From assembly GCA_028571685.1 (NCBI GenBank), contig CM053140.1, positions 153,683,701 through 153,747,700 of the forward strand: 64,000 nt of DNA. Reading direction: 5' to 3'. Each line of letters starts with the position of its first letter. The first letter of the stretch is position 1. Under the pieces are notes generated by a model. The model searched no databases and had not been told where the DNA came from. It saw only the letters and a program-made list of their open reading frames with translations. The stretch comes from Heterohyrax brucei (Eukaryota > Chordata > Mammalia > Hyracoidea > Procaviidae). This document shows positions 1-64,000 of the stretch, in pieces. The translations under genes were made by a program, and so were the position numbers.

Positions 1-392
1 CGCATAGCAGAATCAAACATTCCCCAGTCCTGCATCAGTCTTCACAATTCTTGCTAGATTACCATTGTTGTAGCTACTGTGTCAGTTCATTTTGTCAAGA
101 GTTTTCCTGGTTTTAGCTGACCCTCTACCTTATCAGGCATGATACCTTTCCCCAGAGACTTGTCACTCTTGATAGCATGTCCTAAGTATATGAGATGAAG
201 TTCTGCAAGTCTTACCTTGAAGGAACACTCTGCATTTTCCCCAAGACAAATGTGTTCATTCTTCTGGCAGCCCATGGTATATTTAATATTCTTTACCAAA
301 ACTTTAATTCAAAGGCATCAGTTCTCCTCTGACCTTCCTCATTCACTATCTTTCACATTGCATATGACCTGATTGAGAATACCATGGATTGG
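1..392 (-). mobile_element. RTE-clade LINE fragment (3' end region)
   Basis: Antisense piece of the RTE (BovB-type) LINE that recurs through the window. It matches in order the copies at 3674, 25581, 39222 and 43369 (the motifs around the 'accaagcatgatg' and 'cagtccatggtat' segments). The extreme 3' end is missing or lies outside the window. No usable open frame remains. Identification is by comparison with the other copies in this window and by recognition of the afrotherian RTE. Confidence 0.8.
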
Positions 393-812
393 TTATATAT
401 ATAAAATTCTAGAAACACTTTTGGCAAATGGTAAGCACTCAATGAATGTTAATTTCATACATATCAGTGTTCTTAGTAGCAATATTTATATTATTAGAAT
501 TAATTTTAGACATACAGGAGCAGGTCCATTTAAGGAAGGAGATGAATACCTACCTATGCAAAAGCAACTGGAAATACAGTCTAGCTTCCTATCCCTGGAG
601 TTTTAATATCCTACTAAAACCCATAATCACCACCACACTGGTCTTGACTGAGCACTGTTTACCTTTTATTTCTCTGGCTAAAGCCTGTTATAAGACCCTT
701 CATTGATTTTCCCATCACTGAGCTACAGCTATCTAGATGTATTGCACATTCCAGGAACAGTAAGAATGAAACAGAGAGTGAGGTGGACATTTATAGTATG
801 TCTTATTTTATA
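393..812. other. unique AT-rich DNA
   Basis: No repeat or gene recognised. Short open frames here have no coding signature. Confidence 0.5.
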
Positions 813-1016
813 GGAGGAGCACTGGTGCCACAGCGGTTAAGCATTCAACTCCTAATTGAAAGATCAGCAGTTAGAACTCACCATCTGCTTCCAGGGAGAA
901 AGATCCAACAGTGCACTTGTATAAAGATTATAGCTGTCAAAACACTGCGGGGCAGCTCTGCCCAGTCCTACGTGATAGCTATGAGTCAGATTCCACTTGA
1001 CAGCAACAGGTTTGTT
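813..1016 (+). mobile_element. AfroSINE, near full length
   Basis: Starts with 'gagcactggtgccacagcgg' (A-box-like head), has a B-box-like 'agttagaactc' segment, a middle 'aaagattatagc' segment and the closing 'ctatgagtcagattccactt' RTE-like tail followed by 'aggtttgttt'. This is the standard plus-strand layout of the afrotherian tRNA-derived SINE. Confidence 0.88.
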
Positions 1017-1086
1017 TCTCTGTTATTTTCCATATTTTATAAAACATATTTATCTATACTCATTGTCATCAAGTTATTCCAACTGA

Positions 1087-1200
1087 TAGTGACACTCTAG
1101 AATTGCTCTATAGTGTTTCCAAGGAGCGTCTAGTGGATTCTAACCACAAACCTTTGAGTTAGCAGCCAAGTTCTTAATCACTGCACCACCAGGGCTCCTA
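1087..1200 (-). mobile_element. AfroSINE, partial
   Basis: Reverse orientation. It ends with 'caccaccagggctcct', the complement of the SINE head, preceded by the complement of the B-box region. The RTE-like tail is mostly lost. Confidence 0.8.
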
Positions 1201-2655
1201 TGTATCTATAGCTAACAGAATATCTTAGTATCTTGCTTCTCTTTTACCTCCAGTAGATAGGGTTTTGTTTTTCTACCAGCATGACTTCATCTTTTTAAAA
1301 TAGAGATTCAAAAGAATGATGCCCCAATTTGTTCTCCCTTCATTCTAAGGTAAAACTACCTTATTTCCTGTACCTAGCTTGCCACTGAAGATTATGCTTA
1401 TTCAAGGGTGTCCCTACAGTTTTCCCCTCTATAGATCTGTGGGCTTATTCTATGCTCCCTCAAAGGAGCTCATCAAAATATTGCACAATAAGCTTAACAT
1501 CATAAAAAAATATACACCAGGGGCAAATGTGTCTTTTACAGATATGATCAAATTATACTTACAACATTGTCATTTATTATAGCAGATAATTGAAATACCT
1601 GTAAAAAGTTGGATATACAACTGTAAAGACATAAACTATTTTGTAGCTATATGACAAAATATTTATTAAAAATAGTTTGAAAGACTGTAATACCAGTATG
1701 AAAAAAATCTACAGTGTGAACCTGTCTTTGCTTTATGAATTTTTTTATTTCATATAGTTGTATACTTGTAATGACAGAGACACAAATACAGAGACACTGT
1801 ATGTAGGTGAATTCACAGAAAAAAAAACTCAGTAACTATATTGTATTGCTTTGGAGGTTGCTTTTTTGTGGACTAATGAACAGTACTTTTTCTTCTCACT
1901 ATTATGATTTCTGAATGTTCTAAGTTATTTTTAATGAGTGAATATTCAAAACATTTAAATTTTCTACTTACATCTCTGCCATCAAGTGAACATGGTTCCA
2001 ATAGACTTACTAAGACTTAAGTAACCAAAGTGTCAGTACACATAAAAATCTAATGAGCTTTAAAAAATGGCCAATATCATTAGTAGTAAGGTAATTACCG
2101 AAAAGTAAATGATACCCTATTTGTTGTATCTGTTTGACTGGAAGAATTTAGAATAGTTTTATTTTCCAGTTTATGTGACGATGTAGAGAAACATTCTCAT
2201 TAAATTGATGTGAGTATACACAGAAGCAGTATTTTTCAAAGGTATGATAGTGAGAGCAATCAGTGTCTGAATGTATACATACTTTTACTTTGAAATTCCA
2301 CCACTAGAAATGTATAAAATTACATATATATGGATGTTCTCTGTATTTTGTCTAATAACATTGTAAATATATAGCATAATAACCTGTAATACTTCATAGA
2401 TGTAAAAATTAGTACAGAAGTAAAGATATTCCTATGCTCCTAGATATACTGTTAATGACAAAAATCCCTTTCCAGAATGACATTTAGAATGTAATTCCAA
2501 TTATTTATTAAAGAAAAAAATATATAGTGTGTACCCAGAAAACTTAGGAAAAGAAGCATTAAATATTTGTTTACCACGATTATTTCTAGGTAGCACTGAT
2601 TGAAGGTGAGGGATTTTTAGTTCCGTCTGTTTTGTTCTGTGTTTATAGACTGCTT
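1201..2655. other. unique AT-rich DNA
   Basis: Long interval with no recognisable gene or repeat. It is AT-rich with many stop codons in all frames. Confidence 0.5.
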
Positions 2656-2826
2656 ATATAAAACCAAAGACAAATCTACTGCCAATGAGGCAGTTCTCGC
2701 TCATAGAAACCCAATAGAAGAGAGTAGCTCTGCGCCCTAGAGGCTCCAAGGAGTGCCTGGTAGATTCAACTGCTGACCTTTTGGTTAGAAACTGCATCAC
2801 TCAGCCACTATGCCACCAGGGTTTCC
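2656..2826 (-). mobile_element. AfroSINE, minus strand
   Basis: Begins with the complement of the TTTGG tail ('aaaccaaagac') and ends 'gccaccagggtttcc'. The middle is diverged. Confidence 0.82.
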
Positions 2827-3673
2827 ACTATTTCTATAGTATTATTATAATTATAGTTTAGACTGATAAAAAATAATCATGGCATATAAACTGCCTTTAA
2901 AGTCAGAGCTGATTTAATTTGTCTTATTAGTATTCTCAATCTGATACTGTTGAGACCAAAAAAATTATAAATGCTATCTCTTTCATCAAGGGAATAAACA
3001 TTTTCAGTTTCAGAATAATGACCTCCTTAGTTCAGTCATGCTTTATTACTGTTAGGTCGGGTTTCTCTAAATCTTCCTGTGTAATCTGGATGTTATACAA
3101 AACAATAAACATTTTATTCCATTTAATTACTTTAGCAATTGAAAGTCCCTTAATGGTTTCCATTTTTACCAGTTGACTATTTTTTTAATCTTGACTTTTG
3201 ACTGTCAGAGTAATTATTAAGAAAATAAAAAAACATGTAAAATTATTCATACTTTGGAAGCCATCAGGATGTCCACAAGAAATTGATAATATAGCCAAAA
3301 TAAGTAAGTGACAAGAGGCAGAGACTTTGGGCAATATTTAATTCTATAGAAAATAAAGTTAGTCACAAATTTCAGTAGTACCCAGTCTAAATACCTAAAT
3401 CCCCAAATCTAAAGGTCAAGAAGTAATTATTGCGGTAATAATCAATTGTGTACATCAAGAAAAATATTGAGCTCAGAAAATAAAGGATATTTATACATAC
3501 AGCAACTTTAAAATTTCAAGCACAGCTATTTTCCATCAGCAATGATTTCAAAATGGAAGATATAAATTCTAAAATAGTAGCTTGTACATAAATGTACCAT
3601 ACAGATAGCTGAAACTCTAAAGAACTATTTCATAGGCAGTATGATATATTCCTAAAAATATACAAAGGATAAT
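2827..3673. other. unique AT-rich DNA
   Basis: Nothing recognisable beyond AT-rich sequence. Confidence 0.45.
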
Positions 3674-4213
3674 TGCCGTTGTTAGGTGCAGTCGAATCAG
3701 TTCCAACTCACAACAACCCTGTGAAAAACAGAATGAAACACCTCCTGGTCCTGTACCATGTCCACAATCATTTTTATGCTTAAGCCCATTGTTGGGGCCA
3801 CTGTGTCAATCCGTCTCCTCGAGGGTCTTCCTCTTTTTTTGTTAACCATCCACTCTGCCAGGCATGATGTCCTTCTCCAGGGACTGATCTTTTCTGACAA
3901 TATGTCCAAAGTGTGTAAGCTACAGTCTTGCCATATTTGCTTCCAAGGAGTACTATGATTGTACTTCCTCCAGAGCAGATCTGTTGGTTCTTTTTGCAGT
4001 CCATGCTACATTCAACATTCTTCTCCAGTACCACAATTCAAAGGCATCAATTCTTCTGTCTTCTTTGTTCATGGTCCAGCTTTCATATGTCTATGATGCG
4101 ATTGAAAATAACACGGTTTGGGTCAGATGCATTTTAGTCTTCGTGGTGACATCCTTACTTTTGAATACTTTGAAGAGGTCTTTTGCAGCAGATTTTTCCA
4201 ATGCAATGCAATG
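3674..4213 (-). mobile_element. RTE LINE, 5'-truncated copy including the 3' end
   Basis: Starts at the RTE 3' terminus ('gttgttaggtgcagtcg', antisense) and runs about 540 bp into the 3' part of the element, ending at 'gcagatttttccaatgcaat'. This is typical RTE 5' truncation. The short antisense frames inside are remnants only. Confidence 0.88.
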
Positions 4214-4236
4214 ACTGTATGTGCTAGAAGATCCTT

Positions 4237-4251
4237 CACACACACACACAA
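4237..4251. repeat. (CA)n microsatellite, short
   Basis: Run of CA dinucleotides beside the 5' end of the RTE fragment. Confidence 0.8.
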
Positions 4252-5095
4252 GTTGGTTTAATTACACAATTTTTCACATATAAATTTCTCACCAAAAAAA
4301 AAACCTATAATAAATCGATGCTTGTTTCCCCAAATTGAGATTTCATTATTTAGTAGCTTTGAATCTTATCAGTCAATTTCTATAACTATGATTTATGCAT
4401 AAGACATAGACACTGCAGGTAACAGGATATAAACTTACTGGGTTCCATGGTTATATTAAAACATTCTATTTCACCCAGTTTCTCTCTTTATTATCACCAT
4501 TGATATACTTCTTTTCACTCATCACTCTTACTGTGAATGCCAATGCATCTTCTGTAATGAGAAAAATCTGCCACCAGATTCACAAATTCTCTCTCCTTAT
4601 GCTAGATGAACTCATTTGACTGGTCTCTTGAGGAAACCCTAACTAATAAAAATAAGTAATAAAAGCTGTTAACAACTCTTTATTATTTTTAAAGCAATTA
4701 TTAAGACCACAGAGCATATTCTACAGGTATGAGCCTCCCATCTACTAACCTGCACTAAGCTGGGATCCATAAATGAGCTTAATCACATCCTACCAAGCTA
4801 GTTGCCAGCTAGAAATTCCTGCCCATGTCAGTCCTGTGTGTTGCAGAATATAACTGTGCTCAACAGGGTGCTCATGTCTGTGAACTTTTTAAGCATATCA
4901 CCAGTGGATAGGTTTGAACCACCAACCCAAATACCAAGCCTTTCATTAAGACTCTGAAAAACAAATAAATTAATGTTTATGTGTTCGTGTGCATGCAAGA
5001 GGGTGTACATGGGTGTATGAATGCTTGTGTTTCCAAAGGAGTCCTAAATGTTCAATGATTTTGCAATGTGGTGGGTAAAACCTGTCCATGAAAGG
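4252..5095. other. unique DNA
   Basis: No gene or repeat recognised in this stretch. Confidence 0.45.
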
Positions 5096-5291
5096 TTTGT
5101 TTTTGTTGTTTGAGTCAATTCTAACTCATAGCAACCTCATGTGACAGAGAACTACTCCATAGGATTTTCTTGGCTGTAATCTGGAAGCTGATTGCCGGGT
5201 CTTTATCTTGGTGGAGTAGTTGGGTAAGTTCAAACTACCAACCTTTTACTTAGCAGCCAAGCAATTATCCTTTATGGAAGCAGGTCTCCTA
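5096..5291 (-). mobile_element. AfroSINE, minus strand
   Basis: Antisense tail 'gagtcaattctaactcatag', middle segment including 'ttgccgggtcttta', and the head complement near 5265-5291. Divergence is moderate. Confidence 0.82.
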
Positions 5292-5304
5292 CAAATGATA
5301 TGTC

Positions 5305-5502
5305 ATTGCTGTCATTAAGTGCCTTGATTTTCAACTTGTATTGACCCCATGTGACAGAGAACTTCTTCATAGGGTTTTTAAGCAGTAATGTTTATGGGAT
5401 CAGATTGCCAGGTCTTTTATCCTGTGTAGTCTCTGGTGGTTTCAAACCATCTACCTCTCAGTTATCAGTCAATCGCTTAATCATTGGGCCACCAGGGCTT
5501 CT
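5305..5502 (-). mobile_element. AfroSINE, minus strand, tandem neighbour
   Basis: Second minus-strand copy directly after the previous one. It ends in 'gggccaccagggcttct'. The same middle segment with 'ttgccaggtcttttatcc' is visible. Confidence 0.82.
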
Positions 5503-6912
5503 TAGAAAACAATCACAAGTCGTTGCTTATTATTTACTTTTCTCTACTGAACAAATGAACAATTACTACTAGGTTCCACCCAAGAGACAATGGCTTGTCT
5601 TTACAGTATTTGTCTACATCAAGTATTTATTGCAGAATAACATGCAATTTGGTACCTTACTCTCTAACAACTTTTAAATTGTTAAAAGATAAACAATTTA
5701 CCAATTTAAGTTGTTAAATTGATAAAAGAGCATGATCCATGGCATTTTTATGGTATTTAAAGAAGAGTTAGGAAAAAGGAGAGAGATTTTTTTCAAGTCT
5801 AACCAAGTAAAGAGTACTTGCAACCTGAGAGTGCCTACTTTACTCAGTTCTGTTTTACTAACTGAAAATATTTATTAGACCATAGTAAAGTTAGACTCCA
5901 GGGCCTCATCTATCTCCTTGTGTTAAAAGGTGAGCATTACAGAGAAGCTCCGATTAAGTATAGGTGTCATTTTTGTTTCTTACGCACCTCTTTCTTTCCT
6001 GCACAGTCCCCTGAGGGGTGTGAAAATAAACTTACTTAAGACATTTCACAAGAACTGTAAGTAGTACTTCAAGGTGATGTGTTGGTAATTTGGTCACTGT
6101 TACTGTCTTTTCCTCCTCTAAAAATACATCTGATCTTTGCTTATTGTGTCAGTTATTTATCTATTGGTCTCTTAATCTGTGATTAATCTGACAGTATCCC
6201 CAGCACAAATACCGTTAAGTGGTATGAAAAAAAAAAAAAACATGTAAATGAAACAGTGGTCATGGTTGACTAAAAGTAACTTTTCTTTTTCTCCTGTGCT
6301 GAAGGTTAGATCCCACATAAGCCTGCAATGTAACTAGAAGTCCAATCGAACAGTAGTGCAGAACACTTACCGCAAGCACTTTTGAAAGACAAAAATTTGT
6401 GACATAAGGAGTGCACAAAATGGGTGCTTTTAATTTGCAAGTGTATTTGAGAGGAGATTTGGATATTACTTTATTGTTGGTTAATGATTTTATTGTACTG
6501 TGATCAGAAAGTACAATTTGCATAAATTGAGTCATTCTAAATTAAAAAAAGCGAAATCCTTTCTAGCCTCATAGATAAGCATGAGGAGACTCTGTGTGGT
6601 TCAAACAGTGAAGAACTCAGCTACTAACCTGAAGGATAGAGGTGTGGGGTCCACCCAGAAGTCCTTACAAGAAAGGCCTGGTAACCTACTTTGAAAACAT
6701 CAGACCCTGAAAATCCTATCATGTACAGTTTTATTCTGACACACATGAGATCTTTACTCAGATCTCATGGACCAAGATCTTTACCAAAGACCCAGATCTT
6801 TACTCAAGATTCTGTAACTCATGTTCTACTCAACAGCAACTGGTTAGATGGACATGAAGAGACTACATGTCCACTATTTTTCAGGTACCTGTCTGCCTAT
6901 GTACCATCTATC
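5503..6912. other. unique DNA
   Basis: No recognisable gene. It contains an A-run near 6228-6240 and short uninformative open frames. Confidence 0.45.
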
Positions 6913-7118
6913 TATAGGAGCCATGGTGGCACAATGGTTACATGTTGGCTTGCTAACCGAAAGGCTAGCAGTTTGAACCCATCAGCCACTCTGGAAAAAA
7001 GATGTGGCAGTCTGCTTCCCTGAAGATTACAGCCTTGGAAACTCAATAGGACAATTCTACTCTGTCCTATTGAGTCCCTTCTGAATTGACTTGACGGCAG
7101 TGGATTTGGTTTGGCTTT
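6913..7118 (+). mobile_element. AfroSINE, well preserved, with TSD
   Basis: Full plus-strand layout from 'ggagccatggtggcacaatg' to 'ggcagtggatttggtttgg'. The flanks carry a direct repeat 'catctatctat' (before the head near 6905 and after the tail near 7123), so this is an intact target-primed insertion. Confidence 0.9.
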
Positions 7119-7124
7119 TATCAT

Positions 7125-8150
7125 CTATCTATTCACACAAATGAAACCAATCTTTTTTTTCTCCTGTTCCCCTTTCTAGTGCTTCAGTAAATTTCAAGGT
7201 TTTATCTAATCAATCACTTTACTTTTATTCAACTATTCTATTATTTTTCTAATTTTTAACTGTTTTACCTATCAGTCTTGGAAATGTGTGAGAAAATATT
7301 TCTCCATGATCACAGATCTGCCAATTTCTCCTTGCAATTAGCATTATTTTAAAACACTTCTAAGCTGTGAGTTTGGATGCATGCAAGTTAATAGTTTTAA
7401 TAGCATCTTGGTAGAATGTGCTTTCTCGCATTTTCTTTTCATTTATTTCTCTTTACGTCTGTATTCATGTATATATTCTATAATGATAGATTAAAAAAAT
7501 TGAAATGGGTTTACTTCCATGGAATTTATATTTTGCAAGAATAGAGGCAAAATAGAAAACTAAAACTGATAATTTTGTAATATTGGGTATTGATATCAAA
7601 TATGAAGAAAATAAAGCTGAGTAAGAAGACAATATGATGGCAAGGCTCTTGGGGAGACAATTTTAGAACAGAATCCTGAGAGTACCTAATAAATGATGTT
7701 GGTTACCAGAAAGAGAGCATTCCACCAAGTAGCTTCAAAGATCTAGGGGTGGAAGCTTGCAAGAAAAGAGTAAGTCAAGGGAAGATGAACAGCTGGCTAA
7801 ACTAGAGTGGGCAATGGGAAACATGTAGCAAAATCTTGTTTTTAAAAGAGGTAAAAACCTCTTTTCTATCAGAGAAAAGGTAAGATACATGGAGGATTCA
7901 ATTTGGATTTTCTCCAATTTAATACTGGTAGCTATTAGAGCTTGCCATTAATTCTGGTCAAGCAGGTTTTCTTTTCTTTTTTAAACATTTACTAGGTGCA
8001 TTTTCTTTCATCCTTTACTTCGATATAGTCTAGAAAATTTCATTTTATATGGCTTTTATAAAGAGAACCTAGAGGATGTTAGGGGTTGCTTCTTGGTTTT
8101 ATGAAGCCTATGATTGTCTTTCTTTCTTTTTTAAATATAACAGGGAGATG
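7125..8150. other. unique DNA
   Basis: No gene or repeat recognised. Confidence 0.45.
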
Positions 8151-8224
8151 ATGTAACGGTGACTAATAAGATGTTCTGCGAATAAGAGGTCCCTGGATTG
8201 CACTCAACTACTCGTCTAAAAGGA

Positions 8225-8578
8225 TCTCCAGTGTACTTAAGCACTGGCTGCCAACAGAAAAGTTAGCAGTTTGACCTATCAGCTGCTCCACCGGAAAAAG
8301 ATTAAAAGATCAAACCGATTGCTGTTGAGTCAATTCTGACTCATAATGACCTTGTAGGACAAGGTAGAACTGTCCTATAGAGTTTTCAAGGAGTGCTTGG
8401 TGGATTTGAGCTGCCAATCTTTTATTTTTAGCAGCGGTGGCACTTAACCACTATGCCATGGTAATGGCTTTCCCCAGAAAGATTACAGCCTTGGAGATCT
8501 TGTGAGGCAATTCCATTATGTCCTATAGGGTCACTATGAGTTAAAAACAATTTGGTGGCAATGGCTTTGGTTTTTCCA
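8225..8578 (+). mobile_element. AfroSINE split by a second AfroSINE
   Basis: Plus-strand SINE halves lie at about 8225-8304 (head to 'ccggaaaaagatt') and 8465-8578 ('cagaaagattacagcc' to 'ggctttggttttt'). Between them, 8305-8464, sits a minus-strand AfroSINE beginning with the tail complement and ending 'ccactatgccatgg'. Confidence 0.8.
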
Positions 8579-8604
8579 GCTGGACTAATTTAAAATATGG
8601 CAGT

Positions 8605-8756
8605 CATAATCCATCCAGTGACACCGTGGAAGAAAGGTCTGGCCATCTGCTAGCTGAAAAAATTATAGGCAAGAAAACTTAAAGGAGTATTTCTACTCTG
8701 TAACACAGAGATTTCATGAGTTGAAATAAACTGTCAGCAAAGGGTATGCCTTTTTT
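8605..8756 (+). mobile_element. AfroSINE, degraded 3' two thirds
   Basis: Plus strand. 'tctggccatctgctagc' and a decayed tail before 'gccttttttgg' are still visible. It is more diverged than its neighbours. Confidence 0.65.
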
Positions 8757-9619
8757 GGTTTTCTGCATTCAGTTGTTTGAACTTGGGCAAATGTACTTAA
8801 AGTTACTAGGCTGTAGTTTCCTCTTCTCTAAAATAGACATAGCACACAATGAATTTGCTTGAAAAATTAAAATAGTTAATACATGTAAAGCCTTTAGAAT
8901 AGTGACTTATTCATAGAAAGGGTTGGGTGTCACATTTTAGTAATAAGTAAATTTACTCCATTTGCACTATATTACATCTATTTATTATGCTTAGTGATAG
9001 ATCTATAAATGATGTGGTATCTGTATTTTGATTTTTATTGTCCTTTGATATTTTTCTTCTTCCTGCCATAGGTTTAATGAATAGATTTATTTCAAACACT
9101 TTGTTATCCTCTACCCATTAGGAAACTGTATTCTTTCTGTGTTTTTTGTTTTTTGTTTTTTAAGTGGTTATCCAATGAATGATGTCTTAAAGTTCTGCTT
9201 TCAAGGTGAGAAAAAGAACATAAATGACACCTGCTTACGAATCTCCAGTGTAATGAAAACAAACAAGGAAATATCAGTGTCACACTACTCTGCTGACGTT
9301 AATATTTATTGTTTCTTAGCGTGCTAAGCTATTGTCTTGCTGAGAAAATTAAAGCAACTGGGACAAAAGCAGTTAGATCTCTGCTAAGGAATTTCCTTAA
9401 ATAAGTATATGGGAAGTAAACTGTTGATTTTGCTATAATAACCTTTTGTAACATAAGTTATTGAAAACTTTTAGGAAGCAAGAATTGTGGTAAATCACTA
9501 TAATCAAATAGTTCTTAGTCATTGATTGTGATGGTGTGGTGTATATACTGCTTATGTGAATGATGTTTTGACAGTAAATTTGCTTCTTTTCCTTCTCCTA
9601 TTAAAAATAAATAAATAAA
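8757..9619. other. unique AT-rich DNA
   Basis: No gene or repeat recognised. Confidence 0.45.
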
Positions 9620-11303
9620 ATTGGAAGGTAGGGCCAAGACTGCAGAGTAGTCAGATGCTTCCTGTGATTCCTCTACCAACAAAGACCCAAAAGAACAAAT
9701 GAATCAATTGCATATGACATTTTAGGCGCCCTAAACAACAAAGGGCAGAGCAATGGGGAAGGAAGAAAAGGTCCAGAAATACCTAAGACTGGTGAGACCT
9801 GACTTGCAAGAAATTGGGAGCAGCCAGGGTGGTGAGCAGCATGGAAGCATTCACAAGGCATCCTCCTCAGCAGCAAAGAACAGCAGATAGAACATGTAAC
9901 ACTCCAGAGCCAGTGGGAAACAGAGCTGGACCACCAAAGGCTAAGTGAAGGGTGTCTTCATCTCACACTGATTTGAATCTTTCCTTAGGGATAAACCTCT
10001 CTCCCCATACCCAGTGTTTCCAGCTCCTCTCAGGAAAGGAAAAAAGTCTGTGGACTCACTCAAGGCAGAGAGCACTCAACTCACAGAATTGACCCTGCAA
10101 CTTGAACGATTATAAAGAAAGCAACAAAAGAAACCAATGCAAACTGTAAGAAAGGCAATGACAGAAATTGGAGCACAACTAAATGAAGTAGACAGCAGAA
10201 AAATGGCTGAAAGCATTAACAAGACCAAAAGCAGGTTCTTTGAAAAGATCAACAAAAGTGATAAACTATTGGCCAAACTGACAAAAGAGAAAGAGCAGAA
10301 GTAAATAAACTGAATAAAAAATGAGATGAATGATATCATGAAAGACCTAAGAGAAAATAAGAAAATCATAGCAGAATACTATGAAATATTGAATTCTAAT
10401 AAACTTGACACCCTAGAGAACATGAACAAGTTCCTAACAACACATTACCCAACTAAAGAAACAAAATCAGAGGTAGAAAAAATAAAGCCATCACCCAAGA
10501 AGAGACTGAAAATGCAATTAAAAGACTCTCAGCTAAAAAAAAAAGCCCTAGCCCTGATGACTTAATGGGAGAATTCTACCAAACGTTCAGAAAAGAGTTA
10601 ACACCACAATTACTACAGGTATTTCAGGATATACAAAATGATGGAATACTGCCAAATTCATTCTATGAAGCCATCATAATCCTGATAAAAAACCAGGTAA
10701 ACACAGCACCAAAAGGAAAATTGCAAGACAAAATCTCTCATGAACTTAAGACACAGAAGTCCTCAACAAAATTTTGGCCAATAGAATATAAAAGCAAATT
10801 AAAAAAAAAAAAAAATAGCTCACCATGACTAAGTGGAATTCATACCAGAAAAGCAGGGAAGGTCCAACATTACAAAAGCAGTTGATGCAATCAACCACAT
10901 AAATAATAAGAAGAAGAACCACTTGATTTTATAAATGGTGCAGAAAAGGCATTTGACAAATTCTAACACTTGTTTATGTCAAAAAAAAAAAAAAAACCTC
11001 TCAGCAAAATAGAAACAGAAGATAAATTCCTCACTATAATAAAGGGTATTTATACAAAGGTAAGAGTCAGCACCATCTGAAATGGACGAACTCTGAAAGA
11101 ATTCCCCGTGAGAACAGGAACAAGAAAAGGATGCCCTTTGTCACTGCATTTATTCAACGCTGTCCTGGAGGTTCTAGCAAGACCAATTAGGCAAGATAAA
11201 TAAATAAAGGGCAGCCAACTTGGTAAGAAAAAAATAAAAGTATCTCTATTTGCAGATGATATAAACTTACACAAAGAAAACCCTTAAAAATCCACACACA
11301 CAT

Positions 11304-11336
<33 letters not shown>

Positions 11337-11822
11337 GAAAAGAAAAACTGCTGAAACTAATAGAAAAGTTCAAAACATCAGGACATAAGGTAAACAGAAA
11401 AAATCAGTTGGATTCCTTTACACCATCAAAGGAATATCAAAGAAGAAACCACAGAATCAATATCATTTACAATAGTCCCCCAAAGATAAAATACTTAGGA
11501 ATAAATATAACCAGAGATGTAAACGACCTATAAAAACAAAAACAAAAGACACTACCACAAGAAATCAAAACAGGTCTACGTAAGTGAAGAAGGAAGCCTT
11601 GTTCATGGATAGAACTCAACATCATAAAACTATTCATTCTACTCAAAACAATTTACTGATGTATTGTAATACCAATACAAATTCCAGTGACATTTATTTT
11701 AATGAGATGGAGAAACAAATCACCAACTTCATATTGAAAGGGACGAAGTCCTGGATTAAGTAAAGCATTACTGAAGAACAAAGTGAGACGCCTCATACTC
11801 TCTGACTTTAGAAACTACGACA
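9620..11822 (+). mobile_element. L1 LINE, internally deleted (5' UTR joined to ORF2)
   Basis: The left 470 bp match the L1 5' end seen again at 50190 (shared 'aacaaagacccaaaagaa'). From about 10,100 the sequence is already ORF2 just upstream of the reverse transcriptase region. The ORF1 and endonuclease regions are therefore absent. Reverse-transcriptase sequence continues with many frameshifts and stops; the catalytic F-A-D-D box is still readable at 11249-11260. The 3' end is missing: ORF2 stops at 11822, where a mariner-like stretch begins. Longest remaining frames are about 80-90 residues. Non-functional. Confidence 0.85.
11293..11333. repeat. (CA)n microsatellite inside L1
   Basis: Perfect to near-perfect CA run within the L1 ORF2 remnant. 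Confidence 0.9.
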
Positions 11823-12410
11823 ATTAAGTTTGCCCACTCATTCTAGAAAAAACTGCTACATACATCATTGTTGAATATCACTATGGTAACCTTTGAAGTA
11901 CTCTAGTACCTAGTTCACCCTTCAAAGCAATTTTGGAACTGTTTTATTTCTGGAATGGCCATCAAAGCTGTCATTGTATTACCCTCTTCATCAGTGATAC
12001 TTTCTTGCCCCTTAGAGAAATGCTTAATCTGTTTGTACACTGACATTTCCTTCATGGCATTATTTCACCCCATGAACTTGGATTAACATGTCTCTAGTTT
12101 CACTTCCATTCTTGCCAAGTTTAAGAAGAAATTTAATGTTCATTTGTTGCTGTAATTCAAGCTCTGACATTCTCGTGACGGCACACATAAACAAGCAACA
12201 ACAAGAATGAACACCACTCTGCAAGACACCACCACACATCTACATGAACACAGCTGCGAGACACCAATACACCAAGGCTATGAAACCTTACTGAGTTGTT
12301 TGGACAATGCTGCCAACATAAGCACACGGTGGCACATTTGTGGACCTAAGTGTCAGAGCTTGCATATTAGTTGCCATATGAAATCCCTCTTTGCTTTTAA
12401 GAAATGTAAG
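11823..12410. mobile_element. mariner-like stretch, right end uncertain
   Basis: The first ~190 bp ('caattaagtttg' through 'aatggccatcaaagctgtca') match the left ends of the mariner copies at 33752 and 42131. The rest, about 12,000-12,410, differs from those copies and may be interior that they have deleted, or unrelated DNA. No clear right terminal repeat was found. Confidence 0.55.
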
Positions 12411-12439
12411 TCAACCATGCTTCTATACCTGACCTAAGA

Positions 12440-12602
12440 AAGAAGCAAATCCAGTGCTGCTGAGTCAATTCCAACTGATGCCAACCCTATTGGTCAGAGT
12501 AGAACTGCCCCATAATGTATCTAAGGAGCACCTGGTGAATTTGAACTGCCACCTTTTTGGTTAGCAGACATAGCACTTAACCACTATGCCAGCAGGATTT
12601 CC
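12440..12602 (-). mobile_element. AfroSINE, minus strand, with TSD
   Basis: Antisense tail 'gctgagtcaattccaactg' through head complement 'tatgccagcaggatttcc'. The octamer 'tacctgac' occurs on both flanks, consistent with a target-site duplication. Confidence 0.85.
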
Positions 12603-12738
12603 GTACCTGACACAGGGGATATAAATGGGTTTAGATTAGGAAAAAAATAATTAAATATGAGGCTCAGGTACACATTAATAGATTACCTCCAAATTTATCT
12701 CTTTAATTGTTTATAAAATCATCTTTGGTCAAATTTCT

Positions 12739-15664
12739 TTCTTTTTTTTTTTTATTAAATAAAAAGTGAAAGTGTACATACTCTATGCTTACAATATTGG
12801 GTTAAGAGAGGAGGAGTACACAAGTTATGTCGAAGTCTAGTTAATATTGATCTTCTTACTAATGTGTATTGTCACCAATTTCACCTAACCAAATTTCTAA
12901 CAACTTTGTAATCTAAACTTCCTCACCCCTCACCCTCCCGCCCTCTCACCCTCCCACCCTCCCCACCCTTGTAGCTGTCAAAGAGTCTTTTTGATTATGT
13001 ATGAGTGTGCTTTTAAGTTTTTATTGTAGGTGTCTCATATAATAATTGTCCTTCTGTCTGACTAGTATCACTCAACATAATGTCCTCCAGTTGAGATCAA
13101 AGTGAGAAATGTTTCCTGCTATCATCACTGTTCTTTATCAATGTATAGTACTCCACTGAGTATATATACCAAAGTTTACCTATCTATTCTTCTGTTGTTG
13201 GGCATCCAGGTTGATTCCAACTTTTTGCTATCGTGGACTGTGCTACAATGAACATTCGTGTGCATGTATCAGTTGGTGTGAATGACCTTGATTTTGTAGG
13301 ATATATTCCAAGCAGAGGGATTACTGGGTCAAATGGTATATCTATATCCATTATTTTAAGGGAACGCCAAATTGCTTTCCAAAGAGATTGTACCATTCTG
13401 CAATCCCACCAACAGTGAAGGAGAATTCCAATCTCTTCACAGCCTCTCCAACATTTAGTGTTTTGTGTTTTTTGGTTCATGGCCAATCTTGTTGGGGTGA
13501 GATGGTATCTCATTGTTGTTTTGATTTGAATTTCTTTAATAATTAATGATTGTGAGCATGTCTGCATGTGTTTTTTGGCTGCCTGGATGTCCTCTTTAGA
13601 GAAGTGTCTGTCCATCTCCTTTGCCCATCACTTAATTGGATGATTTGTCTTTTTCTTATTGAGATTTTGTAGAACCTTATAGATTATGGAGATCAGGCAT
13701 CGATCTGACATAGAGTTGCCAAATATTTTTTCCCATTCTGTAGGTAGTGTTTTAATTCTTTTGATGAAGTCTTTGGATGAGCAGAAGTGTTTGATTCTTA
13801 TTAATTCCCATTTATCTATTTTCTCTTCTGATGAATGTGTTTTGTTTGTCGGATTTTGAAGTCTGTCTATATTGCATATTAAAATGTCCTTTGTTGACCC
13901 TATTTTATCTTGGATGAGCTTTATCGTTTTAGCTTTTATATTCAGGTCTTTTATCCAATTTGAGTTGATTTTTGTATAAGGTGTGAGATATGGGTCTTGT
14001 TTCAATTTTTTGCAGATGGATATCCAATTATGCCAGCACCATTTGTTAAAGAGACTGTTCTTACCCCAGTTCAAAATCTTAGGACCTTTGTCAAATATCA
14101 GCCGTTCATAAGAGGATGGTGGCATCTCTGGGTTCTCTACTTTGTTCCATTGGTCTATATGTCTCTTTTTGTACCAATACCAGGCTCTTTTGACTACTGT
14201 GGCAGTGTAATAGGTTTCAAAGTCAGGTAGTGAGAGGCCTCCCAGTATGTTCTTCTTTTTCAGTAGTGCTTTACTTATTCAGGGTTTCTTCCCTTTCCAA
14301 ATTAAGCTGATAATTTATTTCTCCATCTCATTAAAAAATGTCACTGGAATTTGTATTCTGATTGCATTATATAAGTAGAGTTCTTTGGACAAAATAGACA
14401 TTTTCACAATATGGAGTCTTGCTATCCATGAGCAGGGTAGATTACTCCATTTATGTAAGTCTTTCCTAGTTTCTTGTAGCAAGGTCTTGTAGTTTTCTCT
14501 GTAAAGATCTCTTATTTCTCTAGTTAGATTTATTCCTAGGTATTTTATCTTCTTGGGGACTATAGTAAATGGAATTGATTTGGTGATTTCTTCTTTAATA
14601 ATTTCACTGTCAGTATAAAGGAATCCTATTGATTTAGTTATATTTATCTTGTATCCTGATACTTTTCTGAATTCTTCTATTAGCTCTTATAGTTTACTTA
14701 TGGAATTCTTTGGATTCTGTATATAAACAATCATATAATCTGTAAAGAGGGAAATCTTTATTTCTTTACTGCCAATATAGATGTCTTTTATTTCTTTGTC
14801 TTGTCTAATTGCTCTGGCTAGAACTTCTAGCACAATGTTGAATAGAAGTTGTGAGAGTGGGCATCCTTGTCTAGTTCCCGTTCTCAAAGGGAATTCTTTC
14901 AGTCTTTCACCATTCAGGATGATGAAAGCAGTTGGTTTTGCATAGATTTTACTGATTATATTGAGGAAATTCCCATTTATTCCTATTTTTCTTAGCGTCT
15001 TAAGCATGAATGGATGCTGAACTCTGTCAGATGCCTTTTCTACATCAAATGACAAAATCAGGTGATTTTTATCTTTTGTGTTATTAATATGGTTGATTAC
15101 ATTAATTGTTTATCTGATGTTGAACCAGCCTTGCATCTCTGGAATGAAACCAACTTGATCATGATGAATTATTATTATTTTTTATATGCTGTTGAATTCT
15201 ATTGGCTAGAATTTTGTTGAATATTTTTGCATCTAGATTCACGAGTGATATTGGTCTGTAATTTTCTTTTTTTTTTGTGGGATCTTTCCCTGGTTTTGGT
15301 ATCAGGGTTATGCTGGCTTCATAGAATGAATTTGGAAGTATTTCATCTCTTTCTATGGTGTGAAATATCCTCATTAGTATTGGAGTTAATTCTTCTCTAA
15401 AAGTTTGGTAGAATTCTCTGGTGAAGCTGTCTGGGCCAGGACTTTTTTGGTTGGTAGATTTGTTATGACTTTCTCAATCTCTTCCTTTGTGATAGATTTA
15501 TTAAGTTGATCTCTCCTTGTGATAGTCTTGGTGAGTCATATGAATCTAGAAATTTGTCCATTTCCCCCAGGTTTTCAACCCTGTCAGAGTATAGCTTTTC
15601 ATAGTATTCTGTTATGATATATTTTATTTCAGTTGGGTCTGTTGTAATATCTCTCAACTCATTT
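12739..15664 (-). mobile_element. L1 LINE, 5'-truncated (2.9 kb), perfect 16-bp TSD
   Basis: Minus-strand L1 with its oligo(A) tail as poly-T at 12743-12754, a short 3' UTR, and ORF2 C-terminal and reverse transcriptase regions. 'ctttggtcaaatttct' flanks both sides (12723-12738 and 15665-15680), which gives exact boundaries. ORF2 is broken into frames at 15657-15463, 15374-15159, 15055-14687, 14125-13628 and 13615-13184. The C-terminal part retains the cysteine-rich GCEEIGILLHCWWDC segment. The catalytic box in the 14687-15055 frame reads F-T-D-Y instead of F-A-D-D, so it is dead. The perfect TSD indicates a comparatively young insertion. Confidence 0.93.
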
Positions 15665-15937
15665 CTTTGGTCAAATTTCTATCAATTTATAGACCTGCAT
15701 ATCATCTAAGCTATTTTTCTCGTTAAAATGGATGTAGATTTCATGAAAGAGAATAAAAACTACTTGATGATAAAAGATAATATTTTTTAACCTTTCATTG
15801 TCATACTGTTAAATGGAATGAGATGGAAAAATAAATTTCCAATGATGTTATTGGAAAATAAAACTTAGGTCTTATTTTCCCACTAGTTCATTTTTTGCTA
15901 AACAACCTAAAAGATCAGAGTGCCCCTTTATAGAACA

Positions 15938-16105
15938 CCAAACCAAAAGCAAAACCCATGCTGTCCAGTTGATTCTGACTCATAGCGAACCTATAAAACA
16001 GAATGCCAAGCCAAAGCCAAGAGTTTCCAAGGAGTACCTGGCAGATTTGAGCTGCCAGTCTTTTGCTTAGCAGATAGAGCACATAATCACCACACCAACA
16101 ATGCT
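15938..16105 (-). mobile_element. AfroSINE, minus strand
   Basis: Tail complement 'ccagttgattctgactcata' to head complement near 'accacaccaacaatgctccc'. The middle contains an odd CCAAG-rich stretch at 16012-16028. Confidence 0.82.
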
Positions 16106-18575
16106 CCCTTCAGAACACCAGTCTCCTATAATTCAGTAGCTAAAGTGCCCCTGGGTTGCTGACACCTGAGCTGGTATGCAGTCCATAGATGAGTGACAAA
16201 ATATCAAATTTTACATTTTGCCAGTAAAATATGTTTGAAAGTACTCCAGTAAAAAGTGATACTTAGGTTTGTGAAAAAGATTCTTAATGTTTATCTCACT
16301 TTTACCACAGGAATTACTACAGACCAGAAGTAATTAATTGGATGCTTTAAAAATTTAAACTAGACTAAAATGATGAAACATCCATAATGATTTGCAATAT
16401 CACATCATCTTTATTATCAAATTATGACTGAAGCCCAAGCTTGCTTTAAATTAAAATCCTTCCAATAAAATTGTATGTAGTTCTATCATTCAAATCATTT
16501 CACTAGCTACTGTGAATGTTGATCCACATTACTAATCTGAAGAGCAAAGCATGTGTTTTCTCTACTGATGAAGTAAATTTGTATCCATAAGGAATCTGTG
16601 GCCCCTCATTTAATAAACAAAATGTGTATTCAGTGAGTTTCTTGCTGAAAAAACAAAAATTGCTTTCATCACAATAAAACATTCTAGGAGTTAATGTGAC
16701 TCAGTTTAAAAACTGAGAGGCATGTTACCTTTTAAATGGAATAACAAAGGAGCATGTTATAAGGGAAAACAGAAAATCCCTTTGCTACTGAAAGTAAGGA
16801 AGTGCTTCCTACAGAAGTAATTCCTTTTCCTTTTCCGAAGCCCCTGGAGAATTCTCATTTCTACCTGAAATACTTCTCCCATTCCATTTGCTGAAATTCC
16901 ACAAGTTCTTGGAAAGATAAGAAATGCCTTTAAATTATTACTGATCTGAATTTTTGTATGAACCCTTTCCATTTTATTGGAAAATGAGTTTAACCTTCAG
17001 ACATTCCAATAACTTATTTATATTTTATGACCAGCTGCTTCAAGAAATGCTTAAGATTTATCCCAGGTGCTTGTGGTCAGTCACCAAGGCAGCATGTATT
17101 TACTGAATATCAAGTATTTAGATAAAGTCTTTTCAGGTATTGGTTTCTTAACAGAGAGCTTAAACTTACTGTGACTCTATATTTCTCTGCTTTTAATTTC
17201 TCAACATAACAATGTTATTAGAAAGCATGTGTCTACCCTGTTTTTACTCAAAAGCATGCCTTCTGCATTTGCTTGGCAACCCCTCCCCCTCACAAGGTAT
17301 TTTGTAAAGGTTTTACACTAATTTTTGTATAACATCAACTTATAAAAAATTGTCTTAGAGGTGCTTACGAAGTACTTCACTGGCAGAATGAGAGGTTGGC
17401 AAACTAACAGAATGTGGGCACTATTTGCATAAAAATGCAGTATGTATGCAGGGAAGTTAGTGACAATTATGATAAGAGCAAAAACATCTTTCTTGATACA
17501 ATGTTATCTTGGTGGTTCAGTGCTAAAAGTATTCTTAAGAGCCTTTTACAATTAAGTCACTGTTTAATGAACATCTATTATAGACTGAATTAAACAGTAA
17601 CATCACTAGTTATAAACTAGCTCCTCCAGAATGCACATTAACTCTTCTTAATTCTTCTATCAAGTTAGATCTATCTTACCAGTGAAAAACTACCACAACT
17701 TATAATTTGGTAAAATTTTTCTCAAAATATACAATAATGCCTCTTTTTACACTTTATATGTTGGAAAACTAGGCTTTGATTTTGAAGAAACCTTATCACA
17801 GCCTGTGTCCCTGCTCAAGCAGCGAGGTGGTGGTAGCAAGACCCAGAAACACACACTCATTGATTCTTCCTGAACTTCTTAGTGGGTAAGGAGCATGTCT
17901 GTCATAAACTCATCTGGGCTACATCAGCAACACTACATTAAGCAGCATATACAATTTGCACATTCATGGGCCAATATGCTTAGCATTTATGAAGATGCAT
18001 TTTTCTATTGCCTGAAAAGAAACAATACTAATAGTGTGTGCAATTAAGAGCTCTCAGGAATAATAGAAAAACTGGTGACCTGTAACCTCTTTTAGTACTA
18101 TGTGCTGTCTTGAAAACATAATGAATTTCTCTCTGCTTTCTTTGCAAAACATCGATGCAGATAAAGAACCTATGACCCTCATGGAATAACTCAGGGGATG
18201 ATGAAAGAATGGTAACCAAGGTAGTGTCTAAAGAAATACTCTTGTTTTCCTTTGTATCTCCTGTTCCTCCATCTAGTGACTCCCCTGATAAAACAAGTCA
18301 GTTCTAAAAGCATTTTGTAATAGCCTCCTTTTTTGATAGTTGCTATATAAACAAGTAATAGTCCTTCGTCTCCAGGAATAACTAGACACACTTATAAAAT
18401 GAGTCATACAAATGAAAAAAATTCAATTGCTCTGTAAGGAAGTATAGATTAAGGAATGAAATGAGTAATAAAAATAACCGTTTCAGAATTTAAGATCCAC
18501 TTGGAGATGAAGAAATCAGTGGAGTCTTTAGAATGGAATAGAGACAGACAAACACTAATGTGTGGGTAAACACTT
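16106..18575. other. unique DNA, 2.5 kb
   Basis: No recognisable gene or repeat. Moderately AT-rich. Confidence 0.45.
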
Positions 18576-18576
18576 C

Positions 18577-18633
<57 letters not shown>
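18576..18633. repeat. compound (TG)n(AG)n microsatellite
   Basis: Pure TG run passing into a pure GA run. No interruptions are seen. Confidence 0.95.
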
Positions 18634-18635
<2 letters not shown>

Positions 18636-19230
18636 CAGACAGAAGCTGGACAATGACTAAATGTAATGAAGGTCAGGTGGTTCTGGCCTTGCCTGAAACT
18701 AGATCTATAATGTTAACTTAGCAGTGTGGGCCCTAGTAGCAAAAACTGATGCTTTAGGAGTCTTCATCATGGCTAATCAAGAGAAAAAAGAGAGAGTAGG
18801 TACTGCTGGGTTGGAGGGACACTGGAGCAACCTTCGTGTCATAAGGAACATGGGTGTCCTTTTCTATAGCTTAAGGAGAAGAATTTTCAAAGTCGATCCA
18901 GGGACATTACAACTTTTCCTGAGATGCTATTTTGCATACAACGTCTCAGGTCAAGCACCCTTTTTCCTCTCTGGCAAAGGATACAATTCTAAAATAATCT
19001 CAGAATTATAAGGATTATTATAAGCCATACATTCAACTTCCAGTTATTAAAATAAATTTTGATGCCACACCTTGGACATTACTTGATGTCACAATCCTAA
19101 TTTTCTTGCAGGATTACAACTTCCTGCCTGCTCCACCTGCCTCCCTTGCTCCAATTTCAACCACTCTCTGACGATGCTTCTATTTTCTTTGGGTTTATCA
19201 TACATTCCAGGTTTCATATCCTTTCTTACA
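18634..19230. other. unique DNA
   Basis: Contains a 95-codon open frame at 18724-19011 with no recognisable domain and no supporting signal. I treat it as chance. Confidence 0.4.
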
Positions 19231-19500
19231 TGTAATGGTTTGAATTATGACCCTTAAAAAATAATGTGTTGAAGCCCTAATCCCTGCTACCTGTGACTAC
19301 TACCTTCTAGGGTCTTTTTGAATGTAATTAGTTAGCATGAATTCATCGTGGAGTAGAGTAGGCTCTAAGTTAAAATGGCTGGTGTACTTATAAAAAGGGA
19401 AGAAATAGGAAAAAAAAACTCGCGAAGATAGAAGCAGAGATTGGGGTTATGCTGCTACAAACCAAGGAACATCACAAAGATAGTTAGAAAACTCAAAGTA
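19231..19500 (+). repeat. LTR-like repeat (ERVL/MaLR-type appearance)
   Basis: Opens 'tgtaatggtttgaattatga' and continues with 'gtgttgaagccctaatccc', 'gtacttataaaaaggga' and 'gctacaaaccaaggaac', a pattern I associate with old mammalian LTRs. Family not resolved. Confidence 0.5.
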
Positions 19501-19904
19501 AATCACTTTTTTGTACATTAAAATCAGTGATTTACTTAATTTTATTTTATTCTGCTTTACTCCTTGGTTTAATATAAATTTCCACTAAAAGTTTCCCAAG
19601 TGCCAGTTATACATTTAAGAGTGAATCTCAGCCTGTGGAATTTATAAAACCAGATGTTCAGATTGGCTGTAACAGCTGTAAGAGCATAATGCTACATTAG
19701 TTTCAAGAATCTGCCTTCCGGGTAAACATAAAACAACATTGAAATGCAACAATTCTAACGTTTATGGACAAGAGTCGTACTAACCATGCTTCTCCTTCAA
19801 TTCTGCATGGAAGAAACGAAATGTTTTGAGAATGTATTTGGGGAGGGGGACACCATGGTCCAGTCAATTGTGACTCACAGCAACCCTGTAAGACTCTAAG
19901 AACC

Positions 19905-20062
19905 AAGTCAAATCCACTGCTGTTGAGCTGATTCTGACTCACAGATGCCCTATAGGACAGAGTAGAACTGCTCCACAGAGTTTTCAAGGAACACCTGGAG
20001 GTCTCAGGCTACCAACTTTTCGGTCAGCAGAGAGCTCTTTACCGCTACACCACCAGGTTTTC
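19905..20062 (-). mobile_element. AfroSINE, minus strand
   Basis: Tail complement 'gagctgattctgactcacag' to head complement 'ctacaccaccaggttttct'. Just upstream (19848-19895) lies a second short tail fragment in the same orientation. Confidence 0.83.
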
Positions 20063-20067
20063 TAAAT

Positions 20068-20219
20068 AAAACTGTCCCATAAGTTTTGGAAGCCTGTAAG
20101 TTTGACAGAAGCAGACTGCAGCCTATTGTATCTTTCTCTCAAGGAGCAGTGACAGGTTTGAACTGCTAACTTTCTGCTTGGCAGCTGAGTGTTTTAACCA
20201 CTGAATTACTAGGGCTCCT
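20068..20219 (-). mobile_element. AfroSINE, minus strand, diverged
   Basis: Ends 'accactgaattactagggct' and carries the B-box complement 'aggtttgaactgctaac'. The RTE-like tail is eroded. Confidence 0.75.
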
Positions 20220-20274
20220 TTGAGAATATATAGGAGCCACAAATACACATTTGAAAAACTAAAGGTTAAAAAAA

Positions 20275-20362
20275 AGTGAGTTGAGAAAATGGGTTTGATG
20301 GTAATATTGTTTATCAAATATATAACATAAGGAATAAGATAAACATAGTGGCTTAGTTATCA
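20275..20362. repeat. left arm of perfect 88-bp inverted repeat
   Basis: Exact reverse complement of 20905-20992, read base by base. It is followed after 5 bp by a 90-bp perfect direct repeat. Confidence 0.93.
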
Positions 20363-20367
20363 GTAAC

Positions 20368-20457
20368 AGATCATAATTGCCAGTACTGTATCATTATTCA
20401 CCATTTTGTCATCTGATTAAGTTTTCCTGTGTGTTCTCAATCATACCTCTATGATAA
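20368..20457. repeat. first copy of perfect 90-bp direct repeat
   Basis: Identical to 20590-20679. The second copy sits inside LTR-like sequence, so this one is the displaced copy. Confidence 0.93.
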
Positions 20458-20544
20458 AAAAGTCTTAATCCTCTAAGACAATTATATAATCATGTCAATA
20501 ACACACTGAGTTCTAATGTGCACTAAAATTGAAACAGGCACCTA

Positions 20545-20912
20545 ATGTGTCAGGGATTGTTTTCTCCAAAAATATCTGTCAACTTGGCTAGATCATAATT
20601 GCCAGTACTGTATCATTATTCACCATTTTGTCATCTGATTAAGTTTTCCTGTGTGTTCTCAATCATACCTCTATGATAATGTGGTAGAATCAGAAGTAGT
20701 TATGTTAATAAGGTAACAGTCAATCTACAAGATCAGGTTGTGGGTTTAAGTCAATCTCTTTTGAAATAAAAAGACATAAGAGAGCAAACAGAGAGAGTAA
20801 TCTCTTTCCTGGAAACGACACTCTGAATTTGGACTTCCAGTCTCCTAGACAGTGAGAGAATAAATTTTTCTTTTTTTAAAGCCATCCATTTCTGTTACAG
20901 CACTTGATAACT
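20545..20912 (+). repeat. LTR-like repeat containing the direct-repeat donor
   Basis: Runs from 'ctgtcaacttggctagatca' through 'ggacttccagtctcctagac' and 'gagaataaa' to 'acagcacttgataactaag', an LTR-type pattern with a polyadenylation signal. It resembles the repeat at 28176-28616. 20590-20679 is the source of the upstream direct-repeat copy. Confidence 0.55.
20590..20679. repeat. second copy of perfect 90-bp direct repeat
   Basis: Identical to 20368-20457. It sits in its expected LTR context. Confidence 0.93.
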
Positions 20913-20992
20913 AAGCCACTATGTTTATCTTATTCCTTATGTTATATATTTGATAAACAATATTACCATCAAACCCATTTTCTCAACTCACT
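20905..20992. repeat. right arm of perfect 88-bp inverted repeat
   Basis: Spans the LTR end and its 3' flank. Exact reverse complement of 20275-20362. Confidence 0.93.
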
Positions 20993-21144
20993 AAACACAT
21001 AGGTTACGAATATGGCCATGTTACTGATTGCTACGTTATGTTAGACTAGAATTGTTGCAAACCAACTGGACACTTGACCTGTAAGAATCTCCCCAGAGTG
21101 CCCCTATAATCAACATGATTCCTAGGATAATTTTGGAAGCTGGA

Positions 21145-21262
21145 TATGAAAAATGCCCATTGTCATTGAGTTGATTCCAACTCATAGTGACTACAGAACA
21201 GAGTATAATTGCTTCACATGGTCTCCAAGGAAAGCCTGGTGGGTTTGAACTGCCAACCATAG
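21145..21262 (-). mobile_element. AfroSINE, partial minus strand
   Basis: Tail complement 'gagttgattccaactcatag' and B-box complement 'gggtttgaactgccaac'. Head mostly missing. Confidence 0.8.
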
Positions 21263-21361
21263 CCACCAAGCTGGAAATGATATTCATACTTTGAACAGAG
21301 CCAAAATCTTTGAATCATTATTGAGAGAAAAACTGCTGAGCTGGAGCACATTTATTAAACT

Positions 21362-21527
21362 ATTACCAAACCAAACAGTCATTGAGTCATTTCCAATTCA
21401 TAGTGAACCTCTAGGGCAGAATAGAACTGCTCCACAGAGTTTCCAAGGAACACCTGGAAAACTCCAACTGCTGACCTTTTGCTTAGCAAATGTAGCACTT
21501 AACCACTACACTAAACAGGGTTTCCAT
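21362..21527 (-). mobile_element. AfroSINE, minus strand
   Basis: From the TTTGG-tail complement 'taccaaaccaaac' to 'ctaaacagggtttcc'. Complete but diverged. Confidence 0.83.
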
Positions 21528-21745
21528 CAAACTGTTATATAGTCAAATTTAAGCACTGATAATTCAAGTTTATCACATAGTAGCTGATGTTATTTTAACT
21601 AGAAACCCTGTTGTTGTGATCAATATTACTTTATTATTATTGGTGTCAAAATAAGATCTACTTAAAATTAGGAATTTTATTTCTAAATTAACCTTATCCC
21701 AATTCACTCAGCATATATTAATAAGAACATACAGTATTATATGTT

Positions 21746-21866
21746 AGAGCCCTGGCAGCACAGCCACCCTTCAGAGATCCTATTGGACCCTTCTACTCTG
21801 TCCTATAGGGCCACTATGAGTTAGGTCAACTCCACAGCAATGGGGTTAGCTTTTTTTTTTTTTTTT
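21746..21866 (+). mobile_element. AfroSINE with internal deletion
   Basis: Plus-strand head 'tagagccctggcagcacagc' is joined almost directly to the 3' third ('cctattggacccttctactc' through 'gcaatggggttagc'), followed by a T-run. Confidence 0.8.
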
Positions 21867-22292
21867 GATACTATATATCAAATAATTCTGCTCAGATAGA
21901 ACAGTAAACAAAATAATGTGTGTACATACATATATTTCTGGAGTTTTAATTTACTGAGATTCAGAAGAGCTAGTGTGGAGCTATAACAAGTAAAATAAAT
22001 ACATAAGGTATATAATAAATCCATGTGATCAAAAAGCAAAAGACAGTTGTGAATACACTGACAACAAAGTTGGAAAGGAATATGAAAGTTTAAACAGACT
22101 AGTCATGGAAAACCTCATCAAAAACATGTGATGGGAGGTTGGATACTTGGGGAAAGAAATTTTTTAAATTATTAAATAACAGGGAATGCATGCCTGGTAT
22201 GTTCAAAGATCAACAAAGAAGCCCACAGTGGTGAGGTAGGTAAATGATGCAGTACTTAGGAGACGGGAGCAAAGCAGCGAGGGCCCGATACC

Positions 22293-22456
22293 GGAGAACT
22301 CTGTTGGTGTAGTGGTTAAGTGCTACATCTTTTAACCAAAAGTTCAGCAGTTCAAATGCACCAGGTGCTTCTCAGAAATTCTCTGCAGCAGTTCTACTCT
22401 GATCTACAGGGTCCTTATGAGTCAGAAATGACCAATCGCAGTGGGCATGGGTCTTT
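22293..22456 (+). mobile_element. AfroSINE, plus strand
   Basis: Head 'gagaactctgttggtgtagt', B-box-like 'agcagttcaaatgcacc', tail 'ttatgagtcagaaatgacca'. Short middle segment. Confidence 0.83.
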
Positions 22457-22962
22457 AATAAGCCAAGGACTATGACTTTGATTGAGTATAATGAGAAGCC
22501 ATTAAAATAGTTTGAGAAATCATAGCATGTCTTATGTTTTACAGGATTCTTTGGCTGCTTGGTTAACACTAAGTCAAATGGGTAAGATTATAAGACAAGA
22601 CACCACTTAAGAGTCTAATGACACAAATCATATGGGAGATTATATCTTGGTTCATGGTTTTAATAGTAGTTTAACAATGAAATTCTCTTTATACTTGAAG
22701 ATAAAAATACCAGGATTTTCTTATGATTCAGGTGTGTGGTATGACAGAACAAGAAGATTCAAATATGAGTCTAGAAATTAGCGCAAGTAATCAGCAGAAT
22801 GTAGTCGCTGTTTATTACATGGATCAAACAGAGTGAAAATTAAGTTTGATAGGGCAAGTTTAGGAGTTCAATTTTGAGTGTGTAAGTTTTACAGCATTCA
22901 ACTAGCAGAGTATGAACACATTTTGAATTATGAGATTGATACTGAGTAGGGAAGTGGAAGTT
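22457..22962. other. unique DNA
   Basis: No gene or repeat recognised. Confidence 0.4.
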
Positions 22963-23183
22963 TGTTGTTGGGTGCTATTGAGTCAGGTCTCATAGCAACC
23001 CTTTGTACAGCAGAATGAAACACTGCATGGTCTTATTCCATCCTCACTGTTGTCGTGGTCGCTATGTCAACCACTGAGAGTCTCTGAGAGTCTTCCTCTT
23101 TGTCATCGATCATCTGCTTTAACAAGCATAATGTACTTCTCCACAAACTGGTCCCTCCAGACAATAAGCCCAAATTATATAAG
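22963..23183 (-). mobile_element. RTE LINE, short 5'-truncated copy
   Basis: Starts at the RTE 3' end ('gttgttgggtgctattgagt') and runs about 220 bp. Confidence 0.85.
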
Positions 23184-24169
23184 ACATTTTCCCTTCTACG
23201 GAGCTAAGTTGAGAATAGAGATACTAATTTGCAAGACATCAGTACATAAAGGAGTATTTGAAAACTTGAAATTGAGATATGACCAGCAAGGTAAATAAAG
23301 ATCAATCAGCGGAAGGTACAATGTCATGTCCACCATGTATGATACCCTCCGTTAATAATTTTTTGACACCTCTATTCCTTACACCAAAAAAAAAAAACTC
23401 ACAACAAAATTATCATATTATGAAACTAACAAATAACAACAATGGTCATACAGTTAAATGTATATTTAATTGAATTTAAAATATATGTCCCTACACATGT
23501 ATAATCATGACAATAAAACAAAAAATTGCAAAAATACATTTTATAGTAAAACAGATGAAATGGTTTAATACTTTTTAATAACCTTTTTTTGAGAAAAGGG
23601 AAAACGTGTATACCTACATCTTGCTCTGTCACAGTAATTTACAATAGTATCAAAGTTATCTATTTTCTTAAATCATTCTTTATTTTAAAGTGAACAGTAA
23701 TTAAAAACAACTAACTTTGAAGACATTCAAATTCAGTAGAATACTTTGGTTATACCCTAAACCTCACATATAGCAACAACAAATCTGAGCATTGCAACAT
23801 TGCTGTTTGCTCTCTATTTCACTGTTTTAAATTCTATACACAAACAAAAAAATTCAAGTATAACACAGAATGACAGAATGAAAGTAACTTTTTTTTTTTC
23901 TTCATCTTTACAGTCACTATGGCATCACTCTTACTTGAACTTACTGCTTAAAAGCAGTGATGCACAAGCTTTGGAAATACAAACTACTCTGGAAAGAAGC
24001 TTGAGCAATTCTAAATTGCCACAAACTTCCTCACAGAAGAAAAACATGTAACTGATTCTGTATGAGTCAAGGGCTGAAAAGGTGCTAACTTGGAGATGAA
24101 ATACAAGTTATTAGAACTATACAGTACCTGAAGCATTTTAAAAAATCAGCATTATTAAAACAAAACAAA
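23184..24169. other. unique AT-rich DNA
   Basis: No gene or repeat recognised. Confidence 0.4.
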
Positions 24170-24314
24170 AAACACCACTGCCATCAATTCAATTCTGATA
24201 CATAGCAACCCTATGGGACACAGTAGAACTGTCCCCACAGGATTTGCAGGGAGCAGCTGGTAGATTCAAACTGCTGACCTTTTGGTCAGCAGCTAAGCTC
24301 TTGACCACTGCAGC
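24170..24314 (-). mobile_element. AfroSINE, minus strand
   Basis: Tail complement 'gccatcaattcaattctgat' through 'ctcttgaccactgcagc'. The extreme head is missing. Confidence 0.82.
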
Positions 24315-25470
24315 ATTTTTTCAATTTTTAATCAACAGTACAAGTTACAGTTTTTCAGAGAGGAGTATCACTGGTAAATAGCAACGATTGAAAAAGAACA
24401 TCTTTAATACATTTTAATTATCATTTTTCACTTTTCTACAATGGACTCCCTTTGTGACTACACTTGGGGAAAACACTCACCCTTGGAGCACCAGAACAGT
24501 GTGAGACGATAAAATTGTAGAACAAGTGATGAATCTATCCAACAACTGGATCACTTGGCTCAGATAAGAATCTCCAACAGATAGAAGTGACAGAAAGGAA
24601 GACAGAGTATCTGAGCATGCATGAAAAACACAGTTACCTGTAATGGTGGGCACTTATGCAGGAATTTTCCTGATTGCTTCTCATTCCACAGTGAAATAGG
24701 AAGCAAAAGCATCAACTGAGAGAGGAAAGATATAAGAGGAGATAATGCAGGTTGAAGAGAAGAAAAAGTAAATATGTTGAATGTATTTCTCCAGCCATAC
24801 TGGGCTTCCTGAATGAGATACAGAGTCAGCAGCACTGGGCTTAACAAGAGTTGGGATTTTGCAAATGCAACAGATTTGGTGAGAGATCCAGGATATTTCA
24901 TGGTATGTGCTTGACAAGATAGAAGAGAGAACATAAAGGGAGTACGAGACAGTAAAAAGCAGGTATGATCCATGAATAAATAAATAGCATACAGCTTTAC
25001 ATTTGTGCAAAGCATTTTATGTAGCTGAGTATTTAAATAGTGGCAAGGGTAAATCTCTCTAAAAATTAGACAGCTTATTATTTATAGAGATAAAAATAAG
25101 TAGACCTTTTCTGCGATGAACATTTTGTCTGGGAAAAATATTAGCATTAAAATCATTGCACAGTGAGGTTCACTTTTTATTTAAAGGGAAAAACTTGCAG
25201 ACTTTATCCTCTTTTTAAAGCACAAACAGCAAATGACCATCAGTGAATTCTTTTAAGTGATTAATAAGACCTTACTGCATTTCAACAAGTATCCTAGGCA
25301 CTGGAGATAAAAGAACTATTAAAACATCCTTTCTTTATGTGGATTAAACAATTAGTCTTCCATTTAACATGAAAGATAGAAAGATAACCCAGTATACTAA
25401 GCATAAAGAAAACACATCTAACCTTATCAGACTGATGCATTAAAAGTTCCTGGAGAAACTGAAATTTGGT
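24315..25470. other. unique DNA with an antisense 151-codon open frame
   Basis: 24560-25015 (minus) is open for 151 codons, but a 109-codon frame overlaps it in another phase and no motif is recognisable. I see no evidence that it is a gene. Confidence 0.35.
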
Positions 25471-25471
25471 A

Positions 25472-25991
25472 TAGGAACCCTGGTGGGGCAATAGTTAATT
25501 AAGCCCTTGGATGCTAATCAAGAAGTCAGTGATTTGAACCCACCAGTTGCTTTGAAGGTGAAGGAATGTGGTAAAGATTGTTAGTTTTTATCTGGTGCTG
25601 TTGAGTTGGTTCTGACTCATAACAATCCTATGCACAATGGAACGAGACACTTCTAGTCTTCCACCATCTTCACAACTGTTGCTCTGCTTGAAGTCACTGA
25701 TGCAACCACCGTGTCAATCTATCTTGTTGACAATCTTCCTTTTTTTTCATTGTCCCTCTGCTTTACCAAGCATGCTGTTCTTCTCCTAGGACTGATCCCT
25801 CCTGATAACATGTACAAAGTATGTGAGATATAGTCTCACTATCATTGCTTCTAAATAGCACTGTGGTTGTACTTCTTCTAAGAAAAAAGAAACCAGATGT
25901 GCAGCCTTGGAAATCCCATGGGGTAGGTCTGCTCTGTGCTGCAGGATCTCTGTGAGTCAGAACTGACTCAGTGGCAACAAGTTTGCTTTTT
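25472..25991 (+). mobile_element. AfroSINE interrupted by an RTE copy
   Basis: SINE head and B-box region at 25472-25580 ('aggaaccctggtggggcaat') and the 3' part at 25887-25991 ('gtgcagccttggaaatccc' to 'caacaagtttgctttttgg') are separated by an antisense RTE piece at 25581-25885, which begins at the RTE 3' end 'ggtgctgttgagttggttct'. Confidence 0.83.
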
Positions 25992-27756
25992 GGGTAGCAG
26001 AGCAGTGAAAGGAATGTTCCAGGCAGAGGAGCAGCATGGTGAGGTCATGAAGGTGTGAAAACATAAGCTGGATGCAGGACATACCTTCAGTTGGAAGGGA
26101 GAGGACACGCCTGAGTGAGTGGTACAAGCCGCCAGACGGAGAGTAATGATCCTAGCAGCTAATACACACACTTCAATAAAAGTGAGCTTCTATCTTGAGT
26201 TTATAAATGAAATTTATATATTTCTTTGCTAATGTGATATACAGCAATGAACGCCAGAGAGACAGAAAAAAAGATTTCTTCTGAAAGAAGTGGAATCATC
26301 TCAATTCAATGGGCAAAGATTTAAAAAGAAAGAAAAAAACCTAATAAATGTCCTAACATGTTTTTTACCCCTAAAATTATAGCAGAAATGAATAGATTAC
26401 CAAACTTCCTAAGGGAGGAGGATATGTATTTAATCATTATAAATTATACAATTTACAAAGTCTTTGATAGCTGGTCCTAAAATAACCTTAGATTCCCTTC
26501 TGCGGATGAAAGGTCAGGGTCTGTCAGTACGCTCGCCATCAAGCTGAGGAAGGCAGAACTGAAACATTCCTAACATGCTGGAAATAAGGCAGTGTCCTGA
26601 TTTTACCTGCTGGCAGCTAAAGTCCTTCAGTAGATTGGTGTTTGTCTTCTCTAGGGAAATCACCCGAATGCACCTGCCCTCATCAATGTTCCCTTCCTGC
26701 TCCTCTATCCTACTGCCGTGGTTTAGTGACAGGCCTCCTGAAAGATGGTAATGTAACGGGACTGTTACAAAATTAAAGTCCAGGCTGTTTCACTGAAGCA
26801 ATGTATTCAGTTAGATGTCCCGCCTGCTGCTATAAAATACTTGGGAACAAAACACTGACATTATAGGAAACCATCTCAAAATTGTTAGGCCAGGAAATCA
26901 TCGTGTTACTTTTTGGTAAAGTAATAGTTTTTTGACAAAATTATACAAAAATTTTATAACATTTCAATACTTTCTCTGTCCAAGTATATGATTACCTAAT
27001 AATTTATTCAAATAAAATACTGTAATATGTATTTTTAGACATAAAGAATACTATTTTCAAAGTATGATAATTTTTAATCATACTGGGTATAAAAGAATGG
27101 TAAAGCAGATCAAATATAATCCTGTCTTGAAGAACTTTTACTTACTAAAAGATTACAAGTTTACTGAATGAAAAATTCACATGCTAACCTCCTCCGAAAA
27201 ACTAATTTTCATCAGACTTCTCCTTCCACCATAAATAATGCTCATTAAACATGTTAAGTGAAGATATACAGAAAAATAACACAGAACAAAAACTATTTGG
27301 AAACAAATTTTACTTTTTTGTTTGTTTTCAATTCCATATGAAACTCCAGGGATACAGTTTCTAGCTTTTTTTCTGTTCACATTCCAAAGCCAAAACCCCG
27401 AGAATGAATTATTTTAAAAAAAGCTCATCATTTAAAAGTATTTCCCAGATAAAGGAGGTTTATATAAAAGCAAAGACAAAGGATTGAGTCACATGACACC
27501 TACTAACACTTCTGTGATTTATTCTGTAGGCTCAGCACTTGTAGAGGAAAGTTACATCCCCTGAGTGTGTACCCTCCTTTCTTAGGCTTTTTGTCAGAAC
27601 TCAGAGAGCTATGAGTGGCTTCCCTCAAGAAGGTGCAAAATGAACATAAGAATATCTTCTAAAAAGTAAATTATACAAATAATATCTTAATATCCAAGCA
27701 AGGTCACCTCAAGGAAACTGAGTAGCTCCCAGGATAGTGAGAATTGATTATACCCT
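25992..27756. other. unique DNA
   Basis: No gene or repeat recognised. 26,490-26,830 is a little richer in GC than its surroundings. Confidence 0.4.
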
Positions 27757-27767
27757 TGTTAAATTTA

Positions 27768-27805
27768 CCGTGAGTCGGATCCGACTCGACGGCACTTGGC
27801 TTGGC
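27768..27805 (+). mobile_element. ultra-short retroposed unit A (38 bp)
   Basis: The insert contains the palindrome GAGTCGGATCCGACTC and ends GGCACTTGGCTTGGC, i.e. the terminal bases of the RTE/AfroSINE-type 3' end in sense orientation. The 11-mer 'tgttaaattta' flanks it exactly on both sides (27757-27767 and 27806-27816). No poly(A) and no SINE head are present. Retroposition is inferred from the TSD. Confidence 0.85.
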
Positions 27806-28175
27806 TGTTAAATTTACACAACTAACGAAAGCATGGCAGTGAGAAGAGGTGTTGGGAATAGCAAGTTAATGAACCTGGACTCATAGGACACAATTAAATG
27901 AAGCAAAAGTTGAAAGTACCCAATCAAGCCTTACATGAAGAGAGAAAGTCAGAACTGATGGACAGAAGAAAGATTTAACACACCAGCACTAATGGTAAAG
28001 CTTTCAGTTTAGAGGAGACATACATGAGGATGTCGGCATTTTCAGCGTCCCCTTTTATTAATCAGATCAATCCAAAATGAAATAGATTTGTAAGACAGTA
28101 ATTTGATTAACTATTTCTGATCATATTTTCATCAAATAATATTTTTATTATGAGTTATGCTTCCACTTTGTTACA

Positions 28176-28616
28176 TGGTTTAAATTATGTCTCTCAAAAA
28201 TATGTGTTGTAAATGTTAACTGGTACCCCTTTAAATGCAATCCCATTGGGGAATGACTTTTCTCTGTTATGTTAATGAGGTCATATCAATATGCCAAGCC
28301 AAGTGCCGTCCAGTCGGATCCGACTCATATCAATATAGGGTATGTTTAAAGCCAGTCACTTTTTGTATGTAAAAGGAGAAGATTAGGCATAAAGAGAAGC
28401 AAATGGGGATGAGGGAAGCTAGTCCCCAGGCTGCATAAAGATCTCCAAGGAATTGAGGAATAAAAGCTGAAAAGAAATGAATGCCTTTCCTGGTAGCAAA
28501 TAAAGACAAAAAACCTTTCCCTAGAGTCAGCATCTTGAGTTAGGATTTCTAGCCTTCCAAATTTATAAGAAAATGCAATTTTTTGCATAAAATTTAAACT
28601 CACCTTGTTATAGTTA
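28176..28616 (+). repeat. LTR-like repeat, split by ultra-short unit B
   Basis: Begins 'catggtttaaattatgtctc', includes 'ctgttatgttaatgaggtca' and ends around 'agccttccaaatttataaga'. It resembles 20545-20912. The target of unit B is within it. Confidence 0.55.
28293..28324 (-). mobile_element. ultra-short retroposed unit B (32 bp)
   Basis: On the plus strand it starts GCCAAGCCAAGTGCCGTC and contains the CAGTCGGATCCGAC core. It is flanked by perfect 12-bp repeats 'tcatatcaatat' (28281-28292 and 28325-28336). Its right boundary is ambiguous by a few bases, because the unit itself may end in CTCAT. Confidence 0.87.
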
Positions 28617-29315
28617 GGTGTCATTCACTTTGTTTCATCTCGTACTGACCCTATGTGAAACACAGTAAAAAACTGCCGGGTCCTGCCCAGTCCTTACGAT
28701 CGCTGTTATGCTTGAGCGCATTGCTGCAGCCAGTGTGTCAGTGCATCTCCTTGAGAGCTTTGCTCTTTTTCACTGACCATCTGCTTTACCAAATATGATG
28801 CCTTCTCTAGGGACTTACCTCTACTGATAATGTGTCCAAAGTATGTGAAATACATAGTCAAAACAGCCTGGTACTGGCATACAAACAGATACATAGATCA
28901 ATGGAATGGAATTGAGAATCCAGTTAGAACATCATCCACCTAGGAACAGTTGATATTTCACAAAGGTGCAAAGTCTGTAAACTGAGGAAAAGACAGTTCT
29001 TTCATAAATGGTTTTGGCATGACTCGGCATCCATCTGCAAAACAAGAGAAAAAGAAAAGAAATAAAGGAAGGAAGAGAGACCCGGAGGGAGAGAGGAAGG
29101 AAGGAAAAACCATATCTCACACTATTCACAAAAACTGACTCAAAATAGATCAAAGACCTGAATATAAAAGCTAAAACAATAAACATGATGGAAGAAAAAA
29201 CAGAGACAATTCTGAGAGGTCTAAAACAGACTACAAAATATTACTAACAATGCACAAACACCAGAAGAGAAAACAGGTAATGAAAAAGTCCTAAAAAGCA
29301 AGCAGGAGGTATAAT

Positions 29316-29834
29316 AATTAAGTCCACAAACTTAATTATTTCAAGTGCTATGTACCTCATAGCTGAATATCCCTACACATGCTCCCCTTGGGAAGCTATG
29401 CCTCAATGCCAAGGCCTAATCCACCCTTCATAGCAATTTTAGAACTTTTTCTGGAATGGCTATTTAGCACAGAGGCATGGCAGCAAGTTCACCAACTTGT
29501 CTTTGAGGGAGTTTTTAGCCAAGAAACAGTTAATGTGTTGGAATACCCTGCTTGCTCACCTGATCTGGCCCCCAATGACTTTTTTCTTTACACAAAGATA
29601 AATACTGAAGGAAAGACATTTTGATGACATTCAGGACATCAAGGGTACTATGACAACAGCTCTAATGGCCATTCCAGAAAAAGTTTCAAGATAGTTGTGA
29701 AGGGTAGACTAGGCACTAGTGTTGGTGGATAGCTTCCCAAGGGGAGTACTTCAAAGGTGACCATAGTGATATTCAGCAGTGTGGCATGTAACACTTTTTC
29801 TAGGATGAGTTTGCAAAATTAATTTTCAGTCCTC
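29316..29834 (+). mobile_element. mariner, internally deleted, C-terminal transposase remnant
   Basis: Terminal parts 'taattaagtccacaaac' and 'ttttcagtcctcatata' flank about 520 bp inserted into L1 ORF2. The plus-strand frame 29379-29624 includes the mariner catalytic-region signature SPDLAPNDFFLY, followed by decayed C-terminal sequence. Most of the transposase is absent. Confidence 0.85.
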
Positions 29835-31265
29835 ATATACTCATCCAAAGACTTCACCAAAAGAATAAAATGACTGGGAAAGAATTTTTGGCTGCCATAA
29901 ATCAGTGTCTATTCAGTATCCAAATCAGTGTCTGACCTACAAGGTACTTGAAAATCTCAACCAGAAAAAGACAAAAAACCCAATTAAAAAAATGAACAAA
30001 GCATGTAAATAGACATTTCAGTAAAGAAGATATACAGGATGCTAACAGATATGTGAGGAAATGCTATGATCATTACCTGTTAGAGAAATCCAAGTCAAAA
30101 CTACAATGAGATGGCATTTTACCCCAATAAAGCTGGCATTAACCCAAATAACACAAAATAATAAATATTGGAGAGGCTGTGGAGAGATTGGAACTCTTCT
30201 GCACTGCTGGTGGGATTGTACAATGGTACAGTTACTTTTGAAATCGATTTGGTGCTTTCTTAAACAGCTAGAAATAGACACACTATAAGATCCAGCAACC
30301 CCACCCCTTAGAATATGTCGTACAGAAATAAGGGCTGTTATATCAATAGTTATATGCACACAAATGTTTATTTCAACACTGTACACAATAGCAAAAAGAT
30401 GGAATCAACCTATGCATTGATCAGTAGATGAATGGATAATCAAACTAGGGTATGTTCACACAATGGCATACTATGCAATGATAAAGAGCAACAATGATTT
30501 TAGGAAACATAACATGGAGTCATCTGGAAGACATTATGCTAAGTGGAATTAGTCAATTGCAAAAGGACAGATATTGTATGAGACCATGATTATAAGGACT
30601 TAAATGATTAAGCACAGAAGAAAATAGTCTCTGATGTTTACAAGGGTGGGGAGGAAAGGAGAGGAGTATTCATAGATTACATAGTAGGAATGGGGTCAAT
30701 TAAAGTTTGTGACAGCACACAGTAGAAGGGAGGTTAGCATAAGCTTCAGTAAATACAGCCCAACATTTTGAAGGACAGAGTAGCAGGGACAGGAGTCTGG
30801 GAACTATGATTTCAGGAGATATCTAGGCTAACTGGTATAACTAAGGTTTTTTAAAGAAAATGTTCTGCATACCACTTTGGTGAGTGGCCTCTGGGGTGTT
30901 AAAAGCTAGCAAGCTGCCATCTAATTAGCACAAATTGGTCCCAATCTTCCTTTATCAGAGGAAAAGAAAGGACATCAAAGATGTTAGCGAAATATGAGCG
31001 CAGGAGACAGAAGGGGCCATGATCAGGAGACTACATCAGTGTGAAACCAAAAGAAATAGATGGTGTTTGGCCACCACCAATTACTGCCCTGACAGCAAAC
31101 ATAACATAAAGTCCTTGATGTAGCAGGAGAAAAATAGATGTGTAGAACTAGAACTCTATTAAAAGATGAAACTTGATGATACATCGTACTGGAGGGTTCC
31201 CTGAGAACATGGCCCCTTCTCCCTCTGTTAACCCAGAACTGAAGCCAGTACCCGAGCCAACTCTT

Positions 31266-32759
31266 TTTTTTTATTTTTATTTAACATAACTGAGTGAAAA
31301 TGTACATTCACATGTAAATTTACATGCCCACCTATATGCAGCTTCCACTGCTCTCCCTGTCCGGTGACTGCACACTATTCCTCTCTGCTCCATACATGTC
31401 TCATCCTCCCAACAGCCTCCTTTCCCCTCCTCTCCGTCCACTCCCCTTTCTCCAGCCAGAGGTCAGTAAGATGATATCCTATAGATGTATAGAACCATAA
31501 AGCGCTTCCAATATATGGTCACTCTGCATTGCCAAGTCCAATCCATTCCTGTCCAAAGAGTGGACCTTTTTTATAATTTATGGGAAAGGGCAGCATCAGG
31601 GCAGGGGGCCATGCTCTCAGAGGAACCCCAAAACCGCTGGACCATCAGTTGAGGTGTTTTAGTGGAGATCTCATGTTGCACCCTTTTTATTCTTGTGTTG
31701 CCAGTGAGACTCCTCTCTGTGAGCTTCATCGTGGCTATCACTGGTGGTGGCCGGGCTGTTTTGACCACTGTGGCAGTGTAGTATGTTCTAAGGTCGGGTA
31801 ATGAGAGGCCTCCCAGTGTGTTCTTCTTCTTTAGTAGTACCTTACTTATCCGGGCTTCTTCCCTTTCCGTGATTTGTTTCTCCGTCCCATTAAAAAATGA
31901 TGCTGTATCTTGTATTGGGATTGCATTATATAAATAAATTGCTTTGGGTAAAATAGACATTTTCACAATGTTAAGTCTTCCTATCCATGAGCAGGGTAGG
32001 TTTTTCCATTTATCTAAGTCTCTCTTAGTTTCTTGTAGTAAGGGCTTGTAGTTCTCTTTGTAAAGGTCTGTTGTTTCTCTGGTTAGATTAATTCCTAGGT
32101 ACTTTATCTTCTTAGGGGCTACCGTAAATGGTATTGATTTGATAATTTCCTCCTTAACAGTCTCGTTGTTGGTATAAAGGAATCCTACTGATTTACTTAT
32201 GTTTATCTTGTATCCTGAGACTTTGCTGAACTCTTCTATCAGTTTGAGTAGCTTACTTACAGATTCCTTGGGGTTCTCTGCATATACAATCATATCATCT
32301 GTGAACAGGGAGATTTTAACTTCCTCTTTGCTGATGCAGATGCCCTTTATTTGTTCATCTTGTCTCATTGCTCTGGCTAGAACTTCTAGCACAATGTTGA
32401 ATAGGAGAGGTGAGAGTGGGCATCCTTGTCTAGTTCCTTATCTCAAGGGAAAGTCTTTCAGTCTCTCTCCATTCAGGATGATGTGGGCAATTGGCTTTGT
32501 ATAAATGGCCCTTATTGTGTTGAGGAATTTGCCATCTATGCCCATTTTGCTAAGAGTTTTTAGCATGAATGGGTGTTGGACTTTATCAAATGCCTTTTTG
32601 GCATCAATGGACAAAATCAGGTGATCCTTGTCTTTTGTGTTATTTATGTGGTTAATCACATTAATTGTTTTCCTGATGTTGAACCAGCCTTGCATCCCTG
32701 GTATGAATCCCACTTGGTCATGATGGATTATTTTCTTGATATGTTGTTGTATTCTGTTG
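31266..32759 (-). mobile_element. L1 LINE, truncated and internally deleted, perfect 14-bp TSD
   Basis: 'ccgagccaactctt' lies on both sides (31252-31265 and 32760-32773). The insert opens with a T-rich tail complement and contains L1 3' UTR (to about 31,750) joined directly to the ORF2 reverse transcriptase region; roughly the C-terminal third of ORF2 seen in the 52876-58485 copy is missing. It sits inside the L1 3' UTR of 28859-33072. The preserved TSD and long open frame make it one of the younger elements here. Confidence 0.92.
31571..32392 (-). pseudogene. L1 ORF2 fragment, 273 open codons
   Basis: Longest open frame in the window. It encodes the part of L1 ORF2 around the reverse transcriptase catalytic box (reads F-T-D-D near its start, where F-A-D-D is usual) through the downstream INISKS and [22 protein letters not shown] segments. 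The frame then crosses the internal-deletion joint near 31,751, so its last ~60 residues are former 3' UTR in a chance frame. It lacks the endonuclease and the N-terminal reverse transcriptase, so it cannot act alone. The length of the open frame reflects recency rather than selection. Confidence 0.88.
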
Positions 32760-32845
32760 CCGAGCCAACTCTTAAATGATTGGACTGTGCCATAAGACAT
32801 AGAGTTATGCTGCTGAAGGGTATGCTTCTTGACCTGAAGATACAT
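32438..32845 (-). pseudogene. L1 ORF2 upstream fragment, frameshifted from the next
   Basis: Antisense frame carrying the L1 reverse transcriptase N-terminal blocks, including [19 protein letters not shown] and [16 protein letters not shown]. It is one frame off from 31571-32392, so a single indel near 32,440 separates them. Codons beyond 32,759 belong to the host L1 3' UTR and are not ORF2. Confidence 0.85.
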
Positions 32846-33202
32846 ATAAGGCTGTCTGAGAAGTTCTTATCCAGAGGCTAGCTGAAAGGGTGAAAGGGGA
32901 GAGGAGCTGGTCGAGCACATGCAGAATGTATAGGGTAGAAAGAAGGAAAGTGCTGTCATGGAGAGTCTGTAAGACAGCAGTTACAGTTGCATAGTGGTGT
33001 GAGCATACAGTTCCATATGGCAAATTAATATGATTGAAACTTTCACTTAAAGCATAAAAACTTTTTATTTAAGGATATGAGACAAAGTCTCAGCATCTTT
33101 GTTTCTGAGGAGCAATCTGGCTGTACTTCCTACAGGGCAGATTTACTCCTTCTTTTGGCCCTCCATGGTGTATTCAATATTCTTCACCAACACAATAATT
33201 CA

Positions 33203-33242
33203 AGCCAGCCAAGTGCCATTGAGTCGGATCCGACTCATGGCG
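33203..33242 (-). mobile_element. ultra-short retroposed unit C (40 bp)
   Basis: The plus strand reads AGCCAGCCAAGTGCCATT, then the perfect palindrome GAGTCGGATCCGACTC, then ATGGCG. It is flanked by 'aataattca' at 33194-33202 and 33243-33251. It has inserted into the RTE piece at 33073-33750 and so is younger than that copy. Confidence 0.87.
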
Positions 33243-33751
33243 AATAATTCAGAGGAGTCAATTATTACTTGGTCTTCTTTATTCACGTATGTGAGGAAAT
33301 GGAAAACATCATGGCTTGACTCAGGTGCACCTTAGACCTTTACACGGCATCTTTGCTTTTCAGCACTTGAAAGAGGACTTCTGCAGTGGATTACCTAGTC
33401 CAGTGCATTGTTTCATTCTTTGACTGCTGCTTCCTTGGATGCCAATTTCAGACCCAAGTGGAAGGAAATCTTTGACAACTTCAATCTTTTCTCCACTTAT
33501 CATGATATTGCTTATCATTCCAGTTGCAAGAACTTTAATTATCTTTATGTTTAGCTGTAATCCATACTGAAGGCTGTGGTCTTTGGTCTTCAGAATTAAG
33601 TGCTTCAAGTCCTCTTCACTTTCAGCAAGTAGGACTGTGTTATCTGTGTATCTCATGTGGTTAAGGAGTCTTCCTCCAATCCTGATGGCTCATTCTTTTT
33701 CATATAATCCATTTTCTCTCAGTACTTTGTCAGCATACTAGTTATATGAGG

Positions 33752-34318
33752 ACTGCCAATTAAGCTCACAAGCTCATCTTAGAAAAACTGCTACATACCT
33801 CACTGCTGAATAGCACTGTGGTCACCTTCAAAGTACTCCCCTTGGGAAGTTATGCACCAATGCCAGTACCTAGTCTACCTTCTAAAGCACACTGGAAACT
33901 CTTTTCCTGCAGTGGCCATCAGAGCTGTCATCGTATTACTCTTGATGTCCTTAATGTCCTCAAAATGTCTTTCTTTCAATATTTCCTTTATCTTCAGGTA
34001 AAAAACAAACAAACAAACAAAAAACATTGGAAGCAAGACCAGGTGAGTAGGAGGGGTGTTCCAATACAGTTATTTGTTTACTAGCTAAAGTTTCTCTCAT
34101 AGACAACTATACACGTAAGTTGGTGAACTTGCCACCGTGCCAGCATATACAATGGCCATTCAAGAAAGAGTTCCAAAATTGCTTTGGAGGGTGGAGTAGG
34201 CCCTGGTGACAGCGTATAGCTTCCCAAGGGGAGTACTTGGAAGGTTGCCATAGTGATATTCAGCAATGAGATATATAGCACTTAGAACAACTAAGTTTGA
34301 GGCCGTAATTGTTGGACC
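33752..34318. mobile_element. mariner, internally deleted (~565 bp)
   Basis: Left terminal part 'atgaggactgccaattaagc'. The interior has the same two blocks as the copy at 42131, with the large transposase middle missing. The right end is decayed around 'aactaagtttgaggccgtaa'. Confidence 0.83.
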
Positions 34319-35285
34319 TTGTATAAGAAAACAAACTTTAATAATTACAAGGGTGGGGACCAAGAAGGATATTCATTGATTAGGTGGTAGGTAGAAATTA
34401 TTTTAGATGAAGAGAAGGACAAGGCACAATACAGGACAACACAGAATACAGGACAAGTTAAGACAAATGGGCTACACAAGCAGCTATGAAATTTTTTAAA
34501 TACAATCAAACAGCTTGCAGGACAGAATTGGAGGTGCAGGAGTTCTGGTGATCATGTTTCATCTAGGTCAACTGTCATAAAAAAATTTGGTTTTTGTCAT
34601 AACAAAACCATTACTTTGGTGAGCTGTGTCTGAGATATTAAAACAAAGCAAGCAGCCATGTAAGATGTATCAACTAGTTGCAACCCACCTGGAGCGAAGG
34701 AGAATAAAGAATACCAAAGGCATGAGGAAAATATGATCTCAAGAGGCAGAAAGGCCACATATGCCAGAGATTGCATCAGGTGACACAGGAAGAAGTAGAT
34801 GGTGACCAGCTACCGCAAATGACTGCCCTGACAGGGAACTTACCAAAGATCTCCTGAAGGAATAGAGGAAACGTAGAGTGCAGAATTTGAACTCTAGTAA
34901 AAAGACCAGACTTTATGGCCTAACAGACTGGAGGGGTCCTAGAAGACAGGGTCCCTGGACTCTGTTAGCCCAGAACTCAAACCATTCTTGAAGTCAGCTC
35001 TTCAAACAAAGATTGAACTGAACTATACGATATGATACCGGTAAAGAGTGTGGTTCTTGGTTTAAGTAGATACATCAAACTAACTGGGAAGCTCCTGTCT
35101 GGAGAGAAGATGAGAAGGCAGAGGGGTGCAGGAGCTGGTTGAATGCAGATGGGAAACACACAGTGGGGAGGAGGAGTGAGCTATCACAGTGTGGGGAGAA
35201 CAACTAGGGTTGCATAATAGTCTGTGTATAAGTTGTATGAGAAACTTTCACTTAAAGCATAATCAATTTTTTTTAGAAAAGAAAA
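34319..35285 (+). mobile_element. L1 LINE 3' UTR copy
   Basis: Parallels 30625-31265 plus 32774-33072 and 60965-61928 (shared 'actttcacttaaagcataat' near the end). ORF2 is absent, so it is severely 5'-truncated or cut by the adjoining mariner. Confidence 0.82.
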
Positions 35286-35419
35286 AAACAATCCCTACAA
35301 ACTAAAGCAAATCATTAAAATTAAAATAAAAAAAAAAAGCCTACATGGATCGCAAGTGAGTATTGTCTGAAGTATTACAGAGAGGTGAGCCCCCTAGGTT
35401 GCAAGTCACCCAGAACACA

Positions 35420-35560
35420 CTGTGGCCAAAGCAATGGACTCAGACATGCCAAGGATCATGAAGATGGTGAAAAATCAGCAACGTTTTGTTCTGCTGTGCA
35501 GGGGAAACTCATAAGCTGGAACTGGCTTGACGTCATCTAAGAACAGCAATATTATCTTTT
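35420..35560 (+). mobile_element. RTE LINE 3' end, sense orientation
   Basis: 'acgttttgttctgctgtgca' and 'ctggaactggcttgacgtca' are the sense form of the RTE 3' terminus. Short and diverged. 35,286-35,420 is not resolved. Confidence 0.65.
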
Positions 35561-35664
35561 CAGGAGACACAATTTCTACTACAGTCAATGGACATTGCTT
35601 CATGAGGTGCTGTCTGTGTAGGATCTAATTTTCCCAGCAGGTTTTCTACATACAACCTAAATTA

Positions 35665-35790
35665 GCCATGCTAACCAAAAAAACGAAAGAATGTTGGCAG
35701 TTTGAGTCCATCAGGGACTCCTTGAAAACTATGGGCAGCTCTACTCTGGCTTATGGGGTCACTATGCGTCAGAACTGACAGAAAAACAAT
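35665..35790 (+). mobile_element. AfroSINE, partial plus strand
   Basis: Lacks the head. Starts near 'gctaaccaaaaaaacg' and runs to the tail 'tatgcgtcagaactgacag'. Confidence 0.75.
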
Positions 35791-36485
35791 TCTTTTTTTT
35801 TGAAGATGTGATGGATACACAGCCTTGGAAAGCAGCTGCCTAGTCTTAAATGTTAAGAAAAGCTAAACTTAAGGACATCTGGAAGAAAGAGTTTTCTTCA
35901 ACAGACACACCCAAACTCTTTTCGTTTGCTGATCACCATGCTTCTTAAATGGGAGGCTCTCTATCTTACTATGGCAACCGACAGGAGCCAGGATCACAAC
36001 ACTGAAGTGACTAATTCAAAGACTGATGTCATCCCAAAGAAATCAGAATTTTTAAATCCTGTTTTACGTACCAAAGTTCCTCTCTATACCTCTTCAGTCT
36101 GGTAAACACGGTAGCCTAAATTTTGTGGGACCATTTTTTTCATTCCTTATCACTGCCTTGGAGTCACAAGCTTTATAAATCATCTTGGGTTGAAGAGCTT
36201 TATAAATTATCTCTTTGATATTACCCCCAGAAAGCCAATGAGCAAGAATATTTTTTAGTGGAGTTTGTCCACAACCACGTTGGAGAGTAAACCTAATGTC
36301 ACTGTGTTGTTTTCTTTTGACATTACGCTTGATGATGTTATTCATTCAAGTTCAATAAGGTAGATGGGAACCTGACATAAAAAGGCATGCAGATAACAGC
36401 TAAGGTGCAATTAATTACTTAACATGACCCTTCTGGTTATAGCTCCGTAACTCACTCACAATGATTGCATACAACTACGCAAACA
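35791..36485. other. unique DNA
   Basis: No gene or repeat recognised. Confidence 0.4.
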
Positions 36486-36524
36486 GCCAGTGAAGCCAAG
36501 TGCTGTCTAGTTGGGTCTGACTCA
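36486..36524 (-). mobile_element. ultra-short retroposed unit D (39 bp), diverged
   Basis: The plus strand reads GCCAGTGAAGCCAAGTGCTG, then a decayed core (GTTGGGTCTGAC). Flanks are 'tacgcaaaca' (36476-36485) and 'tatgcaaaca' (36525-36534), a 10-bp TSD with one mismatch. This is the oldest-looking of the four units. Confidence 0.72.
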
Positions 36525-36549
36525 TATGCAAACAAGATGTATGAAATCT

Positions 36550-36965
36550 GTGATGGTTTCTGACAACTTGACTAGGCCATGATTTCTAGCATTATATTGG
36601 AGTCCTTCATTTTGTGATCTAATTATCCTCTCTATGCACGTGGTTATGTCAATAACGCAAGAATAGGGATGTATCTTGAGTCACCACTTTTCTAGAGAGT
36701 GCAATTCAAGTCACCATCTTCTCCAGCAGGGGGAGAATGTACTCTACATCAAATGCATGTGAATATTCTGGGAAAGTTGTCTCACTCTGGATTCTGCATC
36801 TGGGTCGTGATCATCTGACTTCAAGTTCTCGGCACTTGAGCCAGCATCCTACTGTCTGTCCTACTGACTCCGGGATTCACCAGCTTCCACAGCCCCTTGA
36901 ACTGATAAATCAGCTTCCACAGCTTTACAATACAGTAGCCTCATTTAGACTATTGCTTTGAGTTT
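36550..36965 (+). repeat. LTR-like repeat, partial
   Basis: Begins 'gtgatggtttctgacaactt' and 'gactaggccatgatttctag'. Similar to the start of 20545-20912 and to other old mammalian LTR patterns. Contains repeated 'cagcttccacagc' words near 36,880-36,920. Low certainty. Confidence 0.4.
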
Positions 36966-37254
36966 GTCAAGCAGTTGTGCGGGTCAGGAGAAGCCTCCAA
37001 TCTGACATCATACTCACATATTTTGGACTTTCCAACTTCTGCAAGCATGTGAGCCATGTTTTTAAGATATAGCACATGAGTTCTGTGAGATGCTGCAGTG
37101 AATTACAGAAGCCAAGGATGGAAAAGACAGTATTGAAGGTGGGAGGAGGAGTAGAAGACACATGATGGAGTGAAACAGCAGTTGGGGACAGTTGGACATT
37201 TTGGACATCATTAATCTCCACCTCACAGGAGCCAGCTTTATGCTGGTTCCTATG

Positions 37255-37790
37255 GAGTGTCTTAGTCTGTGTTCTCTGGAGGAGTAAAACCAGCGCAGGA
37301 CATATAGAAATTTGTGAATAGAAACATTCACTTCAAGGAAATGGCTCATACAACTGTGAGAGGTCCTAAGTCCAAATCTGTGGGTTAGGCGGCAGAATGA
37401 AGACTTCTGCTTGTTGACATGGTTGCAGGAGCCTATGAACCAAAACTCTGCAGGTCAGGTAACAGGCAAGAGGCCTCTGCTGACTCCTAGTTTGGGAGAT
37501 GGATAGACTCAAAATCTGCAATTCAAAAGATTTCTGAAGGCTTACATCCCAAGAACCAGAGATAAGGCAAAGAGATGATTGCAAGATTCAGAGAGTGAGA
37601 GCCCTGCTAGAACATCCATTTACATACTGGAGGCAGACTACACCCTCAAGGAAACATCCTTGTCATCTAATTGGCTGATTACATCAGATCACACCACAGA
37701 AGTGATTACATTATGTAAAAGCAATCAGTTCAATGTCTGGAAAACTAAGGAGAATCATTGTCTAGCCAAGCTGACACACACCATTAACTA
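37255..37790. repeat. possible old LTR/ERV-derived segment
   Basis: 'gtcttagtctgtgttctctg' onward has the look of an interspersed repeat. No family assigned and no coding content. Confidence 0.35.
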
Positions 37791-37965
37791 TCAAAAGAAG
37801 TGTTATGCACTGGGAGTCAAAAAGAAACACACTATCTAAAAAAAAGACCTCTGGGTCACCTTGTCTAGTTTTCTTCTTCAAAATAAGTAAAACTTTGATT
37901 ATTTCTTATAAATTACAGACTCTCTAATAACTAATTTAATCCTTTTATAATGTCCATATACTAAT

Positions 37966-38128
37966 TGAGGAGCCCTTGTAGTACAGTGGTTAAGACGGTC
38001 AGGCTGCTAGCCAAATGGCTGACAATTTGAATTCACTAGCTCTTTCTTGGAAACCCGATGGGGCAGTTTTACTCTGTCCTATACAGTCAATATGAGTAGG
38101 AATTGACTTGATGGCAACAGGTTTGGTT
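37966..38128 (+). mobile_element. AfroSINE, with TSD
   Basis: Plus-strand head 'gaggagcccttgtagtacag' to tail 'ttgatggcaacaggtttggt'. 'actaattg' occurs on both flanks. Confidence 0.87.
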
Positions 38129-38242
38129 ATACACTAATTGTGTTAGAAACATGCTGTATTTTCTCCTTGAACACTTGTTAACTCATCAGTGGTTCATATT
38201 TGAGGGGGTTTGATTTTGTCTACAAATACCTTGTCATTTATT

Positions 38243-38266
38243 TGTGTGTATGTGTGTGTGTGTGAG
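38243..38266. repeat. (TG)n microsatellite
   Basis: TG run with one interruption. Confidence 0.85.
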
Positions 38267-38741
38267 TCAGTTTTTTAAAAGTTTGTATTTTTTTACATGT
38301 CTTCTGTGATGTTTGCATGTAAATCACCTCTCTCAATTTTTTTAAATTCTAATAAGGTGGTACTATATTCAAAGTATAACAGCATAGCTCAAAACGCAAA
38401 ATTGGAAACAGGAAATTTCTCACTTCTTATAAAAATGGACTTTATGCAAATAACCTATTATCATTACACATGTAGTTGAGCCTATAGAGTCAGACTGCCT
38501 GAGTTCAAAACCTACTTCTATTACTGACTAGCTCTTGTGTCCTTGAGCAAATTAGTGAAGCAAGTTCATTATCCTCATCAATAATATGCAATATCATGTT
38601 TATGGGGCTTTTGAAAGTGTTAAAGGAAATAATTTATACAAAACACTTAGCCTGGAGCCTGGTATATTAGATAGCCAATAAATTTTAGCTGTAATGATGA
38701 TTAACCACAAATCCAAATACTCTAGGGTAAGACAAATAATT

Positions 38742-38764
38742 CATATATATATATATATATATAC
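38742..38764. repeat. (AT)n microsatellite
   Basis: Uninterrupted AT run. The rest of 38,129-39,221 is unique AT-rich DNA. Confidence 0.9.
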
Positions 38765-39221
38765 ACTCTATATACACTATGTGTGTTTACACACACACTC
38801 TTCATAAGTTTTCTTCCCAGGACTATTGTTAGAATATGAAACCATACCATTAGAAGACCCAGACAATAATTTAGGGAATTATATACATATCTTTATTCAA
38901 CAATGCATTATTGCCTGGTAAAACAATGGCTACTTAAATGAATTGTCAATAGTTTTACATTGCAGATATCACTTTATTCTGTAATATCACTTTATCAAAA
39001 CCCAAAGTGAGTTTATTTGACATAAAAAAATCATGAAACATATCTGTAAAATTGTATCATTAAGTATGTCATACCATTGTTAAATGAGAATAAATTTTGT
39101 AACAGGCTGTTTCTACAATAAAAATTGTCTGAACTTCTGATGAATCAAATTGCATATGCCACAGATAGAAAAGTAAATTTAATGTTTTAATTCAATCAAC
39201 AAAATTCAATCAACAAAAATT

Positions 39222-40500
39222 GTTGTGAGGTGCCGTTGAGTTGGTTCCAACTCATAGTGACCCTATATACAACAGAACAAAACACTGCCTGGTCTTGCAC
39301 CATGTCCATAGACATTTTTATGCTCAAGACTGTCATTGAGCCCACTATGTCAGTCCATCTTGTCAAGAGTGTTCCTCTTTTTTGCTGACCCTTCACCCAC
39401 CCTATCAAGCATAATGTCCTTCTCTGGGGACTGATCTTTCCTGATAACATGTCCAAAGTATGTAGAACACAGTCTTGACATTTTTGTGCTTCCAAGAAGC
39501 ACTCTGGTTGGACTTGTTCCAGAACAGATCTGTTTGTTCTTTTGGAAGTCCAGGGTAATTCCATATTTTTCTCCAACACCACAATTAAAAGGCATCAATT
39601 CTTCTGTTTTCCTTGTTCATTGTCCAGCTTTTGCATGCATATGATGGGAGATTGAAAATATGACTTGGATTAGGCATGCTTTAGTCTTCAAGGTGACACC
39701 TTCACTTTTCAATACTATAAAGAGGTCCTTTACAGCAGATTTTGTCAATGCAACACACCTTTTGATATCTTGACTGCTGCTTCCATGGGCATTGATTGTG
39801 GACCCAAGTAAAATGAAATCCTTGACAACCTCAGTCCTTTATCCATTTATAACAATGTTGCTTACTGGTCATAAGACTGTGAAGATTTTTATTTTCTTGA
39901 TATCGAGCTGCAATCCGTACTGAATGCTGTTGTCCTTGATTTTCATCCCTAAGTGTTTCAAATCTTCTTCATTTCCAGCAAGTAATGTGGCGTCGTCTGC
40001 ATAAAGCAGGTTGTTAACTAGTCATCCTCCAATCCTGATGTCTCGTTCTTCTTCAGCAAATCCAGCTGTTCAAATTATTTGCTAGACACACAGATTGAAA
40101 ATGTATGGTGAAAGGATACAACCCTGATGCACACCTTTCATGACTTTAAACCATGCAATGTTCCCTTGCTCTGTTTGCATAATTGCCTCTTGATCCATGT
40201 ACAGATTCCTTAAGAGTACAATTAAATGTTCTGGAATTCCTATTTTATGCAACGTTAACCATAATTTGTTGTGATCCACACAGCTGAATGCCTTTGCATA
40301 GTCAAAGAAACAAAGGTAAACATCCTTCTGGTATTCTCTGCTTTCAGTCAAGATCCAGTTGACATCAGCAGTGATGTCCCTGGTTCCACATCCTCTTCTG
40401 AATCCATCTTGAATTCCTGGCAGTTCCTTGTCAGTATACCGTTGCAGGAGCTTTTGAATGATGCTCAGCAAAATTTTACTTGTGTGTGATGTTAATGATA
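39222..40500 (-). mobile_element. RTE LINE, 1.28 kb 5'-truncated copy with reverse transcriptase core
   Basis: Runs from the RTE 3' end ('gttgtgaggtgccgttgagt') to the middle of the reverse transcriptase. The catalytic Y-A-D-D codons are intact in antisense at 39992-40003, though the frame around them is broken. The copy is colinear with 43369-44600. Confidence 0.92.
40082..40471 (-). pseudogene. RTE reverse transcriptase fragment, 129 codons
   Basis: Antisense frame with the non-LTR reverse transcriptase blocks in order: QDGFRRGCGTRDI, then FFDYAKAFSCVDHNKLW (which carries the first catalytic aspartate), then the GVHQGCILSPYIFNL block. This order and wording are characteristic of the RTE/BovB clade. 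The frame ends before the Y-A-D-D box, which lies downstream in another frame. No endonuclease is present because the copy is truncated. The open frame is a relic. Confidence 0.9.
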
Positions 40501-40723
40501 TTTTTTGGTAGTTTCTTCATTTGGTTAGATTACTTTTCTTTTAATGGGCATAAATATAGATCTCTTATAGTCACTTGACCAGATAGCAGTCCTCCAAATA
40601 ATTTTTTTTAATTTTGTAGAAAATAACTGTGTAGCCCTCTGCAATCACTTTAAATGTTTCTAAAATATGTAGTATTCAGAGAAATAGGAAAGTAAAAAAT
40701 TAGAAAATGAATTACCCAGTAGT

Positions 40724-40878
40724 AGGAGCCCCAGTTTCATAGTGGTTAAGAGTCTGGCTGCAAACCAAATTCAGCTGTTCGAATCTACCACTTCTTGGAA
40801 ACCTTACAGGGCATTCCACTTCTATTCTATAGAGCAACTATGAGTCAGAACTGATTTGATGGTGCCTAATAACAACAA
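40724..40878 (+). mobile_element. AfroSINE, plus strand
   Basis: 'taggagccccagtttcatag' to 'gatggtgcctaataacaac'. The tail is AAC-like, as in the RTE terminus. Confidence 0.83.
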
Positions 40879-40927
40879 AATAAGGATTCAATTTGTGTTT
40901 TCTTTAAAATTTCCTATTTAATTGTGG

Positions 40928-41094
40928 AAAAAGTCTGGTGGCACAAGAGTTTAAAAATTGTTGGCTAAGACTGGCAAGAGATTGGCAGTTCAAACCTACC
41001 AGTAGCTTCATGGGCATCAGCCAAGAAAACTTCTACTCTGTCACATGTGGTCCATTTGAGTCACAATCTACTTAACAACACTCAGCGGTAACAA
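40928..41094 (+). mobile_element. AfroSINE, plus strand, diverged
   Basis: Head 'gtctggtggcacaagagttt', B-box-like 'ggcagttcaaacctacc', tail 'tgagtcacaatctacttaac'. Confidence 0.78.
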
Positions 41095-41239
41095 CATTTA
41101 AATGTGGAAGCAGAAAAGAGAAAAAAGAGAGAATTATATTAATATAATCCTTTTTATATAGAATTTAGATCATACACAATGAAGAAATTCAATTCAAAAA
41201 AGCCTTGTAATTATTTATCATTTTACACTTACTATAGAA

Positions 41240-42130
41240 AAACAGACTAGTCTTGAAATTATTGAATGTCCTTTATCATTACTCCTATTTAACATTGTGC
41301 TGGAAGTCCTAGCTGGAATAATAACACAAGGAAAAGAAACGAAAAGCACCCAATTTGGAAAGAAGTAAAACTATCCCTGTTCACAGCTGATATGATCCCA
41401 CATAGAGAAATCCCAAAGATTTAACAAGTAAAATACTGGAACTTGCAGATTTAGTGAAGGATCATCAGGATGCAAGATCAATATAAAGAGAAAAAAAAAG
41501 TTGGATTCCTATAGACCAAGGAGGACTTCAAAATAAAATCAGTAAAGCAATACTACATATAATAGTCCTTACAAAAATAAAATGCTTAGGAATATATTTA
41601 ACCAGAGATGTAATGGATCTCTATAAAGAAAACTACAAAACACTATTGTGAAGAACCAAAAGAGACCTACATAAATGGAGAAGCATGTATTCTAGAGATA
41701 GATATGCTCCATGGTTAGAAAATGTCAATTCAACACAAATACAATCTAAATCTAAAAATACAATGCAATCCTGATTCAAATACCGAAAGCATTCCTTAAT
41801 GAGATGGAAAACTTGAAGCATAACTTTAATAGAAAGAGGCTCTAGATAAGCAAATCATACTGAAGAAAAAGAACCAGGGACTTCAAAATACTTGATTTCA
41901 GAACCTACTGCACAGCCATGGTAGTGGGAACAACTCAATAATCGTAGAAAGGTAGACAAATAGACCAATGAAACAGAATGGAGAACCTAGACCTAAATCC
42001 ATGCACCTGTAGTCAGCTAATCTTTGACAAAGGACCAAAGTCCATTACATCAGGAAAAGACAGTTTAGAAAACAGTGCTGGAAAAATAGGATGTCCATCT
42101 GTAGAAAAAAGAATAAGGACCAATATCTCA
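41240..42130 (+). mobile_element. L1 LINE ORF2 fragment
   Basis: Reverse transcriptase region in plus orientation ('ttaacattgtgctggaagtc'). The catalytic region is altered (reads F-T-A-D-M) and the frame is broken throughout. It continues beyond the mariner at about 42,745-43,050 with sequence like the L1 3' region. Confidence 0.8.
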
Positions 42131-42692
42131 CCCTATGAGATCTAGCAATTAAGTTGCAAACTCATCGTAGAAAAAGTACTACATACCTCGTTGCTGAATA
42201 TCACTATGGTCACCTTCAAAGTACTCCCCTTGGAAAGCTATGCACTGATACCAGTGCCCAGTCCACACTTCAAAGCAATTTTAGAACTCTTTTTCTGAAC
42301 TGGTCATCAGAGCTGTCACTGTTTTACCTTTGATGTCATCCAAATGTCTTTCTTTCAATATTTCCTTTATCTTCCGGTAAAGAAAAAAATCATTCAGGAC
42401 CAGATCAGGTGCATAGAGATGGTGTTCTAATAAAGTTATTTGTTTACTGTCTAAAAACACCCTCACCAACAACTATGCAATTAAGTTCACAAACTTGCCA
42501 CCTTGCCACCATGTGCAATGGCCATTCCAGAAAGAGTTCTAAAATTGCTCTGAAAGGTGGACTAGGTGTTTACATCAGTGCACAGCTTCCCAAGGGGTGT
42601 ACTTCAAAGGTGACTGTTGTGATATTCAGCAGTGAAGTACATAACACTTGTCCCAGGATGAGTTGGTGAACTTAACCGGCAGTCCTCATACG
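42131..42692. mobile_element. mariner, internally deleted (~560 bp)
   Basis: Left part 'caattaagttgcaaactcat', right part 'acttaaccggcagtcctcat'. The antisense frame 42472-42281 is a C-terminal transposase relic with PDLVLNDFFLYRKIKEIL. Inserted in the L1 at 41240. A short AfroSINE 3' tail (42695-42738) follows immediately. Confidence 0.87.
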
Positions 42693-43368
42693 ATCCCTAT
42701 AGGTCAGAATCAACTAGACTGAACTGAATAGCAGCAACAAAACTGGGAAGGACATACAGCCCATCAACAGGTAAATGGACAAGCAAATGTTGATATAGTG
42801 AAACAATGGAAGACTCGAGAAAAATGTCATAAATAATTGGTATGTTAAATGACATGTATATATCTCAGTATAATTAAGATAAGTGAAAATAGCAAACTAA
42901 AAACACAAATACTGTAAAATTCCAATTTTATAACATCCTAAGAAATAAGGACTAATTAATAAAGCCATAAATCATATCAGTTTTTGCTGGAATTGGTGAG
43001 ACTAGGAAATGAAATGAGAAAGGAGAGGGGTATTAGAGGAAAAAAGAGTCTACAAGGAATCACAAAAAAATGTTTGGAGGCAATCCTATGTTCAGTATCT
43101 TCTTTGTGTTGTTTAGTTTTTACAAGGATAAACATTTTAAAACTTTCCAGTTGTATAACTTAAGTATGTTTAGTATATTTTATGTCATTGATGAAGTAAA
43201 ACTACTACTTTTTAAAAATCTTGACAGTCACATATGCATATTGCTTTTCAATATACTGTAAGATGAGTTAAGAAGAATGAAGTGTTTTGGTGCATACTGA
43301 ATTTGGAGATTTATCTCTTGGTAGTCATTTTTGAAATTGTTTGAGATGCTAGTTTCATGTTGTTGTTG

Positions 43369-46300
43369 TTAGGTGCCATCAAGTTGATTCTGACTCACAG
43401 AGACCCCATGTATAACAGAATAAAATCCTGTCTGATTCAGTGTCACACCCACAAGCATTTTTATGCTCGAGCCCGTTGCTGCAGGCGCTGTATCAATCCA
43501 TTTCACTGTGGGTCTTCTTTTTCTTTGCTTATGCTCTACTTTACTAATCATTGTGTCTTTCTGCAGGAGTTGATTCCTCCTAACAACCTGACCAAAGTAT
43601 GTAAAATGTAGTCTCACCATCCTCGCTTCTAAGAAGCACTCTGGTTGGGCTTCTTTCAAGACAGATCTGTTAGTTGTTTTGGCAGCCCATGGTAGGTTTA
43701 ATATTCTCCAGGACCACAATTCAAAGGCTTCAATTCTTATTCTGTCTTCCTTATTCATTGTCCAGCTTTCACATGCACACGATGCAAATAAAATTATCAT
43801 AGCTTGGATTAGAAGCACCTTATTCCTCAAGACAACATCTTTGCTTTTCAACATTTTAAAGAGATCTTTGAGCCAATTTTTCTAACCCAACAGCTTTTTT
43901 TTTTTTGCTATTAACTGCTGTTTTCATGGGTGTTGTTGACTCAATAAAATCAAATCCTGGACAAACTAGATCTTGTTTTCATTTATCATGATACTGCTTA
44001 TTGGTACAGTTGTGAAGGTATTTTTTTTTCTTGATATTGAAATGTAACCCATACTGAAGGCTGCGGACTTTGATCCTCAACAGTGTTTCAAGTTCTCTTT
44101 ACTGTCAGGTGAACAAAGTTATGTTGTCTGCATAACGCAGTTCATGAGTCTTCCTCCAATCCTGATGCCCCATTCTTCTTCATATAGTCCAGTTTCTTGG
44201 TTTGTTCAATTGCCACACAGATTGAATAGATATGGTGAAAAAATACAACCGTGACTTGAACCTTTCCTGACTTTAAACTGTGCAGTGTCCCCATGTTCTG
44301 TTCAAATGATTACCTCTAGATCCATGTACAGATTCCTCATGAGTACAACTATGTGTTCTGGAATTCTCATTATTGACAATGTTATTCAAAATCTGTTATA
44401 ATCCAGTCAAATGTCTTTGTATAGTCAATAAGACACAAGTAAACATCTTTGTTGCCTTCTCTGCTTCCAGTCAGGTTCCGACTGACATCAATGATATCTG
44501 GTTCCACGTCCTCTTCTGAATCTGGCCTAAATTTCTGAGAGCTCCCTGTCAATATACTGTTACAGCTGCTTATGAATGATCTCCAGCAAAAATTTACCAG
44601 TGTGTGTGATATTCCTAAGATTGTTCAATAATTTCCACATTCAGTTGTATCACCCTTCTTGGGAGTAGGAATAAATACGGAATTCTTCCAGTCAATTGGC
44701 CAGGTAGCTGTCCTCCAAATACTGTGGCACAGATGAGTGAGCACTTCCAGTCCTGCTCCTGTCTGGTCGCAATTGATACTCCATCAATTCTGGGAGTTCT
44801 GTTTTTTGCCAATGACTCCAGTGCAACATCAACTTACTCCCTCAGTTTCATCGGTTTCCGGTCATATGTTGACTACCTTTTGAAATGGTTGACAGCTGAC
44901 TAGCTTTTTCTGATATAAAGAATTTGTGTATTGCTTCTATTTTCTTTTGATGCTTCCTCTGCTTTAATATTTTCTCTGTAGAATGCTTCACTATTGAAAC
45001 TTAGGGCTTGAATTTTTTTTTCTTCAGTTCTTTCGGATTGAAAAATGCAGAGTATGTCCTTCCACTTTAGTCTTCCATCTCCAACTCTTTGTACTATCAT
45101 TTTAATACTTCTTTTTGCCTCGGGAGCTGCACTTTGAAATCTTCTGTTCAATCCTTTTACTCCATCATGCCTTCCTTTTGCTTTAGCAACTCAGTGTTCA
45201 ACAGCAAGGTTCAGAGTCTATTCTGATATCCAAATTTCATCTTTTCTGTCTTTTTTATGACCTTTTGTTTTCTTCATCTGTGATGTCTTTCTCCGATATC
45301 TTTCTACAACTTATCTGGACTTCAGTCATTACTGTTCACTGAGTCGAATCTTTTCATGAGATGGTCTGTGAACTCAGTTGGGATATACTCAAGGTTGTAT
45401 CTTGGCTATGTGGACTTTTCCTAATTTTCTTCAGCTTCAATTTGAACTTGCATATGAGTAATTGATAATTTGTGCCTCAATTGACACATGATCTTGTTCT
45501 GACTGATGATATTGAACTTTTCCACTTTTAATTTGCACAGATGTGGTCAGTTTAATTCCTATATATTCCTCCTGGTGAACTCCACATGTATTGTCACTGT
45601 TTATGTTTACAGTGAAGAATTCATTGGTCTTTCAAAATTCTACCATGTGATCTCTGGTATCATTTTTATCACCAACCATACTTTCCAACTACCAATCCTT
45701 CTTCTTGGTTTCCAACTTTTACGCTGCAGTCACCAGTAATCATCAGTGCATCCTGACTGCGTGTTCGATTAGTTTCAGATTGTAGAAGCTGGCAAAAATC
45801 TTAATTTCTTTGTCTTTGGCCTGATTAGTTGGTGTGCAAATCTGAATAGTAGTCACATTAATGAGTCTTTCCTGTAGATGTGAGTATATTATCCTTTTAC
45901 TCACACTGTTGTACTTCAAGATAGAGCTTGAAATATTCTTTTTGGTGATGAATACAACACCATACCTCTTTGCCATTCCTGGCATAGTAGACCACATGAC
46001 TGTCTAATTCAAAATGGATAGTACCAGTGCATTTCAGCTCACTAATATCTCAAATATCAGTGATTGTGCAGTCCATTTAATTTTTGATGATTTCCAATTT
46101 TCCTAGATTCATACTTCACACATCCCATATTCCAATTACTAGTGAATATTTTCAGCTGTTTCTTGTCATTTCGAGTCTTGCCACATCAACAAATGAAGTT
46201 CCCAAAACCTTGACTGCATTCATGTTAAAGTCAACTCTACAAAGGTAGCTCTTTCCAGTTCTCTTTTGAGTTCCTTCTAATCTAGGGGATTCATTTTCCA

Positions 46301-46475
46301 GCTCTGTGTCAGACAATGCTCTGCTGGAACACTGTCATAGTCTTAGTCTGGAAGCTCAGCTGAAACCTGTCTGCCATAAGTGACCATGCTGGTACGTGAA
46401 TAGTGGTGGCACAGCTTCTAACATCACAGCAATAAGCAGTCCTACACAGTACAACAAACTGATAGATACATGGGG
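43369..46475 (-). mobile_element. RTE-clade LINE, near full length (3.1 kb)
   Basis: Longest RTE copy in the window. Its 3' end is at 43369 ('gttaggtgccatcaagttga', antisense) and its 5' end near 46475. Read on the minus strand, 5' to 3', it contains the apurinic-type endonuclease region (about 46,300-45,300), a linker, and the reverse transcriptase region (about 45,100-43,950), with Y-A-D-N in place of Y-A-D-D at 44123-44134. Frames such as 45997-45743, 45151-44900, 44812-44615 and 43854-43369 are separate remnants, so many indels and stops have accumulated. It is dead, but it is a useful local reference for ordering every other RTE piece in this window. Confidence 0.92.
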
Positions 46476-46480
46476 GGACT

Positions 46481-48985
46481 AGTTTCATAGAAGATTCTTT
46501 TCACTAGAAAGAAAACCAAAAAAGAAAAAAATAACAATCCAAACTTGGGTATTTAGTGGATTTTTTCCTAGAAAATAAGTATTCTTAAGTGCATTAATTC
46601 TAGATAAATAACCGATACTATTTACTTTTGTCAAGGGTACAATTTAAGCTATCAAGTGAAAACTTGAACTTAGAAAACTTAAATTTGCTGCAGTGATTCC
46701 AACAGCTTTTCAATACTTGGGGAACTTCCTAGCAAGATTATAAAAAAATGTAATTTCTGGATATTATAAATAAAATATGTCTATACTTGAAAGTTCTAGA
46801 TAATTCATTGAATCAATGTCTTCTGGATAATAAGTTCATAATATTACCAAAGCATGCATGGGCACAAAAAAATGAATAAATACAATTCCATTCAAAGTAC
46901 AAAAACTACCAGTGAACCACTAAGGACTATGCTATTGATCACACACACAATGCATAACACCCTTAGTGCCCAAAACAAACAAATGCTAAGTTCAGTAATT
47001 AAGTTGCACTTGGACATGCCCACAAGAAAAGATCATAATCCAAGGGAAGCATCTGGAATAAAAAATCATACTAAGTTTTTCTATATATTACATCTTCCGT
47101 AAACAACTAAACCCATGTCAGATCTATCACTGTAATGAAATTACCATAAAGGGCTGGGGTGCCAATAAGAAATTCAGTTGAAATAAAAGGAAGTCCCAAA
47201 TGGACATAAAAAGTCTCTACAACTATTGAATCAGAATTTCTGCAAGAGGAGTGAGAATTCCCAGGAATAGTCATTTTATAGAAAACTCTTCAGGGGTCAG
47301 AAGAATAATTATAAAACAAGCATGATTTCCCATCAGTGACTTTGGATTATTCAAACACTGTAGATGACATTTCCTGGAACAATCCCAGATATTAAACGAC
47401 TTGAGAATGTTCTTGAGTACAAACACCATTTAAGTGCTGTGGTATATGATATTCCTGATCTTTTTTGCTCCACATGTTATAACAATACCTTCTCTAGAGG
47501 CAACTGTCAAAAATCTCTTTTATAGTTCATGGGCATGCTTGGTATTTTAATCTTGTACCCACCATTTAATGAAATGAGTGCTACGGATTACAAAGCACAG
47601 TAAAACATAGACCAGTCTTAAAATTTTAAAATACAGTAGGGAAGAAAAACATGCAGATGAAAATGATGTAAGTTTCCCCTCAACCCCCCTAAAAGGCAAA
47701 AAACCAAGTGCAATTATAACAGAAATTTTAATTTCATTGTAAAGATGGGACATCAAGAAAAACTTTTTGATGAAAGTGATATTAGATTTACACCTTGAAT
47801 TAGAAACAACTGAGGGGGCAAAAAAAGAAATTCCAAGAATGTGAATATAGTCCATTATCCCTTACTGGGAATTCACACAGCACCCAGTTTTGAGGTTATT
47901 TATTTTCTTTCACTTACATTATATCCTTAGCTAAGTGTTTCAGATCTCTCTTATACTGCCTCACTGTGGTGCTAGGACATCATAAATGCCTGGAGGTGAC
48001 TTTATAGTCTAAATATAGTAAAATTTTCTTGCTTAAGTAAAACAATCACATATCAGACTCAGAAAAAGAGAAGTCTTTATAGATCTTAAGTTTAAAACTT
48101 TAAAGTAGCAACAAATACTTTATCTAAGGATCAGAAATCTTTTGAAGCTCTGTGGGTAAAACACAGCTGAGACTTTATGCTTCAGGGAGCAGAACTCAGT
48201 CAGTGGCTGATCATCATTGTTTCACAGGTATATCCAGATTTAAGCTATCATGCATTTCGTTCTAAATAACAGCTACAACTTGCATTTAATACGTGAATCC
48301 TATATACTTGGATATTTTAAATTATCCAAAAAGTGTTAGCAGCATTCTACTCATACCTAAACCTGCATTCGTAGAAATATCAATTAACTGTTGCTATTGA
48401 ATCCATTTGAATAATTACTTTGCATTCTCCGATCCACTTACATGACATATAGTCTAAGAAAAATGTACAAATCTGAACAGAGATGAAACACGCTAATTGA
48501 TTGTATTGGCTTAGAGAGAAAAGGTGATTTTAGTATTGAGGGAAAGGATAAAAACAATAAGCAAAAATAAAAGAATGTAAGATTCATCAAAGAGAACAAA
48601 TTCATAATTTGGGAATTACATTCATCTGTTTTACTAACAGACTCTGTCTTCAGTTACTTAGCCAAAAACCAATTAATTTATCACTTCATAAAAAAAAACA
48701 GAGGTTAACCAGTCCAAGGCTGGTGTGATGATGTTCCAAACACTGGAAGAACTGTGAGTTTTTCTATATCTCTTTTTACTCTATTTTTCATCCTCCTGAA
48801 AACAAGCTGGCTAATGGATCTGTCACTATTTTGTACAAGTTCCAGGAAGCACTGAGGATACCAATCTTGGATGAGGAAATTCTTTTTAAAGGGCTTTTCC
48901 AGACATTTAGTTCCATCTCTTTGCTCATACTGTGTGAAAAGATGCCTCGGAATCATAGTTTTGATTGTTTTTATTTGTTTGTGTT
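46481..48985. other. unique AT-rich DNA, 2.5 kb
   Basis: No recognisable gene or repeat. An antisense 147-codon frame at 49148-48705 begins inside the LTR and ends here, and is most likely chance. Confidence 0.4.
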
Positions 48986-49600
48986 TGTTAAGCATGAGAC
49001 AGGCAGCCTCAGAGCTCAGCACTTCTAACAGACACCTGCTCTGGTTTATCCACCTACTCCAACCGAACATACTGCACATTATTCTGAAACTGCCCTTGAC
49101 AAGATAACTATAGAACAGTCTAGAAATTGCCCTTGAAAAGATAACCACACACGGTTACAGCAGCCCTCAGCAAGTTTTAGCAGGCTTTCTCTGCCATCTC
49201 AATACTTCAAGTGACCTATTACCTCATTAAGCACAAAAGGTTTTTAAGCACCCAATCTATAGGTAGAGACTTAACATGTTGATGAAGGAAAACTGACCTC
49301 TTTCCTCACCCTGGGGAATCAAACCCTTGTCTAGAGAAAATGCACAGTTATCCCCAAGCTCTGAGCACTGGTGTGAAAGTCAGTAGTAAATATTCAGGAT
49401 AAATTTACTTTTCTTGTCTACTCATTGCACAAGCCCAGCGCTGAACGCTACCTGTGAGCACTCTTGGAGGCAGCAGCCCTGACTGCCTCCTATCTTTGAC
49501 CAACAAAATAAAGGAAACTTTCTGATCTCCCACCTTGGCCTCTTGTTTATTGTTGCACAAAGTATTCCCATACAGAACCTGGAGCTTCTACCAGGCACCA
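48986..49600 (+). mobile_element. endogenous retrovirus 5' LTR
   Basis: Likely starts at 'tgttaagcatgagacaggca'. It has a U3-type imperfect direct repeat ('ctgcccttgacaagataac' near 49,090 and 'ttgcccttgaaaagataac' near 49,126), an AATAAA polyadenylation signal near 49,506, and a U5-like pyrimidine-rich stretch ending in a CA within 49,555-49,600. A tgg-containing primer-binding-like segment follows ('tggagcttctaccaggca'), but I cannot assign its tRNA. Both exact ends are uncertain because the 3' LTR lies outside the window. Confidence 0.7.
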
Positions 49601-50181
49601 TTTCTGGTAAGACAGCCAGAAGTCATCACTTTGTTCCCAAGATAGGCCATTCCTCAGACCCTGCCTGAAATCTGTCACCAACCAGAGAATTCTCCAAGAG
49701 AATTCAGCGTGGCTGTAAAAGCCAACCTACCCCAGACCCAATGGTGATTCCATGGGAGACAGGAAATGCATCTGGGTTATTAGGTAAGTACTTAGATGAG
49801 GCCTTGGAAGAATCCCAAGAAGCAGAAATAATTGACCACTAAAAGTATAAAAGGCTTTAGAGATGTGAGGTTATTTTGTATCCACCAAGTAAGGCCTTAG
49901 AAGCATCTCAAGAAGCAGGAGCAGTTGGCTACTGAAACCATTAAAGGCTTCAGATTTTGGTAAGTAACAGAGTAACTCCTAGGTAAGGCCTTACATGAGT
50001 CCCAAGAAGTAGCAGAAATTGACCACTGGAGGCATAAAAGGCTCAGGGTATCTATTACTAAGTTGATTCACCAAATTAGGTTGTGTGAGTACATAAAGTG
50101 TGTGAGTGTGTCCAGAAATGAATGTGCAAGGGATCCCAGAATGTGGCCCTCAAGAATGCATCTTTAAAAACTGGGAATATT
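49601..50181 (+). other. proviral leader with three ~93-bp tandem repeats
   Basis: Sequence between LTR and gag. 49781-50050 carries three imperfect units at a spacing of 93-94 bp, each built as GTAAG-type word, 'aggcctt', 'caagaag(c/t)ag' and an 'aaaggct' end. The last 19 bases (50163-50181) are the left target-site duplication of the L1-based insertion. Confidence 0.78.
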
Positions 50182-52333
50182 TAAAGGCAGGGCTAAGATG
50201 GCATAGTAGTAAGACACCTTCTGTGATCCTCTAACAACAAAGACCCAAAAGAATAAATGAATTGATTACATCTGACATTCTAGGAGCCCTGAACATCAAA
50301 CAGAAGGCTGAGAAATCAGACTAATTGCAGAGAAAGGGAGAGTAGGTCCATAAGTACCGAGGACTGGTCACACTGCCCTCTTTGTGAATCAGATACAGTC
50401 TCCATGATGTAGCATGGCCTCCTCAGAAGGAGAGAAAGGCCAGCAGAGAGTACATTCCAGCCTCCAGAACGAATGAAAATGGACGTTTAACCATCAAAAG
50501 ACAAGCAGCTTGAGTCTAACCTAACACACATGCAAAACTAAATTTTTTCCTTCAGGGTAAACCTGTTTCCCTTTTCTCAGCCCTTTCCTCTCCATTCTTT
50601 GCACTGTGCCTGGCTCTGGAGTCTGACACAATTAACTAAAGAGAAAATAAGACTCTTTAAGCCACTGGAGTCATTCTTATAGACCCGGAGAGGAAACAAT
50701 GTATAAGTCAGGAGAAGGGAGAAAAAATCAATCAGCTTCCCTGAACCAGAAACAGATAAAAAGCCAAGACTAGAGTGCAGAATGGAGGAACTGGATATCA
50801 ACCCAAATAGAGAAATCACAAAAATAAATCGAAGGCAAAACAGTGAATATAGTTAAACAGAGATGTCATTACATAAACATTTGTAACAAAAAAGGTGGAT
50901 TTAAAAGAAAATGTAGTCATGTGTCTTTCCTATGGAGAGGAAGTCAAGGCTATATGAAGAAATTAAAGACTGGCTTAAATGTAGAAAAATAGGAGTAAAT
51001 ACTAAGGTAAAAATCAGAGAAATGATTAATCCTACACATTGAAACAAAAAACGAGAAAAAAACTAAAATCTCAGCAAACAAAAAACCACCAACAGTGAAA
51101 AAGATGAAAAGAAAATACATGAAGAAAAAAGAAAAAGACTCAGCAGAGAAAAAGTAAGTGTAACAAAGGAATTGCCTGCAATGTGCAAAGAAAGATATTA
51201 AAATGACAGCAGGAAACTCATACCTATCAATAATCACTTTGAATGTAAATAGATTAAATGTACCAATAAAGAGACAAAGATGAGAAGATGGGTAAAAAGA
51301 CAAAGTTAAAAAAAAAAAAAAAAAAACAATCCATCTACATGCTGCCTACATGAGACACACCTTAGACTTAAAGACATGAACAAACTAAAACTCAAAGTTT
51401 GGAAAAAAAAAGTATCAAGCTAACAACATTCGAAGAGCAGTAGTGGCAGTATTAATCTCTGATAAAATAGACTTTAAAGTAAAATCCACCACATTAAATA
51501 AGGAAGAGCACTATGTAACAACTAAAGCTCAACACTCCAGGAGGACATAACCATAGTAAATATTTATACACCCACAGACAGGTATCCCAAATAAATAAAA
51601 CAAACTAATTGCACTGAAAACATGAATAGATAGCCTCACAAAACTAGCATGATGCTTCAACACATCACTTTCAGTGAAGGACAGAACATCCAGAGAAAGT
51701 TCGATGAAGACATGGAAGTGCTAAACGCCACAACCAACCATAGACTTGACCTCATAGACATATACAGACCACTTCTCTAAGCAACAAAAAAGTATACTAT
51801 CTTTTATAATGCATGTGGAACATTCTCCAGAATAGACCACATATTGTGCCATAAAGTAAACCTTAACAAAATTAAAAAAATCAAAACATTATAAAACATC
51901 TTTTCTGACCATAAAGCCATAAAATTAGAAATCAGTAACAGAAAAAAGAAGGAAAAAATTTTGATCACTTGTAAACTGCACAACACCTTGTTCAGAGAAG
52001 CTCTTGTACACCAGAAGAGATGAATAATAATAAAAATCAGAGAAGAACTAAATGAGTTAGAGAAAAGTTATTGAAAATTAACAAGACAAAAAGCTAGTTC
52101 TATGAAAAGATTAACAGATTCAATAAATCATTGGCTAAACTGACAAAAGAAAAATAGAAGAGGAAGCAAATAACCCAAATAAAAAACATTTTGGATAAAA
52201 TCACAACAGCTTCAACCAAAACTGAAAAAGTTATAACAGAATACTATGAAATATTGTATTCTAAGAAATTTGAAAACTTGGAGGAAATGAACAAATTTCT
52301 GGAAATAACTACCTATGAAACTAACACAGAGAT
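50182..52333 (+). mobile_element. L1 5' UTR, endonuclease and start of reverse transcriptase
   Basis: Matches the L1 5' end at 9620. From about 51,200 it is L1 ORF2 endonuclease sequence ('catttggaatg'-type start, then 'gcctacatgagacacacctt' and 'catgtggaacattctccaga'), decayed by many stops. It stops where the antisense RTE starts. Confidence 0.83.
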
Positions 52334-52875
52334 ATTGTTGTCATTGATAGGTGCCGTCCAGTTGTTTCTGATTCATAGCAACCTTTTGCACAACATAATG
52401 AAACATGGTCCAACCCCACACCATTGTTGCAGCAACTGGGTCAACTCATCTTCTTGAGGATCTTCCTCTTTTGGACTGACCCTCTACTTTACCAAGAATG
52501 ATGTCCTTCTCCAGGAATTGATTCATTTTAACAACATGGCTAAAATATATAAGATGCAGTCTTGCCATCCTTGCTTCCAAAGAGCATTATGGTTGAACTT
52601 CTTCTGGAGAAGACTGATTTGTTCATTGGGCAGTCCATGATACAGCCGATATTCTTCTCCAAAGCCATAATTTATAAGTGTCAATTCTTCTTTGGTCTTC
52701 CTTATTCATTGTCCAGCTTTCACATGAATAAGATGCTATTGAAAAATACCAAGGACTGGGTTAGGTGTATTTTAGTCTTCAAGGTGACATTCTTACTTTT
52801 CAACACTTTAAAGAAGTTTTTCTTTTTTTTTTTTTTTTGCAGATATTGCCAATGCAGTGTGTCCTTTGATTTCTT
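52334..52875 (-). mobile_element. RTE LINE, 5'-truncated copy
   Basis: Begins at the RTE 3' end ('ataggtgccgtccagttgtt') and stops at 'gtgtcctttgatttct', about 540 bp in, close to the truncation length of the 3674 copy. Confidence 0.88.
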
Positions 52876-55800
52876 TCTTTCTTTTATTGTGATTAAGTAA
52901 AAGTATACAATCCAAATCAATTTTACATGCCCACATATCTGTAGCTCCTTTGCTCACATTGCTCACATTGCTCACATTCTACACTTGTCATATACTCCCC
53001 AGAGTCACCTGTTCTCCTCTCCACCCTATTCTCTCCCACCTAGAAAGAGACCAGTAGCAGAGCATCCTACAAACGCATAGAATCATAAAGTACACAAACC
53101 ATGTGTTCAAACTGTGTCCCAGAGTTCAGCCCATTTTCATCCAAAGAGATGAGCTCAGTAGTGTTTTCTGGGCAGGGGCAGCAACAGATCTAGGCACCAT
53201 GCTCCAATGGGATGCCTCAGGCTTTAGGACCATCAGTTGTGGTCTTTTAGTTGAGTTTGGGGGCTGCACCCTTCTTCTTCTAGTGTTGCCACAGGACCTC
53301 AAAATTGTGTGCTCCATCATGGCAGTCTTTGGTGGTGGCTGGACACCATCTGGTTCTTCTGGTCACATGTTGACAGTCTCTCCCATTCACATGGGTCCTT
53401 TTGTCTCATGAACCGCTTTTTCCTTGCCTCTTTGTTGTTCTCAGTTGCTCTGGATGAGTTGGGACCATTTGGCGTACCTCAGATGGCAGTTCGCTAGCTT
53501 TTAAGAGTCCAGATGCCACTCACAAATACAGGGTACAGAAGACTCTCTTAGCAATAGGCTAGTTATGCCAGTTGGCCTTACTGTCCCCTGAGAGCAGAGT
53601 CCTCAGACCTGGCCCCTGCTCCTCTATCCTTGCAGTACTGGGTTGAGATTAGAAGAGTTTTCACTTTATGATGAAGTAGAGTTAAGTTGATCTACTTTCT
53701 ATTGTGTGCTGCTACTGCTTTCACTTAACCAAATTTCTATCAAGTATCTAATCTATGACCAGCACTCTCCCTCCCTACCCACCCGTGTAGCCATCACTGT
53801 CTTTTCTTCTGTACATAAGTCTATTTTTAAGTTCTTATTATAAGGCTCTCATACAATATCTGTCCTTTTGCTGCTGACTCCTTTCACTCAGCATAATGTC
53901 TTCCAACTGAAACCAGGTTATGAGGTGCTTCCTAGAATCATCATTGTTCTTTATCATTGGGTAGCATTCCATTGAGTATATGTATGATGGTTTGGTTATC
54001 CATTCTTCTGTTGATGGGCATCTGGGGTGATACTGTCATTTTGCTATAAACATTCATATACATGTATCTGCTTATGTGACAGCCTTTGTTTCTGTAGGAT
54101 GTATTCTGAGGAGTGGGATTACCAGATCAAATGGTGTATTGCTTTAAAGCTTTTTAAGAGAGCACAAAATTGCTTTCCAAAGAGGTTGCACCATTTTGCA
54201 ATCCCACCAGCAGTGTAGGAGAGTTCCAATCTCTCTCCAGCCTCTCTAGCATTTGGTTGTTTTGTGTCTTTTGGACCATGGCCAACCACGTTGGGGTGAG
54301 ATGGTATCTCATCATAGTTTTGATTTGGATTTCTCTGATAGCTAACGGTCATGAGCATTTCCTCATGTTTCTTTTAGCAGCTTGTATGTCCTCTTCAGTG
54401 AAGTGTCTGCCCATCTCCTTTGCTCATTGCTTAATTGGGTTGTCTACCTTTTTCTTGTTGATATTTTGCAGTACCTTGTAGATTATGGAGATCAGCTGTC
54501 AGTCTGACATGTAGTTGCCAAATATACTTTTTTCCCATTCTGTATGTAGTCTTTTAATTCTTTTAATAAAGTCTTTGGAGGAGCCAAAGTGTTTGGCTCT
54601 TAGTAGTTCTCATTGATCTGTTTTCCTTTGATCATGCTTTGTTAGATTCTGAAGTCTGTCTAAACTGTGTATTATAACTTCCATTGTTGACCCTATTTTT
54701 TTCTTGCATGATCGTTATCATTTTAGGTTTAATGTTTAGAGCTTTGATCCATTTTGAGTTATTTTTTGTGTAAGGTGTGAGATATAGGTCTTGTTTCAGT
54801 TTTATGCAGCTGGGTATCCAATTTTCCCAACACTGTTAAAGAGAGTGTTTTAACACCAGTTTACAATCTTAGGGCCTGTGTCGAACATCATCCGTTCACA
54901 AGAGGATGGTGGCATCACTGGGGTCTCAACTCTGTTCCATTGTTCTATATGCCCCTTTTTGTACCTGTACCAGGCTGTTTTGACTGCAGGGGCTGTGTAA
55001 TAAGTTCTAAAGTCAGGTAGTGTGAGGCCTCTCACTGTGTTCCTCTTCTTTAGTAATGCTTTCCTTATCCAGAATTTTTTCCCTTTCCAAACAAAGTTAG
55101 TGATTTGTTTCTCCATCTCATTAAAAAATGACAATGGAATTTGTGTTGGGATTGCATTGTATATATAGATTGCTTTGGGTAAAATAGACATTTCATGCGC
55201 AGATAGGTTTCTCCATTTATGTCTTTTTTGGATTCTTGCAGTAAGGTCTTGCAGCTCTCAGTATAGGTCTCTTAGCTCTCTAATTAGATTTATTCTTAAG
55301 TATTTTATCTTTTGGGGGGTCATACTAAATGGTATTGATTTGATGATTTCTTCTTTGATGCTCTCTTTATTGGTATAAAGAAATTCTACTTATTTACTTA
55401 GGTTTATCTTATGTCCTGATACTTGCTGAACTCTTCTATCAGTTCTAGTAGTTTACTTATGAATTCTTTAGGATTCTCTGCATATACAGTCATATCATCT
55501 GCAAATAAGGAGATTTTTACCTCTTCTTTGCTGAAACAGATGCCCTTTATTTCTTTGTCTTATCTATTTGCTCTGGCCAGAACTTAGCGCACAATGTTGA
55601 ATGGAAGTGGTGAGAGTGGGCATTCCTGTTATCAGGGGGATTTCTTTCAGTCTTTCTCCATTCAGGATAATGTAGACAGTTAGCTTTGTGTAGATACCCC
55701 TTACTGCACTGAGTAATTTCCCGTCTGTTCCTACCTTGCTGACAGTTTTTACATGAATGGGTGTTGAACTTTGTCAGAAGCCTTTCCTGCATCCATTGAC

Positions 55801-58485
55801 AAAAGGTGATTCTTAACCTTTGTGGAATTTATGTGATTGATCACATTAATCATTTCTCTGATGATGAACCAAACTTACATCCCTGGTATAAATCCAACTC
55901 GGCCATGATTTTTTTTTTTGATACATTGTTTAATTCTATTAGCAAGGATTTTGTTGAAGATTTTTGCATCTGGGCTCATGAATGATACTAGTCTATAATT
56001 TTCTTTTTGTGGAATCTTTCCCTGGCTTTAGTATTAGGGTTATGCTGGCTTCATAGAATAAATTTGTGAGTATTCCATCCCTTTCTGTGATGTGAAATAG
56101 TCTCAGTAGTATTCAAGTTAACTCCTCTCTAAAAGTTTGGTAGCATTCTCCAACAAACCCATCTGGGCCAGGACTTTTTTTGGTCGGTAGTTTTTAAATT
56201 ATCTTTTCAATCTCTTCCTTTGTGATGGGTTTATTACATTGCTTAACTTCTCCTTGTGATACTTTTGGTAGGTGATGTGAATCTAGAGATACGTCCATTT
56301 CCTCTAAGTTTTCCAATCTGTTAGAGTACAGTTTTTTTGTAGTATTCTGTTACGATACCTTTGATTTCAATTGAGTCTGTTGTGACATCTCCCATTTCAT
56401 TTCTTATCAGGTTATTTATTTACTCTCCTGTTTTTCTATTTTAAGTTTAGCCAATGGTTTATCAATTTTGTTGATCTTTTCAAAGAACCAGCTTTTGGAC
56501 TTACCAATTTTTTTAACTGTTCTTCTGTTCTCTGATTTCTTTAGTTCTGCTCTAATCTGTATTATCTATTTTCTTCTGGTGCCTAAGGGATTACTCTGCT
56601 GCTCTGTTTCTGGTTCAAGATGTAGCATTAAGTCTTTGATTTGGGTCCTTTCTTCCTTTCAGATATGTGTATTTATAGAGCTAAACTGACCTCTGTGTAC
56701 TGCTTTTGCTGTATCCCATTGGTTCTGGTAGGCTGTGTTTTCATGCTCATTTGATTCCATAAATTTATTTCACCCTTGATTTCTTCCATAACCCATGGCA
56801 TTTTGAGCAAGGGGTTGTTCAATTTCCATGAATTCAAATTTCTATCTATGTTTCTATGGTCTGAGAAGATGCTTTGCAATAATTTAATGATTTGGATTTT
56901 ATCAAGACTTGCTTTATGTCCTAAACCATGGTCTATTTTGGAAAATGTTCCACATGCATTAGAGAAGATGTACGTATCTGTTGACGTGTAAAAGTTCTGC
57001 ACATGTTGATGAGGTCTAGCTGGTTAACTGTCACCATAAGGTGTTCTGTATCTTTACTGAGCTTTTTCTGGATGATCTGTCCACTACTCAAAGTGGAATG
57101 TTGAAGTCCTCAACTATTTGTGGAGTAATCAATCTCATTTTTTAATGTAGTTAGTGTCTGTTTGATTTATAGAGATCCTCTGGTACTCTGTGCATAATAT
57201 TTAACATTGCTGTATCTTCCTTATGTATAGAAACTTTCAGCAATAAATAGTGACCATCTTTATTCATGATGGTAGATTTTAAACTGGTCTGTTTTATCTG
57301 AGATTAGTATTGCTACACTTGCTCTTCTTTGTATGTTGTTTGCTTGATATATATTTTTCTATCCTGTAATTTTCAGTTTTTTTCATCTTTGAGTCTAAGG
57401 TGAGTTTCTTGTAAACAACATGTGACTCATTGAGTGGTGTCTTTTGATTCATGGCGTCACTGGCTGTCTCTTTATTGCAGCATTCAGTCTGTTTACTTTC
57501 AGTGTATTTATTGATGGGTTATGTGTTTAGTGTTGTCCTTTTGATGCTTTTATTTTTGCATTATCAATGTTTTCTGTGTTTCTGTTAATGTTTTGTTCTG
57601 GGCCATTCTTCCTTGTGGCTTGACTTTTCTTCTTTTGCAGTGTTGGTTTTGTGTTTGTTGCCACTCCAGTATTATGCTTCTTGTTTTCATATGTTACACT
57701 GTTATTTTGCTTTGTGGCTACCATATGATCCCCCTTATCATTCTAGGTTTAAATTGGACTTTAACTTCTGCATATCTTTTTAATTTCTTCCCCCTCTGAA
57801 TGAGTTATACCTAGGGTAATACATTCCTCTTTTTAGTGTGATGATGCCATAACTTTCATGATACCATGAATGGTTTCCTTCTTTTAATAGAGGTGATTTG
57901 TTTGAGCTTTGTGACTTCCTTGAGTAGAATTCTGGATGCTTCCTTAAGTATACACTTGATGTTTTTGTTTTTCTAAGCAAAGAGCTTCTTTCAGTATTTC
58001 TTGTAGTTTTGATTTGGTTTTTACAAAGCCTTTAAGCTTCTGCTTATCTCCAAATGTTTTAATTTCATCTTCATATTTGTAAGACAATTTTGCATGATAT
58101 AATTCTTGGTTAAATGTTTTTCTCCTTCAAAGCTTTGAATATGTCATACCACTGTCTTCTTGCCAACATTATTTTTGCTGAGAGGTCAGACAAAAACAGG
58201 GCTTCCCTCTGAATGTTAGTTTTGCTTTCTGCCTCACTGCCTTTAGGAGAATCTGTTTATGCTTCATTTTATTAAGCTTGATTACAATATGTCTCCGTGT
58301 CTTTTCTCTGGGGTCTGATTTTTGTGGTGTTCAAAATGCGTCTTGGAAATCTATGTTCTCATCTTACATAATTTCAGGGAAGTTTTCTGTCAGCAACTCT
58401 ACAACAATATTCTGTATTTTCAGCTATCCCTTTCTGTTCAGGAACTCCAATTGTTTGTTAGTTACTCCTCTTAATAGAGTCCCAC
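52876..58485 (-). mobile_element. L1 LINE, nearly full length, minus strand (5.6 kb)
   Basis: Reading on the minus strand: sequence upstream of ORF2 at 58,485-57,515 (ORF1-side, decayed), ORF2 endonuclease about 57,500-56,450, reverse transcriptase about 56,450-54,850 with an intact F-A-D-D box in antisense at 55494-55505, C-terminal region to about 53,880, and a ~1 kb 3' UTR ending in a TTTC-rich tail complement near 52,880. Largest surviving frames: 55191-54850 (113 codons), 57002-56673 (109). Many frameshifts; inactive. Confidence 0.87.
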
Positions 58486-58683
58486 ATGCCATGATGAAGA
58501 ACAATGATGATGTTGGGAAATATAACATGGAGGAATCTGGAAGACATTATGCTGAATGAAATCGGCCAACTGCAAAAGACAAATATTGTATGAGAACACA
58601 AACATAAGGACTCAAGAGAGGTTTAAATACAAAAAAAAGATCAGTTTTTGGTGGTTATAAGGGTGAGGAGGGTCACTGGGAGT
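58486..58683 (+). mobile_element. L1 ORF2 end and start of 3' UTR
   Basis: Colinear with 30480-30650 of another L1 ('ctggaagacattatgctgaa'). Belongs to the outer composite L1. Confidence 0.82.
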
Positions 58684-60964
58684 GGCAATCAGCTCTTTGG
58701 CACTGGCTTGTCACCCCAACAAGGCTGCCATTCATCCAATAAAAGCCCATCAGATGAAGAATCACTAGCGAGGCTGAGACAATGGAAGATCTCCATGCAC
58801 ACAAGATGAAGGAAAAATGATAGAAGCCTTTTGGAAGACCATTTGGCACTTCCTTAGAAAGCTGAAAACTGAAAGAGCTCCTGATGCAGCAATCCTGGAT
58901 TTTTGGAAGATAGTCTGAAGCAATAAGAGCCACCAGGCTGAGATATGAGGACTGAACTATCTGTTCCAATAGCATTGAGTTTGTTTTTGCTTTCACAGGG
59001 CCGAGGGGTATCTCGCTGCCATTTTCCTCTGTGTTTCTCCTCCAGCTGGTGACAGAATGCATTTGTGCACATCTCTTAGCTGCCCAAAGGGCTTATTTTG
59101 TGAACCATCTCTTCCTGTCCTTTACCCCGTTTTCAGGTGGCTTATTCACCTGTTTGCTGCTGAGGGTGGGTGGTATCTTCTGGCTTATCAAAGGGAGATG
59201 CTGATTGAATTCATGGCAGCCCAATTCCTTCTGTCCAGACTCCAGGCAGTCATTGCACTCTTTGGGTGAGATCTTGGGAGAAGCATCAGTGAAGCTTTGA
59301 TGATTCTTCAGGTCTCAGTGATCTACCCTCTCTTTTGCTTCAGTCCGATGTTGGAATCTCTGTATGTCTTTGTAAGGCGGCTCTCAGAAGTTGTCCCTAC
59401 TGCTGCATCCATGATCTTTCCAGTGTGAGATTGGACTTTCAGCTCTCTGACCCATTTGGAAGGGGTTTTGGTGTGCACATTCTATGAGACTCAGGTGTTG
59501 TTTGCTGCATTTTGGGGCAGGTGGATATCCAGTTACGCAGTGTCTTTGTTAAAGAAACTGATTTTTCTCCTCTTTTCGCCCTTTGGGCCTTCATTGAATG
59601 TCAGCTCTGGGCAGTGCTGGGTGTGATGGTGGGGACAATTATCTGTCTGGATCCTCCACAGCGGTCCCTTCGTCTACGTGTGTTTCCTGTAGCAGTGGCA
59701 GGTGACTTTTATGACTGCCACGGCACTCAGTGCTCCAGTAAGGTAGCATGCATCCTCCCCGCTCAGGTCTTCTTCACCATTCCTTTGCTTACCCAGTTCC
59801 CCTTCCCTTTCCCTATGAAGTCCGCGATTTCTTGCTCCCTCTCACTACATCACTGGGATCGTGTTGGCACTGCCTGGTATCTCTAGAGCTTTGTGTAGAA
59901 CAGACATTTTGACAGCGTTGAGCCTCCATGACCCCGAGCAAGGGCAGTCTTTCCACTTAGGCTGGGCTCTTTTGCTGTCCTGCCGCGGGATCTTTGACTT
60001 GGCTGGGTACACTGCTTTTCCATCAGTGGTGAGCTGTATTCACATGTATTTTATCTTCTTGGGGGCAACTGCAAGTTACATAGATTCGAGGAGTTCCTCC
60101 GGAGCACTCTCTTTGTGGGTGTAGAGCAATCCAGCTGATTGGGGTCCCAGACCTGCTCATGAAGTTCCCGATCTCCTTCCAGAAAAAGGGCTACCCACCT
60201 CGGGGCTGAGTATCACCACAACAGTCACCTTCAAAGTACTCCCCTGGGGCAGCTGTGCACCGCCAGCCAGCAGCACTTTCTCTGCCCGTCAGAGTCATTT
60301 TGGAACTCTTTCTGGGATGGCCCATGGGCCCGCGGCGCAAGGGCCGTCTGGCGAACTTCCCTGCAGGGATCTCGGAGCCTGAAAACAACCAACCTTCGGG
60401 ACTACCTGACTCCGTCCTCTCCCTTCCCCCCACGACCTTTCTCTTGCCTCATTATCAGAAGCTACAGGAACTGCTGAAAGGAAGACCTTTGGATGTCATT
60501 CAGGAAGGAAGACAATTGCTGGCCGTAGGACGGCGGCTTGGAAAGCCATCCCAGAAAAAAAGAGTTCCCAACTTGCTTGGAAGCATGGACCAGGTGCTGG
60601 CGTCGGCGCTGAGCTTCCTGAGGGCAGTCCTTGGAGAGGGACCCAAGTACTAGTCAGCAAGGAGCTAGGGAGCACTTTCTCCGAGGACGAGTGTGCGCAC
60701 CTAATGGGCAGTCCTCCTCTCTCTTGGCCTGGTGGCTCTTATTGCTCCAGGCTATCTTCCAAGAAGCCAGGATTGCTGCATCACGAGCTCTTTCGGTTTT
60801 CAGCTTTGGAAGGAGGGGCCAAGTGGCCTTCCCAAAGGCTTCTATCCTTTTTCCCTGCCTGCAGTCCACGCAGAAGTTTTCCAGTGTCTCAGCCTCACTA
60901 GCTTTTTCTTGGACGCATGGCAGCCTTGCTGGGGTGACAAGCCGGTGCCATCGAGCTGATTCTC
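58684..60964. mobile_element. GC-rich fold-back composite of L1 and mariner remnants
   Basis: Outer arms at about 58684-58950 and 60712-60964 are imperfect inverted repeats of one L1 ORF2-end segment. The interior has antisense L1 ORF2 (about 59,100-60,180) and an internally deleted mariner (about 60,185-60,712, ending 'taatgggcagtcctcctc'). The whole block is visibly richer in GC and CpG than all other DNA in the window, including other copies of the same elements. Its open frames of up to 132 codons are GC-driven chance. Confidence 0.75.
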
Positions 60965-61928
60965 ATTCCTAGAGACCCTTCAGATGTTGGTCGATTAGAT
61001 AGCAATAGGCTTTGGGTAGATTAAGGGAGGCACAACATGTTCAGCATGTCTGCATTAAATCAAAACCTATGAAGTTTCCTAAATATGACTCTACTCTTTG
61101 AAGGACAGATTAGCAATTGCAGCGATTTAGGGACCATAAGTTCAGGGTTCATCTACATCAGTCAGCATAAGAAAGTTTTTTCTTTTTCTTTTTTTTTTTT
61201 TAAAGAAAGTGTTCTGCATTTCACTTTGGTAAGAAGCTTCTGGGGTCTGAAAACCTAGTTAATGACCATTTAAGTAGCATCAGTTTGTCTCACCCCACCT
61301 GGAATAGAGGAGAAGGAAACACATCAGACATAAGGGAAATTTAAGACCAAGAGACAAAAAGTGTCATACAATCCAGAGACTACAGCTGCACGAGACCAGA
61401 AAACTGGATGGTACCCAGCCACCACCAATGACTGCCTTGACAAAGAACACAGTCCCTGATACAGCAGGAGAAAAATGAGAGTACAGAACTAGAACTCTAC
61501 TAAAAGACTACATCTGATGATCTGTCGGACTGGAGGGTCCCAGGAGTTCATGGCCACTCAACTCTTTGTTAGCTCAGAGGTGAAACAATTCCCAAAGCCA
61601 ACTCTTCATATAAAGATTAGACTAGACTATAAGACATGAAATGATGCTGGCAAAGAGTGCGCTTCTTGGCTTAGATATGTTCATGATGCTAACTGAGGAG
61701 CTCCTGTCCAGAGGCAAGATGAGAGGGTAGAGGGGGACAGGAGTTGATTGAATGGATACAGTAAATACAGGGTGTAAAGAAGTAGTGTGTTTTCACAGTG
61801 TGAGGAAAGTAGTTTGAGTTACACTCCTGTGTATGCAAGTTTTTCTGTGAAAAATTAACTTGGATTGTACACTTTCACTTAAAGCACAATGAAATACTTT
61901 TTCAAAAGTAATGAAAAATAATATAAAA
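60965..61928 (+). mobile_element. L1 3' UTR of the composite
   Basis: Parallels 30650-31265 and 34330-35285, including 'gaaagtgttctgcatttcac' and 'tttcacttaaagcacaatga', and ends in an A-rich tail directly before the right TSD. Confidence 0.87.
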
Positions 61929-61947
61929 TTTAAAAACTGGAAATATT

Positions 61948-63480
61948 GTGGGTCAGACCCTCTTAGAAAGAAAAACAAAAAGCTTTTCTAACACTGCTTG
62001 GCCTCAACGTCAATTGGCTGATGTGGAAAAGTGGTTAGTATATCGTTCTCTACGTTATAATAATATCTTCCTACCTGATGTTTTCTATAATCATGAGGGT
62101 AAATGGTACAAAAAGTATTATGTGGAAGCTTCGTGACTGTATATCAGCACAAAAAATTGCAAAAGAGGTATAGAGTGTTAATTCAGAAAAAAAAAGTCAT
62201 TTCTGTCATGCCAGTCCTCTCTTCTGACCCCAAAGACAATCGTCTTTCTTCTGCCACCATAGCACCCACACTATCCCCTCCCACCACTTTGGAATCCTCT
62301 TCATCTCCTTCCTATGACCTACCTGTACCCACCCAAGCCACCACGCCAGTGACAGTCCTACTGCTAATCCCTGTCAACCTTTGTATCAACTTCTCTCAGG
62401 TCTTCTGCCAGTGAGCTTGCAGTCCTCCAACTGGAGCAGAATGACTTTTGTTCTTGATTTAGCCACTGAGGAAAGTGAAAATACTTCAGGTGGGACCCAT
62501 TCCCAAGAAAGCCATAGCACAGCCAAGCCCAGAAGCATGTACCCTCTCTGACAAGTCTTGGCTGCAGGTGCAAGCATTGTCTGGGTTCACTAACCCTTCT
62601 CTATCAGTAATTTGTACATTTGGAAGAATCACTGTCCTTATTACTCGGAGGACCCTGAGAGAATGCTAGATCTTTTTGCTTCCATTTTTCATACCCACAC
62701 CCCAGCTGGTTAAACTGTCAGGAGCTACTAGATGTGCTCCTAACTCCAGGGAATTTCAGCATGGTGATAGAGAGAACTAAGGCAGAAGCTTACAGATGCC
62801 ATGAGCTGTAAGTAGCAAATTTGTCAGGGATAGAAGCATTCCCAACAAAGAATGCTGGCTGAGACCAGAACACAGTCAAAGGATGCATCTGACTTAGCTA
62901 TCTTTGGGAATGACTCTTAGAAGAGTTGAAGAAGTGAAAGAATCTTAGTAAGGTGCATGGAGTTAAGCAAGAGGTTAATGAAGAGCCACCAAAATTTCTG
63001 TAGAGCATCTATGAAGCTTTCAGACATTTCACAGACACTGACCACAGAAGTCCCAAGAAAGCAAGTATGATTAATACGGTATCCATCAGACAAGGCTCAT
63101 CTGGCATTACAAGTAAATTTCATAAATTGAACGAAGTATAGAACTCAGGGTCTTTTGACTGACTGAACTGGCTTACCAAGTGTATCCCAGCTAAGATCAG
63201 GAATAAGACACGTGAAAAACTTCAGAACAAAAAGGGCAGGAATGTTTCTAGAAGCTACTGTGGGTGAAGGAGATCTGATCTTTAATAACTTATTAAAAGG
63301 AAGAACATTTGGGCAGAAGAGATACCCCAAACCCAGCCTCTGTTAGACTGCTGTTGGTATGTGTAGTGCAAGCAGTAGGGACATTGGAAAAGGGAAAGCC
63401 CCAAGATGCAAAAAATAAAAAATAAAAGGGGGCCTGAAGTGATCCAGTGTCAAGCCTTCCTGACAGGGGAGGACTCAGAC
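61948..63480 (+). pseudogene. gag: retroviral gag remnant (class I endogenous retrovirus)
   Basis: Gag polyprotein remnant. The reading starts with the residues Gly-Gln-Thr after an initiator position that reads GTG instead of ATG. Gly at position 2 is the myristoylation site of gammaretroviral matrix proteins. The first frame runs 62 codons to 62136. Frame then shifts to 62103-62414, which includes a Pro/Ser/Thr-rich stretch of the kind found between matrix and capsid. Further weak gag-like similarity (capsid end and nucleocapsid-like basic segment) is spread over 62,650-63,450 in several frames with stops. Directly downstream of an L1 TSD. Non-functional; assigned by layout, the matrix-like start and the protease that follows. 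Confidence 0.72.
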
Positions 63481-63525
63481 TAAAAGAGAATAGAGACAAG
63501 AGTTTCACCTGAGCCTCTGGTTGTA

Positions 63526-63864
63526 ATGAAAGTAGAAGGAAGACCTAGAAAGTTTTTGGTAGATACCAGGGCAACTCACTTAGTTTTGATCCCAAACCAA
63601 GCTACCCTGACAAGACCAATGATGTCTGTTGTGGGAGTATCAGGAAAAGAAAAGCACCTTCCCTTCCTACAACCTCTAACTTGTTCTGTAGAAGAAAAAT
63701 CTTTAACACACTGCTTTGTGTGCATGCCAAGCAAACTGCAAGCACAGATCTCTTTTGAGAATGGAAACACAAAAACACAGGTTCCTCCACCAAATGAGTG
63801 TCTGTCACAAATTGACCTCACTACTGGGCCAACAACTAATTACAGGAAAGAAGAACATTACTGA
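63526..63864 (+). pseudogene. pro: retroviral protease / start of pol remnant
   Basis: 112-codon open frame. Residues about 8-16 form the retropepsin active-site region, FLVDTRATH: the triad Asp-Thr-Gly reads Asp-Thr-Arg (GGG to AGG change), which should abolish catalysis. A following hydrophobic strand and a flap-like region are recognisable, and the frame runs on to a decayed protease/pol junction. The layout (gag, stops, protease in line) fits gamma-type proviruses in which gag and pro-pol are separated by a stop. The frame closes at 63864 and the provirus leaves the window at 64000. Confidence 0.78.
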
Positions 63865-64000
63865 GGGTTAGATCTAGCAAAGTTGACCCAAGTATCAAAG
63901 ACAAAATAATGCTATGGGTGACGACGACCAAAATATATCCCTTCCATTGTCACTGGGCTATTACTTGGTATAGTTTACACGTAGCTTAAGACATATCCCA

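Follow-up and report, generated by a model that had tools for sequence, protein, structure and literature searches.

Four very short insertions (units A to D, 32-40 bp), each flanked by its own direct repeats and carrying only the hairpin and tail of an RTE/AfroSINE-type retroposon end, were found in the 64 kb stretch of DNA analysed here (hereafter the window). All four are real insertions, and their status as a family is plausible. The best explanation, which we rate at somewhat better than even, is insertion by RTE-clade machinery through target-primed reverse transcription ending at the terminal hairpin. The units and their target-site duplications (TSDs) are arranged as follows:

27757..27768, + strand: first TSD copy of unit A, TGTTAAATTTAC, 12 bp
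27769..27805, + strand: unit A, 37 bp, with the palindrome at 27772-27787 and the tail at 27791-27805
27806..27817, + strand: second TSD copy of unit A, TGTTAAATTTAC, 12 bp
28281..28292, - strand: TSD copy of unit B, TCATATCAATAT on the + strand, 12 bp
28293..28324, - strand: unit B, 32 bp, palindrome with one change
28325..28336, - strand: second TSD copy of unit B, TCATATCAATAT on the + strand
33194..33202, - strand: TSD copy of unit C, AATAATTCA on the + strand, 9 bp
33203..33242, - strand: unit C, 40 bp, perfect palindrome, within an old RTE copy
33243..33251, - strand: second TSD copy of unit C, AATAATTCA on the + strand
36476..36485, - strand: TSD copy of unit D, TACGCAAACA on the + strand, 10 bp
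36486..36524, - strand: unit D, 39 bp, palindrome with four changes and both of its CpGs decayed
36525..36534, - strand: second TSD copy of unit D, TATGCAAACA, one mismatch to TACGCAAACA

An earlier note on this DNA had described four inserts with flanking repeats; the inserts are present, but unit A spans 27769-27805 and its duplication measures 12 bp instead of 11. As that note proposed, every unit has one TSD, placed at its exact ends (12, 12 and 9 bp in A-C, and 10 bp with one mismatch in D). At random positions in the window, allowing a slop of +/-4 bp, exact repeats of 12 and 9 bp were met with frequencies of 0.0002 and 0.001, respectively (20000 trials), and 10 bp repeats with at most one mismatch with a frequency of 0.007 at random window positions (10000 trials). 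A blind scan for exact repeats of at least 9 bp around inserts of 26-48 bp returned 13 cases against a resampled mean of 15.3 (60 resamples), and this lack of a general excess weakens claims based on TSDs only; repeats of at least 12 bp numbered 3 (units A and B, and a tandem-like case at 6748) against a resampled mean of 0.5 and a maximum of 3. The duplications thus carry weight because they coincide with the precise ends of units related to one another, and not through their rarity. The word ATACCCT precedes the TSDs of both A and B.

Once joined, the flanks of unit C align over the junction with five further RTE copies of the window, which represent its empty site. Two of these alignments (230-346 and 52547-52708) are gap-free throughout, and the other three (3909-4194, 39456-39864 and 43595-44038) have no gap at the junction. 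No paralogue across the joined junction of A, B or D was found within the window, the empty site being seen for C alone (one of four).

The palindrome is perfect in A (GAGTCGGATCCGACTC, 27772-27787) and C and altered in B and D, in agreement with the first description, and is followed in unit A by the tail GGCACTTGGCTTGGC (27791-27805). The assignment of these sequences to RTE/AfroSINE-type 3' ends also held, since a profile built from the four units matches the long copies of the window (best E 1.8e-5). This search gave 50 matches, 46 of them outside the 4 units. A cut-off of E 5 retained 35, and 26 remained once 9 had been set aside: five mirror readings of palindromes (33220+, 27787-, 28312+, 25970- and 39237+; position and strand), three judged unrelated by eye (44491-, 24826+ and 62003+), and one weak end resembling AfroSINE (60992+), which is no mirror reading and belongs with the ambiguous ends. 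An alignment of 20 of the 26 ends was then used, from which four copies whose hairpins carry indels (22998-, 21813+, 7083+ and 22416+) and two weak ones (60962- and 42699+) were left out.

Allowing up to 3 mismatches, the palindrome is matched 6 times in the window where 0.02 would be expected, by units A, B and C and by three long copies but not by D, which has 4 mismatches; the tail word has 6 matches where 1.09 would be expected, corresponding to the four units and two places without a hairpin. The word CACTTGGC occurs six times: once in each of the four units, and twice (24552 and 60818) away from any listed hairpin; none of the 22 other ends examined carries it. Within the window, GGATCCGAC is limited to A, B and C, being absent from D, and GGATCC at the palindrome centre is found only in A-C. 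A reverse transcriptase piece (RVT_1) at 40082-40516 (-) lies upstream of the RTE end at 39230, and both probably belong to one copy. Neither the unit pattern nor the AfroSINE hairpin pattern gave any match in the viral-contig and genome-contig collections; the tail word alone matched in 8 viral contigs (L001-L008), taken as chance matches of 17 fixed bases.

All four units start within about 8 nt of one another, at the 5' base of the hairpin. Upstream of it, no RTE/AfroSINE similarity was detected in A-D (P 0.17-0.93), whereas 19 of the 22 other ends showed such similarity (P<0.01); both consensus strings behind the test were written by eye from copies in the window, and its null came from there too, so that the test is partly circular for the long copies. 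Extended to all 46 non-unit matches, it gave 23 with P<0.01 (the 19 together with 35760+, 41055+, 21405- and 24206-), 7 mirror readings and 16 without upstream similarity. Most of these 16 look like chance matches (E 0.8 to 23), and some among 60962-, 19882-, 42699+, 60992+, 6826+ and 24826+ are possible decayed short ends. The units had also been said to have no Pol III boxes, and indeed the best matches to the A and B box consensus are wrong at 3-5 of 9 positions in every unit, while ARAGORN found no tRNA in 27000-37500. Given the mismatched boxes and the absence of a tRNA and of upstream element sequence, the units are not filed as SINEs.

The palindrome CpGs are intact at 6 of 6 sites in A-C, at 0 of 2 in D, and at 0 of 32 in 16 long copies (16 of the 22 other ends, because of the six copies left out of the alignment). 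Judged by this contrast, A-C look much younger than the long copies, and D is, on the same sequence evidence, an older copy. For A and C, folding predictions place the start of the outer stem at the unit's first base or one base inside it. Only the fold of C is unusual with respect to shuffles (z -3.08); that of A is not (z -1.00, or -1.36 with one flanking C), and the predicted folds of B and D do not contain the hairpin (z 0.05 and 1.39). Over the 20 aligned copies, hairpin pairing exceeds that of slid versions (22-41%), but neither pairing (75.9% versus a shuffled mean of 76.9%) nor covariation (0.218 versus 0.223) shows any excess over column shuffles, and compensatory changes are unsupported. 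An A-U to G-C difference between the outer stems of C and A, read as compensation, was likewise unsupported over all copies.

According to the favoured explanation, RTE-clade LINE machinery would act on an RNA whose end consists of the RTE/AfroSINE terminal hairpin followed by a short tail of TTGGC type, and the four units would be independent target-primed insertions. Reverse transcription would begin at the tail and then copy the hairpin. Extension would probably stop only a few bases from the 5' base of the hairpin, as the newly made cDNA, with its near-perfect palindrome, may fold back and so block further synthesis. The cDNA end would be joined to the target, sometimes with microhomology; junction microhomology reaches 4 nt in B, where the ATGA expected before GTCGG is common to the TSD (a possible 5' microhomology, from the sequence), and at most 1 nt in A, C and D, which is the chance level. 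Because copying would end at the hairpin base, the units would contain hardly anything beyond the recognition hairpin and tail and would approach the minimum template size for such machinery. Target-primed insertion is supported by the related sequences, the single TSD of each unit, the absence of detectable upstream element sequence and the empty site of C. The clustered starts, the position of the outer stem in A and C and the palindrome CpGs kept in A-C also count in favour of this explanation. Against it stand the small sample (four units in 8.8 kb of one window), the predicted folds of A, B and D, the pairing and covariation at or below those of shuffles, and the reported RTE target signature, which is not evident. 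In addition, if the hairpin is what stops copying, occasional longer elements ending in this tail would be expected, and we saw none in the window.

This last observation, that all four hairpins with this tail are short and that no copy combining it with upstream element sequence was found in 64 kb, fits a genuine short family, in which a discrete source RNA of 35-40 nt starting at the hairpin base would be inserted at full length every time. The palindrome CpGs kept in A-C and lost in all 16 long copies measured point in the same direction. However, the 5' ends scatter over about 8 nt, a spread not predicted by a fixed RNA 5' end alone, the junction of B permits microhomology as truncated copies do, and we know of no promoter or source locus for such an RNA; we give this reading about one chance in a few. 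Since 5' truncation is usual in LINEs, the units could also derive from random truncation of a young, longer RTE/AfroSINE subfamily with the tail CACTTGGCTTGGC, whose longer members would lie outside the window. A young source is plausible because AFRO_LA is reported, in PMC11292518, to be an AfroSINE type of more recent divergence that may have expanded recently in manatee. This origin is nevertheless unlikely, as the earlier note had argued: the four starts fall within the same few nucleotides, and short ends make up 4 of 4 units but 0 of 19 clear other ends (Fisher 1.1e-4 in a post hoc test, rising to 2.3e-3 when 3 ambiguous ends are treated as short and to 4.0e-3 when 4 are).

The palindromic core and the very small size would also suit an origin without retroposition, either as filler DNA captured at breaks or as a fold-back DNA transposon. 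We consider this highly improbable in view of the varying TSD lengths (9-12 bp), the asymmetric tail common to the units and their relation to RTE/AfroSINE 3' ends. Moreover, a simple fold-back copy would include the unpaired base that separates the outer stem from the palindrome, but in A and C this 3'-arm base has no 5'-arm partner; for the same reason, snap-back synthesis is disfavoured as the origin of the palindrome.

Clustering of the four units within 8.8 kb (P 0.009) makes extrapolation from them unsafe. It is only a tentative proposal that this afrotherian genome harbours a large, recently active and unannotated population of 32-40 bp retroposons consisting of the RTE recognition hairpin and tail, the smallest natural LINE substrate, formed via a hairpin-fixed stop or a small RNA template. 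If common, such units would show the minimal RNA insertable by an RTE-clade LINE, provide a natural readout of the position where reverse transcriptase stops, and offer presence/absence markers for afrotherian phylogeny. Repeat annotation usually has a lower size limit, and common units would form a hidden layer of insertions below it. If rare, they would still be clean examples of very short target-primed insertions, C with its empty site.

The closest known elements are AfroSINE and RTE1_LA of afrotherian mammals, reportedly covered by Nikaido 2003 and Gilbert 2008, with which the units share the terminal hairpin and GGCA tail start. They differ from these elements in having neither a SINE head nor LINE sequence 5' of the hairpin, in the GGATCC centre of A-C, in the CACTTGGC tail, absent beside the hairpin of other copies, and in the younger appearance of A-C. 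The literature on AfroSINE and RTE elements, as far as it was covered, gave no description of such units, and we make no claim of their absence from print. The Bov-B LINE and its Sauria SINE partner, as presented in PMC13295347, likewise pair an RTE-clade LINE with a SINE and have short-repeat tails other than poly(A) and TSDs. The Tn-TA insertion signature of Bov-B, which the same paper likens to the signature of an elephant RTE family, was looked for by eye at the four sites and is not evident, T^A being present at the nick only in unit B; furthermore, the units have no SINE head. Tailless retropseudogenes (PMC5322556) are also TSD-flanked pieces of retroposed RNA with preferred breakpoints tied to RNA structure, but they are 3'-truncated and L1-linked, whereas our units keep the 3' end, have no 5' part and are RTE-type. 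Finally, stringent-type LINEs such as eel UnaL2 (PMC3747384) and zebrafish LINEs (PMC4176376) have a 3' stem-loop and short terminal repeats that are tied to recognition of the template; these LINEs belong to other clades, and natural insertions of the stem-loop and tail only are the unusual feature of the units reported here.

Four short insertions, each consisting of a palindromic hairpin and a short tail and flanked by its own target-site duplication (TSD), were delimited as follows:

Short RTE/AfroSINE-type insertions and their duplications
Unit A: 27769-27805, + strand, 37 bp; TSD TGTTAAATTTAC, 12 bp
Unit B: 28293-28324, - strand, 32 bp; TSD TCATATCAATAT, 12 bp
Unit C: 33203-33242, - strand, 40 bp; TSD AATAATTCA, 9 bp
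Unit D: 36486-36524, - strand, 39 bp; TSD TACGCAAACA/TATGCAAACA, 10 bp, 1 mismatch

These lengths and TSDs confirm, with small corrections, the four inserts with direct repeats described in an earlier note, and the palindrome was likewise perfect in A and C (no changes) and altered in B and D (one and four changes, respectively). In sense orientation the units share one order: at most six bases come first, followed by a palindrome of the type GAGTCGGATCCGACTC, then either GGCACTTGGC or AGCACTTGGC, and finally a short TGGC-rich end. Relative to the hairpin GAG, C starts 6 nt upstream, A 3 nt, D 1 nt, and B 2 nt inside, within the palindrome (or 2 nt upstream of GAG if the TSD-shared ATGA is included); all four starts fall within roughly 8 nt of one another, at the 5' base of the hairpin. 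The 7 bases directly before the TSD (sense) are ATACCCT in A (27750-27756, +) and B (28337-28343, -), a possible target preference, and merely C/T-rich endings precede the TSDs of C and D (TCCTC and CATCT). The reported Bov-B target signature was not evident at the four insertion sites.

At random positions (+/-4 bp slop), exact 12-bp and 9-bp repeats occurred at frequencies of 0.0002 and 0.001 (20000 trials), and 10-bp repeats with at most one mismatch at 0.007 (10000 trials). A blind window scan detected no enrichment of 9-bp repeats (13, against 15.3 on average across 60 resamples), and 12-bp repeats were in mild excess only (3 vs. a mean of 0.5, maximum 3); the TSDs carry weight because they are located exactly at the ends of already mutually related sequences. 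The segment 6748-6806 has a 33-bp insert, itself holding AGATCTTTAC, between two exact 13-bp copies of AGATCTTTACTCA; it has the appearance of a local tandem duplication and not of a further unit. A perfect 88-nt inverted repeat was also observed (20275-20362 and 20905-20992, 542 nt between).

Unit C has split an old copy of an RTE LINE. After deletion of the unit and one TSD copy, the joined flanks could be aligned through the junction with five further RTE copies of the window. The alignments with 230-346 (70% over 117 bp) and 52547-52708 (70% over 162 bp) are gap-free, and those with the remaining three have no gap where the flanks meet. These alignments show the empty site of unit C and mark it as an insertion, not a coincidence. 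No junction-spanning paralogue was found in the window for A, B or D, so that empty-site evidence concerns C only.

A profile built from the four units matched long RTE and AfroSINE copies of the window at their 3' ends (best E 1.8e-5). A reverse transcriptase piece is present at 40082-40516 (-; RVT_1, E 1.3e-17), which we take to be RTE in view of an RTE-type end lying downstream of it, at 39230. The assignment of the window to an afrotherian is based on these repeats. Other observations include an AfroSINE copy at 15959-16014 (-) whose hairpin is preceded by CTTTGGCTTGGCA, a sequence similar to the tail of the units and matching B over 12 nt; a pair of weak, oppositely oriented AfroSINE-like ends within 80 bp (60937-61012; profile E 0.8 and 3.0); and a 126-aa open frame at 63484-63864 (+) with by-eye likeness to a decayed retroviral protease region.

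Upstream similarity was compared in 26 ends, the four units and 22 others. Upstream of the hairpin, RTE/AfroSINE similarity was absent in all four units (P 0.17, 0.69, 0.69, 0.93), present at P<0.01 in 19 of the 22 other ends, and ambiguous in three (P 0.03, 0.03, 0.17). Fisher's test, post hoc because the same window suggested the grouping, gave 1.1e-4 for short ends in 4/4 units vs. 0/19 others, 2.3e-3 with the three ambiguous ends scored short, and 4.0e-3 when a fourth weak end absent from the original 26 (60992+) was added as short. The tail and profile searches were length-blind; among all 50 profile matches, upstream similarity was found in 23 of the 46 non-unit ones, the rest being 7 palindrome mirror readings and 16 weak matches without upstream similarity; these 16 may include short ends that have decayed. 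The units lie inside 8.8 kb of the 64-kb window, a clustering above expectation (P 0.009) that makes scaling to a genome-wide number unsafe. Scans for the unit and AfroSINE hairpin patterns in the collections viral_contigs and genome_contigs gave no matches.

Predicted RNA folds of A (-11.7 kcal/mol, z -1.00; adding a single flanking C gives -14.0, z -1.36) and C (-17.1 kcal/mol, z -3.08) contain a stem with outer bases and one unpaired base, C being the sole unit distinct from shuffles; a stem of this type was absent from the predicted folds of B and D. Pairing over 20 copies reached 75.9% of cells, above every slid version (22-41%), and neither pairing nor covariation exceeded column shuffles; the alignment therefore supports the putative hairpin as a consensus feature only, with covariation not supporting it. 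As previously noted, Pol III boxes were found in none of the units (3-5 of 9 positions mismatched in each), and no tRNA was detected in 27000-37500.

Palindrome CpGs were intact at 6/6 sites in A-C and decayed in D (0/2 intact), vs. 0/32 intact in 16 long copies (TG or CA at 29/32). Hairpin identity was 0.71-0.96 between units vs. an average of 0.67 between the long copies. By the CpG measure, A-C are apparently younger than these copies.

RTEs have been described as the dominant retropositional system of afrotherians, with AfroSINEs coretroposed (PMC5322556). We favour, at somewhat better than even confidence, target-primed insertion by the RTE machinery, in which the cDNA would stop at the palindromic terminal hairpin; use of this hairpin by the machinery is our inference. 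A discrete short RNA as template would better explain the missing long siblings, but it accounts less well for the ragged starts, and we regard it as a distinctly weaker candidate. Clustered starts speak against random truncation, which is improbable as the origin of the short units, and a non-retroposition origin is very unlikely. The earlier interpretation is supported in part; the units may form a family in their own right. They are minimal, headless RTE-type insertions.
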